In this document: piece by piece, positions 1-64,000 of the stretch
How positions within the stretch are numbered: position 1 is the first letter of the stretch
Layout of the letters: each line of letters begins with the position of its first letter
IMG/VR virus record: IMGVR_UViG_3300011115_000934
Span: 33,983 to 97,982 of that record
Strand: one strand, 5' to 3'
DNA from: a virus
DNA length: 64,000 nucleotides
Made by a program: the position numbers and the translations under genes
The notes under the pieces: generated by a model
Databases searched by the model: none
What the model was told of the DNA's origin: nothing
The model's input: only the letters and a program-made list of their open reading frames with translations

Positions 1-1
1 G

Positions 2-1237
2 CATGATGAGTCACAAATCAACAAGTATATTAACGAGGATGACTATTTACAATCGGATGACGAATCTTCAATGGCAAAGTCGCAATTAAAATCCATTCAA
101 TCAAATGCAAGTAAGTTAATAAATATAATTGGAGATGATGAGCAATTGGATGCTTGGATTCAATCTAAATTAACAAAAGCAGAAGACTATTTAGATGCAG
201 CAGCAGGATACTTAGAATCAGAAGAAGGAGAACAAGAGCAAGGATCCGTAACAGTAGCACTAGCATTAAATGAAAAAAAAGGAACTTGTTGTCATAAATG
301 TGGACATGTTCACGTGAAAGGAACACCACACCCTTCTCCATACTTTACAGGTAAAAGAAGTTGTGAGTTTAACAATACCAACGAAGCATTAGATGCAGTT
401 GGAAAAGAGGATGACGATATCAATAATGATGGAAAAGTTGATAAAACAGATAAGTATTTAAAAAATAGAAGAAGTGTTATTTCTAAAAAACTATCAGAAG
501 GAACAGTAAAAGATTTCTTTAAAGATCCAATGCATGCAGCGGATGCTAGAGGATGGATTAGAAATCCAAAACTAACAGATACTCAAAGAAGAGATAAGAT
601 TAAAGCAGTAATGAAAGATCCTTCTAAATTTAATGACTTAATGGATGCTTTTACAGATGAATTAGGAAACATAAAAAATGTAGTGTCTAAGAAAGAACTA
701 AAAGAAATAATGCTAGAAGCATACGTTGAGGTTCTTCAAGAAGAAGAAGGAGCAGTTCTTAAAACTTCTACTCAAGAAATATTAGGAAAATTTCCTACAG
801 TTAAGAAAACACTAACATCCCTATTCACATCAGAATTCCCAGAATTTGTAACGGACGTAAGATGGGTAGTTCCAAAACCTTCCACATTTGCAGTTGATCT
901 TAAAAATGGTCAATCATTCAATATTAAATGGATGGGTAAAGGATTCGAAGCACAAATTGAAGGTAAAAAATACTACCTAAACGATCTTCCAGATTATCAA
1001 CAAGCATTGGATAAATTAAACGACCTTCTTAAAAACGGACCAATCTCACAAGGTGAAGAACCAGGTGGAGAAGAATTCGGAGCACCAGCAGAACCTGCAG
1101 CAGCAGGAGGCGGTGGAGGTGGAGACTTTCCAGGTGGAGAAGCCGGAGGAGAAGAACCAGCAGCTGAATTCGGAGCAGAAGAAGCTCCAGCAGGAGATGA
1201 AGGAGGAGCAGAACCAGAAACACCAGAAGCACTATAA
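2..1237 (+). CDS. Virion-associated or head protein, 5' end outside window
   Basis: The reading frame is open to the left edge, and the codons before the first ATG (71) read as ordinary protein ([16 protein letters not shown]), so the gene begins upstream. Visible parts in order: a helical segment, a short Cys/His patch (CCHKCGH) that could bind zinc, an EF-hand or dockerin-like loop ([12 protein letters not shown], about residues 115-126 counted from the ATG at 71), and a long C-terminal tail of Gly, Glu, Ala and Pro. The stop codon overlaps the next ATG by one base (TAATG), so the two are probably co-translated. Position ahead of the terminase and portal suggests a structural role. I recognise no enzymatic domain, and the function is not known. 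Confidence 0.75.
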
Positions 1238-2316
1238 TGAGCGTAGTAGATAAAATAGTTACAGAATGGGCCTTTCGTTGTAAGAAAGGATACCCAGATA
1301 TGAATAATCCTGATGATATGAAAATACTAAAAGAGATTTATTCACAGTTTGGTATTGTACAAGAAGAGGAAAAACCTGAGGAAGAGGAAATATCTATATC
1401 AGTAGCTGATATAAAAGGAGTATTAGGATCAATTAAAGACGATCAAGATGCAATAAAATATATATACAAATACATAAAAGGTAGATCAAGAAATACAGAA
1501 CTACAAACAGTATTGACTAGAGCAAACATAAATGCAAAAACTATATCAGGAATGAATGCTCCTAAGGCTATTTTTGACATACTAACACATAACGATGATT
1601 TAGAAAACTTTATGCAATACGTAAAGAGCGATAAACATCTAACCTATCCAACTTTAGGAGAAGGAGGTAACTTAGTCGATAAATTAGCAGTCACAGGTAT
1701 ATCGAGAAAGAGTATTGAAGAGCTTATTGGGTTAGGAGGATTTGAGGGAGGAAGAGGAGTTGGTAAGGGAGAAGTTGCATTAGCACTTCTTGTAGACGAC
1801 CTAAGCATGAGAGAAGGATCTGGAGACTTAGATTGGCAAGGAAAGTACGTAGAGGTAAAAGGATCAGGAGGACGTATGGGAGGTAGAAATACTAAAATTC
1901 CCGAAAACCTAAGCCTAGTAAAAAGATACAGACAAGCAAACCCACCAATTGCATCAAAAAGGTTAAACGAAATAATCCCAGCACTACTACAACAAGGTAC
2001 TCCAAAAGAAGATCTTCGCAAAGAGTGCGAGGAACTAATAGATAGCATATATCCACAAGGAAAAGGTAGTGCATACATTACAGCGGAAAACTTGGGTAAT
2101 TCAAAAGAGTTGAGAGCAGCATTTCAAAAAGCATATTTTTACAACTACCTAAATACAGAAGGAGTAGACTACTTGCTTATGCTAAATACATCTTCAACAG
2201 GATTGGGTAGGTACATTAATCTACCTGTAAGCAAAGTGGGAGCATATGTAGAAGAGCATCCAACAATAACTTCTCCAATAAACTTGGATGAGAGTACACC
2301 ACAGATAAAAGTATAG
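1237..2316 (+). CDS. PD-(D/E)XK nuclease-like protein in the head module
   Basis: 359 residues of unknown family. The middle contains GVGKGEVALALLVDD followed by GDLDWQGKYVEVKG, which has the spacing of a PD-(D/E)XK nuclease core: an acidic residue in the first helix, then Asp, then Glu-x-Lys on the next strand. This is a motif-level inference. The first 60 residues are acidic and helical. The start overlaps the stop of the preceding gene. Its place upstream of terminase raises the idea of a DNA-processing role in packaging or injection, or a structural protein that has kept a nuclease fold. Nothing shows that it is active. Confidence 0.6.
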   Translation: MSVVDKIVTEWAFRCKKGYPDMNNPDDMKILKEIYSQFGIVQEEEKPEEEEISISVADIKGVLGSIKDDQDAIKYIYKYIKGRSRNTELQTVLTRANINAKTISGMNAPKAIFDILTHNDDLENFMQYVKSDKHLTYPTLGEGGNLVDKLAVTGISRKSIEELIGLGGFEGGRGVGKGEVALALLVDDLSMREGSGDLDWQGKYVEVKGSGGRMGGRNTKIPENLSLVKRYRQANPPIASKRLNEIIPALLQQGTPKEDLRKECEELIDSIYPQGKGSAYITAENLGNSKELRAAFQKAYFYNYLNTEGVDYLLMLNTSSTGLGRYINLPVSKVGAYVEEHPTITSPINLDESTPQIKV

Positions 2317-2333
2317 GTAACAGAAAAATAAAC

Positions 2334-2341
2334 TATTTATA
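2334..2341 (+). promoter_or_regulatory. Late-promoter-like motif TATTTATA
   Basis: TATTTATA lies 18 bases before the ATG of the gene at 2360. The same octamer precedes most structural units in this window and resembles the T4 late promoter TATAAATA in composition and position. Confidence 0.55.
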
Positions 2342-2359
2342 AACAAAATAAAAACACAA

Positions 2360-3952
2360 ATGGCAGATAATTTTAATTTAAGAGCATTCTTATCAGAGAA
2401 TAAACTTACAAAGAACGCACAACTTCTAAAAGAGCAAGAATCACAACACACACCCGAAGAGGAACTATACTACAAAATAGTAGAACAACTTGATATAGCA
2501 GGCCTAACAGGAGAAGTAACTGTAGCACTTCACTCAACCCACGGTATGCCTAAACCAGAATTCCAAGTAATGAATGCAGATGATGCTGCGTGGATGATCG
2601 CAGAAGCAGTAGTAGAGGCCGAAGCAGATGTAGACGATATACTGTTTGCACAAGGTGATGAAATAGATCAACAAGGAGAACTTGACCCAGAAACAGAAGG
2701 ACTTGAATGTGGATTAGAGATTGCAATTGTAGATGTTGGTACCTATGAGATTTATCAAGGTTCTAACAAAGGAGGAGAAGACAATCTTGACGAAGGAAGT
2801 TACTCAGACAGCTACGATACACCAGCTGCTAAAAAAGTAGGAGGACAACTTCAATCAGCAATTCATGACGTACGGTCTCGTAGTGAGATTGATCCAACAA
2901 TAGATAAACTAATTGCAGCAGCAGAGCAAGAAACACAAAGTCAAGTAACTTCTTCTGAAAAAAGAATACTATCATCACAAGGATACCACATCTATAGCAA
3001 TAATGCAGAAATGGAAAGAGAAGGAACACAAAATAAAAAACCAATGATGAAAGAAACAAAATTAACTGCTAAAGAAAGACGTTTAGTAGAAATGGTAAAC
3101 AATGCCATGGGAATGAAAAAAGAAAACCACCTAGGATATGCAACTCATGACGAGGATCAAGAATTCGATCCAGGACATGACATCGAACAAGCACAACACG
3201 ATATTGAAAGACAATACGAGGGAGAAGATTACGGCACTAATGCAGTTACAGGAAAGCCTTTACCTAAACCAGATCCAATCGTAGAAGATGGAATGGCTGA
3301 CGAAACTGTAATACCTGAATACAATACAATCGACGAGTTAATGAATAGCATTGACCACGGAACTAACGAGGTAGCAGAAAAGCATAAAATGGAGCAAATG
3401 AAAAAGATTGCTGAAGCATTAAGAATGAAAGCAAAGAAAATGGAAGAAAGTGAGCATGCTGCACACATTAGTCCAAAAGACTTAAAGCAATTAGCAACAG
3501 ATGCTGCAAAGTTAGAAAAAGCAGCAGAAAAGTTAAAAGCAGCATTCGATAAAAAATTCAACAAAAAAGAAAAACCAGCTTCAGCTGCAAAAGCAGAAAA
3601 AGTAGAAGCATTACAAGAAAATAGAATGGAAAATTTTGATTTAAAAAAGTTCTTAGTAGAGAACAAATTGACTACCAACTCTAGAATGGTAAATGAAGAG
3701 TTAAAATTTATAGATGCGACTGATCCGGTAAGAAACAAAGGAGGTGACCAACACCTAAAACTTTCAGACTTAGTACCAGGAAAAACAGTAATTGCACTTA
3801 ATAAACATTACAGTAATAAAGCTGAATTAGAAGATGAAGCAGGAACCTTTATAGAAGTAGACGAAAACGATTACATACACTGGAAAACTAAGGACGGCAA
3901 AGATAAAGTATGGAAATACTTTGAAGATCTAGCAATAATTAAAAACCTATAA
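2360..3952 (+). CDS. Large acidic protein with duplicated CTS-like leader
   Basis: 530 residues, acidic and rich in Glu, Lys and Ala, with coiled-coil-like stretches around residues 340-415. The first residues, MADNFNLRAFLSENKL, return inside the protein near residue 423 as MENFDLKKFLVENKL. This looks like a fused duplication or a second cleavage unit. Both copies end in L-x-E, the site used by T4-type prohead proteases, and the leader resembles the capsid-targeting sequence of T4 internal proteins. A role as a packaged internal or core protein is therefore possible. It has its own late-promoter-like motif and ends just before a strong terminator. No known domain was recognised. Confidence 0.7.
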   Translation: MADNFNLRAFLSENKLTKNAQLLKEQESQHTPEEELYYKIVEQLDIAGLTGEVTVALHSTHGMPKPEFQVMNADDAAWMIAEAVVEAEADVDDILFAQGDEIDQQGELDPETEGLECGLEIAIVDVGTYEIYQGSNKGGEDNLDEGSYSDSYDTPAAKKVGGQLQSAIHDVRSRSEIDPTIDKLIAAAEQETQSQVTSSEKRILSSQGYHIYSNNAEMEREGTQNKKPMMKETKLTAKERRLVEMVNNAMGMKKENHLGYATHDEDQEFDPGHDIEQAQHDIERQYEGEDYGTNAVTGKPLPKPDPIVEDGMADETVIPEYNTIDELMNSIDHGTNEVAEKHKMEQMKKIAEALRMKAKKMEESEHAAHISPKDLKQLATDAAKLEKAAEKLKAAFDKKFNKKEKPASAAKAEKVEALQENRMENFDLKKFLVENKLTTNSRMVNEELKFIDATDPVRNKGGDQHLKLSDLVPGKTVIALNKHYSNKAELEDEAGTFIEVDENDYIHWKTKDGKDKVWKYFEDLAIIKNL

Positions 3953-3963
3953 GAACAAACATA

Positions 3964-3990
3964 ACCCACCCCACAAAGGTGGGTTTTTTT
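3964..3990 (+). terminator. Rho-independent terminator
   Basis: CCCACC and GGTGGG form a short GC stem followed by seven or more T residues. It closes the transcription unit ending at 3952. Confidence 0.85.
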
Positions 3991-3997
3991 ATATCCA

Positions 3998-4007
3998 TAT
4001 ATTTATT
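3998..4007 (+). promoter_or_regulatory. Late-promoter-like motif before terminase
   Basis: TATATTTATT sits directly after the terminator and 18 bases before the terminase ATG. It is a one-base variant of the TATTTATA motif. Confidence 0.4.
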
Positions 4008-4024
4008 ATATATAATTATATAAT

Positions 4025-5599
4025 ATGTCACAACAAGATATCAAACAAATAGTTGCACAGGAATACGTAAAGTGTGCAAAAGATCCGGCATACTTCATGA
4101 AGAAGTATTGCTATATTCAACATCCAACAAGAGGTAGAATTTTATTTAACCTCTATCCGTTCCAAGAAGGAGTATTACATTTATTCAGAGATGAAAAAAT
4201 GTTAATAACTCTTAAGTCAAGACAGTTAGGAATATCAACACTAGCCTCAGCATACGCTTTATGGTTAATGATCTTCCACAAAGATAAAAACGTACTAGCA
4301 TTAGCGATTACTCAAGCAACAGCTAGAAACCTTGTAACCAAAACAATTTTCATGTATGAGAATTTACCAAAATGGTTACAACTTCCTTTCTTAGAAAAGA
4401 ATAAGCTATCAATGAGACTTAAAAACGGTTCTAAAATAACAGCTAAATCTTCCAATTCAGATGCAGCTCGTTCAGAAGCAGTATCTTTATTACTAATAGA
4501 TGAGGCAGCTTTCATCGATAACATTGAAGAAACATTTACAGCAGCTCAACAAACACTTGCAACAGGGGGTCAATGTATGGCTCTTTCTACTCCAAATGGT
4601 GTAGGAAACTGGTTTCACAAAACATGGGAAAAAGCAGAAGCAGGAGAGAATGGATTTGTACCCATTAAACTAAAATGGGATGTACATCCTGAGAGAGCAC
4701 AAGACTGGAGAGATGAACAATCAAGACAATTAGGAGAAAAGCATGCAGCACAGGAATGTGATTGTGATTTCTTATCATCTGGAGATACAGTAATAGAAGT
4801 TGAGAATATGACCTTTTATGAAGAAACCTATGTAAAAGATCCAACTGAAAGAAGAGGGGTTGATGGAAATCTTTGGATATGGGAATCACCTGACTACCAA
4901 AAATCTTATATGGTTGTTGCCGATGTCGCTAGAGGGGATTCTACCGATTATTCTGGCTTCCATGTATTCGATATTGAAAGCTGTACACAAGTTGCAGAAT
5001 ACAAAGGTAAAATATCTCCTAAAGAATACGGAAACGTATTGGTAGGAATAGCAACAGAATATTGCGATGCACTTTTAGTAATAGAAAATGCAAATATTGG
5101 ATGGTCAACAATCGAACAAGTAATATCCAGAGAATATAAAAACCTATACTACTCGTCAAGATCGGATACTGAAACAGTTGAATCATATATGGCCAAATAC
5201 GAAAGAGATAAACTGGTACCAGGATTTACAATGTCTTTAAAAACCAGACCTTTAGTAATTGCTAAGATGACTGAGTACGTTCGAGAAAGATCAGTTATAG
5301 TACAATCAAAAAGGTTGCTAGGAGAAATGCGTGTATTCATATGGAGAAACGGTAAGGCCCAAGCACAATCAGGATACAATGATGATTTAGTTATGTCTTT
5401 TGCTACAGCTTTGTACGTAAGGGATACTGCAATTCGTATGAGACAACAGGGATTAGATCTTTCAAGAGCCACAATGAATGCATTTGTAGGACTGAACCAA
5501 AGGCAGACTGGAGTATATAACGTTGCTCCTAGACAAAATAATCCCTATCTTATGGAAACACCTGGTGGCCAAGAGGATCTTACGTGGCTATTAGGATAA
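4025..5599 (+). CDS. Large terminase subunit (gp17-like)
   Basis: 524 residues, close to the length of T4-type large terminases. The ATPase part shows a Walker A-like LKSRQLGISTLAS (about 63-75), Walker B LLLIDEAAF (about 155-163) and the coupling motif ALSTPNGVGNW. The C-terminal RNase H-fold nuclease shows three acidic positions: the Asp of VADVARGDSTDYSG, the Glu of LLVIENANIG and the Asp of YNDDLVMSFA. Together these drive ATP-dependent DNA packaging through the portal and the headful cut. Portal follows at once, as in other myoviruses. No small terminase is recognisable in the window. Confidence 0.95.
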   Translation: MSQQDIKQIVAQEYVKCAKDPAYFMKKYCYIQHPTRGRILFNLYPFQEGVLHLFRDEKMLITLKSRQLGISTLASAYALWLMIFHKDKNVLALAITQATARNLVTKTIFMYENLPKWLQLPFLEKNKLSMRLKNGSKITAKSSNSDAARSEAVSLLLIDEAAFIDNIEETFTAAQQTLATGGQCMALSTPNGVGNWFHKTWEKAEAGENGFVPIKLKWDVHPERAQDWRDEQSRQLGEKHAAQECDCDFLSSGDTVIEVENMTFYEETYVKDPTERRGVDGNLWIWESPDYQKSYMVVADVARGDSTDYSGFHVFDIESCTQVAEYKGKISPKEYGNVLVGIATEYCDALLVIENANIGWSTIEQVISREYKNLYYSSRSDTETVESYMAKYERDKLVPGFTMSLKTRPLVIAKMTEYVRERSVIVQSKRLLGEMRVFIWRNGKAQAQSGYNDDLVMSFATALYVRDTAIRMRQQGLDLSRATMNAFVGLNQRQTGVYNVAPRQNNPYLMETPGGQEDLTWLLG

Positions 5600-5604
5600 G
5601 TTAC

Positions 5605-5612
5605 TATTTATA
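5605..5612 (+). promoter_or_regulatory. Late-promoter-like motif TATTTATA
   Basis: The octamer lies 17 bases before the portal ATG at 5630. Confidence 0.55.
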
Positions 5613-5629
5613 AATAAAACATTTCACAA

Positions 5630-7489
5630 ATGGCAGAAAGAAATTTATTCACCTCACTCCAGAGACTGTTCTCAACAGACATATTAGTTAGAAACGTAGG
5701 AGGAGACGAGTTGAAGATTGCTGATGTTAACCACATTCAATCAACAGGGAAGTATCAAACCAATTCACTATTGGATAGGTTTTCTCGTTTATACATATAC
5801 AATAATAAAAACATATTTAATCCGAACCTAAACTACCAAACACTTAGGATACAACTTTATTCGGATTACGAAGCAATGGATACAGATGCAATTATTGCTT
5901 CCACTTTGGATGTACTAGCAGATGAATCCACTTTAAAAAGTGCAATGGGAGAAGTTCTTTCCATTAAATCTACAGATGAAAATATACAAAGAGTCCTTTA
6001 TAACCTTTATTACGATGTACTAAATATCGAATTTAATCTATGGTCATGGGTTAGAAATATGTGTAAGTATGGGGACTTCTTTTTAAAATTAGAAATATCA
6101 GAAAAATTTGGTGTTTATAATGTACTTCCTTATACAGTTTACCACATGGTAAGACATGAGGGAATGGATAAAGAAGATCCAACCAAAGTAACATTCTCAA
6201 TTGATCCAGACGGATTAGCAGCTTCATCAGATCCAAACTATATTCCAAATAATAGTAAACAAACAATCACTTTAGACAATTACGAAGTAGCCCATTTCAG
6301 ACTACTATCAGATACAAACTACTTACCATACGGTAGATCTTATATTGAACCAGCTAGAAAAATTTACAAGCAATTAACTCTTATGGAGGATGCGATGTTG
6401 ATTCATAGAATCATGAGAGCTCCAGAAAAGAGAATGTTCTACATTAACGTAGGATCTATTCCACCAAATGAAGTTGAGCAGTTTATGCAAAAAACTATTA
6501 ACAGTATTAAGAAAACTCCTTATGTTGATCCACAAACAGGTCAATATAACTTGAAGTTTAACATGCAAAACATGATGGAGGATTTCTACCTACCAGTTAG
6601 GGGTGGTGATACTTCAACTCGTATTGATACTACAAAAGGATTAGAGTATGATGGTACAAATGATATCGAATACTTAAGAGATAAAATGTTTGCAGCACTT
6701 AAAGTGCCAAAAGCATATTTTGGATACGAAAAAGATTTGACAGGAAAAGCAACTCTAGCAGCTGAAGATATTCGTTTTGCCAGAACAGTAGAAAGACTTC
6801 AAAGAATTGTAGAGAGTGAATTAACTAAAATTGGTTTAGTGCATTTATACGCTCAAGGATTTACAAAAGAATCTCTTACCAATTTTGAGATTAAATTAAC
6901 AACTCCTTCTATCATCTACGAACAAGAAAAAGTAGCTCTTTGGAAAGAGAAAGTTGACCTAGCAACTCAAATACAAGCAACAAAACTATTCTCATCAGAT
7001 TACATCTACGATAAACTATTTGATATCTCAGAAGACAGCTATAACGAAATGAGAGATCTTATTAGAGAGGATAGCAAAAGATCATTTAGAATATCTCAAA
7101 TAGAGAATGAGGGTAACGATCCAGTATCAACAGGAACTTCTTTTGGAACACCTCACGATTTAGCTACAATTTACGGATCAAGAGAGCAGGGAGAATTACC
7201 AGCAGGGTACGATGAGAATGCAACAATAGGAAGACCAAGAGAGAAATTCTCAATACTAGGAACACAAGCAGATCCAGTAGGAGGAAGAGATAGATTGGGA
7301 GTTCATGGAATGAAAGGTGGGTATCCAAGTGATCCTGAAAATGTAAGAGAAGGTATGAATAATACAATGTCAGTTTTTCTAAGAAACAAAGATCTGTTTC
7401 CAACCAAGAAACAAAACATCTTTGAGGAAGAGGTAGAAACACCATCAGATCTTTTAAATGAAAATAACATTAAAGATTTAGATAACTAA
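5630..7489 (+). CDS. Portal protein (gp20-like)
   Basis: 619 residues, directly after terminase. The sequence has the features of T4-type portals: an N-terminal part rich in Tyr and Asn, a middle with the stretch DKMFAALKVPKAYFGYEKD followed by TGKATLAAEDIRFARTVERL, which recalls the conserved region leading into the long tunnel helix, and a disordered C-terminal tail. The portal forms the dodecameric ring at the capsid vertex through which DNA enters, and it nucleates head assembly. Assignment rests on gene order and this conserved segment. Confidence 0.9.
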   Translation: MAERNLFTSLQRLFSTDILVRNVGGDELKIADVNHIQSTGKYQTNSLLDRFSRLYIYNNKNIFNPNLNYQTLRIQLYSDYEAMDTDAIIASTLDVLADESTLKSAMGEVLSIKSTDENIQRVLYNLYYDVLNIEFNLWSWVRNMCKYGDFFLKLEISEKFGVYNVLPYTVYHMVRHEGMDKEDPTKVTFSIDPDGLAASSDPNYIPNNSKQTITLDNYEVAHFRLLSDTNYLPYGRSYIEPARKIYKQLTLMEDAMLIHRIMRAPEKRMFYINVGSIPPNEVEQFMQKTINSIKKTPYVDPQTGQYNLKFNMQNMMEDFYLPVRGGDTSTRIDTTKGLEYDGTNDIEYLRDKMFAALKVPKAYFGYEKDLTGKATLAAEDIRFARTVERLQRIVESELTKIGLVHLYAQGFTKESLTNFEIKLTTPSIIYEQEKVALWKEKVDLATQIQATKLFSSDYIYDKLFDISEDSYNEMRDLIREDSKRSFRISQIENEGNDPVSTGTSFGTPHDLATIYGSREQGELPAGYDENATIGRPREKFSILGTQADPVGGRDRLGVHGMKGGYPSDPENVREGMNNTMSVFLRNKDLFPTKKQNIFEEEVETPSDLLNENNIKDLDN

Positions 7490-7493
7490 ACAC

Positions 7494-7501
7494 TATTTAT
7501 A
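7494..7501 (+). promoter_or_regulatory. Late-promoter-like motif TATTTATA
   Basis: The octamer lies 17 bases before the ATG at 7519. Confidence 0.55.
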
Positions 7502-7518
7502 ACAAAGACATACCTAAG

Positions 7519-8373
7519 ATGCGTATTAAACACAGTAAGTATAAAAACACGGGCTTAATATTTGAACTATTAGTAAAACAAATAGCAGCGGACACCTTAT
7601 CGAAAAGAGACTCCCCAGCTTTGACAGTACTAAGAAAGTTCTATACAGGAAACACGACCCTTGTAAGAGAATTCAAATTATACGATTTTGTATTAAAAAA
7701 TAAAGGAGTAGGACCTAAAAAAGCAGAATCAATACTTAGCACAATTGTAGAGATTTCTAGAAAGCTTGATGCAAAGTCTCTTAGTAAACAAAAATACGAA
7801 TTAATAAAAGAACTTAAAAGTCACTACGATTTAGAAGAATTCTTTTCTATTAAAGTTGAATCATACAAGCCATTAGCAGCTCTTTACTGTTTGATGGAAG
7901 CACAATCAACAGCAGGTCTTGTAGACCTAGATGTATTTGTTGATAATAAAACTACAATACTTGAGCATTTAACTCAAAGTAAAACAGATAACGGACAAGT
8001 AAAAAATGCTTTAATTGAAGAGTATTCAAAATACGATAAAGATTTAAGACTTTTGACATATAAAATACTTTTAGAAAAATTTAACCACCAATACAAAGAT
8101 CTACTTCCAGAACAAAAGAATATTCTAAAAGAATTTATTGTATCTGTTAACTCTTCTACACGATTAAGAAACGTAGTAAATGAGGAAATGACGAAATTGC
8201 AAACACAAATTTCTAAATTAAAAAAGAATGTTACTGATAAAGTAGTAAAAATTAAATTAGAAGAAATTCAAAAAGCAATTGTTCCTGTAAAAAATACTCA
8301 AAAAGTAGACGATAATCATTTAGTATCTTTAATGCAGTACTATGAATTGGTAAATGAACTAAAAGCTCTATGA
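7519..8373 (+). CDS. Conserved-position head-module protein, unknown
   Basis: 284 residues, basic and mostly helical, starting MRIKHSKYKNTGLIFELLVKQ. No catalytic motif is visible. It lies between portal and prohead protease, overlaps the next gene by four bases (ATGA), and is likely translated with it. Proteins of similar size sit at this place in other T4-like marine phages and are usually left unnamed. A head-assembly or core role is only an inference from position. Confidence 0.75.
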   Translation: MRIKHSKYKNTGLIFELLVKQIAADTLSKRDSPALTVLRKFYTGNTTLVREFKLYDFVLKNKGVGPKKAESILSTIVEISRKLDAKSLSKQKYELIKELKSHYDLEEFFSIKVESYKPLAALYCLMEAQSTAGLVDLDVFVDNKTTILEHLTQSKTDNGQVKNALIEEYSKYDKDLRLLTYKILLEKFNHQYKDLLPEQKNILKEFIVSVNSSTRLRNVVNEEMTKLQTQISKLKKNVTDKVVKIKLEEIQKAIVPVKNTQKVDDNHLVSLMQYYELVNELKAL

Positions 8374-8741
8374 AAAGGTCAAAATTACTTGAGATAATAA
8401 GAGAAGTCCTAAGTGAAGACGGAGCAATAGGAAACGTAACTGGAGCTATGGATGGTGGAATGGGATCTCCTAAAACACCTAGAGCTTTTGCTAAACCAGG
8501 ACAAGGAGAAAATTCTGCTACTAAAGTAATGAAAAAGGATGGATTTAAAACAGTAGCAAGACCAAAACGTCCGTCAAATACTAAGATGTTTGACTATCTA
8601 GATGAAATGCATTTTGGAACTCCACATGCTTTTGTAACAGAAGCAGAAATGGAAAACAGTGATGCAGTTAAACATACAGAGGAAATGGGTTACAAGCTAG
8701 TAAAGAAAACCAACAAAGCATCAGATAAAAAGAATAAATAA
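8370..8741 (+). CDS. Small protein with CTS-like N-terminus
   Basis: 123 residues, overlapping the previous stop by four bases. The start MKRSKLLEIIREVLSE is an amphipathic helix ending in L-S-E, matching the T4-type prohead protease cleavage rule (L/I)-x-E. The same kind of start is found at 57590. The rest is Lys- and Gly-rich with no domain recognised. It may be a packaged or core protein. Confidence 0.7.
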   Translation: MKRSKLLEIIREVLSEDGAIGNVTGAMDGGMGSPKTPRAFAKPGQGENSATKVMKKDGFKTVARPKRPSNTKMFDYLDEMHFGTPHAFVTEAEMENSDAVKHTEEMGYKLVKKTNKASDKKNK

Positions 8742-8742
8742 C

Positions 8743-9648
8743 ATGAGAACACTACAAGAAAAATATAATGCAATTCAAGAGGGAAAATTCTCTAAGGATC
8801 ATTTTTTAGCTGAAGCTAGAATGCAACAACCACAACTAGTAACTCGTTTCAACGGATACGACGATGCTGTTCAGATCCTTAAGAATAAAGGAATGATTAA
8901 AGAAGCTGTGGTAGAAGAAGCAAAACAACCAAAAGCAACAAAAAAAGGATTAGCAGATTACAGATATAAACCAACTAACGAAATGGACAAGTATCCATAC
9001 GAACAAATCCTAAGAGGTTTGAGAGTTGAGTTAGAGGGGTTAGGAGTTCAAGGAACACCAACTGCAGAACAATATGCAAAAGCATTAGCAACAGTATCTA
9101 AAAATTTAGCAAAAGATTCAATCTTCTATACAAATCAAGTAGCAGGTGTTAATCCAAAAGTAGATCTTCACGATAAAATGGTTCCTGTAACAGCAAAAAA
9201 TACTGTTGACACTTTCAACGGTATGAAAAAAGCTGAATTAAAAGAAGGATTCAAAAAACTAATCAAAAAAGTATTATCTGAAGAATTAACTGACGTAGAG
9301 AATTACAATAAGCCTGACGTGTATGAAATGTACGGAGAGGATAGTGTAGATGAATCAGCAATGGGAGACATCTACACTTTAGCTCAAGAGCATGATAGAT
9401 TTGAACACTTTGTACAAGCTGTAGAAGATGAGTTTGGACCAGTAGACGATATAGCAGAACTAGAGCACATTTTCAATGCTACAAGAGGTGAAGACGATAT
9501 TGACTATGGTGATGAGAACTTCTCAGATGCTGAAATTGATACAGAATACGAATCACCATCAGACAGAATGTATAACTCAGATGCATGGGTACAAGCACAA
9601 AGAGATATGATGGAAACAAAAAAATCGTTATCTGAATTATTAAAATAA
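8743..9648 (+). CDS. Acidic head-module protein, unknown
   Basis: 301 residues, starting two bases after the preceding stop codon. The N-terminal MRTLQEKYNAIQEGKF and the middle KEGFKKLIKKVLSEELTD look like helical assembly or cleavage segments, again with an L-S-E site. The C-terminal third is strongly acidic. It sits just before the prohead protease and may be a protease substrate or core protein. No known family was recognised. Confidence 0.7.
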   Translation: MRTLQEKYNAIQEGKFSKDHFLAEARMQQPQLVTRFNGYDDAVQILKNKGMIKEAVVEEAKQPKATKKGLADYRYKPTNEMDKYPYEQILRGLRVELEGLGVQGTPTAEQYAKALATVSKNLAKDSIFYTNQVAGVNPKVDLHDKMVPVTAKNTVDTFNGMKKAELKEGFKKLIKKVLSEELTDVENYNKPDVYEMYGEDSVDESAMGDIYTLAQEHDRFEHFVQAVEDEFGPVDDIAELEHIFNATRGEDDIDYGDENFSDAEIDTEYESPSDRMYNSDAWVQAQRDMMETKKSLSELLK

Positions 9649-9653
9649 GTAAG

Positions 9654-10235
9654 ATGAACAATCCACTATTAATAAATGTAACTCCTTTCAAAGGACTTCT
9701 TACCGAAGTAAAAAACAGACCAGGTGTATTTGAGGTAACAGGTATTATGCAAAGAGCAGGAGCTAAAAACCAAAACGGAAGAATCTACAAAAGAGAAATA
9801 CTAGAAGATCAAGTAAGAGAGTATGTAGAGAATTTTGTAAAAGTAGGAAATGCTTACGGAGAATTAGATCATCCAGAATCAGCAATTGTATCTTTAAAAA
9901 ATGCATCACACGTTGTAAAAGACTTATGGTGGGATGGAGATGATTTAATGGGGAAAGTAGAATTACTAAACACACCTTCAGGAAACATTGTAAAAGAAAT
10001 ACTAAGAGGAGGACATACAATAGGAATATCTTCTCGAGGAACAGGATCAGTAACACAAACAAACGAAGGAACTTTAATGGTTCAACCAGACTTTGAATTA
10101 GTATGCTGGGATTTCGTTTCTAATCCTTCTACGCAAGGAGCTTTCATGAATCCAATTTCTTTAAACGAACAAAAACAAGCAGTAGGAAAATACGATAGAC
10201 TAGATTCTATCATTAACAACATATTAAGAGCATAA
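9654..10235 (+). CDS. Prohead core protease (gp21-like)
   Basis: 193 residues, against about 210 for T4 gp21. It shows the herpesvirus-assemblin-like serine protease pattern of phage prohead proteases: catalytic His in AYGELDHPE (about His73) and Ser in TIGISSRGTG (about Ser126/127), followed by a conserved LVCWDFVSNPST strand. It would be activated inside the prohead and cut scaffold, capsid and internal proteins at (L/I)-x-E sites. Neighbours with such sites and the scaffold and capsid genes downstream fit this role. Confidence 0.9.
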   Translation: MNNPLLINVTPFKGLLTEVKNRPGVFEVTGIMQRAGAKNQNGRIYKREILEDQVREYVENFVKVGNAYGELDHPESAIVSLKNASHVVKDLWWDGDDLMGKVELLNTPSGNIVKEILRGGHTIGISSRGTGSVTQTNEGTLMVQPDFELVCWDFVSNPSTQGAFMNPISLNEQKQAVGKYDRLDSIINNILRA

Positions 10236-10519
10236 TGGAAAACAATTTCGACATGCACCAATGGCGTGCAAATTTTTTAAAAGAAGACTATAAAATAGGA
10301 GGAGATAGTGGCTTAGATATACCAGGAGACGAGCCTACTCCCGTAAAAGTAGATAAAGTTGCACAAGAAGTAGGTAGCATTGCAAGTACAATAGAGGACA
10401 CATTTCAAGCATTTACTAAAGAGGTACAACAGAAGTACCCTGACATATTTCAGGATAAGAATATACTAGACCGTATCAATATGATGGCACAACAGATTAA
10501 ACGGTTAAAAGGACTATAA
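10235..10519 (+). CDS. Small CTS-bearing head-module protein
   Basis: 94 residues. It overlaps the protease stop by one base. It starts MENNFDMHQWRANFLKE, which shares the pattern N-F-D followed by an aromatic and F-L-x-E with the proteins at 2360 and 38319. The C-terminal half is a predicted helix. It is a candidate substrate or partner of the neighbouring protease. Confidence 0.7.
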   Translation: MENNFDMHQWRANFLKEDYKIGGDSGLDIPGDEPTPVKVDKVAQEVGSIASTIEDTFQAFTKEVQQKYPDIFQDKNILDRINMMAQQIKRLKGL

Positions 10520-10549
10520 AGAGGTATATAACAACTATACACAAAACAC

Positions 10550-10577
10550 ACCCACCCCATAAAGGTGGGTTTTTTAT
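10550..10577 (+). terminator. Rho-independent terminator
   Basis: CCCACC pairs with GGTGGG around a short loop and is followed by a run of T. It is nearly identical to the terminator at 3964 and ends the protease unit. Confidence 0.85.
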
Positions 10578-10580
10578 GTT

Positions 10581-10701
10581 TTGTAAAACAGTATATATTT
10601 ATTTAAGAATATATCACGACCCTATGTGATATCTACTACAAAGTAAAACACTATTACGCTACTACTTAATAAGCGTACGACAATCAAAAAATCAAATTAA
10701 A
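10581..10701 (+). promoter_or_regulatory. Promoter-like site and structured leader of scaffold/capsid unit
   Basis: The 180-base gap contains a TATATTTATTT element (about 10592-10602), then two hairpins: ATATCAC with GTGATAT (10611-10632) and TACGCT with AGCGTA (10655-10677). They would lie at the 5' end of the scaffold-capsid message and could stabilise this abundant transcript. Confidence 0.45.
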
Positions 10702-12177
10702 ATGTCAAACAAAGATTTATTAAAGCAAGCTATTGCCGAAGCGAAAACTATTCGTGAAGCTGCAATTGCCAATGCTAAAGAAGCTTTAGAAGAAACATTG
10801 ACTCCTCACTTAAAAGAAATGCTTGCTCAAAAATTGCAAGAAATGGAAGATGCAGATGATGAGACAGTGGATGAAACTATTAACAACGCCGAAGCCGAAA
10901 GCTATTCTGAAAATCCATCAAAACATGGTAATTTAGAAGAAGCAGAAGAAGAGGAAGAGGAAGCTGAAGAAGAAGAAACTCCTGAAGAAGGAGAAGAAGG
11001 TGAAGAAGAAGAGGAATTAGAAATCGAAGACATGTCTGTTGAAGATTTAAAAGACCTAATCAGAGACATCGTTGCACAGGAAGTAGGTAATGACGAAGAA
11101 GCAGAAATTGAAACTGGTGAGGAGTCTGAGGACGATATGACTAGTGTAGATGATTCAGAAGAAATCGACATTAACGAATTATTAGCAGAATTAGAAGGAA
11201 TGGACGAATCATCTTACACCAAGAACCCAAAAGACTCAGACAAAAGTGGAGCTAATGATGGATTTACAAATCCTTCAAAAAGAACACCAGCAAACTCTAA
11301 ACATGGAAACACTTATCAAGCAGGTGCTGGTCATAAGCCAGGAAGAGAAACCTACACAAACGAAGGTGAAGAAGTAAATGAGGATTTACAAGCAGACGTA
11401 AAAGCTTTAGCCGCTAAGTACGGTCAAGCATTTGATGCTTGGATTACAAAAACTGGAGAAAAAATTCACGGTGGTCAAGGATTAGGTCTTACTAAAGGTG
11501 CATTCAAAGAAACAGTAAATGAGGACTTGAAGGCAGACATGGAAGCTTTAGCTAGTAAATATGGAAAAGCTTTTGATGCTTGGATTACAAAAACTGGAGA
11601 AAAGATTCATGGTGGTCAAGGATTAGGACTTACTAAAGGTGCATTTAAAGAAACAGTAAATGAAGATCTAAAACAAGACGTAGAAGCTTTAGCCGCTAAG
11701 TACGGAAAAGCATTTGAAGATTGGATTACAAGAACTGGAGAAAGGATTCATGGTGGTCAAGGATTAGGTCTTAATAAACCATCTAGAGGTATCGGAATGG
11801 AAGAAGAAGTATCTGAAGAATTAAACGAAGCTTTAAAAGCAGTTAGAATTCTAAGAAATCAACTTCAAGAAGTTAATCTTTTAAATGCAAAATTACTTTA
11901 TGTAAATAAAGTATTCAAATCAACTAATTTATCTGAAGGTCAAAAAGTAAATGTTATCGCAGCATTTGACAAAGCCGAAACAGTTAAAGAAGTAAAATTA
12001 GTTTTCGAAACAGTTTCTAAAAATGTAGTTGCTAAACCAGCTGCATTAAAAGAGCACAGATCTTTTGCTTCTAAAGCAACAGGTAACGCACAAACAACTG
12101 CACCAAAAGAAATCTTATCAGAAGTATCTGAGCAAGTTCAAAGATGGCAGAAGTTAGCAGGAATCATTAAATCATAA
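10702..12177 (+). CDS. Scaffold/core-like protein with three tandem repeats
   Basis: 491 residues located directly before the major capsid protein, the place of the gp22-type scaffold. The N-terminal third is helical and extremely acidic (runs of Glu). The middle (DNA about 11380-11780) holds three near-identical repeats of about 45 residues, each containing ALAAKYGKAFDAWITKTGE and HGGQGLGL and separated by TVNEDL. The C-terminal part is a helix ending QRWQKLAGIIKS. The protein probably forms the prohead core and is removed by the protease. T4 gp22 has no such repeats, so they may be an acquired interaction or cleavage module. Confidence 0.75.
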   Translation: MSNKDLLKQAIAEAKTIREAAIANAKEALEETLTPHLKEMLAQKLQEMEDADDETVDETINNAEAESYSENPSKHGNLEEAEEEEEEAEEEETPEEGEEGEEEEELEIEDMSVEDLKDLIRDIVAQEVGNDEEAEIETGEESEDDMTSVDDSEEIDINELLAELEGMDESSYTKNPKDSDKSGANDGFTNPSKRTPANSKHGNTYQAGAGHKPGRETYTNEGEEVNEDLQADVKALAAKYGQAFDAWITKTGEKIHGGQGLGLTKGAFKETVNEDLKADMEALASKYGKAFDAWITKTGEKIHGGQGLGLTKGAFKETVNEDLKQDVEALAAKYGKAFEDWITRTGERIHGGQGLGLNKPSRGIGMEEEVSEELNEALKAVRILRNQLQEVNLLNAKLLYVNKVFKSTNLSEGQKVNVIAAFDKAETVKEVKLVFETVSKNVVAKPAALKEHRSFASKATGNAQTTAPKEILSEVSEQVQRWQKLAGIIKS

Positions 12178-12201
12178 AAATAAAAAACAAAAAACAACCA
12201 A

Positions 12202-13815
12202 ATGGAATTAAATCAATTATTCGAAGGTTCAAATAACTACAAGTCTTTACAAGCTGACGCAGCTCGTTTGTCTGGTAAATGGGCCAAATCAGGTTTGTTA
12301 GAAGGAATTTCTAACGAAATCGAAAGAAACAACATGGCTATGATTCTTGAGAATCAAGCAAAACAAATTGTATCTGAGGTATCTAACACAGGTAACGGTG
12401 CAATCGGAACAACTTCAGGTAATGCTGCAGGTGGTGCTGAGCAGTGGGCAGGTGTTGCTTTACCATTAGTACGTAAAGTATTCGCTCAAATCGCAGCTAA
12501 AGATTTCGTATCTGTACAACCAATGAACTTACCTTCAGGTCTTGTATTTTACTTAGACTTTAAATACGGTACTGCAACTGGTGGTAGAACTGCAGGTGAG
12601 AACATCTACGGTAACGTTTCTACAGCTAACTCTAAAATAGCAGTAGATAGTGAAGTATCAGGAGGTTTATATGGAGCAGGTCAGTTTGGATACTCAATTA
12701 ACCAAACATCTTCTGTTGTTCCAACTATTACAAACGGAACTGCAACTTCAGCTTCTATAGGATATCAAGATGGAATAAACCCAGCTTCTTTCAAAACTGC
12801 TGCAATCGCAATAACAAGCCTTTCAGGATCTGACATAGAGGCAGTTAGAGCCTTTAGATTATTGTCAGCATCAGTAGATGTAACAACTAACCCTGAATTA
12901 ACATTTGTTTCTAGTTCAGCAGGTGTCAACTTCGTAGTATTTGTTTCTTCTACAATAGGAGCAGCAGCTACTATTACAACTCCTAACGTTAGATTTACAA
13001 AACAACCACTTGACACTACAAGAGGTGACTTTGAAGATACAGGAGCTTCTACAGGATTCGGTAACATTACCATCCCAGAAATCAACGTATCTCTTGCTTC
13101 TGAAGCAATTGTTGCGAAAACAAGAAAATTAAAAGCACAATGGACTCCTGAGTTCGCACAAGATTTGAATGCTTACCACTCAATTGATGCTGAAGCAGAA
13201 TTAACTTCATTATTATCTGAATACATCTCTATGGAGATTGACTTAGAATTAATGGATATGTTGATTCAAGATGCAGCTACAACTGAAAGATGGTCAGCAG
13301 CAAACAACAAAACTTGGACAGGAACAGCTTGGTCTACTACAGCATCAGCTTTCTACAACACTCAAGGTCAATGGTTTGGAACTTTAGGTACTAAAGTACA
13401 AAAAGTATCTAACAAAATTCACCAAAAAACTTTAAGAGGTGGAGCTAACTTCTTAGTATGTTCTCCAACTGTAGCTACAATCTTGGAATCAATCCCTGGA
13501 TATGCAGCAGATACAAATGGTGATAAAATGGACTTCGCAATGGGAGTTCAAAAAGTAGGTAACTTGAATTCTCGTTTCAGAGTTTACAAAAACCCTTACA
13601 TGACTGAAAACGTAATCTTATTAGGATACAGAGGATCTCAATTCTTGGAAACTGGTGCAGTTTATGCTCCTTACATTCCATTAATCATGACTCCACTTGT
13701 ATACGATCCAGTTACCTTCACACCAAGAAAAGGTATCATGACTCGTTACGCTAAGAAAATGATTAGACCAGAATTCTATGGTAAAATCTTCGTATCAGAT
13801 ATCACTACAGTGTAA
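12202..13815 (+). CDS. Major capsid protein (gp23-like)
   Basis: 537 residues, close to T4 gp23 (521). The N-terminal 60 residues are helical with possible protease sites (for example QIVSE followed by VS), as expected for a cleaved delta domain. After this come the E-loop and HK97-fold core, ending in the conserved ITPRKGIMTRYAKK-like strand (here FTPRKGIMTRYAKKM) typical of gp23. It follows the scaffold gene and precedes a strong terminator, the usual arrangement for the most abundant virion protein. Confidence 0.92.
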   Translation: MELNQLFEGSNNYKSLQADAARLSGKWAKSGLLEGISNEIERNNMAMILENQAKQIVSEVSNTGNGAIGTTSGNAAGGAEQWAGVALPLVRKVFAQIAAKDFVSVQPMNLPSGLVFYLDFKYGTATGGRTAGENIYGNVSTANSKIAVDSEVSGGLYGAGQFGYSINQTSSVVPTITNGTATSASIGYQDGINPASFKTAAIAITSLSGSDIEAVRAFRLLSASVDVTTNPELTFVSSSAGVNFVVFVSSTIGAAATITTPNVRFTKQPLDTTRGDFEDTGASTGFGNITIPEINVSLASEAIVAKTRKLKAQWTPEFAQDLNAYHSIDAEAELTSLLSEYISMEIDLELMDMLIQDAATTERWSAANNKTWTGTAWSTTASAFYNTQGQWFGTLGTKVQKVSNKIHQKTLRGGANFLVCSPTVATILESIPGYAADTNGDKMDFAMGVQKVGNLNSRFRVYKNPYMTENVILLGYRGSQFLETGAVYAPYIPLIMTPLVYDPVTFTPRKGIMTRYAKKMIRPEFYGKIFVSDITTV

Positions 13816-13837
13816 TCTAACTTAGAATAGAAATTAA

Positions 13838-13863
13838 AGAGAGCTTCGGCTCTCTTTTTTTTT
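13838..13863 (+). terminator. Rho-independent terminator after capsid gene
   Basis: AGAGAGC, a TTCG tetraloop and GCTCTCT form a perfect 7-bp stem followed by eight or nine T residues. Confidence 0.95.
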
Positions 13864-13873
13864 ATACAAACAT

Positions 13874-13885
13874 TTCGTATATTTA
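13874..13885 (+). promoter_or_regulatory. Promoter-like TTCGTATATTTA before phoH
   Basis: The same string is found before other units (for example 61100 and 62368). The -33 TTG seen at other sites is not clear here. Confidence 0.4.
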
Positions 13886-13910
13886 TTAGAAACAAATACA
13901 GTTTATATAC

Positions 13911-14597
13911 ATGGGATCTAATCACCACACCGATGAAGTTTTCACTCCAAAGAGAAAACCAAAAAATCCAATTAAGTTCCAACTCCAACTTAATGAAGAA
14001 CAAAAATTAGCAAAAGCACTTATTATTGAAAACCCAGTAGTCGTTCTAAAGGGAATGGCAGGTTCGGGAAAAACCTTAGTAGCAGTACAAGCAGCCCTTG
14101 ATATGCTATTCTGTAAAGAGGTAGAAAAGATTGTTATAACAAGACCTACCGTTGCTAAAGAAGAACTAGGGTTTCTACCAGGCGATCTTAAAGAAAAGAT
14201 GGATCCTTGGTTGGCACCAATTTATCACAACTTATATATGCTTTATGGAAAAGATAAAGTAGATAAGGAATTAGAACAAGGACATATCGAAATTGTACCA
14301 TTTGCATTTATGAGAGGTAGAACATTTGTTAACTCTTTTGTAATAGTAGATGAGGCTCAGAACGTTACTCAAGACCAAATGGAAACAGTATTGGGGAGAC
14401 TTGGTAAAGGATCCAAAATGGTAATCTGTGGAGATTTAGCTCAAATAGATTTAAAAATAAAAAAGGAAACAGGATTTTCTTTTCTAACAAGAGTTGAAGA
14501 ACAAGTAAAAGGATTTAAGATATTTGCTCTAAAAGCCAATCACAGACATGAGATCGTTTCACCTATTTTAAAAGTGTACCAAGACTTCAGGGATTAA
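13911..14597 (+). CDS. PhoH-like ATPase
   Basis: 228 residues, a P-loop NTPase of the PhoH family common in phages of marine and aquatic bacteria. Walker A is VVLKGMAGSGKTL (about residues 43-55), Walker B is FVIVDEAQNV (about 142-151), and sensor-like MVICGDLAQID follows. An RNA helicase or RNA-processing role is proposed for the family, but its task in infection is not settled. It has its own promoter-like site between the capsid terminator and the fibre genes. Confidence 0.9.
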   Translation: MGSNHHTDEVFTPKRKPKNPIKFQLQLNEEQKLAKALIIENPVVVLKGMAGSGKTLVAVQAALDMLFCKEVEKIVITRPTVAKEELGFLPGDLKEKMDPWLAPIYHNLYMLYGKDKVDKELEQGHIEIVPFAFMRGRTFVNSFVIVDEAQNVTQDQMETVLGRLGKGSKMVICGDLAQIDLKIKKETGFSFLTRVEEQVKGFKIFALKANHRHEIVSPILKVYQDFRD

Positions 14598-14607
14598 AGT
14601 AAACTGC

Positions 14608-14615
14608 TATTTATA
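14608..14615 (+). promoter_or_regulatory. Late-promoter-like motif TATTTATA
   Basis: The octamer lies 14 bases before the ATG at 14630 and opens the fibre gene cluster. Confidence 0.55.
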
Positions 14616-14629
14616 CATAAAAGATATCA

Positions 14630-15028
14630 ATGGCTGCAGGAATATACAATTTTACAATAGAACAAGGAACTACAGTAGACTTTGAGGTACAGTATAAAGA
14701 CTCAAATTTAGTACCTGTAGATCTAAGTGCCTACACTGGTAGAATGCAAATACGATCTACCTATGCAGATAACCAACCAACAACATACATTACTCTATCA
14801 AGCTCACGAGCACCTGATGGAACAGGTTTAAATTTTAGTGGAAGTGCTGCAAGAGGATTGAAACCACCTACAAGTGGTTCAATTGGAGTATACATATTGG
14901 CAGCATCTTCATCCGCTCTTAACTTTGCAAAAGCAAAGTACGACTTAGAATTATACTCAGGAAGCTTCGCAGTAAGATTGTTAGAAGGAACAGTAACACT
15001 AGATAAGGAAGTAACTCGAGTACCATGA
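14630..15028 (+). CDS. Virion beta-domain protein, unknown
   Basis: 132 residues, predicted beta-rich. The opening AAGIYNFTIEQGTTVDFEVQ and the end LLEGTVTLDKEVTR resemble small phage appendage domains that carry immunoglobulin-like or BppU-type folds. The stop overlaps the start of the next gene (ATGATAG, four bases), so it is probably a partner of the large fibre. Function is inferred from position only. Confidence 0.7.
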   Translation: MAAGIYNFTIEQGTTVDFEVQYKDSNLVPVDLSAYTGRMQIRSTYADNQPTTYITLSSSRAPDGTGLNFSGSAARGLKPPTSGSIGVYILAASSSALNFAKAKYDLELYSGSFAVRLLEGTVTLDKEVTRVP

Positions 15029-17118
15029 TAGTAAACGTATTAACAGACGATGGAACTACTGTAGAAATAATTCAAGGTGGTTTACCTAACGTTGTAGAAG
15101 TTTTTCAATCTGCAGCACCACAGGTTGTAGAAATAGTTACGGCTGGACCTCAAGGACCTCAAGGACCAGCAGGAGCCACTGCTAGTACAGCATCCTTTGT
15201 AACAACTGCATCTTTCAATTCATATACAGGTTCAAGTACATCTCAATTTGCAGGTACTTCGTCATTTGCAACAACTGCTTCCTATGTACTAGGAGGTGGT
15301 GGAACTGGAGCAGGATTCCCATACTCAGGTTCAGCAGTCATAACAGGTTCATTAGCAATAACAGGATCATTAAGGGTAACTCAAGGAATAACAGGTTCTT
15401 TATTTGGAACTGCATCAACAGCAACTACTGCATCTTTTGCATTGACATCGTCAAACATTTCACCTGCTATAGCAAATAATATAAATAATTTAATACTAAC
15501 AGCAACAGGTGGAGGTACTATAAATGGTGAAAGTAATTTAAGATTTGACGGAACTACACTTGTAGCGAATTCAAACTTTCAACAAGGAGGTGATGTAACA
15601 GCAACTGGAGGATACTCACATGCTGAAGGAGGAGGAGGTACAGTAGCATCAGGAGACTATTCACATGCAGAAGGAGAGAGCACACAAGCAATAGGACGAT
15701 CTTCACACGCTGAAGGTAATAGCACAGTGGCATCAGGGAGTTGGCAACACGTACAAGGAGCTTATAACATATCTTCATCAGCTCAATCAGCTTTTATAAT
15801 AGGTAATGGTACATCAAATACAGCTAGATCAAACTTAGTATTTGCTTCTGGAAGTACTTTTCAGGTAACAGGATCATTACGAGTATCAGGCTCAATAACA
15901 GGATCACTATTTGGAACTGCTTCAAGAGCAGTATCAAGTTCATATGCTTTAAATGCTACCAATGCAACAAGTGCTTCAGACATCTCACCTGCTATTACAA
16001 ATAACCAAGACAACTATTTACTAACAGCAACAGGTGGAGGTACAATAAACGGTGAATACCAGCTAACGTTTGATGGAACTAGATTCATAGCTTATTCATC
16101 ATTTCAACAAGGAAATAGTACAGACGCAAGTGGAAACTATTCCAATGCTCAAGGAAGTTCAACAAAAGCTGAAGGAGTTAGCTCGCATGCAGAAGGAAGA
16201 AGTACCTCTGCAACAGGAGACTATTCACATGCAGAAGGATATAGTGCAAGAACGTATAGAGGCTATTCACATGCAGAAGGAAATCGTGCAAGATCTTATG
16301 GTAGCTACTCACATGCTGAAGGACAAGAAACTGAGACAGGAATTACAACTGCCTTTAAGTCAACAGTATCATCAGGAGTTTTTACTATTGAATCAGGATA
16401 TGGGGATATAACAAGTATCTTTACAATAGGAAACACACTAATATCAGATGACTCAGAGTATGATGCTTTATATGGAAAACAGCTATATACAATATCAGCT
16501 GTAGATTGGAACGGTACAAATACTATAATTACAATTACAGATAACTCAATTAATACATCTTATTCAAATATAGGAGATATTAGTTACATATTTCAATGGA
16601 AAGATTATAACGGTAACAAAACAATCTCTGGAGAAGCTTCACATACAGAAGGATATTTTACACAAGCAGTAGGAAAGAGTTCACATGCTGAAGGAAACGG
16701 TACAATGGCACTAGGAGATTATCAACATGTACAGGGTCAATTCAACATACCACTTACAACACCATCTTCTTTTATTCATGGAAATGGTACAGATAATGCA
16801 AATAGATCAAACTTAATACATGCACATGATTCTACAGTAGAGATAACAGGATCTTTAATAGTAACAGATACAATAACTGGAAATTTAACAGGAACAGCCA
16901 CAAATGCGACAAATGCAGATAATGCTACAAATGCTGCAAATGCAACTCAAGCAGTAAGTGCTTCTTTTGCAGTATCATCTTCAAGAGCAATATCGAGTTC
17001 TTTTGCAACAACAGCTTCATTTGCAGCTACAGCATCTTTTGCTTTAAATGCAGGAGGTGGTGGAATAGATTTAGGACTAGTACAAGCATTCTCAGTAGGA
17101 TTACAAAATATATTTTAA
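15025..17118 (+). CDS. Tail fibre with collagen-like and YadA-like repeats
   Basis: 697 residues. After a short N-terminal domain there is a small collagen-like patch (GPQGPQGPAG, about residues 46-55), then Ser/Thr/Ala-rich repeats with SSFATTASF and GSLFGTAS units, and two blocks of SHAEG-type repeats (YSHAEG, SSHAEG, about residues 194-242 and 365-435, with more near 540-560). Such repeats build a trimeric left-handed beta-roll as in YadA heads. The protein is probably a trimeric fibre for host contact. Segments are internally duplicated, which suggests growth by recombination. Confidence 0.85.
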   Translation: MIVNVLTDDGTTVEIIQGGLPNVVEVFQSAAPQVVEIVTAGPQGPQGPAGATASTASFVTTASFNSYTGSSTSQFAGTSSFATTASYVLGGGGTGAGFPYSGSAVITGSLAITGSLRVTQGITGSLFGTASTATTASFALTSSNISPAIANNINNLILTATGGGTINGESNLRFDGTTLVANSNFQQGGDVTATGGYSHAEGGGGTVASGDYSHAEGESTQAIGRSSHAEGNSTVASGSWQHVQGAYNISSSAQSAFIIGNGTSNTARSNLVFASGSTFQVTGSLRVSGSITGSLFGTASRAVSSSYALNATNATSASDISPAITNNQDNYLLTATGGGTINGEYQLTFDGTRFIAYSSFQQGNSTDASGNYSNAQGSSTKAEGVSSHAEGRSTSATGDYSHAEGYSARTYRGYSHAEGNRARSYGSYSHAEGQETETGITTAFKSTVSSGVFTIESGYGDITSIFTIGNTLISDDSEYDALYGKQLYTISAVDWNGTNTIITITDNSINTSYSNIGDISYIFQWKDYNGNKTISGEASHTEGYFTQAVGKSSHAEGNGTMALGDYQHVQGQFNIPLTTPSSFIHGNGTDNANRSNLIHAHDSTVEITGSLIVTDTITGNLTGTATNATNADNATNAANATQAVSASFAVSSSRAISSSFATTASFAATASFALNAGGGGIDLGLVQAFSVGLQNIF

Positions 17119-17136
17119 TAAATTAAATAAAAAACA

Positions 17137-17559
17137 ATGGCAGTAAACACAGCACCAATATTCTCAGCAAAAGGAGCTATAGAATGGACAACGGTACAAA
17201 CATCAGCAAATACAACATATGACGGAACAATTGGTACACCAGCAATTGTATTTACAGCTTCCATAGATGGAGGATTTGTACAAAGACTAAGATTTAAAGC
17301 ATCAGGTTCAGCACAAGCAACTGTGGCTAGAGTTTTTATTAACAATGGGCAATCAACTGGATCGGCAGCAAACAACGTACTATTTGATGAAATTACACTA
17401 GCAGCTACTACTGCAACTCAAACAGCAGCTACAGTTGTTTACGAATTACCTCTAAACATTGCTCTACCAACAGGGTACAGAATTTTAACAACTTTAGGAA
17501 CAGTACAAACTACAGGTGGTTGGTATGCAGTAGCAGTTGGAGGATCCTACTCACTATAA
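17137..17559 (+). CDS. Fibre-cluster beta protein, unknown
   Basis: 140 residues, no Cys, Ala/Thr-rich and predicted beta-sandwich, starting MAVNTAPIFSAKGAIEW. It lies between the long fibre and the glycine-rich proteins and is likely a virion appendage subunit or decoration domain. No family name can be given. Confidence 0.7.
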   Translation: MAVNTAPIFSAKGAIEWTTVQTSANTTYDGTIGTPAIVFTASIDGGFVQRLRFKASGSAQATVARVFINNGQSTGSAANNVLFDEITLAATTATQTAATVVYELPLNIALPTGYRILTTLGTVQTTGGWYAVAVGGSYSL

Positions 17560-17573
17560 TATAAATAAAAACT

Positions 17574-17753
17574 ATGAAATACTTATTAATGCAAAGCGAT
17601 GTAGAACCGTTTAATCAGTTCTATTATGTAGTAGATTCACAAGACGCAAACATCTTTATTAAAGCAACAGATTTAGAGTGCAATGAAATTTCATTACCAC
17701 CAGCTTTCAGTATTGTGGATCTAAATCCACAACAACCAACTTGTGCAGTTTAG
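17574..17753 (+). CDS. Small protein in fibre cluster
   Basis: 59 residues from MKYLLMQSDVEPFNQFYYVV to QQPTCAV, preceded by an A-rich tract and followed nine bases later by the next gene. Codon pattern and composition match the neighbours. No domain is visible. Confidence 0.6.
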   Translation: MKYLLMQSDVEPFNQFYYVVDSQDANIFIKATDLECNEISLPPAFSIVDLNPQQPTCAV

Positions 17754-17762
17754 TAAAAAAAT

Positions 17763-18647
17763 ATGTTAGATATATCTCACATACCTTCTCAACAACAATC
17801 TACCTTTATACTTTACACTACAGGTGACTGGCAAACCTTTGTAAAACCTCGTAATGCAAAATTTATAGAAATATTTTGTTTAGGTGGAGGTGGTGGTGGG
17901 GGACACTGCACTATAAATGCTGCAGGTTCTGCAGGAGCTGGAGCAGGAGGTTCATCAGGAATTGTAAGAGGAATTATTCCTGCATTTCTACTACCGGATA
18001 CTTTATATATCCAAGTTGGAAAAGGAGGAGCCGGTGCTAAAACTAGTGGTGGTGGTGGTAGTACTGGAGGGATTAGCTATGTAGGATTGCAACCATCAAT
18101 ATCCGAACAAACTCTTGTTTGTAAATCATCAACTACAGGAGCTACAGGCGGACTAGCATCAGGAACAGCAGGCTCTGCAGGTTCAGTATCAGTACCAGCA
18201 TTATCTGCATTTGGTAATTTGGGACTATTTACAGCTATTATAGGAATTAATGGAAACAGTGGAGGTAACAATACAGGCACAGGAGGAACATCACAAACAG
18301 CATTAGCCTCTAACATAATAACAGGAGGAGCAGGTGGTGGTGGAAAAACCGCATCTGTATTTGGAGGTGGAGGTAGTATAGATCCAGCTACAGTTATATT
18401 AACTTCAATTGTAAAAGGTGGAATAGCATCAGGAGAAGATGGAGCAAGTGGATATGGAACTTTACAACCTTTTTGTGGAACAGGAGGATCCGGAGGAGCC
18501 GGCAGATCAGGGACAACTTTAGCAGGCGGAAAAGGTGGAAATGGATTCTACGGATGTGGCGGCGGTGGAGGCGGTGGGGCTTCTACTACTGGAGGGTTTG
18601 GTGGTGATGGTGGAGACGGAATAGTAATAATAACAGTTATATCATGA
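17763..18647 (+). CDS. Glycine-rich adhesin-like protein 1
   Basis: 294 residues. The start MLDISHIPSQQQSTFILYT and the segment GDWQTFVKPRNAKFIEIFCLG are shared with the next two genes. Runs of Gly (GGGGGGG) then separate Ala/Thr/Ser stretches, and the end reads GGDGIVIITV. Polyglycine-rich tips of this kind occur in phage adhesins such as the T-even gp38 group, where Gly-rich loops carry receptor specificity. The stop overlaps the next start (ATGA). First of a tandem set of three. Confidence 0.8.
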   Translation: MLDISHIPSQQQSTFILYTTGDWQTFVKPRNAKFIEIFCLGGGGGGGHCTINAAGSAGAGAGGSSGIVRGIIPAFLLPDTLYIQVGKGGAGAKTSGGGGSTGGISYVGLQPSISEQTLVCKSSTTGATGGLASGTAGSAGSVSVPALSAFGNLGLFTAIIGINGNSGGNNTGTGGTSQTALASNIITGGAGGGGKTASVFGGGGSIDPATVILTSIVKGGIASGEDGASGYGTLQPFCGTGGSGGAGRSGTTLAGGKGGNGFYGCGGGGGGGASTTGGFGGDGGDGIVIITVIS

Positions 18648-19510
18648 TAGACGTTTCATATTTTCAAACAAATAACGCTAACACACAAATATTTCAAAAT
18701 GGTGATACTTGGCAAACTTGGATAAAACCAAGAAATGCTAAAACAGTAAACTTCTTTGTTGTAGGAGCAGGTTCCGGTGGTGGAGGTGGATTCGTAGCTG
18801 CTGCTGGAAATAAAAGCGGTGGACAAGGAGGTTCTAATGGTGGTAATGTAAAACTAATACTACAAGCATCTCTTCTACCAGACATATTATATATTATTCC
18901 AGGAACTGGAGGAGCAGGTGGTATAGGAGGTAATCCTTCAACAGCAGGAGGAGCAGCAACTAAATCATTCGTATGCCTAACACCAGATACTGGAAGCGTT
19001 TCAAATATAGTCTGTACTTCAGGAAATGCAGCAGCAACAGGTGGTACAGGTGGATCTACATTAACTGCAACAGGTGGAGTTGGAGAAACCATAGCCACGA
19101 CTGCAAATATGATATTTGTAAATTTAGGAAATTTTATAGCAACAGCAGGTACTGCGGGGTCCTCTGGAGGATTAACTACTGGTGGAAATAATGGAGTTGT
19201 TGCATTCATGGTACCAGGTTCAGGCGGTGGAGGTTCATCCACAGCAGGTGGAAACCCGTCTGCTGCGGCAGGACCATTCCCTTTACAATCAGGAGCTACA
19301 ACTGCCACAGGTCCAAAAAACGGATTAATATTCTACAAACCTATTTTTGGATTAGTAGGAGGAGTTGGTGGAGGTGGAGGAACCACAGGAGTAAACGGCG
19401 GAAACGGAGCACCAGGATGTGGTGGTGGTGGAGGTGGAGCAGGAACCACATCAGCAGGAAATGGTGGAAGAGGTGGAGACGGATTCGTTATAATAACTAC
19501 AAACTTTTAA
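18644..19510 (+). CDS. Glycine-rich adhesin-like protein 2
   Basis: 288 residues, clearly a paralogue of the genes on both sides: it shares the N-terminal pattern DVSYFQTNN, then DTWQTWIKPRNAKTVNFFVV, a Gly-rich body with GSGGGGG and GGGGGGAG runs, and the end GRGGDGFVIITTNF. The Gly-rich loops between conserved strands differ from the neighbours, as expected if receptor binding diversifies. It overlaps the preceding stop by four bases. Confidence 0.8.
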   Translation: MIDVSYFQTNNANTQIFQNGDTWQTWIKPRNAKTVNFFVVGAGSGGGGGFVAAAGNKSGGQGGSNGGNVKLILQASLLPDILYIIPGTGGAGGIGGNPSTAGGAATKSFVCLTPDTGSVSNIVCTSGNAAATGGTGGSTLTATGGVGETIATTANMIFVNLGNFIATAGTAGSSGGLTTGGNNGVVAFMVPGSGGGGSSTAGGNPSAAAGPFPLQSGATTATGPKNGLIFYKPIFGLVGGVGGGGGTTGVNGGNGAPGCGGGGGGAGTTSAGNGGRGGDGFVIITTNF

Positions 19511-19513
19511 TTT

Positions 19514-20416
19514 ATGTTAGATTTATCTCATATACCAAGTAATCAAGAAAATATAAAAGTATTCTACTCAAATGGAATTACAAATGCCTGGCAAACTTGG
19601 CAAAAGCCAAGAAAATGTCAATATGTTTGGATAATGTGTATTGGAGGTGCAGGTGGTGGTGGTGGAGGAACTTCGGGTGGTTTTCCATATTCAACAGGAG
19701 GAGGATCAGGAGCAGTAACGAGAGCTTTATTTAATGCAGCACACTTACCCAATACACTATATGTGCAAGTAGGTTTAGGTGGTGCAGGTGGACTAGAGGG
19801 GCTTAATGGATCATCAGGTACTAGAAGTAACATAAGTATCTTACCAAATACCACAGCAACAAATGTCGTATTAGCATCAGGCACTACAGCAGCCGTAGGA
19901 GGAAAAGGTGATGGGACAGCAACAAATGCTGCAGGAGAAACTGCATTTACTAGTGGTATAGGAGCTTTTGTAACTTTAGCTAATTTTATTTCAACAGCAG
20001 GAGTTACAGCAGTAGGAGTAGCATTGGCCCAAGCACCCGATTTAGTACCTTTTACTTCTCAAATAGTAACAGCAGGAGGTGGAGGTCCTAGTTATAATCC
20101 TCCATTACAACTAGCATTTAATGGTGCCTCAATATTATCGTCCAGCATTAGTTCACTAATCCCAGGAGGAGTGGGTACAAATACTTCAGGAAGTAATGCT
20201 ACAAATGGAGCAAATGGTATTACATCTTTTAATCCTTTTTTCTCAACAGGAGGAGCTGGTGGTGGAACCGCAGTAAGTGGTTCTGGAGGGAATGGTGGAC
20301 TTGGAGGAATAGGCTCAGGTGGTGGTGCTGGAGGGGCAGGAAACACATCTTTAGGATATACATCCGGAATAGGTGGGAAAGGTGGTGATGGTTTGGTTAT
20401 TATAGTATCGTTCTAG
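19514..20416 (+). CDS. Glycine-rich adhesin-like protein 3
   Basis: 300 residues, third paralogue: start MLDLSHIPSNQENIKVFYS, then NAWQTWQKPRKCQYVWIMCI, a Gly-rich body (GGAGGGGGG) and the end GGKGGDGLVIIVSF. It begins three bases after the preceding stop. The set of three probably supplies tail-tip or fibre-tip adhesins that may assemble together or act as alternatives. Confidence 0.8.
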   Translation: MLDLSHIPSNQENIKVFYSNGITNAWQTWQKPRKCQYVWIMCIGGAGGGGGGTSGGFPYSTGGGSGAVTRALFNAAHLPNTLYVQVGLGGAGGLEGLNGSSGTRSNISILPNTTATNVVLASGTTAAVGGKGDGTATNAAGETAFTSGIGAFVTLANFISTAGVTAVGVALAQAPDLVPFTSQIVTAGGGGPSYNPPLQLAFNGASILSSSISSLIPGGVGTNTSGSNATNGANGITSFNPFFSTGGAGGGTAVSGSGGNGGLGGIGSGGGAGGAGNTSLGYTSGIGGKGGDGLVIIVSF

Positions 20417-20436
20417 ATAGCAAACTTCAATAAAAA

Positions 20437-20465
20437 CAAACTATTGGAATAGTTTGATATTTATA
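20437..20465 (+). promoter_or_regulatory. Hairpin fused to late-promoter-like motif
   Basis: CAAACTAT, loop TGGA and ATAGTTTG form a perfect 8-bp hairpin (20437-20456), and TATTTATA follows at once (20458-20465), 19 bases before the neck gene ATG. The hairpin has no T tract, so it may stabilise the 3' end of the adhesin message. Confidence 0.55.
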
Positions 20466-20484
20466 ATAAAAATAAACATATAAC

Positions 20485-21642
20485 ATGGCCAATATTTCTA
20501 TATGGAACGGTAGTTCTACTTTTGCAGCCGGACAAACCCCTTTTGGATTCTACGATAGTGACACATCTTTTCGAACAGAAGCAGATAAAGTTGCAAAATT
20601 CTGTGCAATACGTTTAGGATACCCACTAATGGATGTAGAATTAAATTCAGGTTCATTCTATGCTTGCTTTGAAGAAGCACTTACTACTTACGGAAACGAA
20701 GTATACCAAGCACTTGCAGTTCAGAATTATATATCATTAGAAGGAGGAGATATTAACAATCCACTAAATGATGCAGTAGTAACTCCAAGTCTTCAAAATG
20801 TTGTTAGACTTTCAAACAGCTACGGAACAGAAGCTGGAGTAGGAGGAAATGTTACATTGAATAAAGGATATATAAACGTTTCTTCAAGCATACAAGAATA
20901 CGATCTAAAGCAATGGGCAATAAACGAGGGAATAACAGGAGGTATCGAAATACGAAAAGTATACTACGAAGCACCACCAGCCATCATGAGATATTTTGAC
21001 CCTTATGCAGGAACAGGTACAGGTATTCAATCACTTATGGATGCGTTTGATTTCGGATCTTTTTCACCAGGGGTGAACTTTTTATTAATGCCAATTTCTT
21101 ATGACTTACTGAAAGTACAAGCAATTGAATTTAATGACCAAGTAAGAAAATCAGCATACTCTTTTGAGGTACATAATAATCATTTAAGACTTTTCCCAAC
21201 TCCTAAATCAGATGGTTTAATTTGGTTTGAGTATTATAAATTAACAGACAAGCAATTACTAGACGATGCAGCTTCAACTCCTGGAGGAGTAGGAGGAGCA
21301 ATTACAAACGTATCAAACGTACCTTACGAAAATCCAACATACAGTGCAGTCAATTCAATTGGAAGACAGTGGATATACAAATATGCATTGGCTCTATCAA
21401 AGGAACTCTTAGCGTATGTTAGGGGTAAGTACACAACTGTACCAGTTCCTGGATCAGAAGCAACTTTAAACCAAGCAGACCTCTTAGCAGATGCTCGTTC
21501 AGAAAAAGAAGCATTAATTGTAAACTTAAGGGATATATTAGAAAAGACATCAAGGGTAAGTCAATTAGAAAGAAAGTCTCAAGAGGCTGGATTTTTACAG
21601 TCAGTACTTAAAGAAGTACCAATGGTAATATTTGTAGGATAA
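20485..21642 (+). CDS. Neck protein (gp13-like)
   Basis: 385 residues. The segment EADKVAKFCAIRLGYPLMDV followed by ACFEEALTTYGNEV resembles the start of gp13-type neck proteins in T4-like marine phages. Such proteins close the portal and make the surface to which the tail binds. The stop overlaps the next start by one base (TAATG). The chain of overlapping genes to 23316 fits a neck and tail-completion operon. The call is inferred from motif and order. Confidence 0.6.
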   Translation: MANISIWNGSSTFAAGQTPFGFYDSDTSFRTEADKVAKFCAIRLGYPLMDVELNSGSFYACFEEALTTYGNEVYQALAVQNYISLEGGDINNPLNDAVVTPSLQNVVRLSNSYGTEAGVGGNVTLNKGYINVSSSIQEYDLKQWAINEGITGGIEIRKVYYEAPPAIMRYFDPYAGTGTGIQSLMDAFDFGSFSPGVNFLLMPISYDLLKVQAIEFNDQVRKSAYSFEVHNNHLRLFPTPKSDGLIWFEYYKLTDKQLLDDAASTPGGVGGAITNVSNVPYENPTYSAVNSIGRQWIYKYALALSKELLAYVRGKYTTVPVPGSEATLNQADLLADARSEKEALIVNLRDILEKTSRVSQLERKSQEAGFLQSVLKEVPMVIFVG

Positions 21643-21947
21643 TGAAAATAAAAAATTTAATTAACGAAGTAACTTTTACAATGTACCAAGGATTGGTACG
21701 AGTAGGACATACAGATGAAATAACAGCCTCAGAGGTAGCCGACTTTGTAAGAGCAATGCCAGGAGTAACAAGAGTATCAGCAGTAGATTCAAATGAAGAT
21801 ACCAATATAGTGATACTAAAAGTAAAAATACTAACTGCCAAACCAGGACCAGTAGTATTTGAAAAATTAAAAAAAGATACTTTTAAACTTGTACCAAATA
21901 TTAAAAAGGTAGAGATTTCAATAAAATCAATTGAGAAAATAGAGTAA
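21642..21947 (+). CDS. Small neck-operon protein, unknown
   Basis: 101 residues with alternating strands and helices (ferredoxin-like pattern), for example HTDEITASEVADFVRAMPGV. Both ends overlap neighbours by one base. It may be a neck assembly factor. No family was recognised. Confidence 0.7.
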   Translation: MKIKNLINEVTFTMYQGLVRVGHTDEITASEVADFVRAMPGVTRVSAVDSNEDTNIVILKVKILTAKPGPVVFEKLKKDTFKLVPNIKKVEISIKSIEKIE

Positions 21948-22435
21948 TGATATTTGGAAGCCAAAACGATTTTAAACTATTTGTAGGAATAAACAGAGAG
22001 CTACTATCAGATGTAATAGAGCAAGAAGTTTTATACCATAAGATATCTTTGGAACAAACTACAGCAAATATCTATGGAGAGGCACAAGATAAACTATACT
22101 GGTCTCCAATAAAATTAAACTGCTTAATTGATAGAGGAGATCAACAAACAACGGTAGATGATTTTGGACCAGACAATATAAGAAGCCTAAGTTTTAAATT
22201 TTTAAGACAAGATCTTAAAGATGCAAATACCTTCCCTGAGGTAGGAGATATTATACAGTGGAATGAAGATTATTACGAAGTTGATAATACAACAGAGAAC
22301 CAACTATTCCTAGGGAAAGACGAAAATTACAACCTAACCGATTACGGACCAAACTTTGGAGGAACACTTTCAATTATCTGTATTTGCCACTTAACAAGAG
22401 CAGACAAAGTAGGATTACTTAAACAAAGAATCTAA
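21947..22435 (+). CDS. Neck protein (gp14-like)
   Basis: 162 residues, starting MIFGSQNDFKLFVGINREL. The sequence has the arrangement of gp14-type neck subunits: YWSPIKLNCLIDRGD in the middle and a Tyr-rich WNEDYYEVDN strand pair. It lies between the gp13-like and gp15-like genes, which is the order in T4. The usual length in T4 is larger (about 250), so the name is tentative. Confidence 0.6.
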   Translation: MIFGSQNDFKLFVGINRELLSDVIEQEVLYHKISLEQTTANIYGEAQDKLYWSPIKLNCLIDRGDQQTTVDDFGPDNIRSLSFKFLRQDLKDANTFPEVGDIIQWNEDYYEVDNTTENQLFLGKDENYNLTDYGPNFGGTLSIICICHLTRADKVGLLKQRI

Positions 22436-23316
22436 TGGCATTAACAAGAAAACCTATACCAAAATCACAAGTTGAATTGTCTCAAGAGACGATCACACCC
22501 TATATAGATCAAGGTAAGGCTCCCGTACCTGCTAATAAAAAAAGAGAGAATCAAATATCACTAAAAGGAGATGATGTAAAACAACTCTCAGTAGGATTAA
22601 AAGACGTAGATGAATCAATCTTTTTTTACTTTAATAATGTTATTAGACCATCAGTAATCCAAAACAGTACTAAATTAAATGTACCAGTTCTATACGGATC
22701 ACCTGAAAGATGGGCATCTATGCAAAAGGATGGATTTTACAGAGATAATAACGGTAAGATTCAGACCCCACTTATCATGGTAAAACGTGATTCTATAGAG
22801 AAAAATAGGTCTTTGGGTAACAAAATGGATGCAAATAATCCAATTCACTTTGGTGTTTTTCAAAAAAAATACTCACAAAAGAACGTCTATGACCACTTTT
22901 CTACACTAAATAACAGACAACCAGTCAAAGAATACTACGGAGTTATCATGCCTGACTATGTAAATTTGGTTTACACTTGTGTAATTTTTACAGAATACGT
23001 AGAGCAAATGAATAAGATTATCGAATCTGTAAACTTTGCATCAGATTCATACTGGGGAGATCCAGAAAGATTTAAGTTTAGAGCAGCAATTGACAACTAT
23101 ACAACGACAACAGAGCTAGTAGATGGAGGGGATCGTACAGTAAAAACTTCTTTCCAAATAAAAATAGCAGGATATATTGTTTCAGATGCAATAAATACAT
23201 CAGTTGGTAATCCAAATAAGTTCTTTTCCAAAGCAGCAGTAACGTTTGGAGTAGAAACAGTAGGATCAATAGATGTACTAACAAACAAAACAGATCCAGG
23301 TACATCAATAAATTAA
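22435..23316 (+). CDS. Tail terminator / sheath stabiliser (gp15-like)
   Basis: 293 residues, near T4 gp15 (272). Conserved-looking parts are VPVLYGSPERWASM in the first third and MPDYVNLVYTCVIFTEYVEQ followed by ESVNFASDSYWGDPERFKF, then TSFQIKIAGYIV. gp15 forms the hexameric ring that caps the tail and joins it to the neck. It is followed by sheath and tube genes, as in other myoviruses. Confidence 0.7.
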   Translation: MALTRKPIPKSQVELSQETITPYIDQGKAPVPANKKRENQISLKGDDVKQLSVGLKDVDESIFFYFNNVIRPSVIQNSTKLNVPVLYGSPERWASMQKDGFYRDNNGKIQTPLIMVKRDSIEKNRSLGNKMDANNPIHFGVFQKKYSQKNVYDHFSTLNNRQPVKEYYGVIMPDYVNLVYTCVIFTEYVEQMNKIIESVNFASDSYWGDPERFKFRAAIDNYTTTTELVDGGDRTVKTSFQIKIAGYIVSDAINTSVGNPNKFFSKAAVTFGVETVGSIDVLTNKTDPGTSIN

Positions 23317-23344
23317 TTATGGTATACAATTAACAATAAAATTT

Positions 23345-23596
23345 ATGGAAACAAAAAAGTTACAAGAAACAGAAGTACAACAACTCAAATTAATTCAACA
23401 AAAAAACCAAGACATATTATTAGAGTTTGGACAAATTGAACTAATTAAATTAGAGCTAAAAAGCAGAGTACAAAGTGCAAAAGCATTTTTAGAAGAGCTA
23501 AGAGAAGAGGAAAAAACTCTATCTGAATATTTACAAAGTACATACGGAAAAGGAAGTGTAAATTTAGATAAAGGAGAGTTTACTCCTTTTGAATAA
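23345..23596 (+). CDS. Small coiled-coil protein
   Basis: 83 residues, nearly all one amphipathic helix (KLQETEVQQLKLIQQKNQD and following heptads), ending GKGSVNLDKGEFTPFE. Proteins of this length and type are common in aquatic T4-like phages, but no role can be given. It precedes a structured intergenic region. Confidence 0.65.
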   Translation: METKKLQETEVQQLKLIQQKNQDILLEFGQIELIKLELKSRVQSAKAFLEELREEEKTLSEYLQSTYGKGSVNLDKGEFTPFE

Positions 23597-23604
23597 TATA
23601 GAAG

Positions 23605-23674
23605 GGTTTTGATCCTCCTTTCCTATTTATTATAGAATATAGAACCTAGCACTATAGGAAGGTTTACCAAAACC
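23605..23674 (+). terminator. Long imperfect hairpin between tail operons
   Basis: GGTTTT pairs with AAAACC at the outside, and CCTTTCCTAT pairs with ATAGGAAGG (one bulged T) inside, over 70 bases. There is no T run after it. It may protect the upstream mRNA 3' end or slow polymerase before the sheath unit. Confidence 0.5.
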
Positions 23675-23680
23675 ACATGA

Positions 23681-23688
23681 TATTTATA
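23681..23688 (+). promoter_or_regulatory. Late-promoter-like motif TATTTATA
   Basis: The octamer lies 27 bases before the sheath ATG. Confidence 0.55.
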
Positions 23689-23715
23689 ATAAATTAAAAA
23701 ACAAATTTACAAAAC

Positions 23716-25824
23716 ATGGCAGAATCAATTATCTCTCCAGGAGTATATACAAGAGAAAACGATACCTCTTTCATTACACCAGCACCAATTCAGGCAGGAG
23801 CAGCATTTGTTGGACCAACAGTTAAAGGGCCGGATAACCAGCCTCTTATCGTTACATCCTATAGTGACTACGTAAGAAAGTTTGGTGAAACCTTTTTATC
23901 AGGTTCTACCTTTTACGAATATCTTACCTCAGTATCAGTAAAAAACTATTTCCAGAATGGTGGTCAAACAGCTTTAGTAACAAGAGTCGTATCAGGATCA
24001 TACACAGGAGCAGTTTCAACTAACTTATTTACAGGAGCAAACAAAGCTACAGGTTCAGGAACATTTGCATCACAATCAGCAGATGGTCAACAGTATGCAA
24101 TATCGTATGCAGGAACTACTTACACATTTGTTGCCACTGGATCAATACCAACACCAACAGATTCACCTTCTAGTGGAGTGTTTTATTTTGCAACTGGATC
24201 ATCAATAGCAACTACAATTACAAATTTAGCTACTGAGATAAACCTATACCCAACATATCTACCAGTTTCAGCATCAGCTACTGCTACAGCATTGCAATTA
24301 TCATCTTCATTAGGTACTGTAGGAAATGGAATCACTTTCTTAACAGGGTCTATTGCAGGTGGAACACCAAACCTTACCTTAGCAACTTTAGGAGGTGGTA
24401 CAGATCAAGCACCATTCACTCTAACAACATTAGGAGAAGGGGCTATCTATAACAATGCAACAGGATCAGCAGATTCAGGAAGGTCAAACAGTGATGGATC
24501 CTTAGTATCAGGTTCAGCAGATAACGTAAGATGGGAAATTCAAAATACTAATACTACATTAGGAACATTTACAATAGTTGTAAGACAAGGAAATGATAAT
24601 ACTAACAACAAAACAATCCTTGAAACATTTACTGTAAATCTTGATCCAAACTCAGATAATTATATTGAAAAAGTAATTGGTAACCAATTTGTTTCAGTAG
24701 CAACAGATTCTTCAACAGGAACATCATATAACTACTTAAACGGAACATTCCCAAATAGATCAAGCTATGTTAGAGTATCTTCAGTAGCATTATCAACTCC
24801 AAACTACTTAGGTAATGATGGAGTGACAGTTAATAGAGATGCAGCTGGTAACTTATTCTCAACATACATACCAAGAATAGCATCAGGAGCATTCTACAAT
24901 GCAACAGGAGCAGCTAAATCAGGAGCTAGCTATTTTGGTGGAATTGGAACTACATCAGGAGAATCTCAAGGACTGGTACCTGCAAACTACACGACTGCAT
25001 TATCGCTATTATCAAATAAAGATGATTACCAATTTAATATCGTATCAGCACCAGGATTAATTAATAATGCAGGATTTACTTCTACAATAAGCTCATTTAT
25101 TGCATTAGCAGAAAATAGAGGAGATTGTATTGCAGTAGTAGATTTAGTAAAAACAGGATCTATTGTAAGTGATGTAACAGGTCAAGCAGTAACAATAAAC
25201 TCATCATACGCAGCAACATACTGGCCTTGGTTACAAATTCAATCAGCTACAGGTAGAAACGAATACGTTCCAGCAGGAACAGTAATACCAGGAGTTTATG
25301 CATTTACAGATGCTTCATCAGCACCATGGTTTGCACCAGCAGGACTTGTAAGAGGTGGAATTGGAGGAGTAATTCAAGCAGAAAGAAAATTAACTAAAGG
25401 TGATAGAGATGTTCTTTATGCAGGAAAAGTTAATCCAATCGCTTCTTTCCCAGGAACTGGTATATCAGTATTCGGACAAAAAACTTTACAAACTAAAGCA
25501 TCAGCATTAGATAGAGTAAATGTAAGAAGATTATTAATTGAACTTAAGAAATTTATTGGTGATCAAGCAAGAAACTTAGTATTCGAACAAAATACTATTT
25601 CAACTAGAAACAAGTTCTTAGCGACGGTCAATCCTTACTTAGAATCAGTAGTACAAAGACAAGGTCTTTATGCTTACAGAGTTGTAATGGACGATACTAA
25701 CAACACAGCAGACGTAGTTGATAGAAATCAATTAGTAGGTCAAATATTTATTCAACCAGCTAAAACAATTGAATTTGTAGTATTAGACTTCACAATTGAG
25801 CCAACTGGAGCAACTTTTGGATAA
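23716..25824 (+). CDS. Tail sheath protein (gp18-like)
   Basis: 702 residues, close to T4 gp18 (659). The N-terminus AESIISPGVYTRENDTSFIT matches the usual start of phage sheath proteins (SPGVY). The C-terminal domain has RLLIELKKFIGDQARNLVFE, followed by IFIQPAKTIEFVVLDFTIEP, the conserved handshake region. The middle is a Thr/Ser-rich insertion domain exposed on the sheath surface. It contracts around the tube during injection, and the tube gene follows. Confidence 0.95.
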   Translation: MAESIISPGVYTRENDTSFITPAPIQAGAAFVGPTVKGPDNQPLIVTSYSDYVRKFGETFLSGSTFYEYLTSVSVKNYFQNGGQTALVTRVVSGSYTGAVSTNLFTGANKATGSGTFASQSADGQQYAISYAGTTYTFVATGSIPTPTDSPSSGVFYFATGSSIATTITNLATEINLYPTYLPVSASATATALQLSSSLGTVGNGITFLTGSIAGGTPNLTLATLGGGTDQAPFTLTTLGEGAIYNNATGSADSGRSNSDGSLVSGSADNVRWEIQNTNTTLGTFTIVVRQGNDNTNNKTILETFTVNLDPNSDNYIEKVIGNQFVSVATDSSTGTSYNYLNGTFPNRSSYVRVSSVALSTPNYLGNDGVTVNRDAAGNLFSTYIPRIASGAFYNATGAAKSGASYFGGIGTTSGESQGLVPANYTTALSLLSNKDDYQFNIVSAPGLINNAGFTSTISSFIALAENRGDCIAVVDLVKTGSIVSDVTGQAVTINSSYAATYWPWLQIQSATGRNEYVPAGTVIPGVYAFTDASSAPWFAPAGLVRGGIGGVIQAERKLTKGDRDVLYAGKVNPIASFPGTGISVFGQKTLQTKASALDRVNVRRLLIELKKFIGDQARNLVFEQNTISTRNKFLATVNPYLESVVQRQGLYAYRVVMDDTNNTADVVDRNQLVGQIFIQPAKTIEFVVLDFTIEPTGATFG

Positions 25825-25838
25825 TTTAGAAACAAAGA

Positions 25839-25846
25839 TATTTATA
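25839..25846 (+). promoter_or_regulatory. Late-promoter-like motif TATTTATA
   Basis: The octamer lies 19 bases before the tube ATG. Confidence 0.55.
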
Positions 25847-25865
25847 ATAAAATAAATAAAATAAA

Positions 25866-26354
25866 ATGGCAGTATTAGATCCAAATGAAATTATGTTTAG
25901 AGCCTTCGAACCAATGGTTCAACACAGGTTCGTAATGTATATAGACAATATCCCAGCATTCATGATTAAAAACGTGAAAGCTCCAAACTTCACAGATTCA
26001 GAGATCAAACTTGATCACATTAACTCTTACAGAAAAATAAGAGGAAAAAGAAACTGGGAGAATATGGATATGACTTTATACTCACCAATCACTCCTTCTG
26101 GAGCTCAAGCAGTAATGGAATGGGCTCGTTTAGGATACGAATCAGTAACAGGTAGAGCTGGATATTCAGATTTCTATAAGAAAGATTTAACTCTTAACAT
26201 TCTAGGTCCTGTAGGAGATATTGTAGGGGAGTGGATTATCAAAGGAGCTTTCTTAACAAAAGGAGATTTTGGACAATTTGACTGGACTTCTGCTGACGGA
26301 GTAGTAGAGATAGGAATTTCAATTGCAATGGATTATTGTGTCCTCAACTATTAG
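25866..26354 (+). CDS. Tail tube protein (gp19-like)
   Basis: 162 residues against 163 in T4. FEPMVQHRFVMYIDNIPAFM at the start and KVKAPNFTDSEIKLDHINSY match the beta-barrel tube fold shared by myovirus tubes and Hcp, and MTLYSPITPSGAQAVMEW follows. It stacks as hexamers inside the sheath. Confidence 0.93.
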   Translation: MAVLDPNEIMFRAFEPMVQHRFVMYIDNIPAFMIKNVKAPNFTDSEIKLDHINSYRKIRGKRNWENMDMTLYSPITPSGAQAVMEWARLGYESVTGRAGYSDFYKKDLTLNILGPVGDIVGEWIIKGAFLTKGDFGQFDWTSADGVVEIGISIAMDYCVLNY

Positions 26355-26388
26355 AGTCGTATACTAAATTACTACTTTTTAAAACTTA

Positions 26389-26421
26389 TGCCTATTTATA
26401 ATAAAGTAAATAGGCATTTTT
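26389..26421 (+). terminator. Terminator containing a late-promoter motif in its stem
   Basis: TGCCTATTTA pairs with TAAATAGGCA, followed by T6. The 5' arm contains TATTTATA (26393-26400), so one sequence may end the tube unit and start transcription of the endonuclease gene at 26423. Being so close, the transcript would have almost no leader. Confidence 0.7.
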
Positions 26422-26422
26422 T

Positions 26423-27049
26423 ATGGAACAGTATTTTAAAATTATTAGACAAGCAATACAAGAGGGTAGGAAAAAAGGACAAGGGACTTACTATGAGGCA
26501 CATCATATCATTCCTAGAAGTTTTAATAAGAAGTCAACAACAATACTACTGACACCCGAAGAACACTACACAGTTCATAAGATATTAGCAGAGTATTGGA
26601 AAGGACATTCAATCTATAGTAGGAAAATGTTATGGGCTTTCCATAGAATTTCTTTTGATGGTAAGAGGAAAATTACAAAAAAGGAGTATGGAGAAGCAAG
26701 GAGAATTTTACAAGAGTTGTGGCAAAGTGATAAATCTATTTCTCATAAAGAAAAAATAGCAATTGCACTAAAAGGGAATACAAATAATTCTACAAGAGTC
26801 TTCAAAGGAATGAAATCGGACATGACAGATGAAGGTAGAGCATCCCTATCAAAAAGCATTTCAAAAAGAAACAAGGGACTTAAGTTAGCAGCAAAAGGTC
26901 CATACACAGTAGTATTTGAAGATGGAAGAACTTATACAGAGAAATCCTACCAGGACATATCCAATCAGATAGGAATAGCATACGCTACACTCCAACACAG
27001 ACATAAAAATAATCCAGGAGAGTTTAAAAAAGGATGGAAAATACAATAA
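26423..27049 (+). CDS. HNH homing endonuclease
   Basis: 208 residues. The HNH core is YYEAHHIIPRSF followed by LLTPEEHYTVHKIL (about residues 25-57). The C-terminal part, EDGRTYTEKSYQDISNQIG followed by ATLQHRHKN, looks like a NUMOD-type DNA-binding helix-turn-helix. It is a free-standing homing gene inserted between tube and chaperone genes, flanked by two hairpin terminators. It is expected to cut an allele lacking the insertion. No intron is visible around it. Confidence 0.85.
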   Translation: MEQYFKIIRQAIQEGRKKGQGTYYEAHHIIPRSFNKKSTTILLTPEEHYTVHKILAEYWKGHSIYSRKMLWAFHRISFDGKRKITKKEYGEARRILQELWQSDKSISHKEKIAIALKGNTNNSTRVFKGMKSDMTDEGRASLSKSISKRNKGLKLAAKGPYTVVFEDGRTYTEKSYQDISNQIGIAYATLQHRHKNNPGEFKKGWKIQ

Positions 27050-27052
27050 GAC

Positions 27053-27081
27053 CTGGCAATCGTCAGGCTTTGTTGTTTTAA
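27053..27081 (+). terminator. Hairpin after homing endonuclease
   Basis: CCTGGC, loop AATC and GTCAGG form a 6-bp stem followed by a T-rich tract (TTTGTTGTTTT). It probably ends the inserted gene. Confidence 0.6.
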
Positions 27082-27105
27082 AAAAGTTTTAACCGTATAT
27101 TTATA
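27073..27105 (+). promoter_or_regulatory. Host-type promoter overlapping late motif
   Basis: TTG (27073-27075), a 20-base spacer and TATATTT (27096-27102). The same region reads TATTTATA at 27098-27105. It stands 30 bases before the gene at 27136. Confidence 0.6.
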
Positions 27106-27135
27106 TATAGAAAAAGTTATTAACAAATAAAATTT

Positions 27136-27885
27136 ATGGAAAACAAATTTAACCTACCAACCGAAACGGTAGATCTTCCTTCAAAGGGACTTCTTTATCC
27201 AAAAGATTCTCCACTATCAGAAGGTAAAATTGAAATGAAATATATGACCGCTAAGGAAGAGGATATTTTAACAAATTCAAACTATATTAGACAAGGAGTA
27301 GTTATTGATAAACTACTACAATCATTAATTATCTCTCCAATTAACTACTCGGACTTGCTTATAGGAGATAAGGATGCAGTTATGATGGCAGCTCGTATTT
27401 TGGGGTATGGAAAGGATTACGACTTTCAATACGCAGGAGAAAAAATTACAGTAGATTTGTCTACGTTAAAACTTAAAGAACTAGACGAAAGTGTAATAAA
27501 GGAGAAAGGTAAAAATGAGTTTGAATATAAACTTCCAAATACTGACAATGTTATTACTTTTAGATTATTAACACAAAAAGATGATAGGGATATTGATGCT
27601 GAATTAGAAGGATTAAAAAAACTTAATAAGAATTCTAACAACGAACTAACAACACGTCTAAAGTATATGATACTGTCAATTAACGGTAACTACGAAAGAG
27701 GAACAGTAAGACAGTTTGTAGACACAGCATTTTTGGCTAGAGATTCAAGAGCATTTAGAGAGTACTACGCACAAATATCTCCAGGAGTAGAAACAAAAAT
27801 TAAATTTGAAACAGAGTTTGGTGACGAGGAGGACATCAACATTCAGTTTAATTCTAACTTTTTTTGGCCTGAGTCCGGAAACTAG
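27136..27885 (+). CDS. T4_baseplate-type hub protein / first tail assembly chaperone
   Basis: 249 residues. The start has LPSKGLLYPKDSPLSEGKIE then YMTAKEEDILTNSNYIRQG, which matches the gp26-type T4_baseplate family as I know it. In this phage it lies between tube and tape measure, the place of tail assembly chaperones. Its last codons cross a run of seven T (27859-27865), and the overlapping frame that starts at 27806 continues in the +1 frame with well-conserved-looking protein. A +1 shift would make a fused product of about 330 residues. Confidence 0.75.
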   Translation: MENKFNLPTETVDLPSKGLLYPKDSPLSEGKIEMKYMTAKEEDILTNSNYIRQGVVIDKLLQSLIISPINYSDLLIGDKDAVMMAARILGYGKDYDFQYAGEKITVDLSTLKLKELDESVIKEKGKNEFEYKLPNTDNVITFRLLTQKDDRDIDAELEGLKKLNKNSNNELTTRLKYMILSINGNYERGTVRQFVDTAFLARDSRAFREYYAQISPGVETKIKFETEFGDEEDINIQFNSNFFWPESGN

Positions 27886-28138
27886 AGGAAACATTTTTAG
27901 ACAAATACATGAAATAGTATTTCATGGACAAGGAGGTTATGACTGGGAGGCAGTATATAACATGCCTGTATGGCTAAGGAGATTTACATTCAGTACACTA
28001 CAAGAACATTATGATAAACTAAATGCAGAAAATGATGATGAACTCAAACCAGTTAAAAACGGCAACAAAGTAGCACCACCAGATATTGTCCAAAAAGCAA
28101 TGACACCAACTTATAGTACGAAGGCATCCAGTAAATGA
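27806..28138 (+). CDS. Downstream chaperone frame, possible +1 frameshift product
   Basis: The open frame gives 110 residues from ATG 27806, but only the part after the T7 run looks like real protein: FFGLSPETRGNIFRQIHEIV, then GGYDWEAVYNMPVWLRRFTF. No good start codon lies near that point, and the overlap with the upstream gene is 80 bases. This fits a product made by frameshift from the gene at 27136, as in the G/GT chaperone pairs located before tape measure genes. Independent translation cannot be excluded. Confidence 0.65.
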   Translation: MKQSLVTRRTSTFSLILTFFGLSPETRGNIFRQIHEIVFHGQGGYDWEAVYNMPVWLRRFTFSTLQEHYDKLNAENDDELKPVKNGNKVAPPDIVQKAMTPTYSTKASSK

Positions 28139-28148
28139 TGCCTTTTGC

Positions 28149-28156
28149 TATTTATA
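28149..28156 (+). promoter_or_regulatory. Late-promoter-like motif TATTTATA
   Basis: The octamer lies 15 bases before the tape measure ATG. Confidence 0.55.
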
Positions 28157-28171
28157 CATATATAGAACACT

Positions 28172-30892
28172 ATGGCAACTAACCAAGGACCACAAAAAAC
28201 TTTCGACGATTATTCTAAATTAATCACACAACTAGACGCTAAGATTAAAAACTTAGGTGGAGATGGTATTCCAAATCTACAGAATTTTTTAAAGTCTATG
28301 GGTAGTGACACTGCCTTAGCTGCAAAGCAGTTTGGACTTATGTCAAGAGAGGCTCGTGACTTGGAAGATGTATTTGGAGCAATCTCAACTACAATAAAAA
28401 ACGTAGTAGCAGATTTAGATAGATCAACAAAGTCAACTACTCTATTCAAAAGAGGATTAAATAGCGTAGAGGGGATAGCTAGAAAATTAGCAGATCACAA
28501 AAATGATGAGAATATACTTACTGTAAAGCAGCTAGGTAATCTAAATAAGCAATTAGGTCTTGAGATAGAAAACCTAAAGATAGCTCGTGAAAAAGCATCT
28601 GAAGAGCAAAAAACACTACAAAGAAAGATAACTTCCGGTAGAGCTTCTGCAGCAGAGGTACGGTATTCTGAAGAATTACACAACTACACTAAAGAAATAA
28701 ACTCAGCCTTAAACCTAAAGAATAGCTATCTTGATAAAATTGTAAAGCATTCTGAAAGAGAAATACAGATTGAGAGGGACATTCAAAAAACAATTGGACT
28801 TACAGGATTAGCTTTCAAAGGAATTGCAGGAACACTTCAAAAAATAGGAGTAGAATCCCAAGCTATAGAAGATCTTAATAAAAAAATCCGAGCTACAGCA
28901 AAAGAGACTGGAAGTGCTTGGAAGACAGCAGGTACGGCTATTGGTGGTACTTTTAAAATGATTGGTGAAAGCCTAAACGATCCAGCTGTTCAAATTGCTT
29001 TTGTAACAAAGTATTTTAAAACATTATACGAAATAGGTACACAGTTTAGTGCTAGGACTTTTGAAATACAGAAATCACTAGGACTCTCGACTTCTGCAGC
29101 AAAAGCTATGAATCAAGAATTCTATAGCATGCAGCAAAGTACTAATAATATTTATGCAAACTACAAAGATCTAGCAGATGCAAACGCAAACCTAAATGAA
29201 TCTTTAGGAACATCTGCTACTTTTTCTGCAGATATGCTTACAACGCAAGCTAAGATAATGCAGGTAACGGGATTGACTTCTGAAGAATCTGCTAAAATTT
29301 ACGAATACTCACTACTTAACGGACAAACCCAAGAGCAGACATATAACTCAATGGGTAAGACTAATAAGGGAGTTCTTAGTAATAAAAAAGTAATGCAAGA
29401 GGTTTTAAAGACAAGTGGACAGCTAGCAGCACAGTATAAAAACAACCCAGCATTACTTGCACAGGCAGTAGTACAAGTACAAAAGATGGGAATTAACTTA
29501 GAGCAAGCCAAAAAAATGGCTAGCGGACTACTAAACTTTGAAGATTCAATTGCCTCAGAACTAGAAGCAGAATTACTAACCGGACAAGAGCTTAATTTAG
29601 AAAAAGCAAGAGCACTGGCTCTTCAAGGTAAGACAGCAGAAGCAGCAGCTGAAATGCTGAAGCAAACAGGAGGTTTGGCTAAATTCCAAAGCATGAATGT
29701 GCTACAACAAGATGCATTAGCTAAATCGATGGGAATGTCTACAGATGAGCTAGCTGATTCGTTAGTAAAGGCAGAGCAGTTAAATAAATTAGGAGCCAGT
29801 GAGAAAAAAGCATTAGACGAAAAAGTAAGTGCACTAAAAAAAGCAGGAGACTTCGAAAAAGCATCTCAGCTAGAAACAATGGCACTACAAGGAAAAAAAG
29901 TCGAATTAGCAGCACAGGAATTAGACACACAAAGTAAGATCGACAAATCAGTAAGTTCGATCAAAGAATCTCTTAAATCGGCAATTGCAGGACCACTTGC
30001 AAGTGTAACAGATAAATTAGCAAGTGTACTAGCAGCAATGGCAGCTAATCCTGTAATAAAAGCAATGCTAGGAGTAGCAGGTGGAGCGGCAGCTATCTTA
30101 GCAGGAGTTATGGCAGGAGCAATGGCTATTAGTGCTGCAAAGAGTATGTTATTTGGTGCTAGAGGTTCAAACGCTACTAGACCAATGTACACCAGTGAGG
30201 TTGGTGGTGCAGGAGGTGGTGGCGGATTAGGAGACATGGTATCAGGATCACTAGGAAAAGGAGCCGGCAAAGCTGGTATGGGTAAACAACTTATGACACT
30301 TTTGAAAAATCCAAAAGCCTACATGAGAGCTTTGAAAATGGGAGGAGGACTTACGAAAATAGCAGGAGGAGTTGGATCACTACTTGGTGGAGTTGCACTA
30401 GATGCTGTAGCTGAAAATAGAATGAAAAAAGCTCAAGAACTACAACAAGCTGGTAAAATTAAAGAAGCTAGAACAGCTAGAAATATAGGGAAAGGTGCAG
30501 ATATAGGTAGCTTGGCTCTAACAGGAGCAGGTATAGGAGCAACAGTAGGTTCCATTATCCCTGGTGTAGGTACGGCCATTGGTGCAGGTGTTGGTGGAGC
30601 AATTGGAGCAGGATATGGAGCTTATAAAAACTTCTTTGCAGATGCCGAAGACATGAATGACTTTATCATAAGGCCAGGTACAAAACAGGTACTAAAAGCA
30701 AACAAAGGAGACTACATATTCGGAAGCACCAACAACCCAGGCAATGGAGCAGGAAATAGTAGTACTGGAGGAGGAAACGTAGAAGCACTATTACAGGAAC
30801 TAATCGCAGCAGTTAAGCAAAGTGGAAACATACACATTGGAGCTAATAAGCTAAATGAAGCCATAGGTATCAACCTGCATCCAATGAGATAA
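28172..30892 (+). CDS. Tape measure protein
   Basis: 906 residues. Long alpha-helical N-terminal two thirds (for example KKMASGLLNFEDSIASELEA), then hydrophobic Ala/Gly segments such as GVAGGAAAILAGVMAGAMAI and IGATVGSIIPGVGTAIGAGV that could cross a membrane during injection, and a helical C-terminus. Length and position after the chaperone genes define it as the protein that sets tail length and is expelled with DNA. T4 gp29 is shorter (about 590), so this tail may be longer than that of T4. Confidence 0.85.
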   Translation: MATNQGPQKTFDDYSKLITQLDAKIKNLGGDGIPNLQNFLKSMGSDTALAAKQFGLMSREARDLEDVFGAISTTIKNVVADLDRSTKSTTLFKRGLNSVEGIARKLADHKNDENILTVKQLGNLNKQLGLEIENLKIAREKASEEQKTLQRKITSGRASAAEVRYSEELHNYTKEINSALNLKNSYLDKIVKHSEREIQIERDIQKTIGLTGLAFKGIAGTLQKIGVESQAIEDLNKKIRATAKETGSAWKTAGTAIGGTFKMIGESLNDPAVQIAFVTKYFKTLYEIGTQFSARTFEIQKSLGLSTSAAKAMNQEFYSMQQSTNNIYANYKDLADANANLNESLGTSATFSADMLTTQAKIMQVTGLTSEESAKIYEYSLLNGQTQEQTYNSMGKTNKGVLSNKKVMQEVLKTSGQLAAQYKNNPALLAQAVVQVQKMGINLEQAKKMASGLLNFEDSIASELEAELLTGQELNLEKARALALQGKTAEAAAEMLKQTGGLAKFQSMNVLQQDALAKSMGMSTDELADSLVKAEQLNKLGASEKKALDEKVSALKKAGDFEKASQLETMALQGKKVELAAQELDTQSKIDKSVSSIKESLKSAIAGPLASVTDKLASVLAAMAANPVIKAMLGVAGGAAAILAGVMAGAMAISAAKSMLFGARGSNATRPMYTSEVGGAGGGGGLGDMVSGSLGKGAGKAGMGKQLMTLLKNPKAYMRALKMGGGLTKIAGGVGSLLGGVALDAVAENRMKKAQELQQAGKIKEARTARNIGKGADIGSLALTGAGIGATVGSIIPGVGTAIGAGVGGAIGAGYGAYKNFFADAEDMNDFIIRPGTKQVLKANKGDYIFGSTNNPGNGAGNSSTGGGNVEALLQELIAAVKQSGNIHIGANKLNEAIGINLHPMR

Positions 30893-30906
30893 TAAATTAA
30901 ACAAAC

Positions 30907-30914
30907 TATTTATA
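30907..30914 (+). promoter_or_regulatory. Late-promoter-like motif TATTTATA
   Basis: The octamer lies 21 bases before the ATG at 30936. Confidence 0.55.
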
Positions 30915-30935
30915 ATAAATTAAAACACAATTAAT

Positions 30936-31160
30936 ATGGGACTATTAGATCTACTACCAACATCTAACTTAGGATTAGACGGAGCAACACCAGCAATCAT
31001 ACCAAGTGCTAATCGAACATCAACATTACATTATCAATCATCGATTAATGATCAACCAAATATCGATCAAAGCCCTTCTGCATTAGACTTAGATGGTATT
31101 AAACCAGTTATTTCTCCTACAGGACAGCAACTTCCATATCTAGATCATTTACCAGGATAA
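30936..31160 (+). CDS. Small tail-operon protein
   Basis: 74 residues, low in charge, rich in Pro, Ser and Asn (MGLLDLLPTSNLGLDG and so on). It is followed after 11 bases by the baseplate gene. The composition suggests an extended virion peptide. No domain recognised. Confidence 0.6.
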   Translation: MGLLDLLPTSNLGLDGATPAIIPSANRTSTLHYQSSINDQPNIDQSPSALDLDGIKPVISPTGQQLPYLDHLPG

Positions 31161-31171
31161 TAAAAGACTAA

Positions 31172-32749
31172 ATGGCAAACGGATTAATAAACTTACAAAC
31201 AGACCTTACAAGTCTGAAGTATGGCTCTATGCCTCTTGGAAGTGATAAGCCCTATATAACTAAAAACATAGGACAGGCACCAGGAAGTCAAATTGGAGCA
31301 GAGATTTCACATCGCATTGACGATGTTTCGCGTATTGCCAAAATGCTGGTAGATAAACCAGGTATAAAATTTTTACTACATGAAGCTTTACTTCAACAAG
31401 TAAATGTAGGAGATAAAATAAAAAAAGCACAAAAAGGAGGAAAATCTTTAGTTGGAGCAGTTCTTCAACAAGCAGGAAGCACCCTACTAACAACAGCTAA
31501 GATCGTAGGATCAACTCTAGCACAAGTTCCAGTAAATGGAACAGGTACCCATTTCTTAAGAGGATTTAGAACCGATACATACCTACAACCATCAGGGCCA
31601 GGCAACATCTCAGCCTTTGCTTCTTTCTTTGGAGCAGGAGGAATTGAAGGAGCACAATATGTTCTGAGAGGAGAAGTAGTACCTGGAGTAGTAGAAAAAG
31701 GAAAATCAAACTTCTACGCAGAGGATAATACAATAACATCTGGTATTGAATCGTTAGACTTATCAAAAACATCCAATACATATACGCCAAGTAAGGATTT
31801 TAACAAAGCAATAACTCCAGAGGGGCAGGCTAGTAGAGTAACTCAACCCGACATAGTACAGGGAAGTGTTTCAAACTTAACAACAGGTAGCTACGGTCCA
31901 GACAATCTTAACATAGTCCAACCAACAACCTCAACATATTCAGAAAGTAGTACATATCTGGATAAAGAGAAGAAATTACCTACATTTAATAAAAACGTAA
32001 CAAAAGAGTACAGACTAAGATCAGGAGATCAGGGAGCTGCAATTAGTGAGAAGAAACAAGCAGCAAGAAGAAAGAGCGAGTACTGGTTTATGTCAGATAC
32101 CACTAATCCAACCAGATCGTTAGAGGTAGATAGAATAAACGTATTACGACCAAATAACGGAAAGGTAACTGGAGAAAGAGAGGGAAGAGATTTAATTAAA
32201 TTTAGGTTTCACATTCTTACAGCAGATGGAAAAGAAAAGGTGCTATACTTTAGAGCATTTCTTGATTCTTTTGCAGACAACTACTCAGGACAATGGAATC
32301 CAGTTAAATATTTAGGTAGAGCAGAAGATTTTCAAATCTATAGTGGCTTTCAAAGAAAAATTTCACTATCTTTTAAAATAGCAGCAGCTACTAGGGTAGA
32401 GATGAAACCGATATATCAAAAAATGATCTGGCTTGCATCAGCAACCGCTCCAACATATGCAAATGATGGACAGTTTATGAGAGGAACTATTACAAAGATA
32501 ACGGTAGGAGATTATATCTACGAACTACCAGGAGTTTTAAATAGTGTAGGATATACCTGGAATACGGAGTATCCTTGGGAAATAGCAATGCTAGAACCAG
32601 AAGGAAAGCAAGGAGATCCAGAAATGCAAGAATTGCCAATGGTAATGGACTGTAGCATAGACTTCACACCAATACATACATTTACTCCTACAACAGGACT
32701 TAATAAGTTTATCACAGCAGGAACAACACCAGCAAACACATACATATAA
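31172..32749 (+). CDS. Baseplate / tail-tube-initiator-like protein
   Basis: 525 residues. N-terminal helical region and a C-terminal beta domain with VLYFRAFLDSFADNYSGQWN and FQIYSGFQRKISLSFKIAAA, then MKPIYQKMIWLAS. This C-terminal pattern recalls the tube-like domain of baseplate tube initiators (gp48/gp54 kind). It lies between the tape measure and hub genes. The exact T4 counterpart cannot be fixed by eye. Confidence 0.6.
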   Translation: MANGLINLQTDLTSLKYGSMPLGSDKPYITKNIGQAPGSQIGAEISHRIDDVSRIAKMLVDKPGIKFLLHEALLQQVNVGDKIKKAQKGGKSLVGAVLQQAGSTLLTTAKIVGSTLAQVPVNGTGTHFLRGFRTDTYLQPSGPGNISAFASFFGAGGIEGAQYVLRGEVVPGVVEKGKSNFYAEDNTITSGIESLDLSKTSNTYTPSKDFNKAITPEGQASRVTQPDIVQGSVSNLTTGSYGPDNLNIVQPTTSTYSESSTYLDKEKKLPTFNKNVTKEYRLRSGDQGAAISEKKQAARRKSEYWFMSDTTNPTRSLEVDRINVLRPNNGKVTGEREGRDLIKFRFHILTADGKEKVLYFRAFLDSFADNYSGQWNPVKYLGRAEDFQIYSGFQRKISLSFKIAAATRVEMKPIYQKMIWLASATAPTYANDGQFMRGTITKITVGDYIYELPGVLNSVGYTWNTEYPWEIAMLEPEGKQGDPEMQELPMVMDCSIDFTPIHTFTPTTGLNKFITAGTTPANTYI

Positions 32750-32758
32750 AGTACTGTT

Positions 32759-33055
32759 ATGAAAAGATACGAGAACATAAAAGTATTACAATCGCCTGAA
32801 GGAAAGCAGTATAGAACAACAACAGTCTATCCCGAAACTCCTATAAGCGAAAATGACTACTATATAATTACAACTGCAGGAGATCGGTACGATACTTTAG
32901 CAGATCAGTTCTATAGTGACTATACGCTTTGGTGGATAATAGCAGCAGCAAACAATTCTGAAAGAGCTTCGTTAATTGTAGAACCAGGAATTCAAATTAG
33001 AATACCGGGAAACCTAGATACAATTCTAAGCAACTTTGATAAGATAAATAGGTAA
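32759..33055 (+). CDS. LysM-domain baseplate protein (gp53/gpX-like)
   Basis: 98 residues. The C-terminal half is a LysM-like module: GDRYDTLADQFYSDYTLWWI, then a second helix and VEPGIQIRIPGNLDTIL. Small LysM proteins of this kind occur in contractile tails and help tie the hub to wedge or tube parts. It ends eight bases before the hub gene. Confidence 0.75.
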   Translation: MKRYENIKVLQSPEGKQYRTTTVYPETPISENDYYIITTAGDRYDTLADQFYSDYTLWWIIAAANNSERASLIVEPGIQIRIPGNLDTILSNFDKINR

Positions 33056-33062
33056 ATAAAAA

Positions 33063-35777
33063 ATGGCAGAAGGTAAAATTATAGGAGGACCTTTTAGCGA
33101 TGAAGTTATAACTCAACTAGATGTGAGAAGTAAAATTGTTTCTAAAGGTACTAGAACTAACGACGACTTGCAGTACATAACTGCAAAGACAGGTTGGGTT
33201 AAACTTACGTCGGGAGTAAATGTAGGAGGTTCTTCTGAACTAGCCAAGAAATATATTATGATTGGTGGTGTTAAAGGAAGGACAGGTACAGATACTTATA
33301 GCAATTTTACAGGAGAAAACGGAAAAGGTTTTAGACCAATGCCAGGTATTACAGGAGTTCAAATAAATTCACTAGGACAATTTGGACAATTAAAAGAAGC
33401 TACAGTCACTTTCAACTGCTGGGACAGATCTCAAATAACAGAACTAGAACTTCTTTTTATGAGACCAGGATTTACAGCACTACTTGAATGGGGCCACAGC
33501 ATATACGCAAAATCAGAAACAAACTTCATAAAAACACCAGAAACAATACAGTCCTTCTTTACTACAGGAACTACAAAGGAGACACTATACAATGAAATAA
33601 AGGCTTTAAAAAAGAAAAGCGGATGTAACTACGAAGGTATGTTTGGCTTCATAAAAAACTTTTCATGGACTTACCGACAAGATGGAGGATATGATTGTAC
33701 AACTAGCTTAGTCTCAATAGGAGAGATTATGGAATCTCTAACAATAGACATAGACACACCTGCAATTACAACAATAGTAGGATCGTCAGGAGGCCAAGCA
33801 AGAATTATACCTGCTACAATGCTACAGGATGTTTTACAAACAGTTCTAGCAAGTCAGTCAAAAAGTGCTTGGCCCGACATACGAACCAAATTCCCAGAGT
33901 TTGCATCTAAGCATATAACCGTTGGAGGAAGAGATACGTTAGATGTAGTAAAGCTATTTTTATCTAGCAAAAAAATAGCAGGTGTAGAAAATAAGGATAC
34001 AGGTCAAAGCTTCCACTACATGTCACTAAAAAGCTTTTGTGAATTAGTAAATACGCTTATTATTGTAGATAATAATAAGAAAAGTGTTATAAGGCTAAAT
34101 ACAGATATACTTCCAATTGGCGGAGACAACAAAACAATGCCTACCTGTAGATTCAGAACTTATAAATTTCATACATCAAGCGATCCAGGAGTTTGTGTTT
34201 TAATGACTGAAGGATCAAAAAACTGGCCTTACGAAGAAGGTCTTATGGCAGAAATGCTATCTAATAGAGAAGGATCTACTGATGAAATTCTTAATATATA
34301 TGTAAATGTAAATTTACTAGAAAGTGCAATGGCAAATCTAATTGCAATGCCAGAGAAGGGTGATAGAAATCTTCTAAATTTAATGAATCCTATCTTTGCA
34401 GAAATAAACTCTGCACTAGGAGAGATAAACGATATAGGATTGCAGTATGAAGAAGAGGAGTTTACATACTATATAGTTGATAGAAAAGTACAAGTAGAAA
34501 CAAAAGATGTTTCTATACTGAATGTTACAGGACTTAAGTCAACTGTCTCACAGTTCAACTTCACCACCAAACTATCTCCAGCCATTACAACTATGTGTGC
34601 AATATCAGCACAAGCAGGAGCAACAGATGTAGGGTTAGAAGCAGGAGCATTGTTAAGATGGAATGAAGGATTAGAGGATAGGATTATTACTAAAAAATCC
34701 ATGAAGGTTGATGAACCAGCTTTTCCAACTGTTCCAACAACTTTCCCAATAGCAGGAATACCACCACCATCAGCAGCTACTCCACCAACACCGGAACAAG
34801 AAAGAGCCACTCAGCAGACTGATAGAAGAAATACAATTAAAAACACACTAGCACAGGTATACAACAGTAAGCAGTACGATAGTGAAGCAGTAGCAGTTGC
34901 AAGAACACAGTATGGACAATTTTCAACAAATTACGTACAGTTTTATGCAGAAAGTGGAGAAAACGCAGGAAACGCAGGACCAGCAGGAATTATTCCTTTT
35001 CAAGTAGGAATTGAAATGGATGGAATCGGAGGTATAAAAATCGGACAAGCCTTTAGAATTAATCAAGGAATAATGCCATCTAAGTATGATGGAGTAGTAG
35101 GATTTATTGTAACTGGAATAGATCATAGTATTGCAGGAAATAGATGGGTAACCAATATAAAAGCACAGACAATTGTACTCAAAGGAACAACAGCGAAAGG
35201 TTCAGGACCAGCTTATTCAAACGACTTTAGTAAAACAGGAGTTTCTCAAACTGAGATAAAGGTAAAAAACTTTACACCATCAACAGCTATAAACTTATCA
35301 GCAGACTGGATAACTCTAGCCTCTCAGCTAATTAGTAGTAAAGAAGGATTTACCCAGACAGCAACTTGGGATATAAATGCATATCGATTGGGATATGGTA
35401 CAGATCAAATTTACGATCCAACTACCAAATCTATTAGAAAAGTAAAAAATGGAGATAGTACGACACCAAGTGCGGCAATTGCAGTACTAAAGCAGGAAAT
35501 AGAAACTACTTACTACGGTAGAGTAGTAGGAACTGGAGGTGCTACTAAAATAGGTAAAGCTGATTGGGAAAAATTAAACAACAAACAAAAAGCAGCTTTA
35601 ATAAGCTATGTATATAATGTAGGTAGTTTAAGGAAAAAAATAAGAGCAGCTGTAGTAGGCGGAGATTATAAACTAGCTGCTGAACAAATACAAGCAGGAC
35701 CTGTAACCGCTGGTGGGAAGATTCTTCCAGGACTAGTAACAAGAAGAGCGCAAGAAGCTTCAATATTTCTTGCATAG
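33063..35777 (+). CDS. Baseplate hub protein with C-terminal GH24 lysozyme
   Basis: 904 residues. The N-terminal about 550 residues form the hub (gp27-like expected; for example FGQLKEATVTFNCWDRSQIT). A Pro-rich linker near residue 570 leads to a further beta domain. The last about 160 residues are a phage-type lysozyme: ISSKEGF carries the catalytic Glu, YRLGYGTDQ the GYGT strand, and GLVTRRAQEASIFL the terminal helix. It would digest peptidoglycan when the tail tube crosses the envelope. The T4 roles of gp27 and gp5 seem to be in one chain here. Confidence 0.8.
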   Translation: MAEGKIIGGPFSDEVITQLDVRSKIVSKGTRTNDDLQYITAKTGWVKLTSGVNVGGSSELAKKYIMIGGVKGRTGTDTYSNFTGENGKGFRPMPGITGVQINSLGQFGQLKEATVTFNCWDRSQITELELLFMRPGFTALLEWGHSIYAKSETNFIKTPETIQSFFTTGTTKETLYNEIKALKKKSGCNYEGMFGFIKNFSWTYRQDGGYDCTTSLVSIGEIMESLTIDIDTPAITTIVGSSGGQARIIPATMLQDVLQTVLASQSKSAWPDIRTKFPEFASKHITVGGRDTLDVVKLFLSSKKIAGVENKDTGQSFHYMSLKSFCELVNTLIIVDNNKKSVIRLNTDILPIGGDNKTMPTCRFRTYKFHTSSDPGVCVLMTEGSKNWPYEEGLMAEMLSNREGSTDEILNIYVNVNLLESAMANLIAMPEKGDRNLLNLMNPIFAEINSALGEINDIGLQYEEEEFTYYIVDRKVQVETKDVSILNVTGLKSTVSQFNFTTKLSPAITTMCAISAQAGATDVGLEAGALLRWNEGLEDRIITKKSMKVDEPAFPTVPTTFPIAGIPPPSAATPPTPEQERATQQTDRRNTIKNTLAQVYNSKQYDSEAVAVARTQYGQFSTNYVQFYAESGENAGNAGPAGIIPFQVGIEMDGIGGIKIGQAFRINQGIMPSKYDGVVGFIVTGIDHSIAGNRWVTNIKAQTIVLKGTTAKGSGPAYSNDFSKTGVSQTEIKVKNFTPSTAINLSADWITLASQLISSKEGFTQTATWDINAYRLGYGTDQIYDPTTKSIRKVKNGDSTTPSAAIAVLKQEIETTYYGRVVGTGGATKIGKADWEKLNNKQKAALISYVYNVGSLRKKIRAAVVGGDYKLAAEQIQAGPVTAGGKILPGLVTRRAQEASIFLA

Positions 35778-35790
35778 ATAATAGAAACAA

Positions 35791-36450
35791 ATGGCAAATA
35801 CTCCAAAACGATATATACCAAAGTCGAAGTATAAAAAACCAAAATCTACAAGTGGAGGTGATTTTATTGAGCTAGAGTCTAAAAAACCATACAAAGGATT
35901 CTATATAGAAACCTACAAAGGAAAATTCTACGCAGGAAAGAGGCCAGAGGAAAACGGATTAGAATTGCAAAAACTTCCAAAAAAATCTTTAGGATTACCC
36001 CTAGGACTACTAGCACTATTTAGAGGATTTTTTAAGAAGAAGCCAACCCAATCTGAAATAGATAAAGGAATAATGAAGAGGTATTTTATACAAGATAAAA
36101 ACAACTATAAGGTACAAGAAACAGATTCAGACACCTATCAACAGGCTAAGGAAGTTCTTGTAAATAGTACCTTTGCAGAAATAGATTGGATACTAAAAGG
36201 ACCAGCTGAGGATACAATATTTGGGAACTATAAGTACGAAGGAGCAACATCAAAAAATAGAAAAGCAATTAAAGCACTAGAGAAAGTAATGCCTGGAATT
36301 TCAACCTTTGTGACAGACTACACATACTTAGTAGAAGAGCCAGTAGTAGCTGCACAACAGCAAGAAAAGACATCAGAAACTTTTATAGAACGAGATGTAG
36401 ATATTCAACTAGATAATGATCGAAAAGCAAATTTCGATACTAGAGAATAA
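35791..36450 (+). CDS. Baseplate-operon protein, unknown
   Basis: 219 residues, basic. The first 75 residues are Lys- and Gly-rich with Tyr repeats (KPYKGFYIETYKGKFYAGKR), which looks like an assembly or attachment segment. A helical middle follows with FGNYKYEGATSKNRKAIKAL. It is the last gene before a terminator, so it is probably a tail component. Function not recognised. Confidence 0.65.
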   Translation: MANTPKRYIPKSKYKKPKSTSGGDFIELESKKPYKGFYIETYKGKFYAGKRPEENGLELQKLPKKSLGLPLGLLALFRGFFKKKPTQSEIDKGIMKRYFIQDKNNYKVQETDSDTYQQAKEVLVNSTFAEIDWILKGPAEDTIFGNYKYEGATSKNRKAIKALEKVMPGISTFVTDYTYLVEEPVVAAQQQEKTSETFIERDVDIQLDNDRKANFDTRE

Positions 36451-36459
36451 AAATACAAC

Positions 36460-36486
36460 AACGCTTGCTTCGGTAAGCGTTTTTTT
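36460..36486 (+). terminator. Terminator at end of the structural module
   Basis: AACGCTT and AAGCGTT enclose a CTTCGG-type loop, followed by T7. It separates virion genes from replication genes. Confidence 0.9.
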
Positions 36487-36494
36487 GTATATTA
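36465..36494 (+). promoter_or_regulatory. Host-type promoter before DNA polymerase
   Basis: TTG (36465-36467), exactly 20 bases, TATATTA (36488-36494). It overlaps the terminator hairpin, so terminator and promoter share bases. Confidence 0.6.
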
Positions 36495-36513
36495 TAAAAA
36501 AAGGTTATAAGAT

Positions 36514-37839
36514 ATGTTCTATATTATAGAAACAGACGAGCAAATACAATTGCTTAAAAATTTAGGTAGGAAAGGGGGGTACGTAGAGGTTATTTCTTCA
36601 AATGATAATTACCATCCACTTCTTACATCTACAGTAGCAGTTTACCTAAGACCTTTAGATCACCATGAGGGATACATTATTCCAATAAATCATGATGAGG
36701 GATTAAATTTAGATAAAAATTGTGTCTATGACATTCTAAAACAATACACAACACTTTATACTTTGGATAAGAAACAGTTGATGTATCACTTTGTACTACC
36801 TTCTGTAATAGATCTTTCTTTACTTTATTCAATGACCAACTACAATAGGTTGGAACTTGCAAGATCAAACTCAACTTGCAACTGGTACTACAATCGTTTT
36901 TATCAATTCAAACAAATAAATGCTATTATTCCAATATCAAAGTTGTTTGAGAAATGTGAAGATAATTATAATACGGTATATCGTATATTGCAATATGAAA
37001 TACCAAATGGGTTTGACTTTTACAACAAAACAGCAACCTCGGTTTTCTTTATGATAGAAAGAGCTGGTTTAAGAATAATTCACGAACAATTTTTACAACT
37101 TTTTAAACCTAATAATGAATCCTATAGTATCGAGGATAATATTGTTTACACATCGTATAATCTGTATAACACTACATCTCGTCCGACAAATGCTTTTAAT
37201 TCTATAAACTTCGCAGCAATACCAAAAGCTCCTGAGTTTAGAAAAACAATTATACCTCAGAACGATGTATTTGTGGAGATGGACTTTGATGGCTATCACT
37301 TACGATTACTATGCGAACAAATAGGCTATCCACTAACAGATGAATCTGCACACATTCAATTAGCAAGACTTTACTTTGGAAAGGATGAAATAGCTGAAGA
37401 TGAATACGCAAAAGCAAAACAAATTAACTTCCATGCAATTTATGGAAAGATTCCACCTGAGTATGCTTTCCTAGATGTGTTTGAAAAAATACAAAATTAC
37501 ATAGATAGACTTTGGCAGCATTTCCAAGAAAAGGGATATGTGGAAGATCCAATCTCAGGTAAAAGATTTACTAGTGAATTGAAAGAGATGCATCCACAAA
37601 AGCTAATGAATTACATGATGCAGAGCTTGGAAACTAGCAGAAATATACTTATATTAAAAGATGTGTTAATGTTTCTCCAAGATAAAAAAAGTAAACTAGC
37701 ACTTTATACGTACGACGCCGTGATCTTCGATTTTGATAAATCAGACGGAAAAGATACTTTAGAATCTTTAGAAAAAATAATGAACCAAGGAGGAAAGTAT
37801 CCTATCAAGTTCAAATACAGTAATAACCTAGTTTTGTAA
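36514..37839 (+). CDS. Compact family A DNA polymerase
   Basis: 441 residues. The C-terminal half has the three polymerase motifs: A in VFVEMDFDGYHLRLL, B in KAKQINFHAIYG (Lys, Asn-Phe, Tyr-Gly) and C in ALYTYDAVIF (Asp kept). There is no recognisable 3'-5' exonuclease domain, and the thumb is short. T4 itself uses a family B polymerase, so this gene marks a different replication lineage. A host-type promoter precedes it, and SSB, recombinase, helicase and RNR follow. It may be the replicative enzyme or a subunit that needs partners. Confidence 0.75.
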   Translation: MFYIIETDEQIQLLKNLGRKGGYVEVISSNDNYHPLLTSTVAVYLRPLDHHEGYIIPINHDEGLNLDKNCVYDILKQYTTLYTLDKKQLMYHFVLPSVIDLSLLYSMTNYNRLELARSNSTCNWYYNRFYQFKQINAIIPISKLFEKCEDNYNTVYRILQYEIPNGFDFYNKTATSVFFMIERAGLRIIHEQFLQLFKPNNESYSIEDNIVYTSYNLYNTTSRPTNAFNSINFAAIPKAPEFRKTIIPQNDVFVEMDFDGYHLRLLCEQIGYPLTDESAHIQLARLYFGKDEIAEDEYAKAKQINFHAIYGKIPPEYAFLDVFEKIQNYIDRLWQHFQEKGYVEDPISGKRFTSELKEMHPQKLMNYMMQSLETSRNILILKDVLMFLQDKKSKLALYTYDAVIFDFDKSDGKDTLESLEKIMNQGGKYPIKFKYSNNLVL

Positions 37840-37849
37840 AATAAAAACA

Positions 37850-37857
37850 TATTTATA
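37850..37857 (+). promoter_or_regulatory. TATTTATA motif abutting the next ATG
   Basis: The octamer ends one base before the first ATG (37859). If it is a -10 element, transcription would begin inside the predicted frame, so translation should start at the next ATG (37886). Confidence 0.5.
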
Positions 37858-37885
37858 AATGATACAAATAGATGTAGCGCCAACA

Positions 37886-38314
37886 ATGTTCGATTACGAT
37901 ATCGAATATAATTTCAATTACGCCGACATGAGCAATAAGTTATTTTGTACTTTTTCATCTGAACAACAATTGGATGAGATTTTAAGTACAATACAAACCA
38001 AATACAAGATCATTTATAATAAGATTTTTGTTCTCTATTCAAAGAGCCAAGATGAATATATCTGTACATATAACGTAGAATTTGGAAACGTTTCTAATTT
38101 CCTAGAAAATACTATTCTAGTTCATAGAAAAAAAGAAAGCAATTCTCTATATACAATTAATTCACTTAACAGATTGATTGAGTCCTTAAACGGAGGAGTA
38201 TTGGATACAAGTTACAAAATAAACTGGATGGATTATCAAAATTGTATATTATTGACCAAAGGAAATGAATTAAAGCGAGTAAATACTAAACTTTTTCGTA
38301 TTATAGAGTTATAA
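37886..38314 (+). CDS. Unknown protein between polymerase and SSB
   Basis: 142 residues from ATG 37886 (151 if the ATG at 37859 is used). I chose the later start because a TATTTATA element lies directly on the earlier one. Beta/alpha composition with Tyr, Asn and Ile in excess, for example NKLFCTFSSEQQLDEILSTI. No motif recognised. It is followed after four bases by a CTS-like small protein. Confidence 0.65.
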   Translation: MFDYDIEYNFNYADMSNKLFCTFSSEQQLDEILSTIQTKYKIIYNKIFVLYSKSQDEYICTYNVEFGNVSNFLENTILVHRKKESNSLYTINSLNRLIESLNGGVLDTSYKINWMDYQNCILLTKGNELKRVNTKLFRIIEL

Positions 38315-38318
38315 GTAA

Positions 38319-38606
38319 ATGGAATCATTTGATATAGCAAAATGGAAGAAGAACTTCCTAACTGAGAATACACAAGAAAAGTACCAAGTAGTATTTCACG
38401 ATTACGGTGGAGATGATGTTCCCTATACTGAAAAATTGTTTGATACTGAAATGGAAGCTGATAAGTTTGCTCAAGAGTACGAATCTGATGAAGAGGTAGA
38501 GGTTTATAGGGATGGTGATTACAGATACGAAACCAGATATAGATATTACAATCCCGAAGATAGGGAATCTTATTTTGGATATCACATAGAAAAAGTGGCG
38601 GTTTAG
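38319..38606 (+). CDS. Small acidic protein with CTS-like leader
   Basis: 95 residues, starting MESFDIAKWKKNFLTENT, the same N-F/S-F-D, aromatic, F-L-x-E-N pattern as the proteins at 2360 and 10235. The rest is acidic and Tyr-rich. If the leader is a protease-cleaved targeting sequence, this protein would be packaged in the head although its gene lies among replication genes. Confidence 0.65.
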   Translation: MESFDIAKWKKNFLTENTQEKYQVVFHDYGGDDVPYTEKLFDTEMEADKFAQEYESDEEVEVYRDGDYRYETRYRYYNPEDRESYFGYHIEKVAV

Positions 38607-38618
38607 TAAAAAAATTGC

Positions 38619-38626
38619 TATTTATA
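38619..38626 (+). promoter_or_regulatory. Late-promoter-like motif TATTTATA
   Basis: The octamer starts a 110-base leader that includes the terminator-like fold before the homing endonuclease. Confidence 0.45.
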
Positions 38627-38639
38627 TTAAATAAGAGTA

Positions 38640-38722
38640 CTGCAACCACTCTATAAAAACATTACGGAGATTTTAAAATAATACCTTGTTGCAGAGGGTC
38701 TATTTTAATTTCTCCTTTTTTT
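38640..38722 (+). terminator. Terminator whose loop can pair upstream
   Basis: GGAGA, TT, TTAAAATA (38666-38680) pairs with TATTTTAA, TT, TCTCC (38701-38715), followed by T7. GTTGCAG in its loop (38688-38694) is an exact complement of CTGCAAC upstream (38640-38646), giving a pseudoknot or an alternative fold. It precedes the GIY-YIG gene. Confidence 0.65.
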
Positions 38723-38729
38723 ATTTAAT

Positions 38730-39356
38730 ATGATAGGAATTTATAAAATAACAAATCCAAAAGGGAAAATTTACATAGGACAGAGTGTACATATCCAAAA
38801 CAGGTTTAGTGCGTATAGGAGATTATCAAACTGCTCAGAACAACATAAACTTTACAGATCTTTTTTAAAGTATGGTGTAGAGTTTCATATTTTTGAAGTA
38901 CTAGAAGAGTGTGTAGTAGAAAAACTTAATCAACAAGAAAGATATTGGCAAGACTTTCATAATGCAGTAGCAGAAGGACTAAACTGCATGCTAACAGGAG
39001 TGGATGATCGAATAGGAAGCCACTCACAGGAAACGATAGAGAAAATGCGAATAGCAGCAAAAGGAAGGCCAAAGTCGTTAGAGCATATAGAAAAAATAAG
39101 ACAAGCAAGATTGGGAACCAAGCAATCAGCTGAAACAAGAGAGAAAAGAAAACAGACTCTAAAAGTTATTTGTAGTTCTAAAGAATTCCTAGATAAAGTA
39201 ACAAGAAGAGCCGTTCTACAAATAAAAGACTCAGAAGTTGTACAGGAATTTCCATCCATACTAACTGCTAAGCAGCTTACTGGAATAACCACAATAGGTG
39301 ATTGTTTAGCAGGTAGAATAAAAGTTGCAGGAGGATTTATTTGGAAATATAAATAA
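38730..39356 (+). CDS. GIY-YIG homing endonuclease 1
   Basis: 208 residues. The catalytic domain has IGIYKITNPKGKIYIGQS (GIY and YIG motifs), Arg in IQNRFSAYRR and Glu in QQERYWQDFHN. A NUMOD3-like region (RIGSHSQETIEKMRIAAKGR, then KIRQARLG) and a C-terminal helix-turn-helix (LTGITTIGDCLAGR) bind DNA. It shares its start and end with the enzyme at 58109. Free-standing between polymerase and SSB units, it would spread by cutting alleles without the gene. Confidence 0.88.
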   Translation: MIGIYKITNPKGKIYIGQSVHIQNRFSAYRRLSNCSEQHKLYRSFLKYGVEFHIFEVLEECVVEKLNQQERYWQDFHNAVAEGLNCMLTGVDDRIGSHSQETIEKMRIAAKGRPKSLEHIEKIRQARLGTKQSAETREKRKQTLKVICSSKEFLDKVTRRAVLQIKDSEVVQEFPSILTAKQLTGITTIGDCLAGRIKVAGGFIWKYK

Positions 39357-39362
39357 AAGGAG

Positions 39363-39392
39363 TTGTAAAATTGAAAAAGGTTTCGTATATTA
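39363..39392 (+). promoter_or_regulatory. Host-type promoter before gp32-like SSB
   Basis: TTG (39363-39365), 20 bases, TATATTA (39386-39392), then an A-rich leader to the ATG at 39433. Confidence 0.65.
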
Positions 39393-39432
39393 ATAAAAAG
39401 TAAAATAAAGTTAAATTAAAAAAAGTTACATT

Positions 39433-40263
39433 ATGGATTTGAATGCAATTAAAAACAAGCTTGCCGCTCTAAACAGTGCAGGAAATCAAGATCGTGAAAA
39501 AGTTGATTTTGATAAAATTTACTGGAAACCAGTAAACGGAAAATCAACCATACGCATAGTTCCTTCAGCATTTAACGCTGCAGACCCCTTTACGGAACTA
39601 AAGCTACATTACAATATTGGCCGTTTTCCTATGATGTCCCTTTCCAATTATGGAAAACAAGATCCAATCGAAGAGTTTGTAAAAGAATTAAGAAAAACAT
39701 CCGATAAAGATAATTGGTCTTTGTCAGGAAAGTTGTCTCCTAAATCAAGATTCTTTGCTCCTGTTGTTGTAAGAGGAGAAGAAGAAAAAGGAGTTCGTCT
39801 TTGGTCATTCGGAGTAAACATTTATAAAGCATTACTTGCTTTAGCAGAAGATGAAGACATCGGAGATTTTACAGACGTAATGAGTGGATGGGATATGGTT
39901 GTAGAAAATACACCAGCTGCAGGACCAGGTCAGTTCCCAAGCACTACGGTTCGTATTAAACCAAAACAAACAGTATTGTCAGAAGACGACAGTAAAGTAA
40001 ACTCTTGGTTAAAAGATCAACCAAACGCATTAGAAGTACAAACCCAGTACGACTATGAATTTATCAAGAAAAAATTACAAGAGTACTTGAATCCAGGAGA
40101 GGAAGTTGCTGAAGCACCTGCAACTCCAACTGAGGCAATAGCACCAGTAGTAGAACCAGACCTGTCAGCAACTTTAGGAAATCAAAAAACAGATTTTACT
40201 TTAGAGACTGCTACAGAAGGAAACAAAAGTACAGTTAATAAATTTGACGATTTATTCAACTAA
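39433..40263 (+). CDS. Single-stranded DNA-binding protein (gp32-like)
   Basis: 276 residues against 301 in T4. The N-terminal LNAIKNKLAALN helix could mediate cooperative binding. The OB-fold core has VDFDKIYWKPVNGKSTIRIV, then KLHYNIGRFPMMSL and SRFFAPVVVRGEE, while the C-terminal tail is acidic and ends NKFDDLFN, which recruits partners. The Cys/His zinc site of T4 gp32 is not visible. It is followed by UvsX after two bases, forming a recombination and replication operon. Confidence 0.88.
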   Translation: MDLNAIKNKLAALNSAGNQDREKVDFDKIYWKPVNGKSTIRIVPSAFNAADPFTELKLHYNIGRFPMMSLSNYGKQDPIEEFVKELRKTSDKDNWSLSGKLSPKSRFFAPVVVRGEEEKGVRLWSFGVNIYKALLALAEDEDIGDFTDVMSGWDMVVENTPAAGPGQFPSTTVRIKPKQTVLSEDDSKVNSWLKDQPNALEVQTQYDYEFIKKKLQEYLNPGEEVAEAPATPTEAIAPVVEPDLSATLGNQKTDFTLETATEGNKSTVNKFDDLFN

Positions 40264-40265
40264 GA

Positions 40266-41336
40266 ATGGCAAAAGCAAAATCACAAACCGCTAGCGAAAT
40301 AATCAAAGGCGGTTTTAGTTTGGACAACTTTAAAAAAAATAAAGGCTTTTCTAATACTTCAGTAAAGTTCAAGAGTCAGGATTGGATTAAAGTTTCAGAT
40401 GCATTCTCAGAAGTAACATCTCTCAAAGGAATTCCTATGGGACATATTACACTTCTAAGAGGACATTCAGATACAGGAAAAACAACCTTACTATTAGAAG
40501 CAGCAGTCCAAGCACAGAAAAGACAAATCCTTCCAGTATTCATTATTACTGAGATGAAATGGTCATGGCCACATGCTCAAATGATGGGTCTTGAGGTTCA
40601 AGAAGTTGTTGATGAGGAAACAGGAGAAATAACTGACTACAAAGGATTTTTCTTATATGCAGATAGAGGAACTCTAAATACAATAGAAGACGTAGCAGTT
40701 TATATCTTAGACTTAATCGATGAACAAAAGAAAGGAAACCTTCCTTACGATTTATGTTTCTTCTGGGATTCAGTTGGATCAGTTCCATGTGACCTATCTG
40801 TGAGATCAAATAAGAACAATAACGAATGGAATGCTGGAGCAATGTCAACTCAATTTGGAAATAACGTAAACCAAAAGATTATGTTATCAAGAAAAGAAGC
40901 AAGCAAGTACACCAATACATTAGTAGCAATCAATAAAGTTTGGACTGCAAAACCTGAACATCCAATGGGACAACCTCGTTTGGAGAATAAAGGAGGAAAA
41001 ACAATGTGGTATGATTCAACAGTAATCGTTACGTTTGGAAACATAACAAACTCAGGAACCAGTAAGATCAAAGCAGTTGCAAAAGGAAAAGAGTTTGAAT
41101 TTGCTAAAAGAACTAAAGTTCAGATAGAGAAGAACCACATCGATGGTATCCAATCAAGAGGAGCGATTATTATGACCAGTCATGGATTCATTGCAGACGA
41201 TAAGAAAGCAATTGATACATATAAGGATGCTCATAAAGGATCTTGGGCTAACACATTAGGCTCTACAGACTTTACGGTAATGGTAGAAGCAGATGTAGAA
41301 GAGGATACAACTAACCTAGAAGCATTAGATGATTAA
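40266..41336 (+). CDS. UvsX-like recombinase
   Basis: 356 residues. RecA-type ATPase with Walker A LLRGHSDTGKTTLL (about residues 62-75), Walker B LCFFWDSVGSV (about 163-173) and a loop region rich in Asn/Lys. Length and order after gp32 match T4 UvsX (391). It promotes strand exchange and recombination-dependent replication. The end overlaps the next start by eight bases. Confidence 0.9.
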   Translation: MAKAKSQTASEIIKGGFSLDNFKKNKGFSNTSVKFKSQDWIKVSDAFSEVTSLKGIPMGHITLLRGHSDTGKTTLLLEAAVQAQKRQILPVFIITEMKWSWPHAQMMGLEVQEVVDEETGEITDYKGFFLYADRGTLNTIEDVAVYILDLIDEQKKGNLPYDLCFFWDSVGSVPCDLSVRSNKNNNEWNAGAMSTQFGNNVNQKIMLSRKEASKYTNTLVAINKVWTAKPEHPMGQPRLENKGGKTMWYDSTVIVTFGNITNSGTSKIKAVAKGKEFEFAKRTKVQIEKNHIDGIQSRGAIIMTSHGFIADDKKAIDTYKDAHKGSWANTLGSTDFTVMVEADVEEDTTNLEALDD

Positions 41337-42351
41337 TTATTTAGATATCCTAAATAAAATTGAACAAAAGCCAGACAGAAAACTAAACGACCATGTTTTG
41401 ATTGTGGATAGCATGAACACCTTTATAAGGTCCTTTGCAATGTTACAATCTATGAATCCACAAGGCCACCACACAGGTGGTCTCGTTGGCTTCTTAAGGT
41501 CCTTAGGGTTCCTAACTAGAACAATTGATCCAACTAGAGTTATTTGTGTATTCGATGGACAGGCATCCTCATCAAGTAGGAAAACTATCAATCCAGAATA
41601 CAAAGCAACTAGAAATATTAAAAGGATTACTAATTGGGAATTGTTCGATGATAAAGACGATGAGTTTGCTTCAATGACTATGCAAATGCATAGATTGGTT
41701 GAGTACTTACAATGTCTACCAGTTACTCTAATATCAATAGATAAAGTAGAGGCAGATGATACAATTTCATATTTAGCACAAAAGTTTGCAGCTAATAATA
41801 AAAAAGTAACAATTGTGTCCTCTGATAAAGATTTTTTACAAATAGTAGATCAAAACATAGAAGTTTATTCTCCTATTAAGAAAAAAACATATCAAAAAAA
41901 AGATATACAAGAAGAAATAGGACTGATTCCTGAGAATTATTTAATAATGAAAGCATTGCTAGGTGATAACTCAGACAACCTTTCAGGGATAAAAGGATTA
42001 GGACCTAAAACATTATTGAAAGAATTTCCAGAGCTAATAAGCAAACCTGGAGTAACACTAAAAGATATTTACAATATTTGTGAACAAAAGTTGCAAACTA
42101 AGAAAATATTCGCTAGTATTATCTATGACTGGGATAAAGTAAAAACTAATTGGGAATTGATGAATTTATCCGAGCCAAGGTTGGGAGATTACGAAATTTT
42201 TCATATATTAGAGAAGATAAAAGAGCCAACACCAAATTTACAAGCAGTTACTTTTTTAAGCATGTTAGAGTCAGATCAAATTGAAGCTCTAAACAAAAAC
42301 GTTGAAGGATGGTTAGAATTATTTAGACCGCTTTCGACATATAAAAAATAA
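41329..42351 (+). CDS. 5'-3' exonuclease / FEN-type nuclease
   Basis: 340 residues. Conserved acidic clusters of the FEN family are visible: LIVDSMNTFIRSF near the start, VFDGQ, KVEADDTISYLA, VSSDKDFLQIV, and the helix-hairpin-helix stretch GDNSDNLSGIKGLGPKT. It probably removes RNA primers (T4 RNase H role). It overlaps UvsX by eight bases and precedes the helicase. Confidence 0.88.
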   Translation: MINYLDILNKIEQKPDRKLNDHVLIVDSMNTFIRSFAMLQSMNPQGHHTGGLVGFLRSLGFLTRTIDPTRVICVFDGQASSSSRKTINPEYKATRNIKRITNWELFDDKDDEFASMTMQMHRLVEYLQCLPVTLISIDKVEADDTISYLAQKFAANNKKVTIVSSDKDFLQIVDQNIEVYSPIKKKTYQKKDIQEEIGLIPENYLIMKALLGDNSDNLSGIKGLGPKTLLKEFPELISKPGVTLKDIYNICEQKLQTKKIFASIIYDWDKVKTNWELMNLSEPRLGDYEIFHILEKIKEPTPNLQAVTFLSMLESDQIEALNKNVEGWLELFRPLSTYKK

Positions 42352-42371
42352 GTTATAATAAAATAAGTTAC

Positions 42372-43724
42372 ATGACATCATTAGCAAAATTATCTTCCTA
42401 CGGGAAAGGCTTTCAGTTGAAAGTATTAGGAGCACTACTAACAGACAAGAAATTCTTGCTCAACACAAGAGACCTACTAAGACCAGATTATTTTGATTCA
42501 GATGCTCACAGATGGATTTTAGAAACCACAATTAAGTACTACGACAAGTATCACACTACGATTTCTTTAGAAGCATTAAAAATAGAATTACAAAAAGTAG
42601 AGAATGATATTCTACAAGTAGCAGTTAAATCAGAATTAAGAAATTGCTATGAAGCAACTCAAGATGATTTAGCATACGTAGTAGAGGAATTTACAACCTT
42701 TGCTAAGAACCAAGAACTTAAAGCAGCATTGTTAAGTTCAGCAGATCTTTTGAACCAAGGAGACTTTGATGGAATCAGAGGAGTGATTGAAAAGGCTATG
42801 AGAGCTGGTATGGATAAGAACATGGGTCACGAATATAACAAAGACGTTGAGAGTCGTTATAGAGAAAACTACAGACCAACTATTCCATCACCTTGGCCAA
42901 TTCTAAATGAAACTATTGGAGGAGGATTCGGTCCTGGAGATTTAGCAATTATGTTTGGTAATCCTGGAGGAGGAAAATCTTGGACGATGGTTGCAATAGC
43001 AGCACATGCAGTACTATTGGGATACAATGTAAACTATTACACATTGGAGCTTGGAGAGGATTATGTAGGAAAGAGATTCGATTGCTACTTCACAGGTTAT
43101 GGAATTGAAGAAGTAAACAAACACAGAGGTGAAGTTGAAAAGATTGTAGGTAAATTGAAAGGAAAACTTATTGTAAAAGAATATCCACCAAAAGGAGCCT
43201 CAGTAAGTACAATCAAAGCACATATCCAAAAATGTATGGATGTTGATCACAAACCCGATATGATTATTATCGATTACGTTGATTATTTGAAAGCACCTTC
43301 AAAATCTCGTTTCACAGAAAGAAAAGATGAAATCGATGACGTATTCATTGCAACAAAAGGATTGGCTAAGGAACTTCAAATTCCTATCCTAACACCCTCT
43401 CAAGTCAATAGAATGGGAGCAAAGGATTCAGTTATTGAAGGAGACAAAGCAGCAGGGTCGTATGACAAGATGATGGTTGCAGATGTATGTTTATCTTTAT
43501 CAAGAATGAAAGAAGATAAGGTTTTAGGAACAGGACGTATCCACGTAATGAAAAATAGATACGGAATGGATGGTATGACTTGGGATGCAAAAGTCGATAC
43601 AAACAATGGTCATATTGAAATTCTAGGAAACATGCTAATAACCGAGTCAGGAGATAAACCTAGAGGAAATTTTAAAGAAATCGCGAATAAGTTCTTTCAA
43701 TTGGAGCAAGACGTTCCTTTCTAA
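42372..43724 (+). CDS. Replicative DnaB-type helicase (gp41-like)
   Basis: 450 residues, RecA-fold hexameric helicase. Helical N-terminal domain, then Walker A MFGNPGGGKSWTMV (about residues 197-210) and Walker B MIIIDYVDYLKAP (about 297-309), followed by the Gln/Arg region PSQVNRMG. It unwinds the lagging strand at the fork. A primase or primase-like domain was not found in the window. Confidence 0.9.
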   Translation: MTSLAKLSSYGKGFQLKVLGALLTDKKFLLNTRDLLRPDYFDSDAHRWILETTIKYYDKYHTTISLEALKIELQKVENDILQVAVKSELRNCYEATQDDLAYVVEEFTTFAKNQELKAALLSSADLLNQGDFDGIRGVIEKAMRAGMDKNMGHEYNKDVESRYRENYRPTIPSPWPILNETIGGGFGPGDLAIMFGNPGGGKSWTMVAIAAHAVLLGYNVNYYTLELGEDYVGKRFDCYFTGYGIEEVNKHRGEVEKIVGKLKGKLIVKEYPPKGASVSTIKAHIQKCMDVDHKPDMIIIDYVDYLKAPSKSRFTERKDEIDDVFIATKGLAKELQIPILTPSQVNRMGAKDSVIEGDKAAGSYDKMMVADVCLSLSRMKEDKVLGTGRIHVMKNRYGMDGMTWDAKVDTNNGHIEILGNMLITESGDKPRGNFKEIANKFFQLEQDVPF

Positions 43725-43729
43725 AATGC

Positions 43730-43737
43730 TATTTATT
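43730..43737 (+). promoter_or_regulatory. TATTTATT motif before nrdB
   Basis: One-base variant of the late-type octamer, 42 bases before the ATG at 43779. Confidence 0.35.
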
Positions 43738-43778
43738 CTTACAGTCCTAATTTATAACAAATATTAAAAAAAGCGAAT

Positions 43779-44756
43779 ATGAGTCTAAAAGACGAACGCA
43801 TAGTTTACAAGCCTTTTGAGTACCAACAAGCACACGATTACTGGCTGAAAGCACACCAAGCCCACTGGCTACATACAGAAGTTCCAATGTCACAAGACGT
43901 AACAGATTGGAATTCGAATCTTAAACCACACGAAAAAAATGTTATAGGAGGAATCTTAAAAGGATTTGCTCAAACAGAAACAGTTGTAAATGATTATTGG
44001 ACAAACCTTGTTACAAAGTGGTTCAGAAAACCTGAGATCATTATGATGGCAGTTACCTTTGGAGCATTTGAAACTATTCATGCAGAGGCGTATGCTTTAT
44101 TAAATGAGCAATTAGGATTGGATAATTTTGCAGAATTTCTAGAAGATGAATCAACTGCGGCTAAAATTCAATCTTTAATGGATGTTAGAGATGGAAATAG
44201 CGGAGAAACAGATTGGCATGAAGCAGCTAGATCCTTAGCAATATTCTCAGCATTTACTGAAGGAGTAAACCTATTCTCTTCTTTTGCAGTATTGTTATCA
44301 TTTAAAATGAGAAACAAACTAAAAGGAGTAGGACAAATAGTTGAATGGTCTGTAAGAGATGAATCACTTCACTCAGAGGCAGGATGTTGGTTATTCAGAC
44401 AATTAATGAAAGAGTACCCAGAATTAAAAACAGAAAAACTTATTAATGATATTAGAGAAGCAGCAACCCTTGCTCTTCAACTAGAATTCAATTTTATCGA
44501 TAAGATATTTGAAATGGGAGATTTAGAAAATTTATCTAAAGAGGAATTAAAAAACTTTATCAAACACAGAGTAAATACTAAGATGGGAGATTTAGGACTG
44601 AAACCATTAATACCTTCAGATCAAATCGATAAAGGAGCTTTAAAACAAATGTTATGGTTTGATGCTGTAGTAGCAGGAAAACAGCACACAGACTTCTTTG
44701 CAAATAGAGTAACGAATTATGCCAAAGGGCATATGGATTGGGACAACGCATTTTAA
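43779..44756 (+). CDS. nrdB: Ribonucleotide reductase class I, beta subunit
   Basis: 325 residues. Metal-binding motifs of the ferritin-like fold are present: Glu in AQTETVVNDYW, E-x-x-H in FGAFETIHAEAYAL (the Tyr five residues after the His may be the radical site), Glu in FSAFTEGVNL and E-x-x-H in VRDESLHSEAG. It supplies the radical for the alpha subunit encoded next, nine bases downstream. The pair raises dNTP supply for phage DNA synthesis. Confidence 0.92.
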   Translation: MSLKDERIVYKPFEYQQAHDYWLKAHQAHWLHTEVPMSQDVTDWNSNLKPHEKNVIGGILKGFAQTETVVNDYWTNLVTKWFRKPEIIMMAVTFGAFETIHAEAYALLNEQLGLDNFAEFLEDESTAAKIQSLMDVRDGNSGETDWHEAARSLAIFSAFTEGVNLFSSFAVLLSFKMRNKLKGVGQIVEWSVRDESLHSEAGCWLFRQLMKEYPELKTEKLINDIREAATLALQLEFNFIDKIFEMGDLENLSKEELKNFIKHRVNTKMGDLGLKPLIPSDQIDKGALKQMLWFDAVVAGKQHTDFFANRVTNYAKGHMDWDNAF

Positions 44757-44765
44757 TTTAATTTT

Positions 44766-46475
44766 ATGGGAGTAGATTACAGTGCCTGGAAACCAGGCGT
44801 AGATTATCCAGACTGGATGAATGAAGTTTCTTTGGCTACAATTTCAAATGGTTATTTATTACCTGATGAGAATCCAAAGAAAGCTTACAGAAGAGTTGCT
44901 GATGCAGTAGCTAAAAGATTAGATCGTCCTGATCTAGCAAATAAGTTTTTCAAGTACATGTGGAAAGGTTGGTTAAACCTAGCTTCACCTGTATTATCAA
45001 ACACCGGAACTGACAAAGGACTTCCAATCTCATGTTTTGGTATAGATACTCCTGATTCGATCAGAGGTATAGGATTAACCAATGCAGAACTAATGAGACT
45101 TACCTCTTTAGGAGGAGGAGTTGGAATTGGACTTGGAAGAGTAAGAGGAAGAGGAGTAAAGATTGGAAATGGAGAAACAGGACAGTCAGAGGGAATTGTG
45201 CCTTGGGCTAAAATATTTGACTCAACTATTATTGCTACAAATCAAGGATCAGTTCGTAGAGGAGCAGCATCTGTAAATTTAGACATCAACCATATCGATA
45301 TAAAAGAATTCTTACGTATTAGAAGACCTCAAGGAGATCCAAACCGTCAGTGTTTGAATTTACACCAATGTGTTTCTATTGACGATAAGTTTATGAAAAG
45401 ATTAGAGCACAGAGATCCGGAAGCAATGGAACTATGGGTTGAGATTCTTAAATCAAGAGTTGAGACAGGAGAACCTTATATTATGTTTAAGGATAATGTC
45501 AACAATGCTAACCCACCAGCATATGTAAAAAACAACTTAGACGTTACAATGACAAACATCTGTTCAGAGATTGCTTTACATACCGATGAAGAACATTCAT
45601 TTGTTTGTTGTTTATCTTCTCTAAACATTACAAGATACGAAGAGTGGAAGGATACTGACTTAGTTGAGACAGCAATCTATTTCTTAGATGGAGTATTGGA
45701 AGAGTTCTTAATTAAAACAAATGGAAAAGATTCTATGATTAGATCTCACCGTTCTGCTAAAAAAGGAAGAGCATTAGGATTAGGAGTTTTAGGATGGCAT
45801 TCATTCTTACAAGCAAAAGGAATTCCATTCACTTCTATTGCAGCAACTTCTTGGACAAATAAAATTTTCTCTCAGATTAAAAACCAAGCAGAAGATGCTT
45901 CTAGAAAATTAGCAGAAGAATACGGAGAACCAGTTTGGTGTAAAGGAACAGGAATGAGAAACACTCACCTAATTGCAATTGCACCTACAGTTTCTAATTC
46001 AACAATCTCAGGAGGAGTATCAGCAGGTATTGAACCAATTCCAGCTAACGTTTATACGTTTAATTCTTCTAAAGGAACTTTCATTAGAAAGAATCCAGTA
46101 TTAGAAAAGTACTTAGAAGATAAAGGACATAACTCAGAAGAGGTATGGCAACAGATTCTAAAAGATAGAGGATCAATTGCAAATCTACCAGAAGACGTTA
46201 TGCCGTTTGACGATAAAGAAGTATTCTTAACATTTGCAGAAATAAACCAATTGGCCCTAGTTGAACAAGCTTCAGTAAGACAGAAGTACGTTGACCAGGC
46301 TCAATCACTAAACTTAGCATTCGATCCAGGAGATAGTCCTAAGTTTATAAACCTAGTTCACCAGACAGCTTGGAAACTTGGATTAAAAACGTTATATTAT
46401 TTACGAACGGATTCTGTCATAAACGGGGACATCGGAAGTAGAACTTCTGAAGACTGTTTAAGCTGTGACGGATAA
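44766..46475 (+). CDS. nrdA: Ribonucleotide reductase class I, alpha subunit
   Basis: 569 residues, short because the N-terminal ATP cone is absent (E. coli NrdA has 761), so the usual activity-site control is probably missing. Active-site residues are in place: Cys in LPISCFGID, N-x-C-x-E in MTNICSEIAL, Cys in FVCCLSSLN, the Tyr pair in LKTLYYLRTD, and the C-terminal redox pair in EDCLSCDG. The thioredoxin at 54717 may be its reductant. Confidence 0.92.
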   Translation: MGVDYSAWKPGVDYPDWMNEVSLATISNGYLLPDENPKKAYRRVADAVAKRLDRPDLANKFFKYMWKGWLNLASPVLSNTGTDKGLPISCFGIDTPDSIRGIGLTNAELMRLTSLGGGVGIGLGRVRGRGVKIGNGETGQSEGIVPWAKIFDSTIIATNQGSVRRGAASVNLDINHIDIKEFLRIRRPQGDPNRQCLNLHQCVSIDDKFMKRLEHRDPEAMELWVEILKSRVETGEPYIMFKDNVNNANPPAYVKNNLDVTMTNICSEIALHTDEEHSFVCCLSSLNITRYEEWKDTDLVETAIYFLDGVLEEFLIKTNGKDSMIRSHRSAKKGRALGLGVLGWHSFLQAKGIPFTSIAATSWTNKIFSQIKNQAEDASRKLAEEYGEPVWCKGTGMRNTHLIAIAPTVSNSTISGGVSAGIEPIPANVYTFNSSKGTFIRKNPVLEKYLEDKGHNSEEVWQQILKDRGSIANLPEDVMPFDDKEVFLTFAEINQLALVEQASVRQKYVDQAQSLNLAFDPGDSPKFINLVHQTAWKLGLKTLYYLRTDSVINGDIGSRTSEDCLSCDG

Positions 46476-46486
46476 AACTAAAAAAT

Positions 46487-46942
46487 ATGGCATTATTAAT
46501 TACTTCACTATTTCTAGCAATTGTAATTTTTCTACTAACTGTAAAACTAAAAGAGTATGTAGAGGAGGTAGCACAACTTAGAAAGCAAATTGAAGAAACA
46601 GCAGCATCTCATATAGTAGAGAAAGCAAAGGTAAAGAAAGACTCAATGTTTAGATCCTCAGCAGTAAATTGGGGAAAGACAATTGAACACTTTGTACCAT
46701 TCATGTCTAAGTTTCCTGTACCAGCAGAAGATGTGGTTTTCTTAGGGATGCCAATCGACTACGTAGGATTTACTCACACAGATAGTAAAACAAAATGTGA
46801 AGTGCACTTTATTGAAGTCAAGTCAGGAAATGCAGCTTTGATGGGTAAACAGAGAAATATTAAAAAAGCAATTCAAGAGGGAAGAGTTCACTGGCATGAA
46901 ATTGCAGTGGATGGAAACCGAGCAGAAATCAAAGAAGAATAG
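46487..46942 (+). CDS. Membrane-anchored Holliday-junction-resolvase-like nuclease
   Basis: 151 residues. A transmembrane helix (ALLITSLFLAIVIFLLTV) is followed by a short coiled coil and a PD-(D/E)XK core: GKTIEHFVPF, then GMPIDYVGF (Asp) and VHFIEVKSGNA (E-x-K). It resembles the family of Holliday-junction-resolvase-related proteins with an N-terminal anchor. The role is unknown; cleaving DNA at the membrane is a possibility. Confidence 0.75.
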   Translation: MALLITSLFLAIVIFLLTVKLKEYVEEVAQLRKQIEETAASHIVEKAKVKKDSMFRSSAVNWGKTIEHFVPFMSKFPVPAEDVVFLGMPIDYVGFTHTDSKTKCEVHFIEVKSGNAALMGKQRNIKKAIQEGRVHWHEIAVDGNRAEIKEE

Positions 46943-46943
46943 C

Positions 46944-46951
46944 TATTTATT
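46944..46951 (+). promoter_or_regulatory. TATTTATT motif before PA14 gene
   Basis: It lies just after the nuclease stop. Distance to ATG 46983 is about 31 bases, while the ATG at 46956 is only four bases away, which favours the later start. Confidence 0.4.
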
Positions 46952-46982
46952 AGAGATGGACGTACTATCTAAAATAAAACAA

Positions 46983-48122
46983 ATGTTATACCCTCTACTA
47001 ATCCTAGGGGGTATTTTGTCTACACAGAGTCAGACCTTTACGTACTCTGGGAATATTTATGGCTCAAATGCAGCAGGTATATCAGGTGTACCAGTCTCTC
47101 TTTACAAAAGGACAACTACTACAACTGCAAATGCAAACACTACTGTAAGAACATTTAAAACTCACGCCAGTAATGGAAGTACAAACCAATACGCTTCCTA
47201 TCCGTCGACTAGAGCAGAAATGGATAGATTGTTTAATACAGCTTATTCAAATACAGTTCTGTGGTGGACAGGTACAGTAAGTGCATTATACTCATTGAAC
47301 TTTAATGCAGCCAGTACACTAACAGCAGGAGGAGCATCAGTACCTAATAACGGTGATTACTACTCAGCAGAAGTTACATTTGTATTTACACCAAAAGAAA
47401 CAGGAACGTACTCATTTGGACTAACCTCGGATGATGGTGGTGACTTATGGTTAATGGGATATGGAAATGTAATTGAATGGTACGGAGGAAAAGGAACTGG
47501 CCAATACTTATACGGAAATGTAAATCTAACAGCAGGTACAGCTTATACTTTTATAGCCAGAATGCAAGAGTATGGAGGTGGTGATGGATTATTGGTATAT
47601 TGGAAAAGACCATCACAAGCCGGATACTCACTACAAACAGATGAGGTAGGAGGAACAACCACTACAACATCGGCTTGGGCAGTACAAACAACCACAACTA
47701 CATCAGCATTAGGAGCTTACTCTTTTTCAACACCCTCAGGAACAGGAGTAGAGTTTTACATTACATTCAATCCTCCAGCATTAACAGTACCAGTTCTTTC
47801 AGATGGAACACTTACAAATAGTATTGTAATAGGAAACACAGCATTAAAATCTGTAGATTATTTTAGATATGATGTAAATGGAGATAACAGATTCACAGTT
47901 TCAGATGTATATTCAATATTGGCTAGAAAATCTGGATTGCTTTCTGCCTTTACTCCAACACCACTTAGTAGAATTTTTAATTCAACAGAATGGTCAACTA
48001 TTAACGTATCGACAGCAAATCTAAAAGTATCGTATCCTGGAGTACAGACAGTAACAATTAACTCTCCTGTATCAGGAGGAAGTTCAAACTACTATGTTAG
48101 TAGATTAGGAAACACTAATTAA
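46983..48122 (+). CDS. Secreted PA14-domain protein with dockerin-like C-terminus
   Basis: 380 residues from ATG 46983 (in-frame starts at 46896 and 46956 overlap the previous gene or the promoter). The start MLYPLLILGGILSTQSQ is a signal peptide. A PA14-like beta domain follows: SAEVTFVFTPKETGTYSFGL, SDDGGDLWLMGYG and GLLVYWKRPS, a fold often used for glycan binding. The C-terminal domain has one dockerin-type calcium loop, YDVNGDNRFTVSDVYSIL, and ends NYYVSRLGNTN. This last about 80-residue domain is shared with the next gene. It appears to be an envelope or extracellular phage protein. Confidence 0.8.
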   Translation: MLYPLLILGGILSTQSQTFTYSGNIYGSNAAGISGVPVSLYKRTTTTTANANTTVRTFKTHASNGSTNQYASYPSTRAEMDRLFNTAYSNTVLWWTGTVSALYSLNFNAASTLTAGGASVPNNGDYYSAEVTFVFTPKETGTYSFGLTSDDGGDLWLMGYGNVIEWYGGKGTGQYLYGNVNLTAGTAYTFIARMQEYGGGDGLLVYWKRPSQAGYSLQTDEVGGTTTTTSAWAVQTTTTTSALGAYSFSTPSGTGVEFYITFNPPALTVPVLSDGTLTNSIVIGNTALKSVDYFRYDVNGDNRFTVSDVYSILARKSGLLSAFTPTPLSRIFNSTEWSTINVSTANLKVSYPGVQTVTINSPVSGGSSNYYVSRLGNTN

Positions 48123-48126
48123 ACTA

Positions 48127-48134
48127 TATTTATA
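48127..48134 (+). promoter_or_regulatory. Late-promoter-like motif TATTTATA
   Basis: The octamer lies 57 bases before the ATG at 48192, giving the longest leader of this class. Confidence 0.5.
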
Positions 48135-48191
48135 AAAAGTAAGGTGCATGGGCACTCGGTTGTATTAAACAAATAACTTAAAAACAAAAAA

Positions 48192-49283
48192 ATGAAGAAA
48201 ATTCTTTTAATTTTAAGTGTGATGTTAGTAACACTATCGGGATTTGCACAACAAGTTGCACCAGATAACACTAAACCATACTTAGTATTCGACGCAAGTT
48301 ACAACTTAGCTCCTGTAGCATCAGGAACAAACACGCAAGTTGCAATTTATTACAGCAATCTTAACGCAACAGCTATTAAAGCTATTCAGTTTAGATTCTG
48401 GTATGACAAAACAGTTTTTGATGCTCCAACAGTAACTTATACTGGAGCTGAGACAAACAATGTATTCAACACAAAAGTAAACGCTACAGAAGGAAACGTA
48501 ACAGTTACTTGGGTTTACACAGGAACAAATGCTTCTTTTAATATTGTAAATGGAGCAATGTTCAATGCATCTCTACCATTTAAAGCAGCTTATACCAATG
48601 GTGCAGTAACTGCAATGGCATTTACAGGAGCAACAGCATTCTCAGCTTACGGTACTCTTGCAGCAGGAACAGATACAGCATTAGGATTACAAAACTACGG
48701 AGGTGCATTCACAGAACCAGTATTTAACTATGCAGCTACATTCTTAAATAACCCAACCAATCCTTCAACAGGTATTCCAGTAATCTTACAAAAATCTGCA
48801 AACGGAACAACTTGGACAGATGTAATGACTGTTAATACAGTAACAACAGGAGTAGCAGCATTTACAACTAACTTAGATCAAAACTACTGGCAGATTAGAG
48901 TAAAAGTAGCTCCAGGTACTACAGCACCAGCAGCAATTGCAGCAGCTGATGCAGATATGATTGCTCAAATTGCTACAGGATTACAAACACCAACTGGAAC
49001 TCAATTCTACACTGCTAACCCTAACCAAGCAAACGGAATTACAATTTCAGATTCATATACAGTATTCTCTAGATTGGCTCAAGGTTTAACAACCTATCCA
49101 GGTAACCCTGATATCTTATTCTTTACAGAAGCTCAATACAACACCATTGCAGCAGCTACAACAGATCAATCAGCAACAATTCCAGGAGTTTCAACTTTCC
49201 TTTCAGCTAACATCAATAATACAGTAGCAGCAAATTACTATCTGCTAGTATTAGGAGACGCCAACGGAACAGGTCATAACTAA
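48192..49283 (+). CDS. Secreted cohesin-like protein
   Basis: 363 residues. Clear signal peptide MKKILLILSVMLVTLSGFAQ. A cohesin-like beta-sandwich follows (VAIYYSNLNATAIKAIQFRF, then WYDKTVFDAP), and the C-terminal domain contains ITISDSYTVFSRLAQGL, PGVSTF and NYYLLVLGDANG, matching the end of the preceding PA14 protein. The calcium-binding loop is degenerate. It is followed one base later by a T9SS-tagged cohesin-like protein, so the three probably act together outside the cell. Confidence 0.8.
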   Translation: MKKILLILSVMLVTLSGFAQQVAPDNTKPYLVFDASYNLAPVASGTNTQVAIYYSNLNATAIKAIQFRFWYDKTVFDAPTVTYTGAETNNVFNTKVNATEGNVTVTWVYTGTNASFNIVNGAMFNASLPFKAAYTNGAVTAMAFTGATAFSAYGTLAAGTDTALGLQNYGGAFTEPVFNYAATFLNNPTNPSTGIPVILQKSANGTTWTDVMTVNTVTTGVAAFTTNLDQNYWQIRVKVAPGTTAPAAIAAADADMIAQIATGLQTPTGTQFYTANPNQANGITISDSYTVFSRLAQGLTTYPGNPDILFFTEAQYNTIAAATTDQSATIPGVSTFLSANINNTVAANYYLLVLGDANGTGHN

Positions 49284-49284
49284 T

Positions 49285-50016
49285 ATGGTACGCTATATAA
49301 TCATAGCGTTACTAACAATAAATTCACTCTACTCCCAGGTACAATTTCAAGTGCCTGGGATTACTGTGACTCCCTCCAATACAATAGATCTACCTATAAC
49401 AATCCAAACAAATGGAAATACAGTAGGGAGTTTAGAATTTGCTCTAAATTACGATCAAACAATTTTACAATTCTCAGAAATAGTATTATCAGAAAAAACA
49501 CAGACTTGGTTGACATATGTAATGGATACTGGAAGTGGAAAAGTAAGATGGGGTGGTTATGATAAATCACATGGTCAGCATTCTATCAATACACCAATTG
49601 CATTATTCATATTAAAATTTACTGTCCTAAATCCGAACTGGTTAACAACTCCTATTACAGTTGGAAGAAAGACAGCAGGAGATGTTCAAGGATGGGATAT
49701 CGCAGTAACAAATACAGATGGATATGTAAACTACAACAAAACTGGAATACCAGTTGATGAAACTAGAATTCAAGGAATCATACATCCAAATCCTACAGAT
49801 GGATTAGTAACTGTGGATTTAATATTACCGGTAAGTGGTTTTTATAAAACAACAATTCTTAATCTAAATGGTTCTGAACTAAGAAGAAGAGTAGAACAGT
49901 ACATCAAAGGAGTTAATATCCTAGAAGAGGATCTCACACCTTACCCTAGCGGTACCTATTTATTAAATATAACAACAAGGGACTTTACCCAAACATTTAA
50001 AATTATAAAAAAATAA
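49285..50016 (+). CDS. Secreted cohesin-like protein with T9SS sorting domain
   Basis: 243 residues. Signal peptide MVRYIIIALLTINSLYSQ. A cohesin-like domain (TVGSLEFALNYDQTILQFSE, then FILKFTVLNP). The last about 85 residues are a type A T9SS sorting domain: IIHPNPTDGLVTVDL, then YKTTILNLNGSEL, YPSGTYLLNI and a terminal TFKIIKK. In Bacteroidota such a domain sends proteins through the outer membrane to the cell surface. A phage gene with this tag implies use of the host T9SS and points to the host phylum. Confidence 0.88.
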   Translation: MVRYIIIALLTINSLYSQVQFQVPGITVTPSNTIDLPITIQTNGNTVGSLEFALNYDQTILQFSEIVLSEKTQTWLTYVMDTGSGKVRWGGYDKSHGQHSINTPIALFILKFTVLNPNWLTTPITVGRKTAGDVQGWDIAVTNTDGYVNYNKTGIPVDETRIQGIIHPNPTDGLVTVDLILPVSGFYKTTILNLNGSELRRRVEQYIKGVNILEEDLTPYPSGTYLLNITTRDFTQTFKIIKK

Positions 50017-50019
50017 GCT

Positions 50020-50334
50020 ATGTCAGAAGAAACAAACGAAGGTGGATTATCAGGATTGAAAAAAACCTTAATTGGAACTCTAGGAACTGTTGTAACAGCA
50101 GGAGGAGTATGGTTAACAACACACTTAGGTGGTGGTGAAGCTACAGATAAAGAAGAAGTAAAAACAGAAGTAGCAGCACCTGCAGCAGCAGCACCAGTTG
50201 TTATTAATTTACAAAACAACAACACAAACCAACAAAAACAATCAGGAGGTACACATACCATTGTTAAAGAAAGAGTAATTGAGAAAGCAGCTCCAGTACA
50301 ACAAGCAGCACCTGCTCAAAAAGAATCTTGGTAA
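50020..50334 (+). CDS. Single-pass membrane protein, lysis-like
   Basis: 104 residues with one predicted transmembrane helix (LIGTLGTVVTAGGVWLTTHL, about residues 17-36), then an acidic and Ala/Pro/Gln-rich extended tail. With the next gene it forms a pair of small membrane proteins, so holin or spanin functions are possible. No known family recognised. Confidence 0.65.
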   Translation: MSEETNEGGLSGLKKTLIGTLGTVVTAGGVWLTTHLGGGEATDKEEVKTEVAAPAAAAPVVINLQNNNTNQQKQSGGTHTIVKERVIEKAAPVQQAAPAQKESW

Positions 50335-50337
50335 TAG

Positions 50338-50601
50338 ATGAAAGAAGCTGAAGGTTTTGCAGGTACATTTTTTTCTAAACTAAAAGAGCAATCTTTTACT
50401 ATAATCCTTATGGTAGGAGTTATTTGGTATCAAGGAGTGATGATGGAAGAAAGAGTAGCGTATTGGCAAAAGTTATACGAAGAGAAAGAAGCTTACATTG
50501 AACAAAGTACTAAAGACGACAAAGCGCTTTTATTGAATAGAATAGAATATTTACAACAACAGAGAGACAAATACGTAGAAGATTTACTAGAAAAAAAATA
50601 A
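50338..50601 (+). CDS. Small membrane protein with coiled coil (BhlA/holin-like)
   Basis: 87 residues. A transmembrane helix near the start (FTIILMVGVIWYQGVMM) is followed by a charged helical tail (ERVAYWQKLYEEKEAYIEQS). This architecture matches BhlA-type holin-like proteins and also some spanins. Adjacent genes are secreted or membrane proteins. The lysis role is an inference. Confidence 0.65.
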   Translation: MKEAEGFAGTFFSKLKEQSFTIILMVGVIWYQGVMMEERVAYWQKLYEEKEAYIEQSTKDDKALLLNRIEYLQQQRDKYVEDLLEKK

Positions 50602-50604
50602 AAA

Positions 50605-51561
50605 ATGGCAGAAGAAACTATTGAAGTTACGACAGGTAACGAACAAGTAGGTGCATCAGCAGAAGCACACGCAGGAACAGAAGTAACAGATACATCAGTA
50701 TCAGCAAATGCAGGAGTATCAGCCGAAGCTCATGCCAATGTAGAAAATACAACAGAGGTTGTAGAAGGAGTAGATATCAACTCAGAAGCACACGCTACAG
50801 CAGAAGCATCAGTAGAGGCAGAAGCACAAGCAGGATGGGATGGACAAGACGCATCAGCATCAGCTGGAGTATCAGCTGAGGTAAGAGTAGAGGTAGGAGC
50901 TTCAACAGAAGTAGAAACTGATTACGGAACAGCAGGAGTACATGCCGGAGCATATGCAGAAGCACATGCAGGAGTTGGAGCAGATGCTTCAATAGGAGCA
51001 CACGGTGCTGAAGCAAATGCAGGAGCATCAGTAGGTACATCAGTAGGAGTAGAAGCTGGAGTAACAGCACAATCAGGTGATGTATCAGCAGAAGCTAATG
51101 CAGGAGTATCTGTAGGAGTACAAGCAGGTGCTGAAGTTGGAGGTGGAGCTACTTATGATGATGGAGCTATTACATTAGGAGTTGAAGGTGAATTAGCACT
51201 TTTAGTTGGAGTAGATATAGATGCATCAGTAACAATAGATGTATCAGATGAAGTTGAAGCAGCAAAAGAGGCAGCAGCACAAGCAGCTCAAGCTGCAGCA
51301 GACTTATTGGCATCTCAAGAAGCAGCAGAAGCACAACGTGTAGCAGAAGAAGCAGCTAGAATTGCACAAGAACAAGCAGCAGCAGCTCAAAGAGAATTAG
51401 AAAGACAAGCAAGAGAAGCTCAACAAGCCTATGAAGCAGCTCAAAGAGAATTAGAAAGACAAGCAAGAGAAGCTGAAAGAGTTGCAAGAGAAACTCAAGA
51501 CGCACTTGATAGAGCAGCTAGAGAAGCAAAACATCACTTAAACCCAAAGAACTGGTTCTAA
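50605..51561 (+). CDS. Ala/Gly/Val repeat protein with helical C-terminus
   Basis: 318 residues. The first 215 consist of alternating small and polar residues with recurring AEAHA and ANAGVS units (for example VSANAGVSAEAHANVE), which suggests a beta-solenoid or amyloid-like strand stack. The rest is a charged Ala-rich helix (EEAARIAQEQAAAAQRELER) ending HLNPKNWF. No signal peptide is visible. Its place just before the CsgG-like pore makes it a possible substrate or partner, but this is only proximity. Confidence 0.7.
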   Translation: MAEETIEVTTGNEQVGASAEAHAGTEVTDTSVSANAGVSAEAHANVENTTEVVEGVDINSEAHATAEASVEAEAQAGWDGQDASASAGVSAEVRVEVGASTEVETDYGTAGVHAGAYAEAHAGVGADASIGAHGAEANAGASVGTSVGVEAGVTAQSGDVSAEANAGVSVGVQAGAEVGGGATYDDGAITLGVEGELALLVGVDIDASVTIDVSDEVEAAKEAAAQAAQAAADLLASQEAAEAQRVAEEAARIAQEQAAAAQRELERQAREAQQAYEAAQRELERQAREAERVARETQDALDRAAREAKHHLNPKNWF

Positions 51562-51653
51562 TGGGAAATATAATAATGGGACTTGTGGTTTATGAATGCC
51601 TAAGAGCTATTTTATTAAATGCTGTAGGTAAATATAATAACAGAGAAAGGTGA
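51561..51653 (+). CDS. Very small membrane-like ORF coupled to CsgG gene
   Basis: 30 residues, MGNIIMGLVVYECLRAILLN and a charged end. Its ATG overlaps the previous stop by one base, and its TGA overlaps the GTG start of the next gene, as expected for translational coupling. The coding status is uncertain. Confidence 0.4.
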   Translation: MGNIIMGLVVYECLRAILLNAVGKYNNRER

Positions 51654-52360
51654 AAAAATTCATAACATTATTATTAATAATATTTAGTTTAACAGGCTCT
51701 GCTCAAAAGATAGGGTCTGTTAAAACTGAAGTATATCAAGCAGATTTTGAAAAGAAACAATCACTGGCTGTGGTATCTGATTATGCTGGGGATGTTGTCA
51801 TTCCTATTCAGATTCTTAAAATTGGTATCAACGAAGAGTTGTACGAAATGTACCCTGAACTAAAAGATAAAAGAGTTGGTTTAGGAGTATCAAATATAGT
51901 ATTAGAATATCTAGAATCTACAAACAGATTTAAGTTTACAGAAGACAGAGAAGAAATAAAACAAAAAATGATTGCCCAACATATAGCTTCAGCTAAAGGT
52001 ATATCAGAAAATAAAATAGAAGTTAAAGGAAATGTTATATTAGCAAAGTATTTTGTTTATATAGAAGTATACGATTTCAGCATAGGTGAGGATGAAGAAG
52101 TTTCAACCTCTGGAGCTGAAATAAGACAGAAAACAATATTAGGGTTACAGATAAGATTTGTGGATGCACAAAGCGGTGAAATAATCACAGGATCAGGATC
52201 CGGTGAAGCAGTTACAGTGAAGAAAGCAAGCCTATTAGACGGACTCGACGATATTAAGTTTAACCAATCAACAATCGGAGTATCTACCAAAAAGTCATTA
52301 GAAACTGCCTCTTCAAGAGTAGTATCAAAATTGATTAAGAAGGGGATATTTCCGAACTAA
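51650..52360 (+). CDS. CsgG-like outer-membrane secretion pore
   Basis: 236 residues from a GTG start. Signal peptide MKKFITLLLIIFSLTGSAQ without the lipobox Cys of E. coli CsgG. The body has RVGLGVSNIVLEYLESTNRF, EVKGNVILAKYFVYIEVYDF, LGLQIRFVDAQSGEIITGSG and a C-terminal helix LETASSRVVSKLIKKG, the pattern of CsgG family proteins. In bacteria nine copies make a pore for curli subunits. CsgG homologues are known in some marine T4-like phages, but their purpose is not established. The stop overlaps the next ATG. Confidence 0.75.
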   Translation: MKKFITLLLIIFSLTGSAQKIGSVKTEVYQADFEKKQSLAVVSDYAGDVVIPIQILKIGINEELYEMYPELKDKRVGLGVSNIVLEYLESTNRFKFTEDREEIKQKMIAQHIASAKGISENKIEVKGNVILAKYFVYIEVYDFSIGEDEEVSTSGAEIRQKTILGLQIRFVDAQSGEIITGSGSGEAVTVKKASLLDGLDDIKFNQSTIGVSTKKSLETASSRVVSKLIKKGIFPN

Positions 52361-53847
52361 TGAAAAAATGGATTTCTTTATTTATATTTTTTGTTTTCCT
52401 ACAGGCGTCAGCCCAGTACAGCTACACCTATACAGACCCATGTACACTTCAGTTAAAGAGCGTATTTGTACCTGCTGGAGGTGGTGTAGTAGTAAACTAC
52501 TTCGATAACCACAATACATTCTCAGCAAATGACTTCTCCTCAGGAGCATTTGATAGTTGGATCACTCAAGTATCCCAACAAAATTCTAACTCACCTTGCC
52601 AAACAGTTACAACCACTTTAGTAAATAACATAACATCAACCGTAGTATCAAACACAGTTGGCATATTAACAAACGTTGTAGCAATATCTTCTCTAGCTCA
52701 ATCAATGGCTAGTATAAGTAGTTCTATAGGAAGTTCAATGTCTGCAACAGCAGGTGGTATTTCAAATACCAGCATTGGAAATGCAGTAGACAATAACCAA
52801 AGTAATTCAAATGGAAAATCAGATAGTAAAAACGGAGGAAGTACAGGAAGTGCTGGAAGTAATCAAACAAACAACCAAAATGAAGGAAGCACTACCCCTA
52901 GTACATCAACTGGAGGAAATACTAACCCAACAGGAGGAACAAGCACAAGCCAAGGAGGAAACCCTTCAAGTCCAAATCAACCAACTCAAGGAGGAGAACA
53001 AACGTCTCAACCATCTGTAGAAGGAGGAACATCCTCAGGGACAACAGGTAATACAGCAAACTCAATTTCAAATTCTGTAGATGGGGGATCTTCATCAGGA
53101 GCATCAAGCAATACAGCAAACTCAATTTCTAACTCTATAGATGGAGGAAGTAGTGAAGGTGGTAGTTCATCAGGAGGTTCATCTAGTTCTAAAAAACAAG
53201 CCAATGCTAAAACATCCTCAGGAAGTTTAATTGCCTCAGGAGATATGGTTGCCATTTCAAGTACGGATGGAACAACAGCAAACCAATATAAGATAGTAGC
53301 AAGTATAACACATGCTAATACTAGAGGTACAAGAATTAAAGGAGTACTGTTCAATTATACAACAGGAGCAAATAATGTAAATGTAACTCTATATAAATCC
53401 TGGATTAATAAAACAAGAAGTTTAAATACCATTGCAGCAAATTCTACTATGATGGATTTTGAAAAAAATATATTTAATACTACAACAGGATTAGAATCTT
53501 ACAAAATAAATAAAAGCATAACAGCAATGTTTGGTATGAATTTTACAGCAGGGAAGATGGGTGAGAGAAGCTTCTATAACTTATCTGCAGTAGGAGGAGG
53601 ACATGTTAGTACAAAAGTAACTGATAGAGTTTCAACTAGCTTTTTAGTTCTAGCAATCTATTCTCCGTTCACTCAATTCTATGATGGAAAGTGGTGGAGT
53701 GCAGGAGTTTTATTTGTACCATTTAATTCATGGGATTTTAAAATAACAAAGACGTTCAAATATAATGTAAGCTTTACAGGAGTTTATCAAATGAATGAAA
53801 GTTTTCTTAATTATCAAATATTAACCGGAGGCAAAATATCATTCTAA
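52360..53847 (+). CDS. Secreted protein with low-complexity linker and barrel-like end
   Basis: 495 residues. Signal peptide KKWISLFIFFVFLQASAQ. A domain with two Cys (DPCTLQL, SPCQTV) is followed by about 170 residues rich in Gly, Ser, Asn and Thr, with two near-identical copies of NTANSISNS. The last about 170 residues have alternating aromatic strands (FKYNVSFTGVYQMNESFLNY) and end in Phe (GGKISF), as in outer-membrane beta-barrels. It overlaps the CsgG-like gene by one base and may be its accessory or an independent barrel. Confidence 0.7.
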   Translation: MKKWISLFIFFVFLQASAQYSYTYTDPCTLQLKSVFVPAGGGVVVNYFDNHNTFSANDFSSGAFDSWITQVSQQNSNSPCQTVTTTLVNNITSTVVSNTVGILTNVVAISSLAQSMASISSSIGSSMSATAGGISNTSIGNAVDNNQSNSNGKSDSKNGGSTGSAGSNQTNNQNEGSTTPSTSTGGNTNPTGGTSTSQGGNPSSPNQPTQGGEQTSQPSVEGGTSSGTTGNTANSISNSVDGGSSSGASSNTANSISNSIDGGSSEGGSSSGGSSSSKKQANAKTSSGSLIASGDMVAISSTDGTTANQYKIVASITHANTRGTRIKGVLFNYTTGANNVNVTLYKSWINKTRSLNTIAANSTMMDFEKNIFNTTTGLESYKINKSITAMFGMNFTAGKMGERSFYNLSAVGGGHVSTKVTDRVSTSFLVLAIYSPFTQFYDGKWWSAGVLFVPFNSWDFKITKTFKYNVSFTGVYQMNESFLNYQILTGGKISF

Positions 53848-54299
53848 TGAAAAAACTATTACTACTATTACCGTTATTGTTCCTACTATCATCAGATACA
53901 GCACCAAAGTGTTACAAAGTAACCAAAGTTACAACCCTAGTAGAAGCACCTGAAATGAAAAAGGAAAGGATCTTATTTGGAATCAAACAGATGACAGAAG
54001 AAATCCTATCTGAAAAACACAACATATGCGAAGATGGAACTCCAGTTGAAGTTGAAATAATGTCAATTGAAGCTCCTTCTACATCTACCTCTTTTGGTCC
54101 ATTTGCAAAAGAGAAAAAAGAAACCATTGTCAAACTTAGAATCATAATTGGAAAAGATGATTACTGGGGACAGGGTAAAGCAAACGTCACAGTTCAGTCT
54201 ACATTCCTAGATCTAAACGACGATAACTTACCATTTAGTAAAACTGCATTTTCAGGAGCAGTTAAAAAAGCTTTGGTCGAAGCTGTTGGAGAAATGTAA
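53847..54299 (+). CDS. Small exported protein of the CsgG operon
   Basis: 150 residues. Signal peptide KKLLLLLPLLFLLSSDTAP. The body has two Cys and a KETIVKLRIIIGKDDYWGQG strand pair, and ends in an amphipathic helix (SGAVKKALVEAVGEM). Size and location resemble CsgE/CsgF-type accessory proteins, but I see no clear sequence match. The start overlaps the previous stop by one base. Confidence 0.65.
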   Translation: MKKLLLLLPLLFLLSSDTAPKCYKVTKVTTLVEAPEMKKERILFGIKQMTEEILSEKHNICEDGTPVEVEIMSIEAPSTSTSFGPFAKEKKETIVKLRIIIGKDDYWGQGKANVTVQSTFLDLNDDNLPFSKTAFSGAVKKALVEAVGEM

Positions 54300-54316
54300 A
54301 TAATTCCGTATCTTTA
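54286..54316 (+). promoter_or_regulatory. Host-type promoter
   Basis: TTG (54286-54288, inside the preceding gene), 20 bases, TATCTTT (54309-54315), then the ATG at 54321. Confidence 0.65.
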
Positions 54317-54320
54317 ACAT

Positions 54321-54527
54321 ATGGAAGATAAGCAGTACACCATTACATACAGAAAGCAAAAATACGAACTAGATCCAGAATATTGGGACGAAGAACAGCC
54401 TAATAGTACTAGAGCGTTTCAATTAAGACAGCTTACGTATTGTGTAGAGATAGGAGATTTTACTACTCTAGAAAATAGAATAAACAATATGCTTAAATGG
54501 GGAGGTATAAAAAAAGTAGAGAAATAG
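54321..54527 (+). CDS. Small protein, unknown
   Basis: 68 residues, MEDKQYTITYRKQKYELDPE and a helical end. It lies five bases after a host-type -7 element, so the leader is short or the transcript nearly leaderless. No motif recognised. Confidence 0.55.
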   Translation: MEDKQYTITYRKQKYELDPEYWDEEQPNSTRAFQLRQLTYCVEIGDFTTLENRINNMLKWGGIKKVEK

Positions 54528-54557
54528 TTGTATTTCTTAAATAAAATACCTATCTTA
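54528..54557 (+). promoter_or_regulatory. Host-type promoter
   Basis: TTG (54528-54530), 20 bases, TATCTTA (54551-54557), 24 bases before the ATG at 54581. Confidence 0.65.
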
Positions 54558-54580
54558 TATTATAATCAAAAATCAAATCT

Positions 54581-54736
54581 ATGTCAAAGAATTCAACAAA
54601 GAGTCAGTATGAACAACTAATGGCTTGGTTACCAACTTTAAACCAACCTAAAGTAGCAAAAGAACAGTCATCAACCAAATTCAGCAAAGCTGATCACTAC
54701 AAATCAAAAGGAGCATATGGCAAAGCAGGTAATTAA
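54581..54736 (+). CDS. Small basic protein overlapping thioredoxin gene
   Basis: 51 residues, MSKNSTKSQYEQLMAWLPTL to SKGAYGKAGN, rich in Ser and Lys. It overlaps the thioredoxin start by 20 bases in another frame, which suggests translational coupling. It is preceded by its own host-type promoter. Function unknown. Confidence 0.6.
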   Translation: MSKNSTKSQYEQLMAWLPTLNQPKVAKEQSSTKFSKADHYKSKGAYGKAGN

Positions 54737-54983
54737 ATTTTACGCAGATTGGTGTGGACCTTGTACAGTATACGCACCAGCTTTTACTAAAGTAAGAGAA
54801 GAGTTAGAAAGTGATGAGATTACCTTCTTAGAAATTAATGTTGAGAACGATCCAGAGAACTTATCAGGACAGTACGGAGTAAGAGGAATTCCTCATACAG
54901 TTGTAATTACAGAGGGAGCTGAAACGCAAGCCAGATCCGGAAGAATAGCAGAAGACGAGTTAAAGCAATTTATTTTAAACTAA
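54717..54983 (+). CDS. Thioredoxin-like protein
   Basis: 88 residues. The redox motif WCGPC lies at about residues 12-16 (KFYADWCGPCTVYAPAF), and the cis-Pro is in VRGIPHTVVI. A short thioredoxin that may reduce the phage ribonucleotide reductase. It lies about 8 kb from nrdAB, in a small-gene cluster with a host-type promoter. Confidence 0.9.
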   Translation: MAKQVIKFYADWCGPCTVYAPAFTKVREELESDEITFLEINVENDPENLSGQYGVRGIPHTVVITEGAETQARSGRIAEDELKQFILN

Positions 54984-54994
54984 AAACTAAAAAA

Positions 54995-55306
54995 ATGTTA
55001 CGTAATCCAAACACCATCCCAGTAGGGGATACAGTTATAGAAGATCCAACACTAGAACCATACTTCATTGTTAACTCTAGCTCAGGAGGATACACAGTGT
55101 TCGAAAAAGTAAATAGAGGCAAGGACGATAGAGCGTATCTACGATCAGTTTGTTATCCATCAACATTCAATCATGCATTAAAAGTTATTGCCAAAGAAAA
55201 GCTAAATACAAGTGAGAACAATCACTACACTTCAATTCAAGAATATATTTCTAAATGGGAATCAATTACCAAATCAATTGAGAATGCAACTTTAATAGAG
55301 CTGTAA
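54995..55306 (+). CDS. Unknown small protein
   Basis: 103 residues. A strand region (SSGGYTVFEKVNRGKDDRAY) and a C-terminal helix (YISKWESITKSIENATL). It is 11 bases after thioredoxin. The pattern recalls small phage proteins that appear in many genomes without a known role. Confidence 0.6.
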   Translation: MLRNPNTIPVGDTVIEDPTLEPYFIVNSSSGGYTVFEKVNRGKDDRAYLRSVCYPSTFNHALKVIAKEKLNTSENNHYTSIQEYISKWESITKSIENATLIEL

Positions 55307-55307
55307 C

Positions 55308-55448
55308 ATGGGAGAAGTAATTGAACACGTATGCGGAGCATGTGGAGAAAATCATCCACATTTATTAAATATTTCTGCACTTTTTGTTGTCTTTGGAGGA
55401 TATTTTTCTTATATTAAATGTAAAATAAAATCATTATGGAACAAGTAG
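55308..55448 (+). CDS. Small CxxC membrane protein
   Basis: 46 residues, MGEVIEHVCGACGENHPHLL with a C-x-x-C and His pair, then a hydrophobic segment (NISALFVVFGGYFSYI). The next gene starts inside it, 13 bases before its stop. A possible zinc-binding membrane peptide. Confidence 0.5.
   Translation: MGEVIEHVCGACGENHPHLLNISALFVVFGGYFSYIKCKIKSLWNK
55387..55416 (+). promoter_or_regulatory. Host-type promoter inside the upstream ORF
   Basis: TTG (55387-55389), 20 bases, TATATTA (55410-55416), 20 bases before the ATG at 55436. Confidence 0.6.
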
Positions 55449-55684
55449 AATTAATATCGTTGTATGATTATTTAGGTTATGCAGCAGGTGCTGAGTTAGG
55501 AAAGCAAGTAGCGACAGCTGCTACTAGAGCTAAAGAACAATTTGGAAAAAGAACTATTAGCAATACTCGATATAAAGGAGAGGTACTGCTTTACAGAAGA
55601 GAGTTTCTAAAAGAGTATTTTAACAAACAACAAAATCCAGATATACAACTTTCAGTAAGTGATCATCAGGACTATAACCAATGA
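55436..55684 (+). CDS. Unknown small protein
   Basis: 82 residues, helical and basic: LYDYLGYAAGAELGKQVATA, then KRTISNTRYKGEVLLYRREF. It has its own host-type promoter. No domain recognised. Confidence 0.6.
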   Translation: MEQVELISLYDYLGYAAGAELGKQVATAATRAKEQFGKRTISNTRYKGEVLLYRREFLKEYFNKQQNPDIQLSVSDHQDYNQ

Positions 55685-55696
55685 CTGACAAAGAAC

Positions 55697-56062
55697 ATGT
55701 ACAAATCAACAACAACAAATTTAAACGGCTACTCAGGAACAGTAGGAACAGCAACTCCACTATCAGGAAACATTAATACGATAGGATCTTCAGGAACAGG
55801 GTTAACCACGTCAGGAAATTCATCATATTCATTATCAAATCAAATTCAAAATAACATGACACCAAAACAAGTAAACGTAGCAGTATTTACAATCACAAGA
55901 GACAAGAAAACAAATGAAATCAATTCAACAAAATTTGTAAAAGAATTATGGATTGAGCAAAAGAATGGAATATCAATCGACTTACTAGTTGCAAAACAAT
56001 TAGGAACTGATTTTGATCCAGAAACAACTATAATTAAAGTACTTTCTACAGTAAGTTTCTAA
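55697..56062 (+). CDS. Unknown small protein with disordered N-terminus
   Basis: 121 residues. The first 55 are Thr/Ser/Gly/Asn-rich, the rest a compact alpha/beta domain (QVNVAVFTITRDKKTNEINS). The stop overlaps the next ATG by one base. Function unknown. Confidence 0.6.
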   Translation: MYKSTTTNLNGYSGTVGTATPLSGNINTIGSSGTGLTTSGNSSYSLSNQIQNNMTPKQVNVAVFTITRDKKTNEINSTKFVKELWIEQKNGISIDLLVAKQLGTDFDPETTIIKVLSTVSF

Positions 56063-56331
56063 TGGCACAGTACAGAAAGAAGCCAGTTGTAATTGAAGCA
56101 GTTCAATTAGAAGACCTAGAAGTCTATACTTTAATGGCAATCCAACAATTTGTTGGATTAGCTAATGACAAGGTACTAGCTGTAAGCGATGGAGTGTTGA
56201 TTAATACCCTAGAAGGTACCATGAAAGCTTCAATAGGTGATTTCATTATAAAAGGAGTACAAGGAGAATTTTATCCATGCAAACCAGATATTTTTGAAAA
56301 AACTTACGAAAAAGTTGCAGAAGAAGAATAA
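56062..56331 (+). CDS. Widespread small phage protein (YRKKPVVIEA type)
   Basis: 89 residues. The start AQYRKKPVVIEAVQLED and the later IGDFIIKGVQGEFYPCKPDI are hallmarks of a small protein found in very many phages. Its biochemical role is not known. It ends just before a host-type promoter for the lipoprotein gene. Confidence 0.8.
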   Translation: MAQYRKKPVVIEAVQLEDLEVYTLMAIQQFVGLANDKVLAVSDGVLINTLEGTMKASIGDFIIKGVQGEFYPCKPDIFEKTYEKVAEEE

Positions 56332-56345
56332 AGTTCGTATCTTTA
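56315..56345 (+). promoter_or_regulatory. Host-type promoter before lipoprotein gene
   Basis: TTG (56315-56317), 20 bases, TATCTTT (56338-56344), 29 bases before the ATG at 56374. Confidence 0.65.
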
Positions 56346-56373
56346 AGTATTATTAATAACAAATAAAACAAAA

Positions 56374-56535
56374 ATGAAAAAATTAGTTTTAGTATTAGCT
56401 GTAATGGCTTTAGTGGCAGTAAGTTGTAATAAGGTGACTCCGTCAGCTAAATTAACAACAGTAGATTCAACAGCAGTAGCAACTGATTCAGTATCGGTTG
56501 ACACAACTGCAGTAGATACTACAGCTGTAAAATAA
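56374..56535 (+). CDS. Small lipoprotein
   Basis: 53 residues. Signal sequence MKKLVLVLAVMALVAVSCNK with a lipobox (VAVSC), followed by a Thr/Ser/Asp/Val-rich tail containing DSTAVATDSVSVDTTAVDTT. A short membrane-tethered peptide like those many phages use for superinfection exclusion; that role is a guess here. It has its own host-type promoter and is followed directly by a structured RNA region. Confidence 0.75.
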   Translation: MKKLVLVLAVMALVAVSCNKVTPSAKLTTVDSTAVATDSVSVDTTAVDTTAVK

Positions 56536-56619
56536 AACATCACCCAGTAGATAGGTCCGCCAAGAAAGTCTTTAAACAACGTGGGAACTGCGGCTCTCCC
56601 AATGTGGCTGGAATGTTTT
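56534..56619 (+). ncRNA. Inter-tRNA structured RNA 1
   Basis: Closed by AAAACAT and ATGTTTT (7 bp). The interior holds GGGA with TCCC. No tRNA can be folded. A 49-codon open frame crosses it without a convincing start codon. Confidence 0.35.
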
Positions 56620-56624
56620 ATAAA

Positions 56625-56745
56625 AGTTACCAATGCTCGCTGTTAGTTGATGATGGTGCTAAACGGATGAAAAAGGGTTTATAGTAATCTAGAGTACAAG
56701 CAAATCATCAATCAGAAACCCTGATCTTGTATAAGCCCCGTAACT
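56625..56745 (+). ncRNA. Inter-tRNA structured RNA 2
   Basis: Closed by AGTTAC and GTAACT. Inside, TACAAG pairs with CTTGTA and encloses ATCAG, AAACC and CTGAT. The string AATCAGAAACC is repeated in the RNA at 60647. Confidence 0.4.
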
Positions 56746-56790
56746 GATAACTCGGAAGGCTACAAGAAAGACCAAGGTTGGTAAATAAAG

Positions 56791-56875
56791 AATCGGTTGG
56801 TGTCAACGGGACGAGTCCTGCTAGGGTTAACATGGACGGTAAGTCTGGATGAGGGTTCGAATCCCTCACCGATTC
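56791..56875 (+). tRNA. Degenerate tRNA-Ser(GCT)-like gene
   Basis: Acceptor AATCGGT/ACCGATT, T-arm GAGGG TTCGAAT CCCTC and a class II variable arm GAC/GTC are good, and CA follows. The D-arm cannot be folded normally, and the best anticodon loop is CTGCTAG with a weak stem, so function is doubtful. Confidence 0.5.
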
Positions 56876-56881
56876 CAAAAT

Positions 56882-57020
56882 AAAAACTACTTGAGTAAGT
56901 GGGAGTGGTCAATCAACAACCCAAAGAAGTTTCAGGTAAATCTATATGATACAGGACAGGCGAGCCTATAATAGAGTAAGTAGCAAGTTGATATGTTTTT
57001 TCAAGGATTGGATAGTTTTT
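56882..57020 (+). ncRNA. Inter-tRNA structured RNA 3
   Basis: Closed by AAAAACTA and TAGTTTTT (8 bp). Inside are the hairpins CTACTT/AAGTGG and AGGC/GCCT. It fills the gap between two tRNA-like genes. Confidence 0.4.
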
Positions 57021-57036
57021 AATATCAGCGAAAAAT

Positions 57037-57179
57037 AGTCAGGTGGCGGAAATGGAAGACGCGGGATAACTGTTAAAGGGTCCTTATAAACGGAGGTGAT
57101 GCTCCGGTCTGTAGTTGATTTGAGGGTTAGATCGAATCACGCAACTAAACTCATGCAGGTTCGAGTCCTGTCCTGACTA
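57037..57179 (+). tRNA. Expanded tRNA-Leu(TAA)-like gene
   Basis: Acceptor AGTCAGG/CCTGACT, a class II D-arm GCG/CGC, and T-arm GCAGG TTCGAGT CCTGT. The anticodon stem GGACT/GGTCC forms only if three bases are bulged, with loop GTTAAAG. A normal variable hairpin (CGGAG/CTCCG) is followed by about 48 extra bases that fold as TAGTTGATT with AATC and CAACTA. Total 143 bases instead of about 87. Confidence 0.5.
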
Positions 57180-57191
57180 CAAATTTAAGAT

Positions 57192-57547
57192 TACCGTTCT
57201 TTGAATTTAAAAAAACAAAACTATGGAACAAATTTTAGCATTTGTTTTAGGTGTTGGTGCAGTTGCCTTTGTATGGGCAGTTGTGGTAGCGTTTAAGACA
57301 ACAAAAAAAGTAAAACAGATTGAACAAGCAATCACAGGTCATCAAGAATGGATTCAAAGAAACGATGAAATGGTTAACAGAAGAATTGATCAAGAAATTG
57401 ATCGAGTAGACCTAATCTATACAAACGTACTATCAACTCTAGATTCTAGAATAGATAAATTAGATGCAAAATTCTGCCGTGACGGAAAAGCATTAACTGA
57501 GAAATCAAAGGAATTTTTAAAAGGATAAATTAACCCAAAGAACGGTA
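57192..57547 (+). repeat. 12-base inverted repeat enclosing one gene
   Basis: TACCGTTCTTTG (57192-57203) and CAAAGAACGGTA (57536-57547) are perfect complements and flank the coding region 57223-57528. The right copy can also make a local AAAGAA/TTCTTT hairpin that resembles a terminator. Confidence 0.6.
57223..57528 (+). CDS. Membrane-anchored coiled-coil protein
   Basis: 101 residues. An N-terminal transmembrane helix (ILAFVLGVGAVAFVWAVVVA) is followed by a long charged helix (KQIEQAITGHQEWIQRNDEM, then RIDQEIDRVD). The gene sits between complementary 12-base arms. Function unknown. Confidence 0.7.
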   Translation: MEQILAFVLGVGAVAFVWAVVVAFKTTKKVKQIEQAITGHQEWIQRNDEMVNRRIDQEIDRVDLIYTNVLSTLDSRIDKLDAKFCRDGKALTEKSKEFLKG

Positions 57548-57566
57548 TTCTTTTTAGAAACAATCC

Positions 57567-57574
57567 TATTTATA
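57567..57574 (+). promoter_or_regulatory. Late-promoter-like motif in a small palindrome
   Basis: TATTTATA within TCCTATTTATAGGA, 15 bases before the ATG at 57590. Confidence 0.5.
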
Positions 57575-57589
57575 GGAAAATATATACAA

Positions 57590-57766
57590 ATGAAAAAATC
57601 ACAATTAGTTCAAATTATAAAAGAGTCTTTAAACGAATCACAGAAAGACACCATAGCTCAGAAACAATTCAAAATGAATTACAGTCAATTGGGTAAGAAT
57701 GAAAAGGAATGGGTTGACGACGAGATTGATAATATAGAATATAAAAAGAATAAAGCAAAAAAATAA
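57590..57766 (+). CDS. Small CTS-bearing protein
   Basis: 58 residues, starting MKKSQLVQIIKESLNES, close in pattern to the start of the head-module protein at 8370 and ending its first helix with L-N-E. The remainder is charged and helical. It is preceded by a late-type motif, so it may be a late, packaged protein. Confidence 0.6.
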   Translation: MKKSQLVQIIKESLNESQKDTIAQKQFKMNYSQLGKNEKEWVDDEIDNIEYKKNKAKK

Positions 57767-57778
57767 ATCAACCATTAG

Positions 57779-57809
57779 TTGGTTCGGAAAGGAAAAGTTC
57801 ATATATTTA
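57779..57809 (+). promoter_or_regulatory. Host-type promoter
   Basis: TTG (57779-57781), 20 bases, TATATTT (57802-57808), 19 bases before the ATG at 57828. Confidence 0.65.
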
Positions 57810-57827
57810 TATATAGAAACAAATAAA

Positions 57828-57983
57828 ATGAAAGCACAACAAAACATACATCAACTTAATAACGTAGCGCAGAGAGCCATTAGTATATGGTCGGATTCGT
57901 TATGTAATGATATTATATTTGAAGGAAGTGTTCTTGGCTTTACGTATAATAACGAACCGAAACAAACCAAAACCGGGATATGA
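57828..57983 (+). CDS. Small protein, unknown
   Basis: 51 residues, MKAQQNIHQLNNVAQRAISI to NNEPKQTKTGI. It is placed between a host-type promoter and a terminator, so it is an independent unit. No domain recognised. Confidence 0.55.
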   Translation: MKAQQNIHQLNNVAQRAISIWSDSLCNDIIFEGSVLGFTYNNEPKQTKTGI

Positions 57984-58015
57984 TATAAATTATTTATACA
58001 TATAAATTCTAATAA

Positions 58016-58052
58016 GAACCCGGATCAAATAAAAAAGATTCGGGTTTTTTAT
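58016..58052 (+). terminator. Rho-independent terminator
   Basis: AACCCGGATC and GATTCGGGTT form an almost perfect stem followed by T6. Confidence 0.85.
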
Positions 58053-58062
58053 TAAAAAAAAG

Positions 58063-58093
58063 TTGCTAGAAAGAAAAAAAGATCATATCTTTA
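58063..58093 (+). promoter_or_regulatory. Host-type promoter before GIY-YIG gene
   Basis: TTG (58063-58065), 20 bases, TATCTTT (58086-58092), 16 bases before the ATG. Confidence 0.65.
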
Positions 58094-58108
58094 GGCATAG
58101 AAATAAAA

Positions 58109-58672
58109 ATGATAGGAATTTACAAAATTACAAATCCGACAGGCAGAGTCTATATAGGGCAGAGCACTAATGTAGAACGAAGAAAGGAAGAGTATTCTGG
58201 TAAAAATAAAGGGAAAGGGCAGGTAGCATTGTGCTTGTCTTTAGAAAAATACGGTTTCTCTCAACATACTTTTGAAGTAATAGAAGAATGTGCTATTGAG
58301 AATTTAAACAAGAGAGAAAGATATTGGCAAGATTATTATAATGTATTAAAAGAAGGGTTAAATTGTAGACTTACAGGAACCGAGGATAAATCGGGACTAT
58401 TTTCTAAAGAAAGTATAGAGAAGAGAGTCGCTAATACAGACTACAAAGCCTTTCAGAAAAAAAGACTTGCAAGCAGAGATGAACACTTAATTTCTAAAAA
58501 GAAATACAAACCAATCCTCCAATATACAAAAGAGGGGATATTTGTTAAAGAGTGGGAATCCCTTAAACAAGCCGCTGACAGTTTAAAACTATATTATGTA
58601 AATATTACTAATTGCTTAAAAGGTAGGCAAAGGACAGCAGGAGGATTTGCTTGGGAGTATAAAAAAAATTAA
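58109..58672 (+). CDS. GIY-YIG homing endonuclease 2
   Basis: 187 residues. The catalytic domain is IGIYKITNPTGRVYIGQS, with Arg in NVERRKEEYSG and Glu in NKRERYWQDYYN. The C-terminal DNA-binding part is EWESLKQAADSLKLYYVNIT, ending TAGGFAWEYKK. Its start and end match the enzyme at 38730, so the two are paralogues that occupy different places in the genome. It lies at the left border of the first large tRNA cluster. Confidence 0.88.
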   Translation: MIGIYKITNPTGRVYIGQSTNVERRKEEYSGKNKGKGQVALCLSLEKYGFSQHTFEVIEECAIENLNKRERYWQDYYNVLKEGLNCRLTGTEDKSGLFSKESIEKRVANTDYKAFQKKRLASRDEHLISKKKYKPILQYTKEGIFVKEWESLKQAADSLKLYYVNITNCLKGRQRTAGGFAWEYKKN

Positions 58673-58679
58673 AAAAAAG

Positions 58680-58710
58680 TTGCTTCGTATTAAATAAAGT
58701 ATTATCTTTA
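58680..58710 (+). promoter_or_regulatory. Host-type promoter of tRNA cluster 1
   Basis: TTG (58680-58682), 20 bases, TATCTTT (58703-58709), about 50 bases before the first tRNA. Confidence 0.7.
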
Positions 58711-58759
58711 TTGAGTAGAAAATAACAAAGGATCTTTGACATATTGGATAAAATTAAAC

Positions 58760-58843
58760 GGAGAAGATCCGGCTGGATCAGGAGCTGCTCTTGAAAAGCA
58801 GTAGCGGGTTACACCGTTGTGAGTTCGAGTCTCACCTTCTCTT
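58760..58843 (+). tRNA. tRNA-Ser(TGA)
   Basis: Acceptor GGAGAAG/CTTCTCT, anticodon arm CTGCT CTTGAAA AGCAG, long variable arm, T-arm GTGAG TTCGAGT CTCAC. Confidence 0.9.
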
Positions 58844-58848
58844 CAATT

Positions 58849-58919
58849 TGCCTGTTCGTATAAAGGTAGTACAATGCTCTTTGACAGCATCGGAGGAGGA
58901 TCGTTACCTCCACAGGCAA
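58849..58919 (+). tRNA. tRNA-Gln(TTG) with A54/U58 T-loop
   Basis: Acceptor TGCCTGT/ACAGGCA, D-arm GTA/TAC with GG, anticodon arm ATGCT CTTTGAC AGCAT. The T-stem GGAGG/CCTCC is perfect, but the loop is ATCGTTA instead of TTCRANY. Confidence 0.85.
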
Positions 58920-58923
58920 CAAA

Positions 58924-59081
58924 TAATTGTAAGTATTGAAAGCCCATCCCAACACTTGATCAGTAAGTAGGACGGTTAGTAAAGAAAGCATTATCAGTAA
59001 GTAGTGGAGAAATCCATGCGGAGAAAACGATGCAAGACGCAAGTACAGGGAACCAGCCCGATGGCTTTGCTTACGAAATTA
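58924..59081 (+). ncRNA. Inter-tRNA structured RNA 4
   Basis: 158 bases closed by TAATTGTAAG and CTTAC-GA-AATTA. It contains TGGA-GAAA-TCCA and AGCC/GGCT hairpins and three copies of GTAAGTA (58929, 58961, 58997) that could compete for the same 3' partner. It touches the next tRNA without a gap. Confidence 0.45.
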
Positions 59082-59157
59082 CTGGATGTAGAGGAGCCCG
59101 GTTTATCTCGCTGGCCTTGGACGCTAGAGCACGCAGGTTCGAATCCTGCCATCCAGA
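59082..59157 (+). tRNA. tRNA-Pro(TGG)
   Basis: Acceptor CTGGATG/CATCCAG, anticodon arm CTGGC CTTGGAC GCTAG, T-arm GCAGG TTCGAAT CCTGC, then CA. Confidence 0.9.
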
Positions 59158-59162
59158 CAATC

Positions 59163-59233
59163 GCCCTCTAGGCTTTAAAGTGAAGCACGATACTTTTAAT
59201 ATCGGGAAGAAGGAGCATTACCTTCAGGGGGTA
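59163..59233 (+). tRNA. tRNA-Lys(TTT) with inverted T-loop pair
   Basis: Acceptor GCCCTCT/AGGGGGT, D-stem GCT/AGC, anticodon arm CGATA CTTTTAA TATCG, T-stem GAAGG/CCTTC with loop AGCATTA, then CA. The normal TTC of the T-loop is absent, and the D-loop has GTG where GG is expected. It is the only Lys tRNA, so the set needs it. Confidence 0.78.
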
Positions 59234-59287
59234 CAAAGTAGTTTTGAGGTTGGCGAATTCTACTATAAAAAAATAATCCATCTGCCA

Positions 59288-59358
59288 GCCTCGTTGGCGT
59301 AATGGGAGCGTATTTCTTTTACATGGAAATGGCAGTAGTTCGATTCTACTACGAGGTA
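59288..59358 (+). tRNA. tRNA-Val(TAC)
   Basis: Acceptor GCCTCGT/ACGAGGT, anticodon arm TTTCT TTTACAT GGAAA, T-arm AGTAG TTCGATT CTACT, then CA. Confidence 0.88.
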
Positions 59359-59363
59359 CAAAA

Positions 59364-59434
59364 GGGGACGACAGGCAAGGTGCCGAGCAGCTCTGTAAAA
59401 GCTCACTGGGTAGGTTCGATTCCTACCGGCCCCA
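59364..59434 (+). tRNA. tRNA-Tyr(GTA)
   Basis: Acceptor GGGGACG/CGGCCCC (one mismatch), anticodon loop CTGTAAA in an AGCT/AGCT stem, T-arm GTAGG TTCGATT CCTAC. The long variable arm of bacterial tRNA-Tyr is missing. Confidence 0.85.
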
Positions 59435-59447
59435 CTTTATTAACCTT

Positions 59448-59520
59448 GGACCTTTGGTATAGCTGGTGCGTACGCTAGTCTGAAGAACTAGAGGAGTAGG
59501 TTCGATTCCTACAGGGTCCA
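59448..59520 (+). tRNA. tRNA-Phe(GAA)
   Basis: Acceptor GGACCTT/AGGGTCC, anticodon arm CTAGT CTGAAGA ACTAG, T-arm GTAGG TTCGATT CCTAC, then CA. Confidence 0.92.
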
Positions 59521-59524
59521 CAAA

Positions 59525-59605
59525 CAAGGAAACAACCCCAGAGTTGGTAAGCGCTTACCCGGACTCAAGAGAAGTAAAGTTACTAGATGGGTGCGTAACG
59601 CCTTG
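59525..59605 (+). ncRNA. Inter-tRNA structured RNA 5
   Basis: Closed by CAAGG/CCTTG with three inner hairpins: GAGT/ACTC around the palindrome GGTAAGCGCTTACC, AGTAA/TTACT, and GCG/CGC. The outline is cloverleaf-like, but no anticodon arm is seen. Confidence 0.4.
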
Positions 59606-59664
59606 GACTATTATGATTTAACAATGATACGAGCTTCATACGTTCGCAAAATAACATAATAGTC
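59606..59664 (+). ncRNA. Inter-tRNA structured RNA 6
   Basis: A perfect 10-bp stem, GACTATTATG with CATAATAGTC, encloses 39 bases. It ends six bases before tRNA-Asn. Confidence 0.45.
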
Positions 59665-59670
59665 AAAATT

Positions 59671-59742
59671 GGACTTGTAGCTCAGAGGAAGAGCGTTTGC
59701 CTGTTAAGCAAAGGGTCGGGATTTCGAAATTCCCCAAGTCCG
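59671..59742 (+). tRNA. tRNA-Asn(GTT)
   Basis: Acceptor GGACTTG/CAAGTCC, D-arm with GG-like loop, anticodon arm TTTGC CTGTTAA GCAAA, T-loop TTCGAAA, then CA. Confidence 0.92.
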
Positions 59743-59750
59743 CAAAAAAT

Positions 59751-59904
59751 GTTCGTATAGATGTGCTGTGGATACGCAGGAAACACATCGAGTGGGTTAA
59801 TGATGGTAGTAGGTATACAACACTCCTTAATACTAGGATTGGAGAGAAGAGCTGATGAATACTACAAGTAATTAACAAGGTTGGTTCGATTCCAGCTACG
59901 GGCG
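59751..59904 (+). tRNA. Expanded tRNA-like gene, no clear anticodon
   Basis: A good T-arm (GTTGG TTCGATT CCAGC) and 3' acceptor TACGGGC pair only with GTTCGTA 154 bases upstream. In between, GATGTG/CACATC takes the D-arm place and GTTAAT plus GTAGTA with TACTAC plus ATTAAC the anticodon-arm place. The result is a four-way junction with enlarged arms. The acceptor pairing has two G-U pairs and could be chance. Confidence 0.4.
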
Positions 59905-59910
59905 CAAAAT

Positions 59911-59984
59911 AGGTAATTAGCTCAATTGGTTAGAGCACTCGCCTGATACGTGAGAGGTTATAGGTTCGATTCCTATATTACCTA
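59911..59984 (+). tRNA. tRNA-Ile(GAT)
   Basis: Acceptor AGGTAAT/ATTACCT, canonical D-arm, anticodon arm CTCGC CTGATAC GTGAG, T-arm ATAGG TTCGATT CCTAT, then CA. Confidence 0.95.
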
Positions 59985-59990
59985 CAAAAT

Positions 59991-60073
59991 GGAAAGTAAA
60001 TCAACTAGGAGTTGAGACCGCTTGCTAAGCGTATCGTGCCTTCGGGCATGGGGTTCGATACCTCTGCTTTCCT
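59991..60073 (+). tRNA. tRNA-Ser(GCT)
   Basis: Acceptor GGAAAGT/GCTTTCC, anticodon loop TTGCTAA, class II variable arm GTGCC-TTCG-GGCAT, T-loop TTCGATA, then CA. Confidence 0.9.
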
Positions 60074-60076
60074 CAA

Positions 60077-60138
60077 TGTGTTGTTCCCTTGAGAAAGGAA
60101 TAAATATTAAGAGTATTAAATTGATATACTACAACACA
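60077..60138 (+). ncRNA. Inter-tRNA structured RNA 7
   Basis: Closed by TGTGTTGT and ACAACACA (8 bp) with a TTCC/GGAA hairpin inside. A protein-like frame without an ATG runs across its end to 60213. Confidence 0.4.
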
Positions 60139-60287
60139 GATGAACCCTCAGCATCAATTAAAAACCTATTCCCCGTCCTCACAAAGCATCTAAGGAATGC
60201 AGGAGTAGAATAGTACGTTCGGGGCCTCAGCGGTAAGACGCCGTAAAATCTAAAGTACAACGATAAGTTAATGGGTTCTTATCAACT

Positions 60288-60357
60288 ACCGACTTGATCT
60301 AGTGATCGAGGATATCTCATAAGTATTCTCAGACAAGAGCGTAACTTGTAGTCGGTA
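60288..60357 (+). tRNA. tRNA(CAT) with A54/U58 T-loop
   Basis: Acceptor ACCGACT/AGTCGGT, anticodon arm GATAT CTCATAA GTATT, T-stem ACAAG/CTTGT with loop AGCGTAA. The D-arm is short. Third CAT tRNA in the window, so it may decode Met or, after lysidine modification, Ile AUA. Confidence 0.72.
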
Positions 60358-60416
60358 CTGCATCTCCCAAGGGAGAAGGCTCTGGTTGACGATCTGACCT
60401 TATAGATCGTAACATG

Positions 60417-60489
60417 GTGATTGTAGCTGAATTGGTAAAGCGTCTGATTGTGGTTCAGGAGATTGTGGGTTCGAGTCCCATCTTTCACA
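60417..60489 (+). tRNA. tRNA-His(GTG)
   Basis: Anticodon arm TCTGA TTGTGGT TCAGG, T-arm GTGGG TTCGAGT CCCAT. The acceptor GTGATTG/CTTTCAC has two U-U mismatches. A G stands at -1 (60416), as expected for tRNA-His. Confidence 0.88.
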
Positions 60490-60495
60490 CTTAAC

Positions 60496-60568
60496 ATCCC
60501 TGTGGTGAAATGGTAAACACAACGAGTTTAAGCCTCGTAAGCTGCTGGTTCGACTCCAGTCAGGGATA
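60496..60568 (+). tRNA. tRNA-Leu(TAA), short variable loop
   Basis: Acceptor ATCCCTG/CAGGGAT, anticodon arm ACGAG TTTAAGC CTCGT, T-arm GCTGG TTCGACT CCAGT, A73, then CA. The variable loop has five bases where bacterial Leu tRNAs have a long arm. Confidence 0.85.
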
Positions 60569-60573
60569 CAAAT

Positions 60574-60645
60574 GGTCTTATAGTTTAATTGGAAAAACTT
60601 ATCGCTACGAACGATAGAACAAAGGTTCGACTCCTTTTAAGACTT
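60574..60645 (+). tRNA. tRNA-Arg(ACG)
   Basis: Acceptor GGTCTTA/TAAGACT, anticodon arm TATCG CTACGAA CGATA, T-arm AAAGG TTCGACT CCTTT, then CA. Confidence 0.92.
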
Positions 60646-60646
60646 C

Positions 60647-60827
60647 AAAATATAATTACAAAGCGTAGGTAAGAAGACGTGGAGAGACGTTACGCAAGGG
60701 TACACACTAAGGATAGGACCTCAATCTGCAAGCTTCAAAGCCCAGAGGAATCCCGACTCTCTAATGGTGTGTGAAGCACTGAGCAATCAGAAACCAGATT
60801 CCTGATAAAACTTACTAATTATATTTT
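60647..60827 (+). ncRNA. Inter-tRNA structured RNA 8
   Basis: 181 bases closed by a perfect 12-bp helix (AAAATATAATTA with TAATTATATTTT). Inside are GCGTA/TACGC, ACACAC/GTGTGT and ATCAG/CTGAT helices. AATCAGAAACC is shared with the RNA at 56625. Confidence 0.55.
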
Positions 60828-60831
60828 AACC

Positions 60832-60903
60832 GCCCTATTAGTTAAACGGATATAACGAATCTCTTCTAAAGATTAATTCTAGGTTCGATTCCTGGATGGG
60901 GTA
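60832..60903 (+). tRNA. tRNA-Arg(TCT)
   Basis: Acceptor GCCCTAT/ATGGGGT, anticodon arm AATCT CTTCTAA AGATT, T-arm CTAGG TTCGATT CCTGG, then CA. Confidence 0.92.
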
Positions 60904-60915
60904 CAAAAAAATCGT

Positions 60916-60973
60916 CTTGGTAAAACAAGTTAAGTGACAGGGCCAAGTCACGGTAGAGTAAGCGATACTCTAC
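60916..60973 (+). ncRNA. Three-hairpin RNA before tRNA-Trp
   Basis: CTTG/CAAG, GTGAC/GTCAC and GTAGAGTA/TACTCTAC stand in a row within 58 bases. No tRNA fold. Confidence 0.4.
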
Positions 60974-60977
60974 AAAT

Positions 60978-61048
60978 GCGTTCCACAGACAAGGTGTCGG
61001 TACGGTCTCCAAAACTGTTACGGCTGGGTTCGATTCCTAGGGTTCGCG
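60978..61048 (+). tRNA. tRNA-Trp(CCA)
   Basis: Anticodon arm ACGGT CTCCAAA ACTGT, T-arm CTGGG TTCGATT CCTAG, G73 then CA. Acceptor GCGTTCC/GGTTCGC has two U-U mismatches, like the His tRNA. Confidence 0.88.
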
Positions 61049-61102
61049 CAAATAAATTGTTCATAACTTTATGGCTAGTTCTATAATTTCTTAAAATTTT
61101 CG

Positions 61103-61110
61103 TATATTTA
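61103..61110 (+). promoter_or_regulatory. Promoter-like TATATTTA before HNH genes
   Basis: TTCGTATATTTA stands 17-28 bases before the ATG at 61127. The TTG at the -33 position is degenerate (TTC). Confidence 0.45.
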
Positions 61111-61126
61111 TACTAAACGATAAGAT

Positions 61127-61828
61127 ATGAAAAAGATATGTACTAGATGTAAGGAAGAGAAACACTTAGATGAATTTAGTAATTATAAAAGCTCTAAAGA
61201 TGGTAAGCACATTTATTGTAAAGTATGTTCTAGGGATAAATCAAAAGAAAGATACTCTCAAGATGCTGAAAGAATAAAAAAGTATCGTGAGGATAATAAA
61301 GAAAAGATAAAAGAAATTAACAAAGCTTATAGTCTTAAAAATAAAGAAATACTAAATGCTCGTTCTAAGCAATGGAATTTAGATAATAAAGAAAAAAGAC
61401 AAGAGTATGTAAAGCAATGGGCTAGAGAAAATTACGAAAAGAATCATTCAAAAGTAAGAGAATATCAAAATACATACAATAGAAGTAAGTATGCCAACGA
61501 TCCTCTTTATAGACTTGCTCAACAACTTCGATCATTAATATACCAGAGTTTTAAGTATAAGTATAAAAAGCAAAAAAGAACACAAACAATACTAGGATGT
61601 ACTTATGAAGAGTTCAGAGTATACCTAGAGTCAAAATTTGAACCTTGGATGAATTGGGAAAACCAAGGATTGTACAACGGAGATTTTAATTTTGGTTGGG
61701 ACATGGATCATATAGTACCAGCTTCAAGTGCAAAAACTGAAGAGGAGATTTGTAAATTAAATCATTACACCAACTTACAACCCCTGTGTTCTAAAGTAAA
61801 TAGAGATATAAAGAAAAATAAAATATAA
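61127..61828 (+). CDS. HNH endonuclease with N-terminal zinc ribbon
   Basis: 233 residues. The N-terminal KICTRCKEEKHLDEF with YCKVCSRDKSKER makes a four-Cys zinc ribbon. A long charged helix with Lys/Asn repeats follows, and the C-terminal NFGWDMDHIVPASS with LNHYTNLQPLCSKVNRDI is the HNH core. It is probably a homing endonuclease interrupting the tRNA array. Next to it lies a second HNH gene. Confidence 0.82.
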   Translation: MKKICTRCKEEKHLDEFSNYKSSKDGKHIYCKVCSRDKSKERYSQDAERIKKYREDNKEKIKEINKAYSLKNKEILNARSKQWNLDNKEKRQEYVKQWARENYEKNHSKVREYQNTYNRSKYANDPLYRLAQQLRSLIYQSFKYKYKKQKRTQTILGCTYEEFRVYLESKFEPWMNWENQGLYNGDFNFGWDMDHIVPASSAKTEEEICKLNHYTNLQPLCSKVNRDIKKNKI

Positions 61829-61832
61829 AGTC

Positions 61833-62339
61833 ATGTCAAAATATCAGAGAACCTTAGTTATTGATTCAAGCTTTATGGCTCGCAGCATCATATCGACTGA
61901 GCGTGCTTTCGTGATTTCGTATAAGGGTAATGCAGAAGTTATAGCTGAACATCCAGAAACATTCGGATTAGTAAATCCAAAATTAGAAATTTTTAAACCT
62001 TCAATCATTAGGGTTTATAAATACGTAAAACAAAACATTCAAAAAGTTCCTCTAACAAGAGAGAATGTTTATCGAAGAGATAATTACGAATGTGTTTATT
62101 GTGGATCAAGCCACATCAAGTCACTAACACTTGATCATGTCATTCCACAATCAAAAGGTGGAGAAAATGCTTGGGATAATTTAGTAACAGCTTGTAGAAG
62201 TTGCAATTCAGAAAAAGCAGATTTAACTCTGGAGGAATATGGTAAAGAAATAGTAGAACCAAAAAGACCTCATTATCTGATGCTGATGAAACAACTAACA
62301 CACATTCCAGTGGAATGGGAAAAGTTTTTATTTTTCTAA
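61833..62339 (+). CDS. HNH endonuclease, IscB-unrelated stand-alone type
   Basis: 168 residues. The N-terminal half has VIDSSFMARSIISTERAFVI and FKPSIIRVYKYV, a segment found with many free HNH enzymes of Bacteroidota. The core is YECVYCGSSHIKSLTLDHVI, then NAWDNLVTACRSCNSEKADL with two C-x-x-C pairs and the DH catalytic pair. It may be a homing enzyme or a former host gene. It ends just before the promoter of tRNA cluster 2. Confidence 0.82.
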   Translation: MSKYQRTLVIDSSFMARSIISTERAFVISYKGNAEVIAEHPETFGLVNPKLEIFKPSIIRVYKYVKQNIQKVPLTRENVYRRDNYECVYCGSSHIKSLTLDHVIPQSKGGENAWDNLVTACRSCNSEKADLTLEEYGKEIVEPKRPHYLMLMKQLTHIPVEWEKFLFF

Positions 62340-62347
62340 CAAAAAGT

Positions 62348-62378
62348 TTGGATATTAGAAAATAAGTTCGTATATTTA
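62348..62378 (+). promoter_or_regulatory. Host-type promoter of tRNA cluster 2
   Basis: TTTG with TTG at 62348-62350, 20 bases, TATATTT (62371-62377). The match to the Bacteroidota -33/-7 pattern is the best in the window. Confidence 0.75.
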
Positions 62379-62396
62379 AGTATAAGAAAAAATAAA

Positions 62397-62463
62397 TCAC
62401 CTACTACGTAACCAACCGGTAAAAAAAATGGACACGTACTGTCTGGCAGGTCAGGCTAGGTGA
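62397..62463 (+). ncRNA. Inter-tRNA structured RNA 9
   Basis: Closed by TCACCTA and TAGGTGA (7 bp), 67 bases, with ACGT/ACGT and CTG/CAG hairpins. It is the first product of cluster 2. Confidence 0.45.
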
Positions 62464-62470
62464 AAATATA

Positions 62471-62579
62471 AAAACTGATTTAGAGAACATATGCGGGAAA
62501 TAGTTGCAGCATAGATTAAAGTGCATACAACAAGTATATGGGTCCTACGATAAGGATACAAATCAACTAAATCAGTTTT
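62471..62579 (+). ncRNA. Inter-tRNA structured RNA 10
   Basis: 109 bases closed by a perfect 13-bp helix (AAAACTGATTTAG with CTAAATCAGTTTT). Inside are ATGC/GCAT, ATAC/GTAT and TCCT/AGGA hairpins, a multi-branched fold. Confidence 0.6.
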
Positions 62580-62584
62580 AATTT

Positions 62585-62654
62585 GGGCAGGATGGTTATG
62601 GAGACCGGCAGGATTGCAAACTCTGCAGAGTAAGTTCGATTCTTACCTTGCCCT
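62585..62654 (+). tRNA. tRNA-Cys(GCA)
   Basis: Acceptor GGGCAGG/CTTGCCC, D-stem GGT/ACC, loop TTGCAAA, T-arm GTAAG TTCGATT CTTAC, then CA. Confidence 0.9.
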
Positions 62655-62668
62655 CATTGAAGGTTCGA

Positions 62669-62745
62669 CCCTCTACCAAATGTGTTACACCCACAGATGG
62701 ACAACGAGAGGGAGCTACCGATTGATAAGTGACCGCACATGCGGT
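62669..62745 (+). ncRNA. Inter-tRNA structured RNA 11
   Basis: CCCTCT pairs with AGAGGG (62669-62712), and ACCGC-ACAT-GCGGT forms a second hairpin (62732-62745). Confidence 0.4.
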
Positions 62746-62749
62746 AAAT

Positions 62750-62823
62750 GCCCGAGTGGTGGAACTGGTAGACACGGCAGCCTTAGAAGCTGTAAATTGG
62801 GGGTTCGATTCCCCCCTTGGGTA
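62750..62823 (+). tRNA. tRNA-Leu(TAG), short variable loop
   Basis: Acceptor GCCCGAG/CTTGGGT, D-arm of Leu type (GTG/CAC), anticodon arm GCAGC CTTAGAA GCTGT, T-arm GGGGG TTCGATT CCCCC, A73. The variable loop has only about five bases. Confidence 0.9.
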
Positions 62824-62825
62824 CA

Positions 62826-62897
62826 AAATTACAGTTAGCTTATAGTAAAGCAGCAGGGGCTAACCTGGAGAACGGATACGAGAACCGGCTGTAATTT
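62826..62897 (+). ncRNA. tRNA-sized RNA 12 without T-loop
   Basis: 72 bases closed by AAATTACAG and CTGTAATTT, with CAGG-GGCTAA-CCTG and CGG/CCG hairpins. It has tRNA length and acceptor-like ends but neither anticodon loop nor T-loop. Confidence 0.5.
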
Positions 62898-62902
62898 AAT
62901 TT

Positions 62903-62975
62903 GCTTCCTTAGCTCAATTGGCAGAGCACTTGTTTTGTAAACAAGAGGTTATCGGATCGTGGCCGGTAGGAAGCT
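62903..62975 (+). tRNA. tRNA-Thr(TGT) with A54/U58 T-loop
   Basis: Acceptor GCTTCCT/AGGAAGC, canonical D-arm with GG, anticodon arm CTTGT TTTGTAA ACAAG, T-stem ATCGG/CCGGT with loop ATCGTGG, then CA. Confidence 0.88.
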
Positions 62976-62978
62976 CAA

Positions 62979-63055
62979 AAGATGAATTCGATCACACCTA
63001 GGGTTAGTGATTTAATTAAAGGATCCATTCAGTACACAAGGCTGAGATTCATCTT
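62979..63055 (+). ncRNA. tRNA-sized RNA 13 lacking anticodon arm
   Basis: Closed by AAGATGAAT and ATTCATCTT. ATCAC/GTGAT stands in D-arm position and TTCAG/CTGAG in T-arm position with a nine-base loop. The anticodon-arm region has no stem. Confidence 0.5.
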
Positions 63056-63060
63056 CAATT

Positions 63061-63133
63061 GCGATTATAGTGTTCAACGGTAGCACGTGGGCCTTCCAAG
63101 TCTGAAGTTTCGGTTCGAATCCGAATAATCGCT
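63061..63133 (+). tRNA. tRNA-Gly(TCC)
   Basis: Acceptor GCGATTA/TAATCGC, anticodon arm TGGGC CTTCCAA GTCTG, T-arm TTCGG TTCGAAT CCGAA, T73, then CA. Confidence 0.92.
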
Positions 63134-63141
63134 CAGGGGTA

Positions 63142-63180
63142 TGTAGGAGCCCAAGAGTATGTGATGAGCATACACCTACA
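63142..63180 (+). ncRNA. Nested hairpin between tRNA-Gly and tRNA-Glu
   Basis: TGTAGG/CCTACA encloses GTATG-TGATGAG-CATAC. Confidence 0.4.
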
Positions 63181-63184
63181 ACTT

Positions 63185-63256
63185 GCTGCCATCGTCTAAC
63201 GGCTAGGACCTATGGTTTTCATCCATAAAATCGGAGTTCGATTCTCCGTGGCAGTA
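63185..63256 (+). tRNA. tRNA-Glu(TTC)
   Basis: Acceptor GCTGCCA/TGGCAGT, anticodon arm TATGG TTTTCAT CCATA, T-arm CGGAG TTCGATT CTCCG. Confidence 0.92.
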
Positions 63257-63274
63257 CGAAACCAGAAAGGCCAT

Positions 63275-63314
63275 TGTTCACAACCTCTGGTGCGAAAAAG
63301 GTGAACACGAGGTT
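63275..63314 (+). ncRNA. Pseudoknot-capable element
   Basis: TGTTCAC (63275-63281) pairs with GTGAACA (63301-63307), and AACCTC (63282-63287) with GAGGTT (63309-63314). The two helices cross each other, so they form a pseudoknot or two exclusive states. Confidence 0.45.
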
Positions 63315-63366
63315 AAGGTACACTCGTAATAACAATATCTTGACAACCTGGAACAGACAGGTAACT

Positions 63367-63439
63367 GGGGTCATAGCTCAATTGGCTGAGCGCTATCTTT
63401 GCACGGTAGAGGATGTGGGTTCGAATCCCATTGGCTCCA
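63367..63439 (+). tRNA. tRNA-Ala(TGC)
   Basis: Acceptor GGGGTCA/TGGCTCC, canonical D-arm, anticodon arm CTATC TTTGCAC GGTAG, T-arm GTGGG TTCGAAT CCCAT, then CA. Confidence 0.94.
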
Positions 63440-63440
63440 C

Positions 63441-63593
63441 AAAACATTTAGTGAGGTAAGACTGGTAGGCTTTTAATCCTAAACCTAGAAATAGGAGGGA
63501 GAGGCTAACGAAAGAACCAAACGAGTAGTTAGTTGAAGGGATTTACTTGAAAGTTAAGTTTGGTGTAGAGTAAATTGTGTAGTTAGATGTTTT
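63441..63593 (+). ncRNA. Inter-tRNA structured RNA 14 with crossing helices
   Basis: 153 bases closed by AAAACAT and ATGTTTT, the same ends as RNA 1. Inside are CCTA-GAAA-TAGG (GNRA-type loop), CTAAC/GTTAG, and ACCAAAC/GTTTGGT crossing TTTACT/AGTAAA. A loop CTTTTAAT between TAGG and CCTA looks like a Lys anticodon arm. Confidence 0.45.
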
Positions 63594-63597
63594 AATT

Positions 63598-63670
63598 GGC
63601 TGAGAGGTGTTATAGGTAACATGCTGCACTGTCACTGCAGAGATTGCGGGTTCGATGCCCGTGTCAGCCG
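63598..63670 (+). tRNA. tRNA-Asp(GTC)
   Basis: Acceptor GGCTGAG/GTCAGCC (one mismatch), anticodon arm CTGCA CTGTCAC TGCAG, T-arm GCGGG TTCGATG CCCGT, G73. Confidence 0.9.
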
Positions 63671-63676
63671 CTATAT

Positions 63677-63750
63677 CGCGAGTTGGTAGAAGATGGTATC
63701 TCGCTAGGCTCATAACCTAGAGGTCGGGGGTTCGAATCCCTCACTCGCTA
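63677..63750 (+). tRNA. Initiator-type tRNA-fMet(CAT)
   Basis: Acceptor CGCGAGT/ACTCGCT has an unpaired first position (C1 against U72), a mark of bacterial initiator tRNAs. The anticodon arm CTAGG CTCATAA CCTAG, the following AGGTCG, and the start CGCG-G-TGG resemble E. coli fMet tRNA. T-loop TTCGAAT, A73, then CA. Confidence 0.85.
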
Positions 63751-63755
63751 CAAAG

Positions 63756-63829
63756 GTCCTTTTAGCTCAGTTGGTCAGAGCAGCTCGCTCATAACGAGAA
63801 GGTCACAGGTTCGAGCCCTGTATAGGACA
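63756..63829 (+). tRNA. tRNA-Met(CAT), elongator type (or Ile2)
   Basis: Acceptor GTCCTTT/ATAGGAC, canonical D-arm, loop CTCATAA in a CTCG/CGAG stem, T-arm ACAGG TTCGAGC CCTGT. Confidence 0.88.
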
Positions 63830-63862
63830 CTAAATTTATCCGATATGAGAGCAATTCAATCG

Positions 63863-63922
63863 TCTCCAATGTAGTTTTAGCTATTAGCTAAAATTATGAC
63901 TCAGAAATTGAGAATTTGGAGA
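63863..63922 (+). ncRNA. Two-armed structured RNA after the last tRNA
   Basis: TCTCCAA pairs with TTGGAGA and encloses the hairpins TTTTAGC/GCTAAAA and CTCA/TGAG. Confidence 0.5.
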
Positions 63923-63937
63923 GTAGTCCCTACCAGC

Positions 63938-64000
63938 ATGACTGGTGTTCAGGCTCCCACGTTTTTTGTTGAAACAACAGAAAATGGTAGAGAAGAAGCA
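63938..64000 (+). CDS. Possible start of a protein gene, cut by window edge
   Basis: From ATG 63938 the frame reads MTGVQAPTFFVETTENGREE and stays open to the edge. The composition is protein-like, but the start is uncertain because the frame is also open upstream into the structured RNA. Confidence 0.4.
   Translation, partial: MTGVQAPTFFVETTENGREEA

Follow-up and report, generated by a model that had tools for sequence, protein, structure and literature searches.

A conserved gene cassette of large Bacteroidota phages encodes a candidate cohesin-dockerin scaffold for the surface of the infected cell

Cohesin, dockerin-like and sugar-binding domains

In a 64-kb stretch of phage DNA (the window), itself a piece of a 162-kb phage related to Flavobacterium phage immuto, genes for exported proteins with binding and sorting domains are arranged side by side. 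The cassette genes lie at 46.9-54.3 kb, all on the plus strand and with near-gapless packing, and every gene named in the initial annotation was found there. Six of the products carry Sec-type signal peptides, in agreement with the earlier count of exported proteins, and the overlapping starts described from 51561 to 53847 are correct, running through a 30-aa ORF (51561-51653) with overlaps of 1, 4, 1 and 1 bases. PHROGs offered nothing informative on the core genes of the cassette.

The tip protein (46956..48122, plus strand; its start is uncertain, at 46896, 46956 or 46983) consists of a signal peptide, a PA14 domain (47346-47636; PF07691, E=4.9e-7, above the cut-off) and a C-terminal dockerin-like domain (47769-48119) assigned by a dockerin family profile. 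Pfam gave no dockerin match on the window tip protein alone, and the genome scan reached 12.7 bits; across the dockerin-like family, PF00404 matched 22 of 36 members (best 4.5e-5), which upholds the earlier description of a PA14/dockerin-like protein. Loop positions 1, 3 and 12 rank among the most conserved columns of this family. Its profile could be aligned with a ScaB dockerin across both helices, a weak alignment (E=0.32) in which the second loop alone is clear. The dockerin-like domains of the window have one clear Ca loop and an insertion, and are not recognised by Pfam from the single proteins.

Two cohesin proteins follow on the same strand. Coh1 (48192..49283), the proposed adaptor, has a signal peptide, a cohesin domain (48318-48644) and a C-terminal dockerin-like domain (48981-49280; dockerin profile) whose Ca loop is partly degenerate, with no acidic residue at position 1 or 5; the initial annotation had seen the cohesin in this gene and missed the dockerin-like domain. 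CohT9 (49285..50016), the proposed surface anchor, has a signal peptide, a cohesin domain (49339-49659) and a type A T9SS sorting tail (49780-50013). PF00963 matched CohT9 at 1.7e-7, above the cut-off, and Coh1 at 3.6e-4, below the cut-off on the protein and just at it (24.1 bits) in the genome scan; the cohesin family profile was matched by PDB cohesins, and both proteins can be called cohesin-like as proposed. The T9SS tag claimed for one of them is likewise borne out in CohT9 by PF18962 (7.3e-7; 29.8 bits against a cut-off of 27) and TIGR04183 (1.3e-9; 37.9 bits against a cut-off of 23). Having both a signal peptide and an above-cut-off C-terminal sorting domain, CohT9 is by sequence a candidate type A T9SS substrate, and its tail is the only one found in the 162-kb record. 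T9SS is generally present in Flavobacterium species.

Three patterns of variation between phages support a surface scaffold: a swap of tips, a fusion of the two cohesin proteins and an exchange of the T9SS tail for a lipoprotein. The sugar-binding part of the tip is exchanged (PA14, C-type lectin, LamG) while the dockerin-like domain is conserved, and tip domains, GEVED among them, differ even between close relatives. In one such locus (L082), Coh1 is 94%, CohT9 92% and the tip dockerin 88% identical to the window, and a C-type lectin replaces PA14. No polysaccharide-degrading enzymes were found in the tips scanned, which have binding domains only. Many phages have the two cohesin proteins fused into cohesin-dockerin-cohesin-tail chains; because these chains retain the dockerin-like domain, the fusion does not simply stand in for docking. 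Regarding the anchor, 59 of 98 loci have a T9SS tail and in 35 the cohesin gene is immediately followed by one for a lipoprotein, no locus has both, and in two neither was assigned. The lipoprotein family could be aligned with the T9SS tail (hhalign, 87%, E=3.8e-6), and TIGR04183 matched 3 of 21 lipoprotein members (best 0.0026), so that judged by their profiles the two anchors possibly share a fold.

The CsgG-fold protein, the barrel and their small neighbours

The CsgG-like protein (51650..52360, plus strand, GTG start) is the best conserved core product, at 52-93% identity across phages. PF03783 (CsgG) found no match in the window protein and matched 3 of 29 members of its family (best 8.5e-5). 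A search of PDB sequences with the family profile returned nothing, and fold comparison was therefore used: the top Foldseek matches of the AlphaFold model in the PDB were all CsgG (4uv2, E=1.1e-7, ~12% identity), with PelC and LptE-like folds also among the matches. The model (pLDDT 65) has one long hairpin and one strand, compared with the two membrane hairpins of CsgG, and the window protein is without a lipobox or lipidated N-terminal Cys, its signal peptide ending GSAQ|K. Thus, of the "CsgG-like pore" read from this gene earlier, the CsgG fold stands, on the Foldseek matches and the PF03783 relatives, and the pore is putative.

Bar495 (52360..53847, plus strand) comprises a signal peptide, a Cys-containing N domain, a Ser/Thr/Gly/Asn linker and a C-terminal barrel (53209-53847), modelled by AlphaFold as a 12-stranded outer-membrane barrel (pLDDT 87.1), in accord with the barrel-like protein of the initial annotation. 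Its Foldseek matches, NalP, NanC, FapF and KdgM, are generic for 12-stranded barrels. The next gene, Ex150 (53847..54299, plus strand), encodes a small exported core protein with a distant resemblance to the CsgG-like protein (hhalign, 96.6%, the signal peptide being included in the match), a similarity between the two sequences that is only suggestive. PDB profile matches of Ex150 to ribosomal protein S1 (best E=6e-4 over 47 residues) were judged to be due to chance, and a relationship to S1 was rejected.

The remaining genes, all on the plus strand, lie between CohT9 and the CsgG-like gene. TM104 (50020..50334), a core product, has one N-terminal membrane segment and an Ala/Pro/Asn-rich tail. 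Two accessory genes travel together between phages: TM87 (50338..50601), with a membrane segment, a coiled coil and a weak holin match (phrog_9316, 0.0014), which adjoins the endolysin in other phages, and Rep318 (50605..51561), with Ala/Gly/Val repeats, a charged C-terminal helix and no signal peptide.

Distribution of the cassette among phages

The cassette was found in 98 distinct loci, of which 96 have the cohesin, 96 TM104, 94 the barrel and 92 an Ex150-type gene, the last count separating Ex150 from the CsgG-like protein that its profile also matches. Contigs bearing the cassette reach 308 kb, and some of them belong to phages with no recognisable relationship in capsid and terminase. 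Five records (L122, L144, L168, L134 and L119), in which the capsid protein and terminase of immuto match nothing, have a CsgG-like protein of 52-59% identity, and three others (L048, L069 and L055), with a terminase of ~30% identity, have one of ~76% identity. A scan of 84,980 bacterial species met the cassette on two MAG contigs only, each also carrying an endolysin gene, and on this ground a cellular origin of the cassette was rejected. In many phages holin and endolysin genes are located within or beside the cassette; because the cassette genes are so often mixed with them, late expression is likely.

The proposed scaffold and its rivals

Overall, we consider it probable that the cassette builds a scaffold on the surface of the infected flavobacterial cell. 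The host T9SS would secrete CohT9 and fix it to the surface by its tail, as the sequence of the tail and the biology of T9SS suggest. Coh1, with a cohesin at one end and a dockerin-like domain at the other, would act as an adaptor or repeating shaft, and the tip, which has a dockerin-like domain and no cohesin, would present an exchangeable sugar-binding domain. Since the anchor has only a cohesin, the adaptor both domains and the tip only a dockerin-like domain, the parts fall into an ordered chain of base, adaptor and tip, with putative pairings. The CsgG-like protein, Bar495, Ex150 and the inner-membrane TM104 may span the envelope as one complex, through which the tail-less parts would pass outward or by which the assembly would be held. 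The claim of the initial annotation that the phage alters the host surface thus gains from the six exported proteins, the T9SS tail, the complementary placement of cohesin and dockerin-like domains, the CsgG fold, the outer-membrane barrel and their conservation as a unit, the CsgG-like pore, the domain pairings and the purpose of the display being putative. Of the purposes considered, the likeliest is masking, in which the scaffold, probably expressed late in infection, would occupy the glycan receptors used by the phage itself, first on the infected cell and then on its debris (cf. Llp of phage T5, which acts on a protein receptor); we offer it tentatively. Taken together, a surface-anchored cohesin-dockerin lectin scaffold that plausibly masks glycan receptors is the best explanation of the cassette, and one about evenly balanced between right and wrong.

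The main alternative keeps the same scaffold and gives it the purpose of adhesion or aggregation, whereby infected cells would cling to one another, to particles or to fresh hosts, and progeny would be freed beside new hosts. Flavobacteria use T9SS-sorted proteins and lectins for adhesion, and the domains at the tips, which vary among close relatives, are of types usual in adhesion or glycan binding; no finding prefers adhesion to masking, lysis genes as frequent neighbours fit both, and we regard adhesion as unlikely. Rather doubtful is a dedicated export channel formed by the CsgG-like protein and the barrel, comparable to that of curli (CsgG) or Fap (FapF), with tips or a fibre protein exported and the scaffold as its cargo. 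Such a channel would agree with CsgG as top fold match, with FapF among the best barrel matches and with tip and adaptor proteins that themselves lack a T9SS tail, but it has to contend with the low-pLDDT model showing a single long hairpin, the missing lipid anchor, the generic barrel matches and the rival PelC and LptE-like folds, and curlin, CsgE and CsgF were not recognised within the cassette by Pfam or NCBIfam.

An outer-membrane lysis step is less likely still. In it the CsgG-like protein, the barrel, Ex150 and TM104 would substitute for spanins, and the cohesin proteins would be incidental or hold the complex; TM104, with its one membrane segment and long tail, could bridge the envelope together with the three exported proteins, and holin-like and endolysin genes accompany the cassette in many phages. 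However, a pure lysis device would not need the near-universal cohesin, nor the surface anchor that is carried or adjoining in nearly all loci, and the GH19 endolysin is remote from the cassette in both the window phage (~35 kb) and immuto (~27 kb). Phage tails commonly contain lectin-like and Ig-like domains, and the products might on that account be ordinary virion components such as adhesive-domain proteins of tail fibres or whiskers. We reject this reading as very improbable: virion proteins would not be expected to carry six Sec-type signal peptides, an outer-membrane barrel and, as anchor, a T9SS tail or a lipoprotein, and in immuto the cassette is located away from the tail genes.

Compared with known systems, the proposed scaffold resembles a cellulosome in having a cohesin anchor, an adaptor that combines cohesin and dockerin-like domains and a carbohydrate-binding client with a dockerin-like domain; it differs in being encoded by phages of a Gram-negative host, in its T9SS or lipoprotein anchor, in having no enzymes and in the insertion and single clear Ca loop of its dockerin-like domain, whose pairing is putative. 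The CsgG-like protein shares its predicted fold and exported location with the CsgG curli channel (4uv2, 6l7a), PelC and FlgT, and differs from CsgG in its low identity, shorter beta region and missing lipobox; on the latter and the absence of curlin, CsgE and CsgF noted above, the cassette was rejected as a curli (type VIII) system. csgGF genes have been noted in sediment temperate viruses (PMC9636769), and the Caudovirales protein A0A6J5RM04 carries a CsgG annotation; in the parts of these sources that were consulted, no cohesin-dockerin context is described, unlike in the cassette. In Cryophage, a phage of Bacteroidetes, superinfection exclusion was proposed for phage-encoded variable proteins that bear type A T9SS sorting domains and of which one has PA14 (Bellas et al. 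2020, PMC7468147). The likeness lies in these sorting domains and PA14; in Cryophage the sorting tail is on the effectors, whereas in the cassette the tag is on a cohesin protein, which appears to serve as anchor for tips that carry a dockerin-like domain and no tag, all belonging to a conserved set that includes a CsgG-fold protein and an outer-membrane barrel. Llp of T5, a single small lipoprotein directed against a protein receptor, excludes superinfection (PMC9586334); the purpose proposed for the cassette, to prevent phages from attaching to infected cells and to the debris of lysis, is alike, and the cassette differs in its proposed multi-protein scaffold with sugar-binding tips and in its probably late expression. 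Phage-encoded T9SS cargo is thus already known from Cryophage; for the conserved assembly we found no published description. More speculatively, the cassette may be a mobile unit of large Bacteroidota phages that builds a pilus- or cellulosome-like surface organelle of a kind not described before, with a cohesin base, a cohesin-dockerin shaft that possibly polymerises head to tail and a lectin tip that can be exchanged; a phage-encoded envelope complex of CsgG-like protein and barrel would assemble it.

If the scaffold is real, many large Bacteroidota phages would rebuild the surface of the dying cell with a modular sugar-binding structure, drawing on host secretion routes and supplementing these with phage-encoded envelope machinery. 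This would amount to a naturally swappable display system and, in abundant aquatic bacteria, to a new control of superinfection, of loss to debris or of cell clumping, for which immuto on Flavobacterium sp. LMO8, an existing cassette-bearing isolate, offers a tractable test case.

Gene organization and predicted domains

The window runs from position 33983 to position 97982 of a virus record of 161,982 bases. The NrdA of this phage shares 96.5% identity with the NrdA of Flavobacterium phage vB_FspM_immuto, which was isolated on Flavobacterium sp. LMO8 and has a 160-kb genome with T4-type capsid, sheath and baseplate genes. The cassette, running from 46.9 kb to 54.3 kb on the plus strand, encodes in order the tip (46956-48122, with alternative starts at 46896 and 46983; PA14 plus a dockerin-like C-terminus), the adaptor Coh1 (48192-49283; cohesin plus a dockerin-like C-terminus), the anchor CohT9 (49285-50016; cohesin plus a T9SS tail), the small membrane proteins TM104 (50020-50334) and TM87 (50338-50601), the repeat protein Rep318 (50605-51561), a 30-aa ORF, the CsgG-like protein (51650-52360), the barrel protein Bar495 (52360-53847) and the exported protein Ex150 (53847-54299). 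The genes are separated by 69, 1, 3, 3, 3, −1, −4, −1 and −1 bases, the last four intervals, from Rep318 to Ex150, bearing out the overlapping starts at 51561-53847 described in the initial annotation. The immuto homologues (gp13-gp19), whose annotations go no further than lectin C-type, cohesin domain or hypothetical, are flanked as in the window by NrdA/nuclease genes and a small-gene block.

By inspection, Sec-type signal peptides open six cassette products, in agreement with the at least six exported proteins first proposed. In profile searches, PA14 and the cohesin and T9SS tail of CohT9 scored above curated cut-offs; the cohesin of Coh1, the other cohesin-like protein originally named, scored at the cut-off. 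Across the whole 162-kb record, exactly two sites matched the cohesin model and a single site matched the T9SS model; all three lie in the cassette, so the combination is not background.

Several neighboring features were observed. The 30-codon ORF (51561-51653; MGNIIMGLVVYECLRAILLNAVGKYNNRER) overlaps the Rep318 stop and the CsgG-like start; in L100 and L102, Rep318 also lies 5' of the CsgG-like gene, and direct ORF overlap leaves little space for such an ORF. An endonuclease at 46487-46942 belongs to the Holliday-resolvase-related family PF10107 (3.1e-23) and has a hydrophobic N-terminus resembling a membrane anchor. In immuto (L103), the genes for the Holliday-type nuclease and the tip flank a NUC1-type nuclease gene with a signal-peptide-like start (gp012, 9935-10513), and no such gene was found at the corresponding place in the window. 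Immuto also carries a 7-deazaguanine DNA modification gene set (18607-37015; annotated QueC, QueD, QueE, FolE, DpdA and QueF).

The C-termini of the tip and Coh1 are homologous to one another, and the most conserved columns in 36 relatives include three from the loop DVNGDNRFTVSD, namely D35, N37 and D46, which correspond to positions 1, 3 and 12 of the dockerin Ca loop. Pfam Dockerin_1 matched 22 of the 36 family members (best 4.5e-5), and the family profile aligned weakly with the adaptor-scaffoldin dockerin 4uyp, spanning both helices (E=0.32). Since a first Ca loop was not evident, the domain continues for about 60 residues past the second helix, the alignment is weak and the Coh1 loop of this phage (NPNQANGITISD) is partly degenerate, making Ca binding by Coh1 doubtful, we call the domain dockerin-like. 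The loop of fused relatives (ADVNGDNNITVSD) is unlike that of this Coh1.

The CsgG-like protein alone had no Pfam match; PF03783 was found in three of 29 relatives (8.5e-5), and the best match in the viral library was a Caudovirales protein named CsgG. With an AlphaFold model of moderate quality (pLDDT 65.5), each of the first 23 Foldseek matches in the PDB was a CsgG or curli-complex chain (best E 1.1e-7, probability 1.00); PelC, FlgT and LptE-like folds came next. Membership of the CsgG fold is therefore well supported by the predicted structure, whereas the pore proposed with it is not well supported: the protein lacks a lipobox, and a single long hairpin and one strand were modeled. The suspected barrel was recovered as a confident 12-stranded prediction in the last 212 residues of Bar495 (pLDDT 87.1), matching the 12-stranded outer-membrane barrels NalP, NanC, FapF and KdgM; N-terminal to it are a conserved two-cysteine domain (DPC...PC) and then a long low-complexity linker.

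Conservation, anchor exchange and tip exchange

Related loci were collected by three viral scans, two seeded with CsgG-like proteins and the third with CohT9, together with the isolate and two MAG contigs; each viral scan contributed its best 80 loci, and locus counts are lower bounds. At least 163 loci over 11 kb, with at least 98 distinct CsgG-like sequences, were obtained on contigs of up to 308 kb. Among the 98 distinct loci listed, cohesin was present in 96, TM104 in 96, the barrel in 94 and an Ex150-type gene in 92, several of the missing genes reflecting contig ends. When 20 records were probed with the immuto capsid protein and terminase, neither matched in five (L122, L144, L168, L134 and L119), whose CsgG-like proteins are 52-59% identical to that of the window over nearly full length; as the records are possibly fragments, these negatives do not prove that the genes are absent. 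The difference in divergence stands in matching records: terminase identity is about 30% in L048, L069 and L055, against about 75-76% for the CsgG-like protein. The cassette either moves between phage lineages or is constrained far more tightly than the packaging genes.

A T9SS tail is part of the cohesin protein in 59 of the 98 loci listed. Another 35 have a tail-less cohesin protein and, between its gene and TM104, a gene encoding a lipoprotein some 120 residues long. A sequence pattern picked up 28 of these lipoproteins, and inspection added five whose lipoboxes differ slightly and two whose gene has an apparent homing endonuclease inserted next to it. The two devices never occur together (0/98). 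L162 and L016, the latter with a broken CohT9 frame, were placed in neither class, and L002 and L159 had no cohesin gene within the stretch retrieved. The lipoprotein Cys is mostly followed by polar and then by acidic residues (CSDLE, CQEI, CTEP, CADVE), a pattern resembling the Bacteroidetes lipoprotein export signals described in PMC5080379, although no single consensus was matched. If a surface location of the cohesin protein is a required property, the replacement of one surface-delivery device by a different one would be expected. ORFs resembling homing endonucleases (L136:3894-4463, L164:2094-2693) have inserted in the interval from the cohesin gene to TM104, to one side or the other of the lipoprotein gene. 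The fold of the lipoprotein that takes the place of the tail (L122:8678-9040) may itself be tail-like, with an hhalign value of 87% against the T9SS tail and weak TIGR04183 matches in three of 21 members.

Many relatives encode Coh1 and CohT9 as a single chain, about 630 residues long and ordered cohesin, dockerin-like domain, cohesin, T9SS tail. This suggests that the separate proteins act together; as the dockerin-like domain is kept in these fusions, it may link molecules to each other, beyond binding the base. The tip is, as judged from its predicted domains, modular. Identity between L082 and the window is 94% for Coh1, 92% for CohT9 and 88% for the tip dockerin, but L082 has a C-type lectin where the window has PA14, and the L084 tip has a lectin plus LamG. 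Among 38 tip and cohesin proteins, Pfam found Lectin_C in 18, LamG in five, GEVED in four and PA14 in two.

Lysis-gene neighborhood, proposed export and possible purpose

GH19 endolysin genes lie inside the retrieved stretch of at least 56 loci. At least 38 loci of the first set have a holin-like membrane gene, often located after the CsgG-like gene and before the barrel gene or the reverse; it had no PHROG match and is labeled holin-like for its size, membrane segments and position. In L048, TM87 and Rep318 follow the endolysin, whereas they lie inside the cassette in the window (50338-51561); a Rep318 homologue follows the endolysin and holin in immuto. In this phage, about 35 kb separate the cassette from the GH19 endolysin downstream. 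Since the cassette is often near lysis genes, its late expression is likely, and a lysis role for its envelope part is possible. Rep318 has long Ala/Gly/Val repeats without a signal peptide. The holin-like protein of L122 (9351-9929) is extended with DxDGDG repeats and a Cys/His cluster, and L108 and L172 have similar extended forms.

We infer a scaffold on the infected cell surface in which the tip would dock on Coh1 and Coh1 on CohT9, delivered by the host T9SS. The T9SS channel SprA is wide and admits folded cargo, so the tip and Coh1 could exit the cell as CohT9-bound passengers; alternatively, a trans-envelope complex of the CsgG-like protein and the barrel could carry them outward.

The sugar-binding scaffold may serve to mask, by occupancy, the phage's own glycan receptors. 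T5 Llp is a precedent for receptor masking, and superinfection-exclusion proteins are described as keeping phages from adsorbing to infected cells or to lysed fragments (PMC9586334). Superinfection exclusion was also suggested for Cryophage, whose T9SS-tagged cargo includes a PA14 protein (PMC7468147). PMC9636769 mentions csgGF genes in temperate sediment viruses, and no phage cohesin-dockerin system was found in the literature searched, most subscription papers being outside its coverage. A surface scaffold that serves adhesion would also fit the facts cited for masking. As to masking, a sugar-binding tip that varies among close relatives would fit changing glycan receptors.
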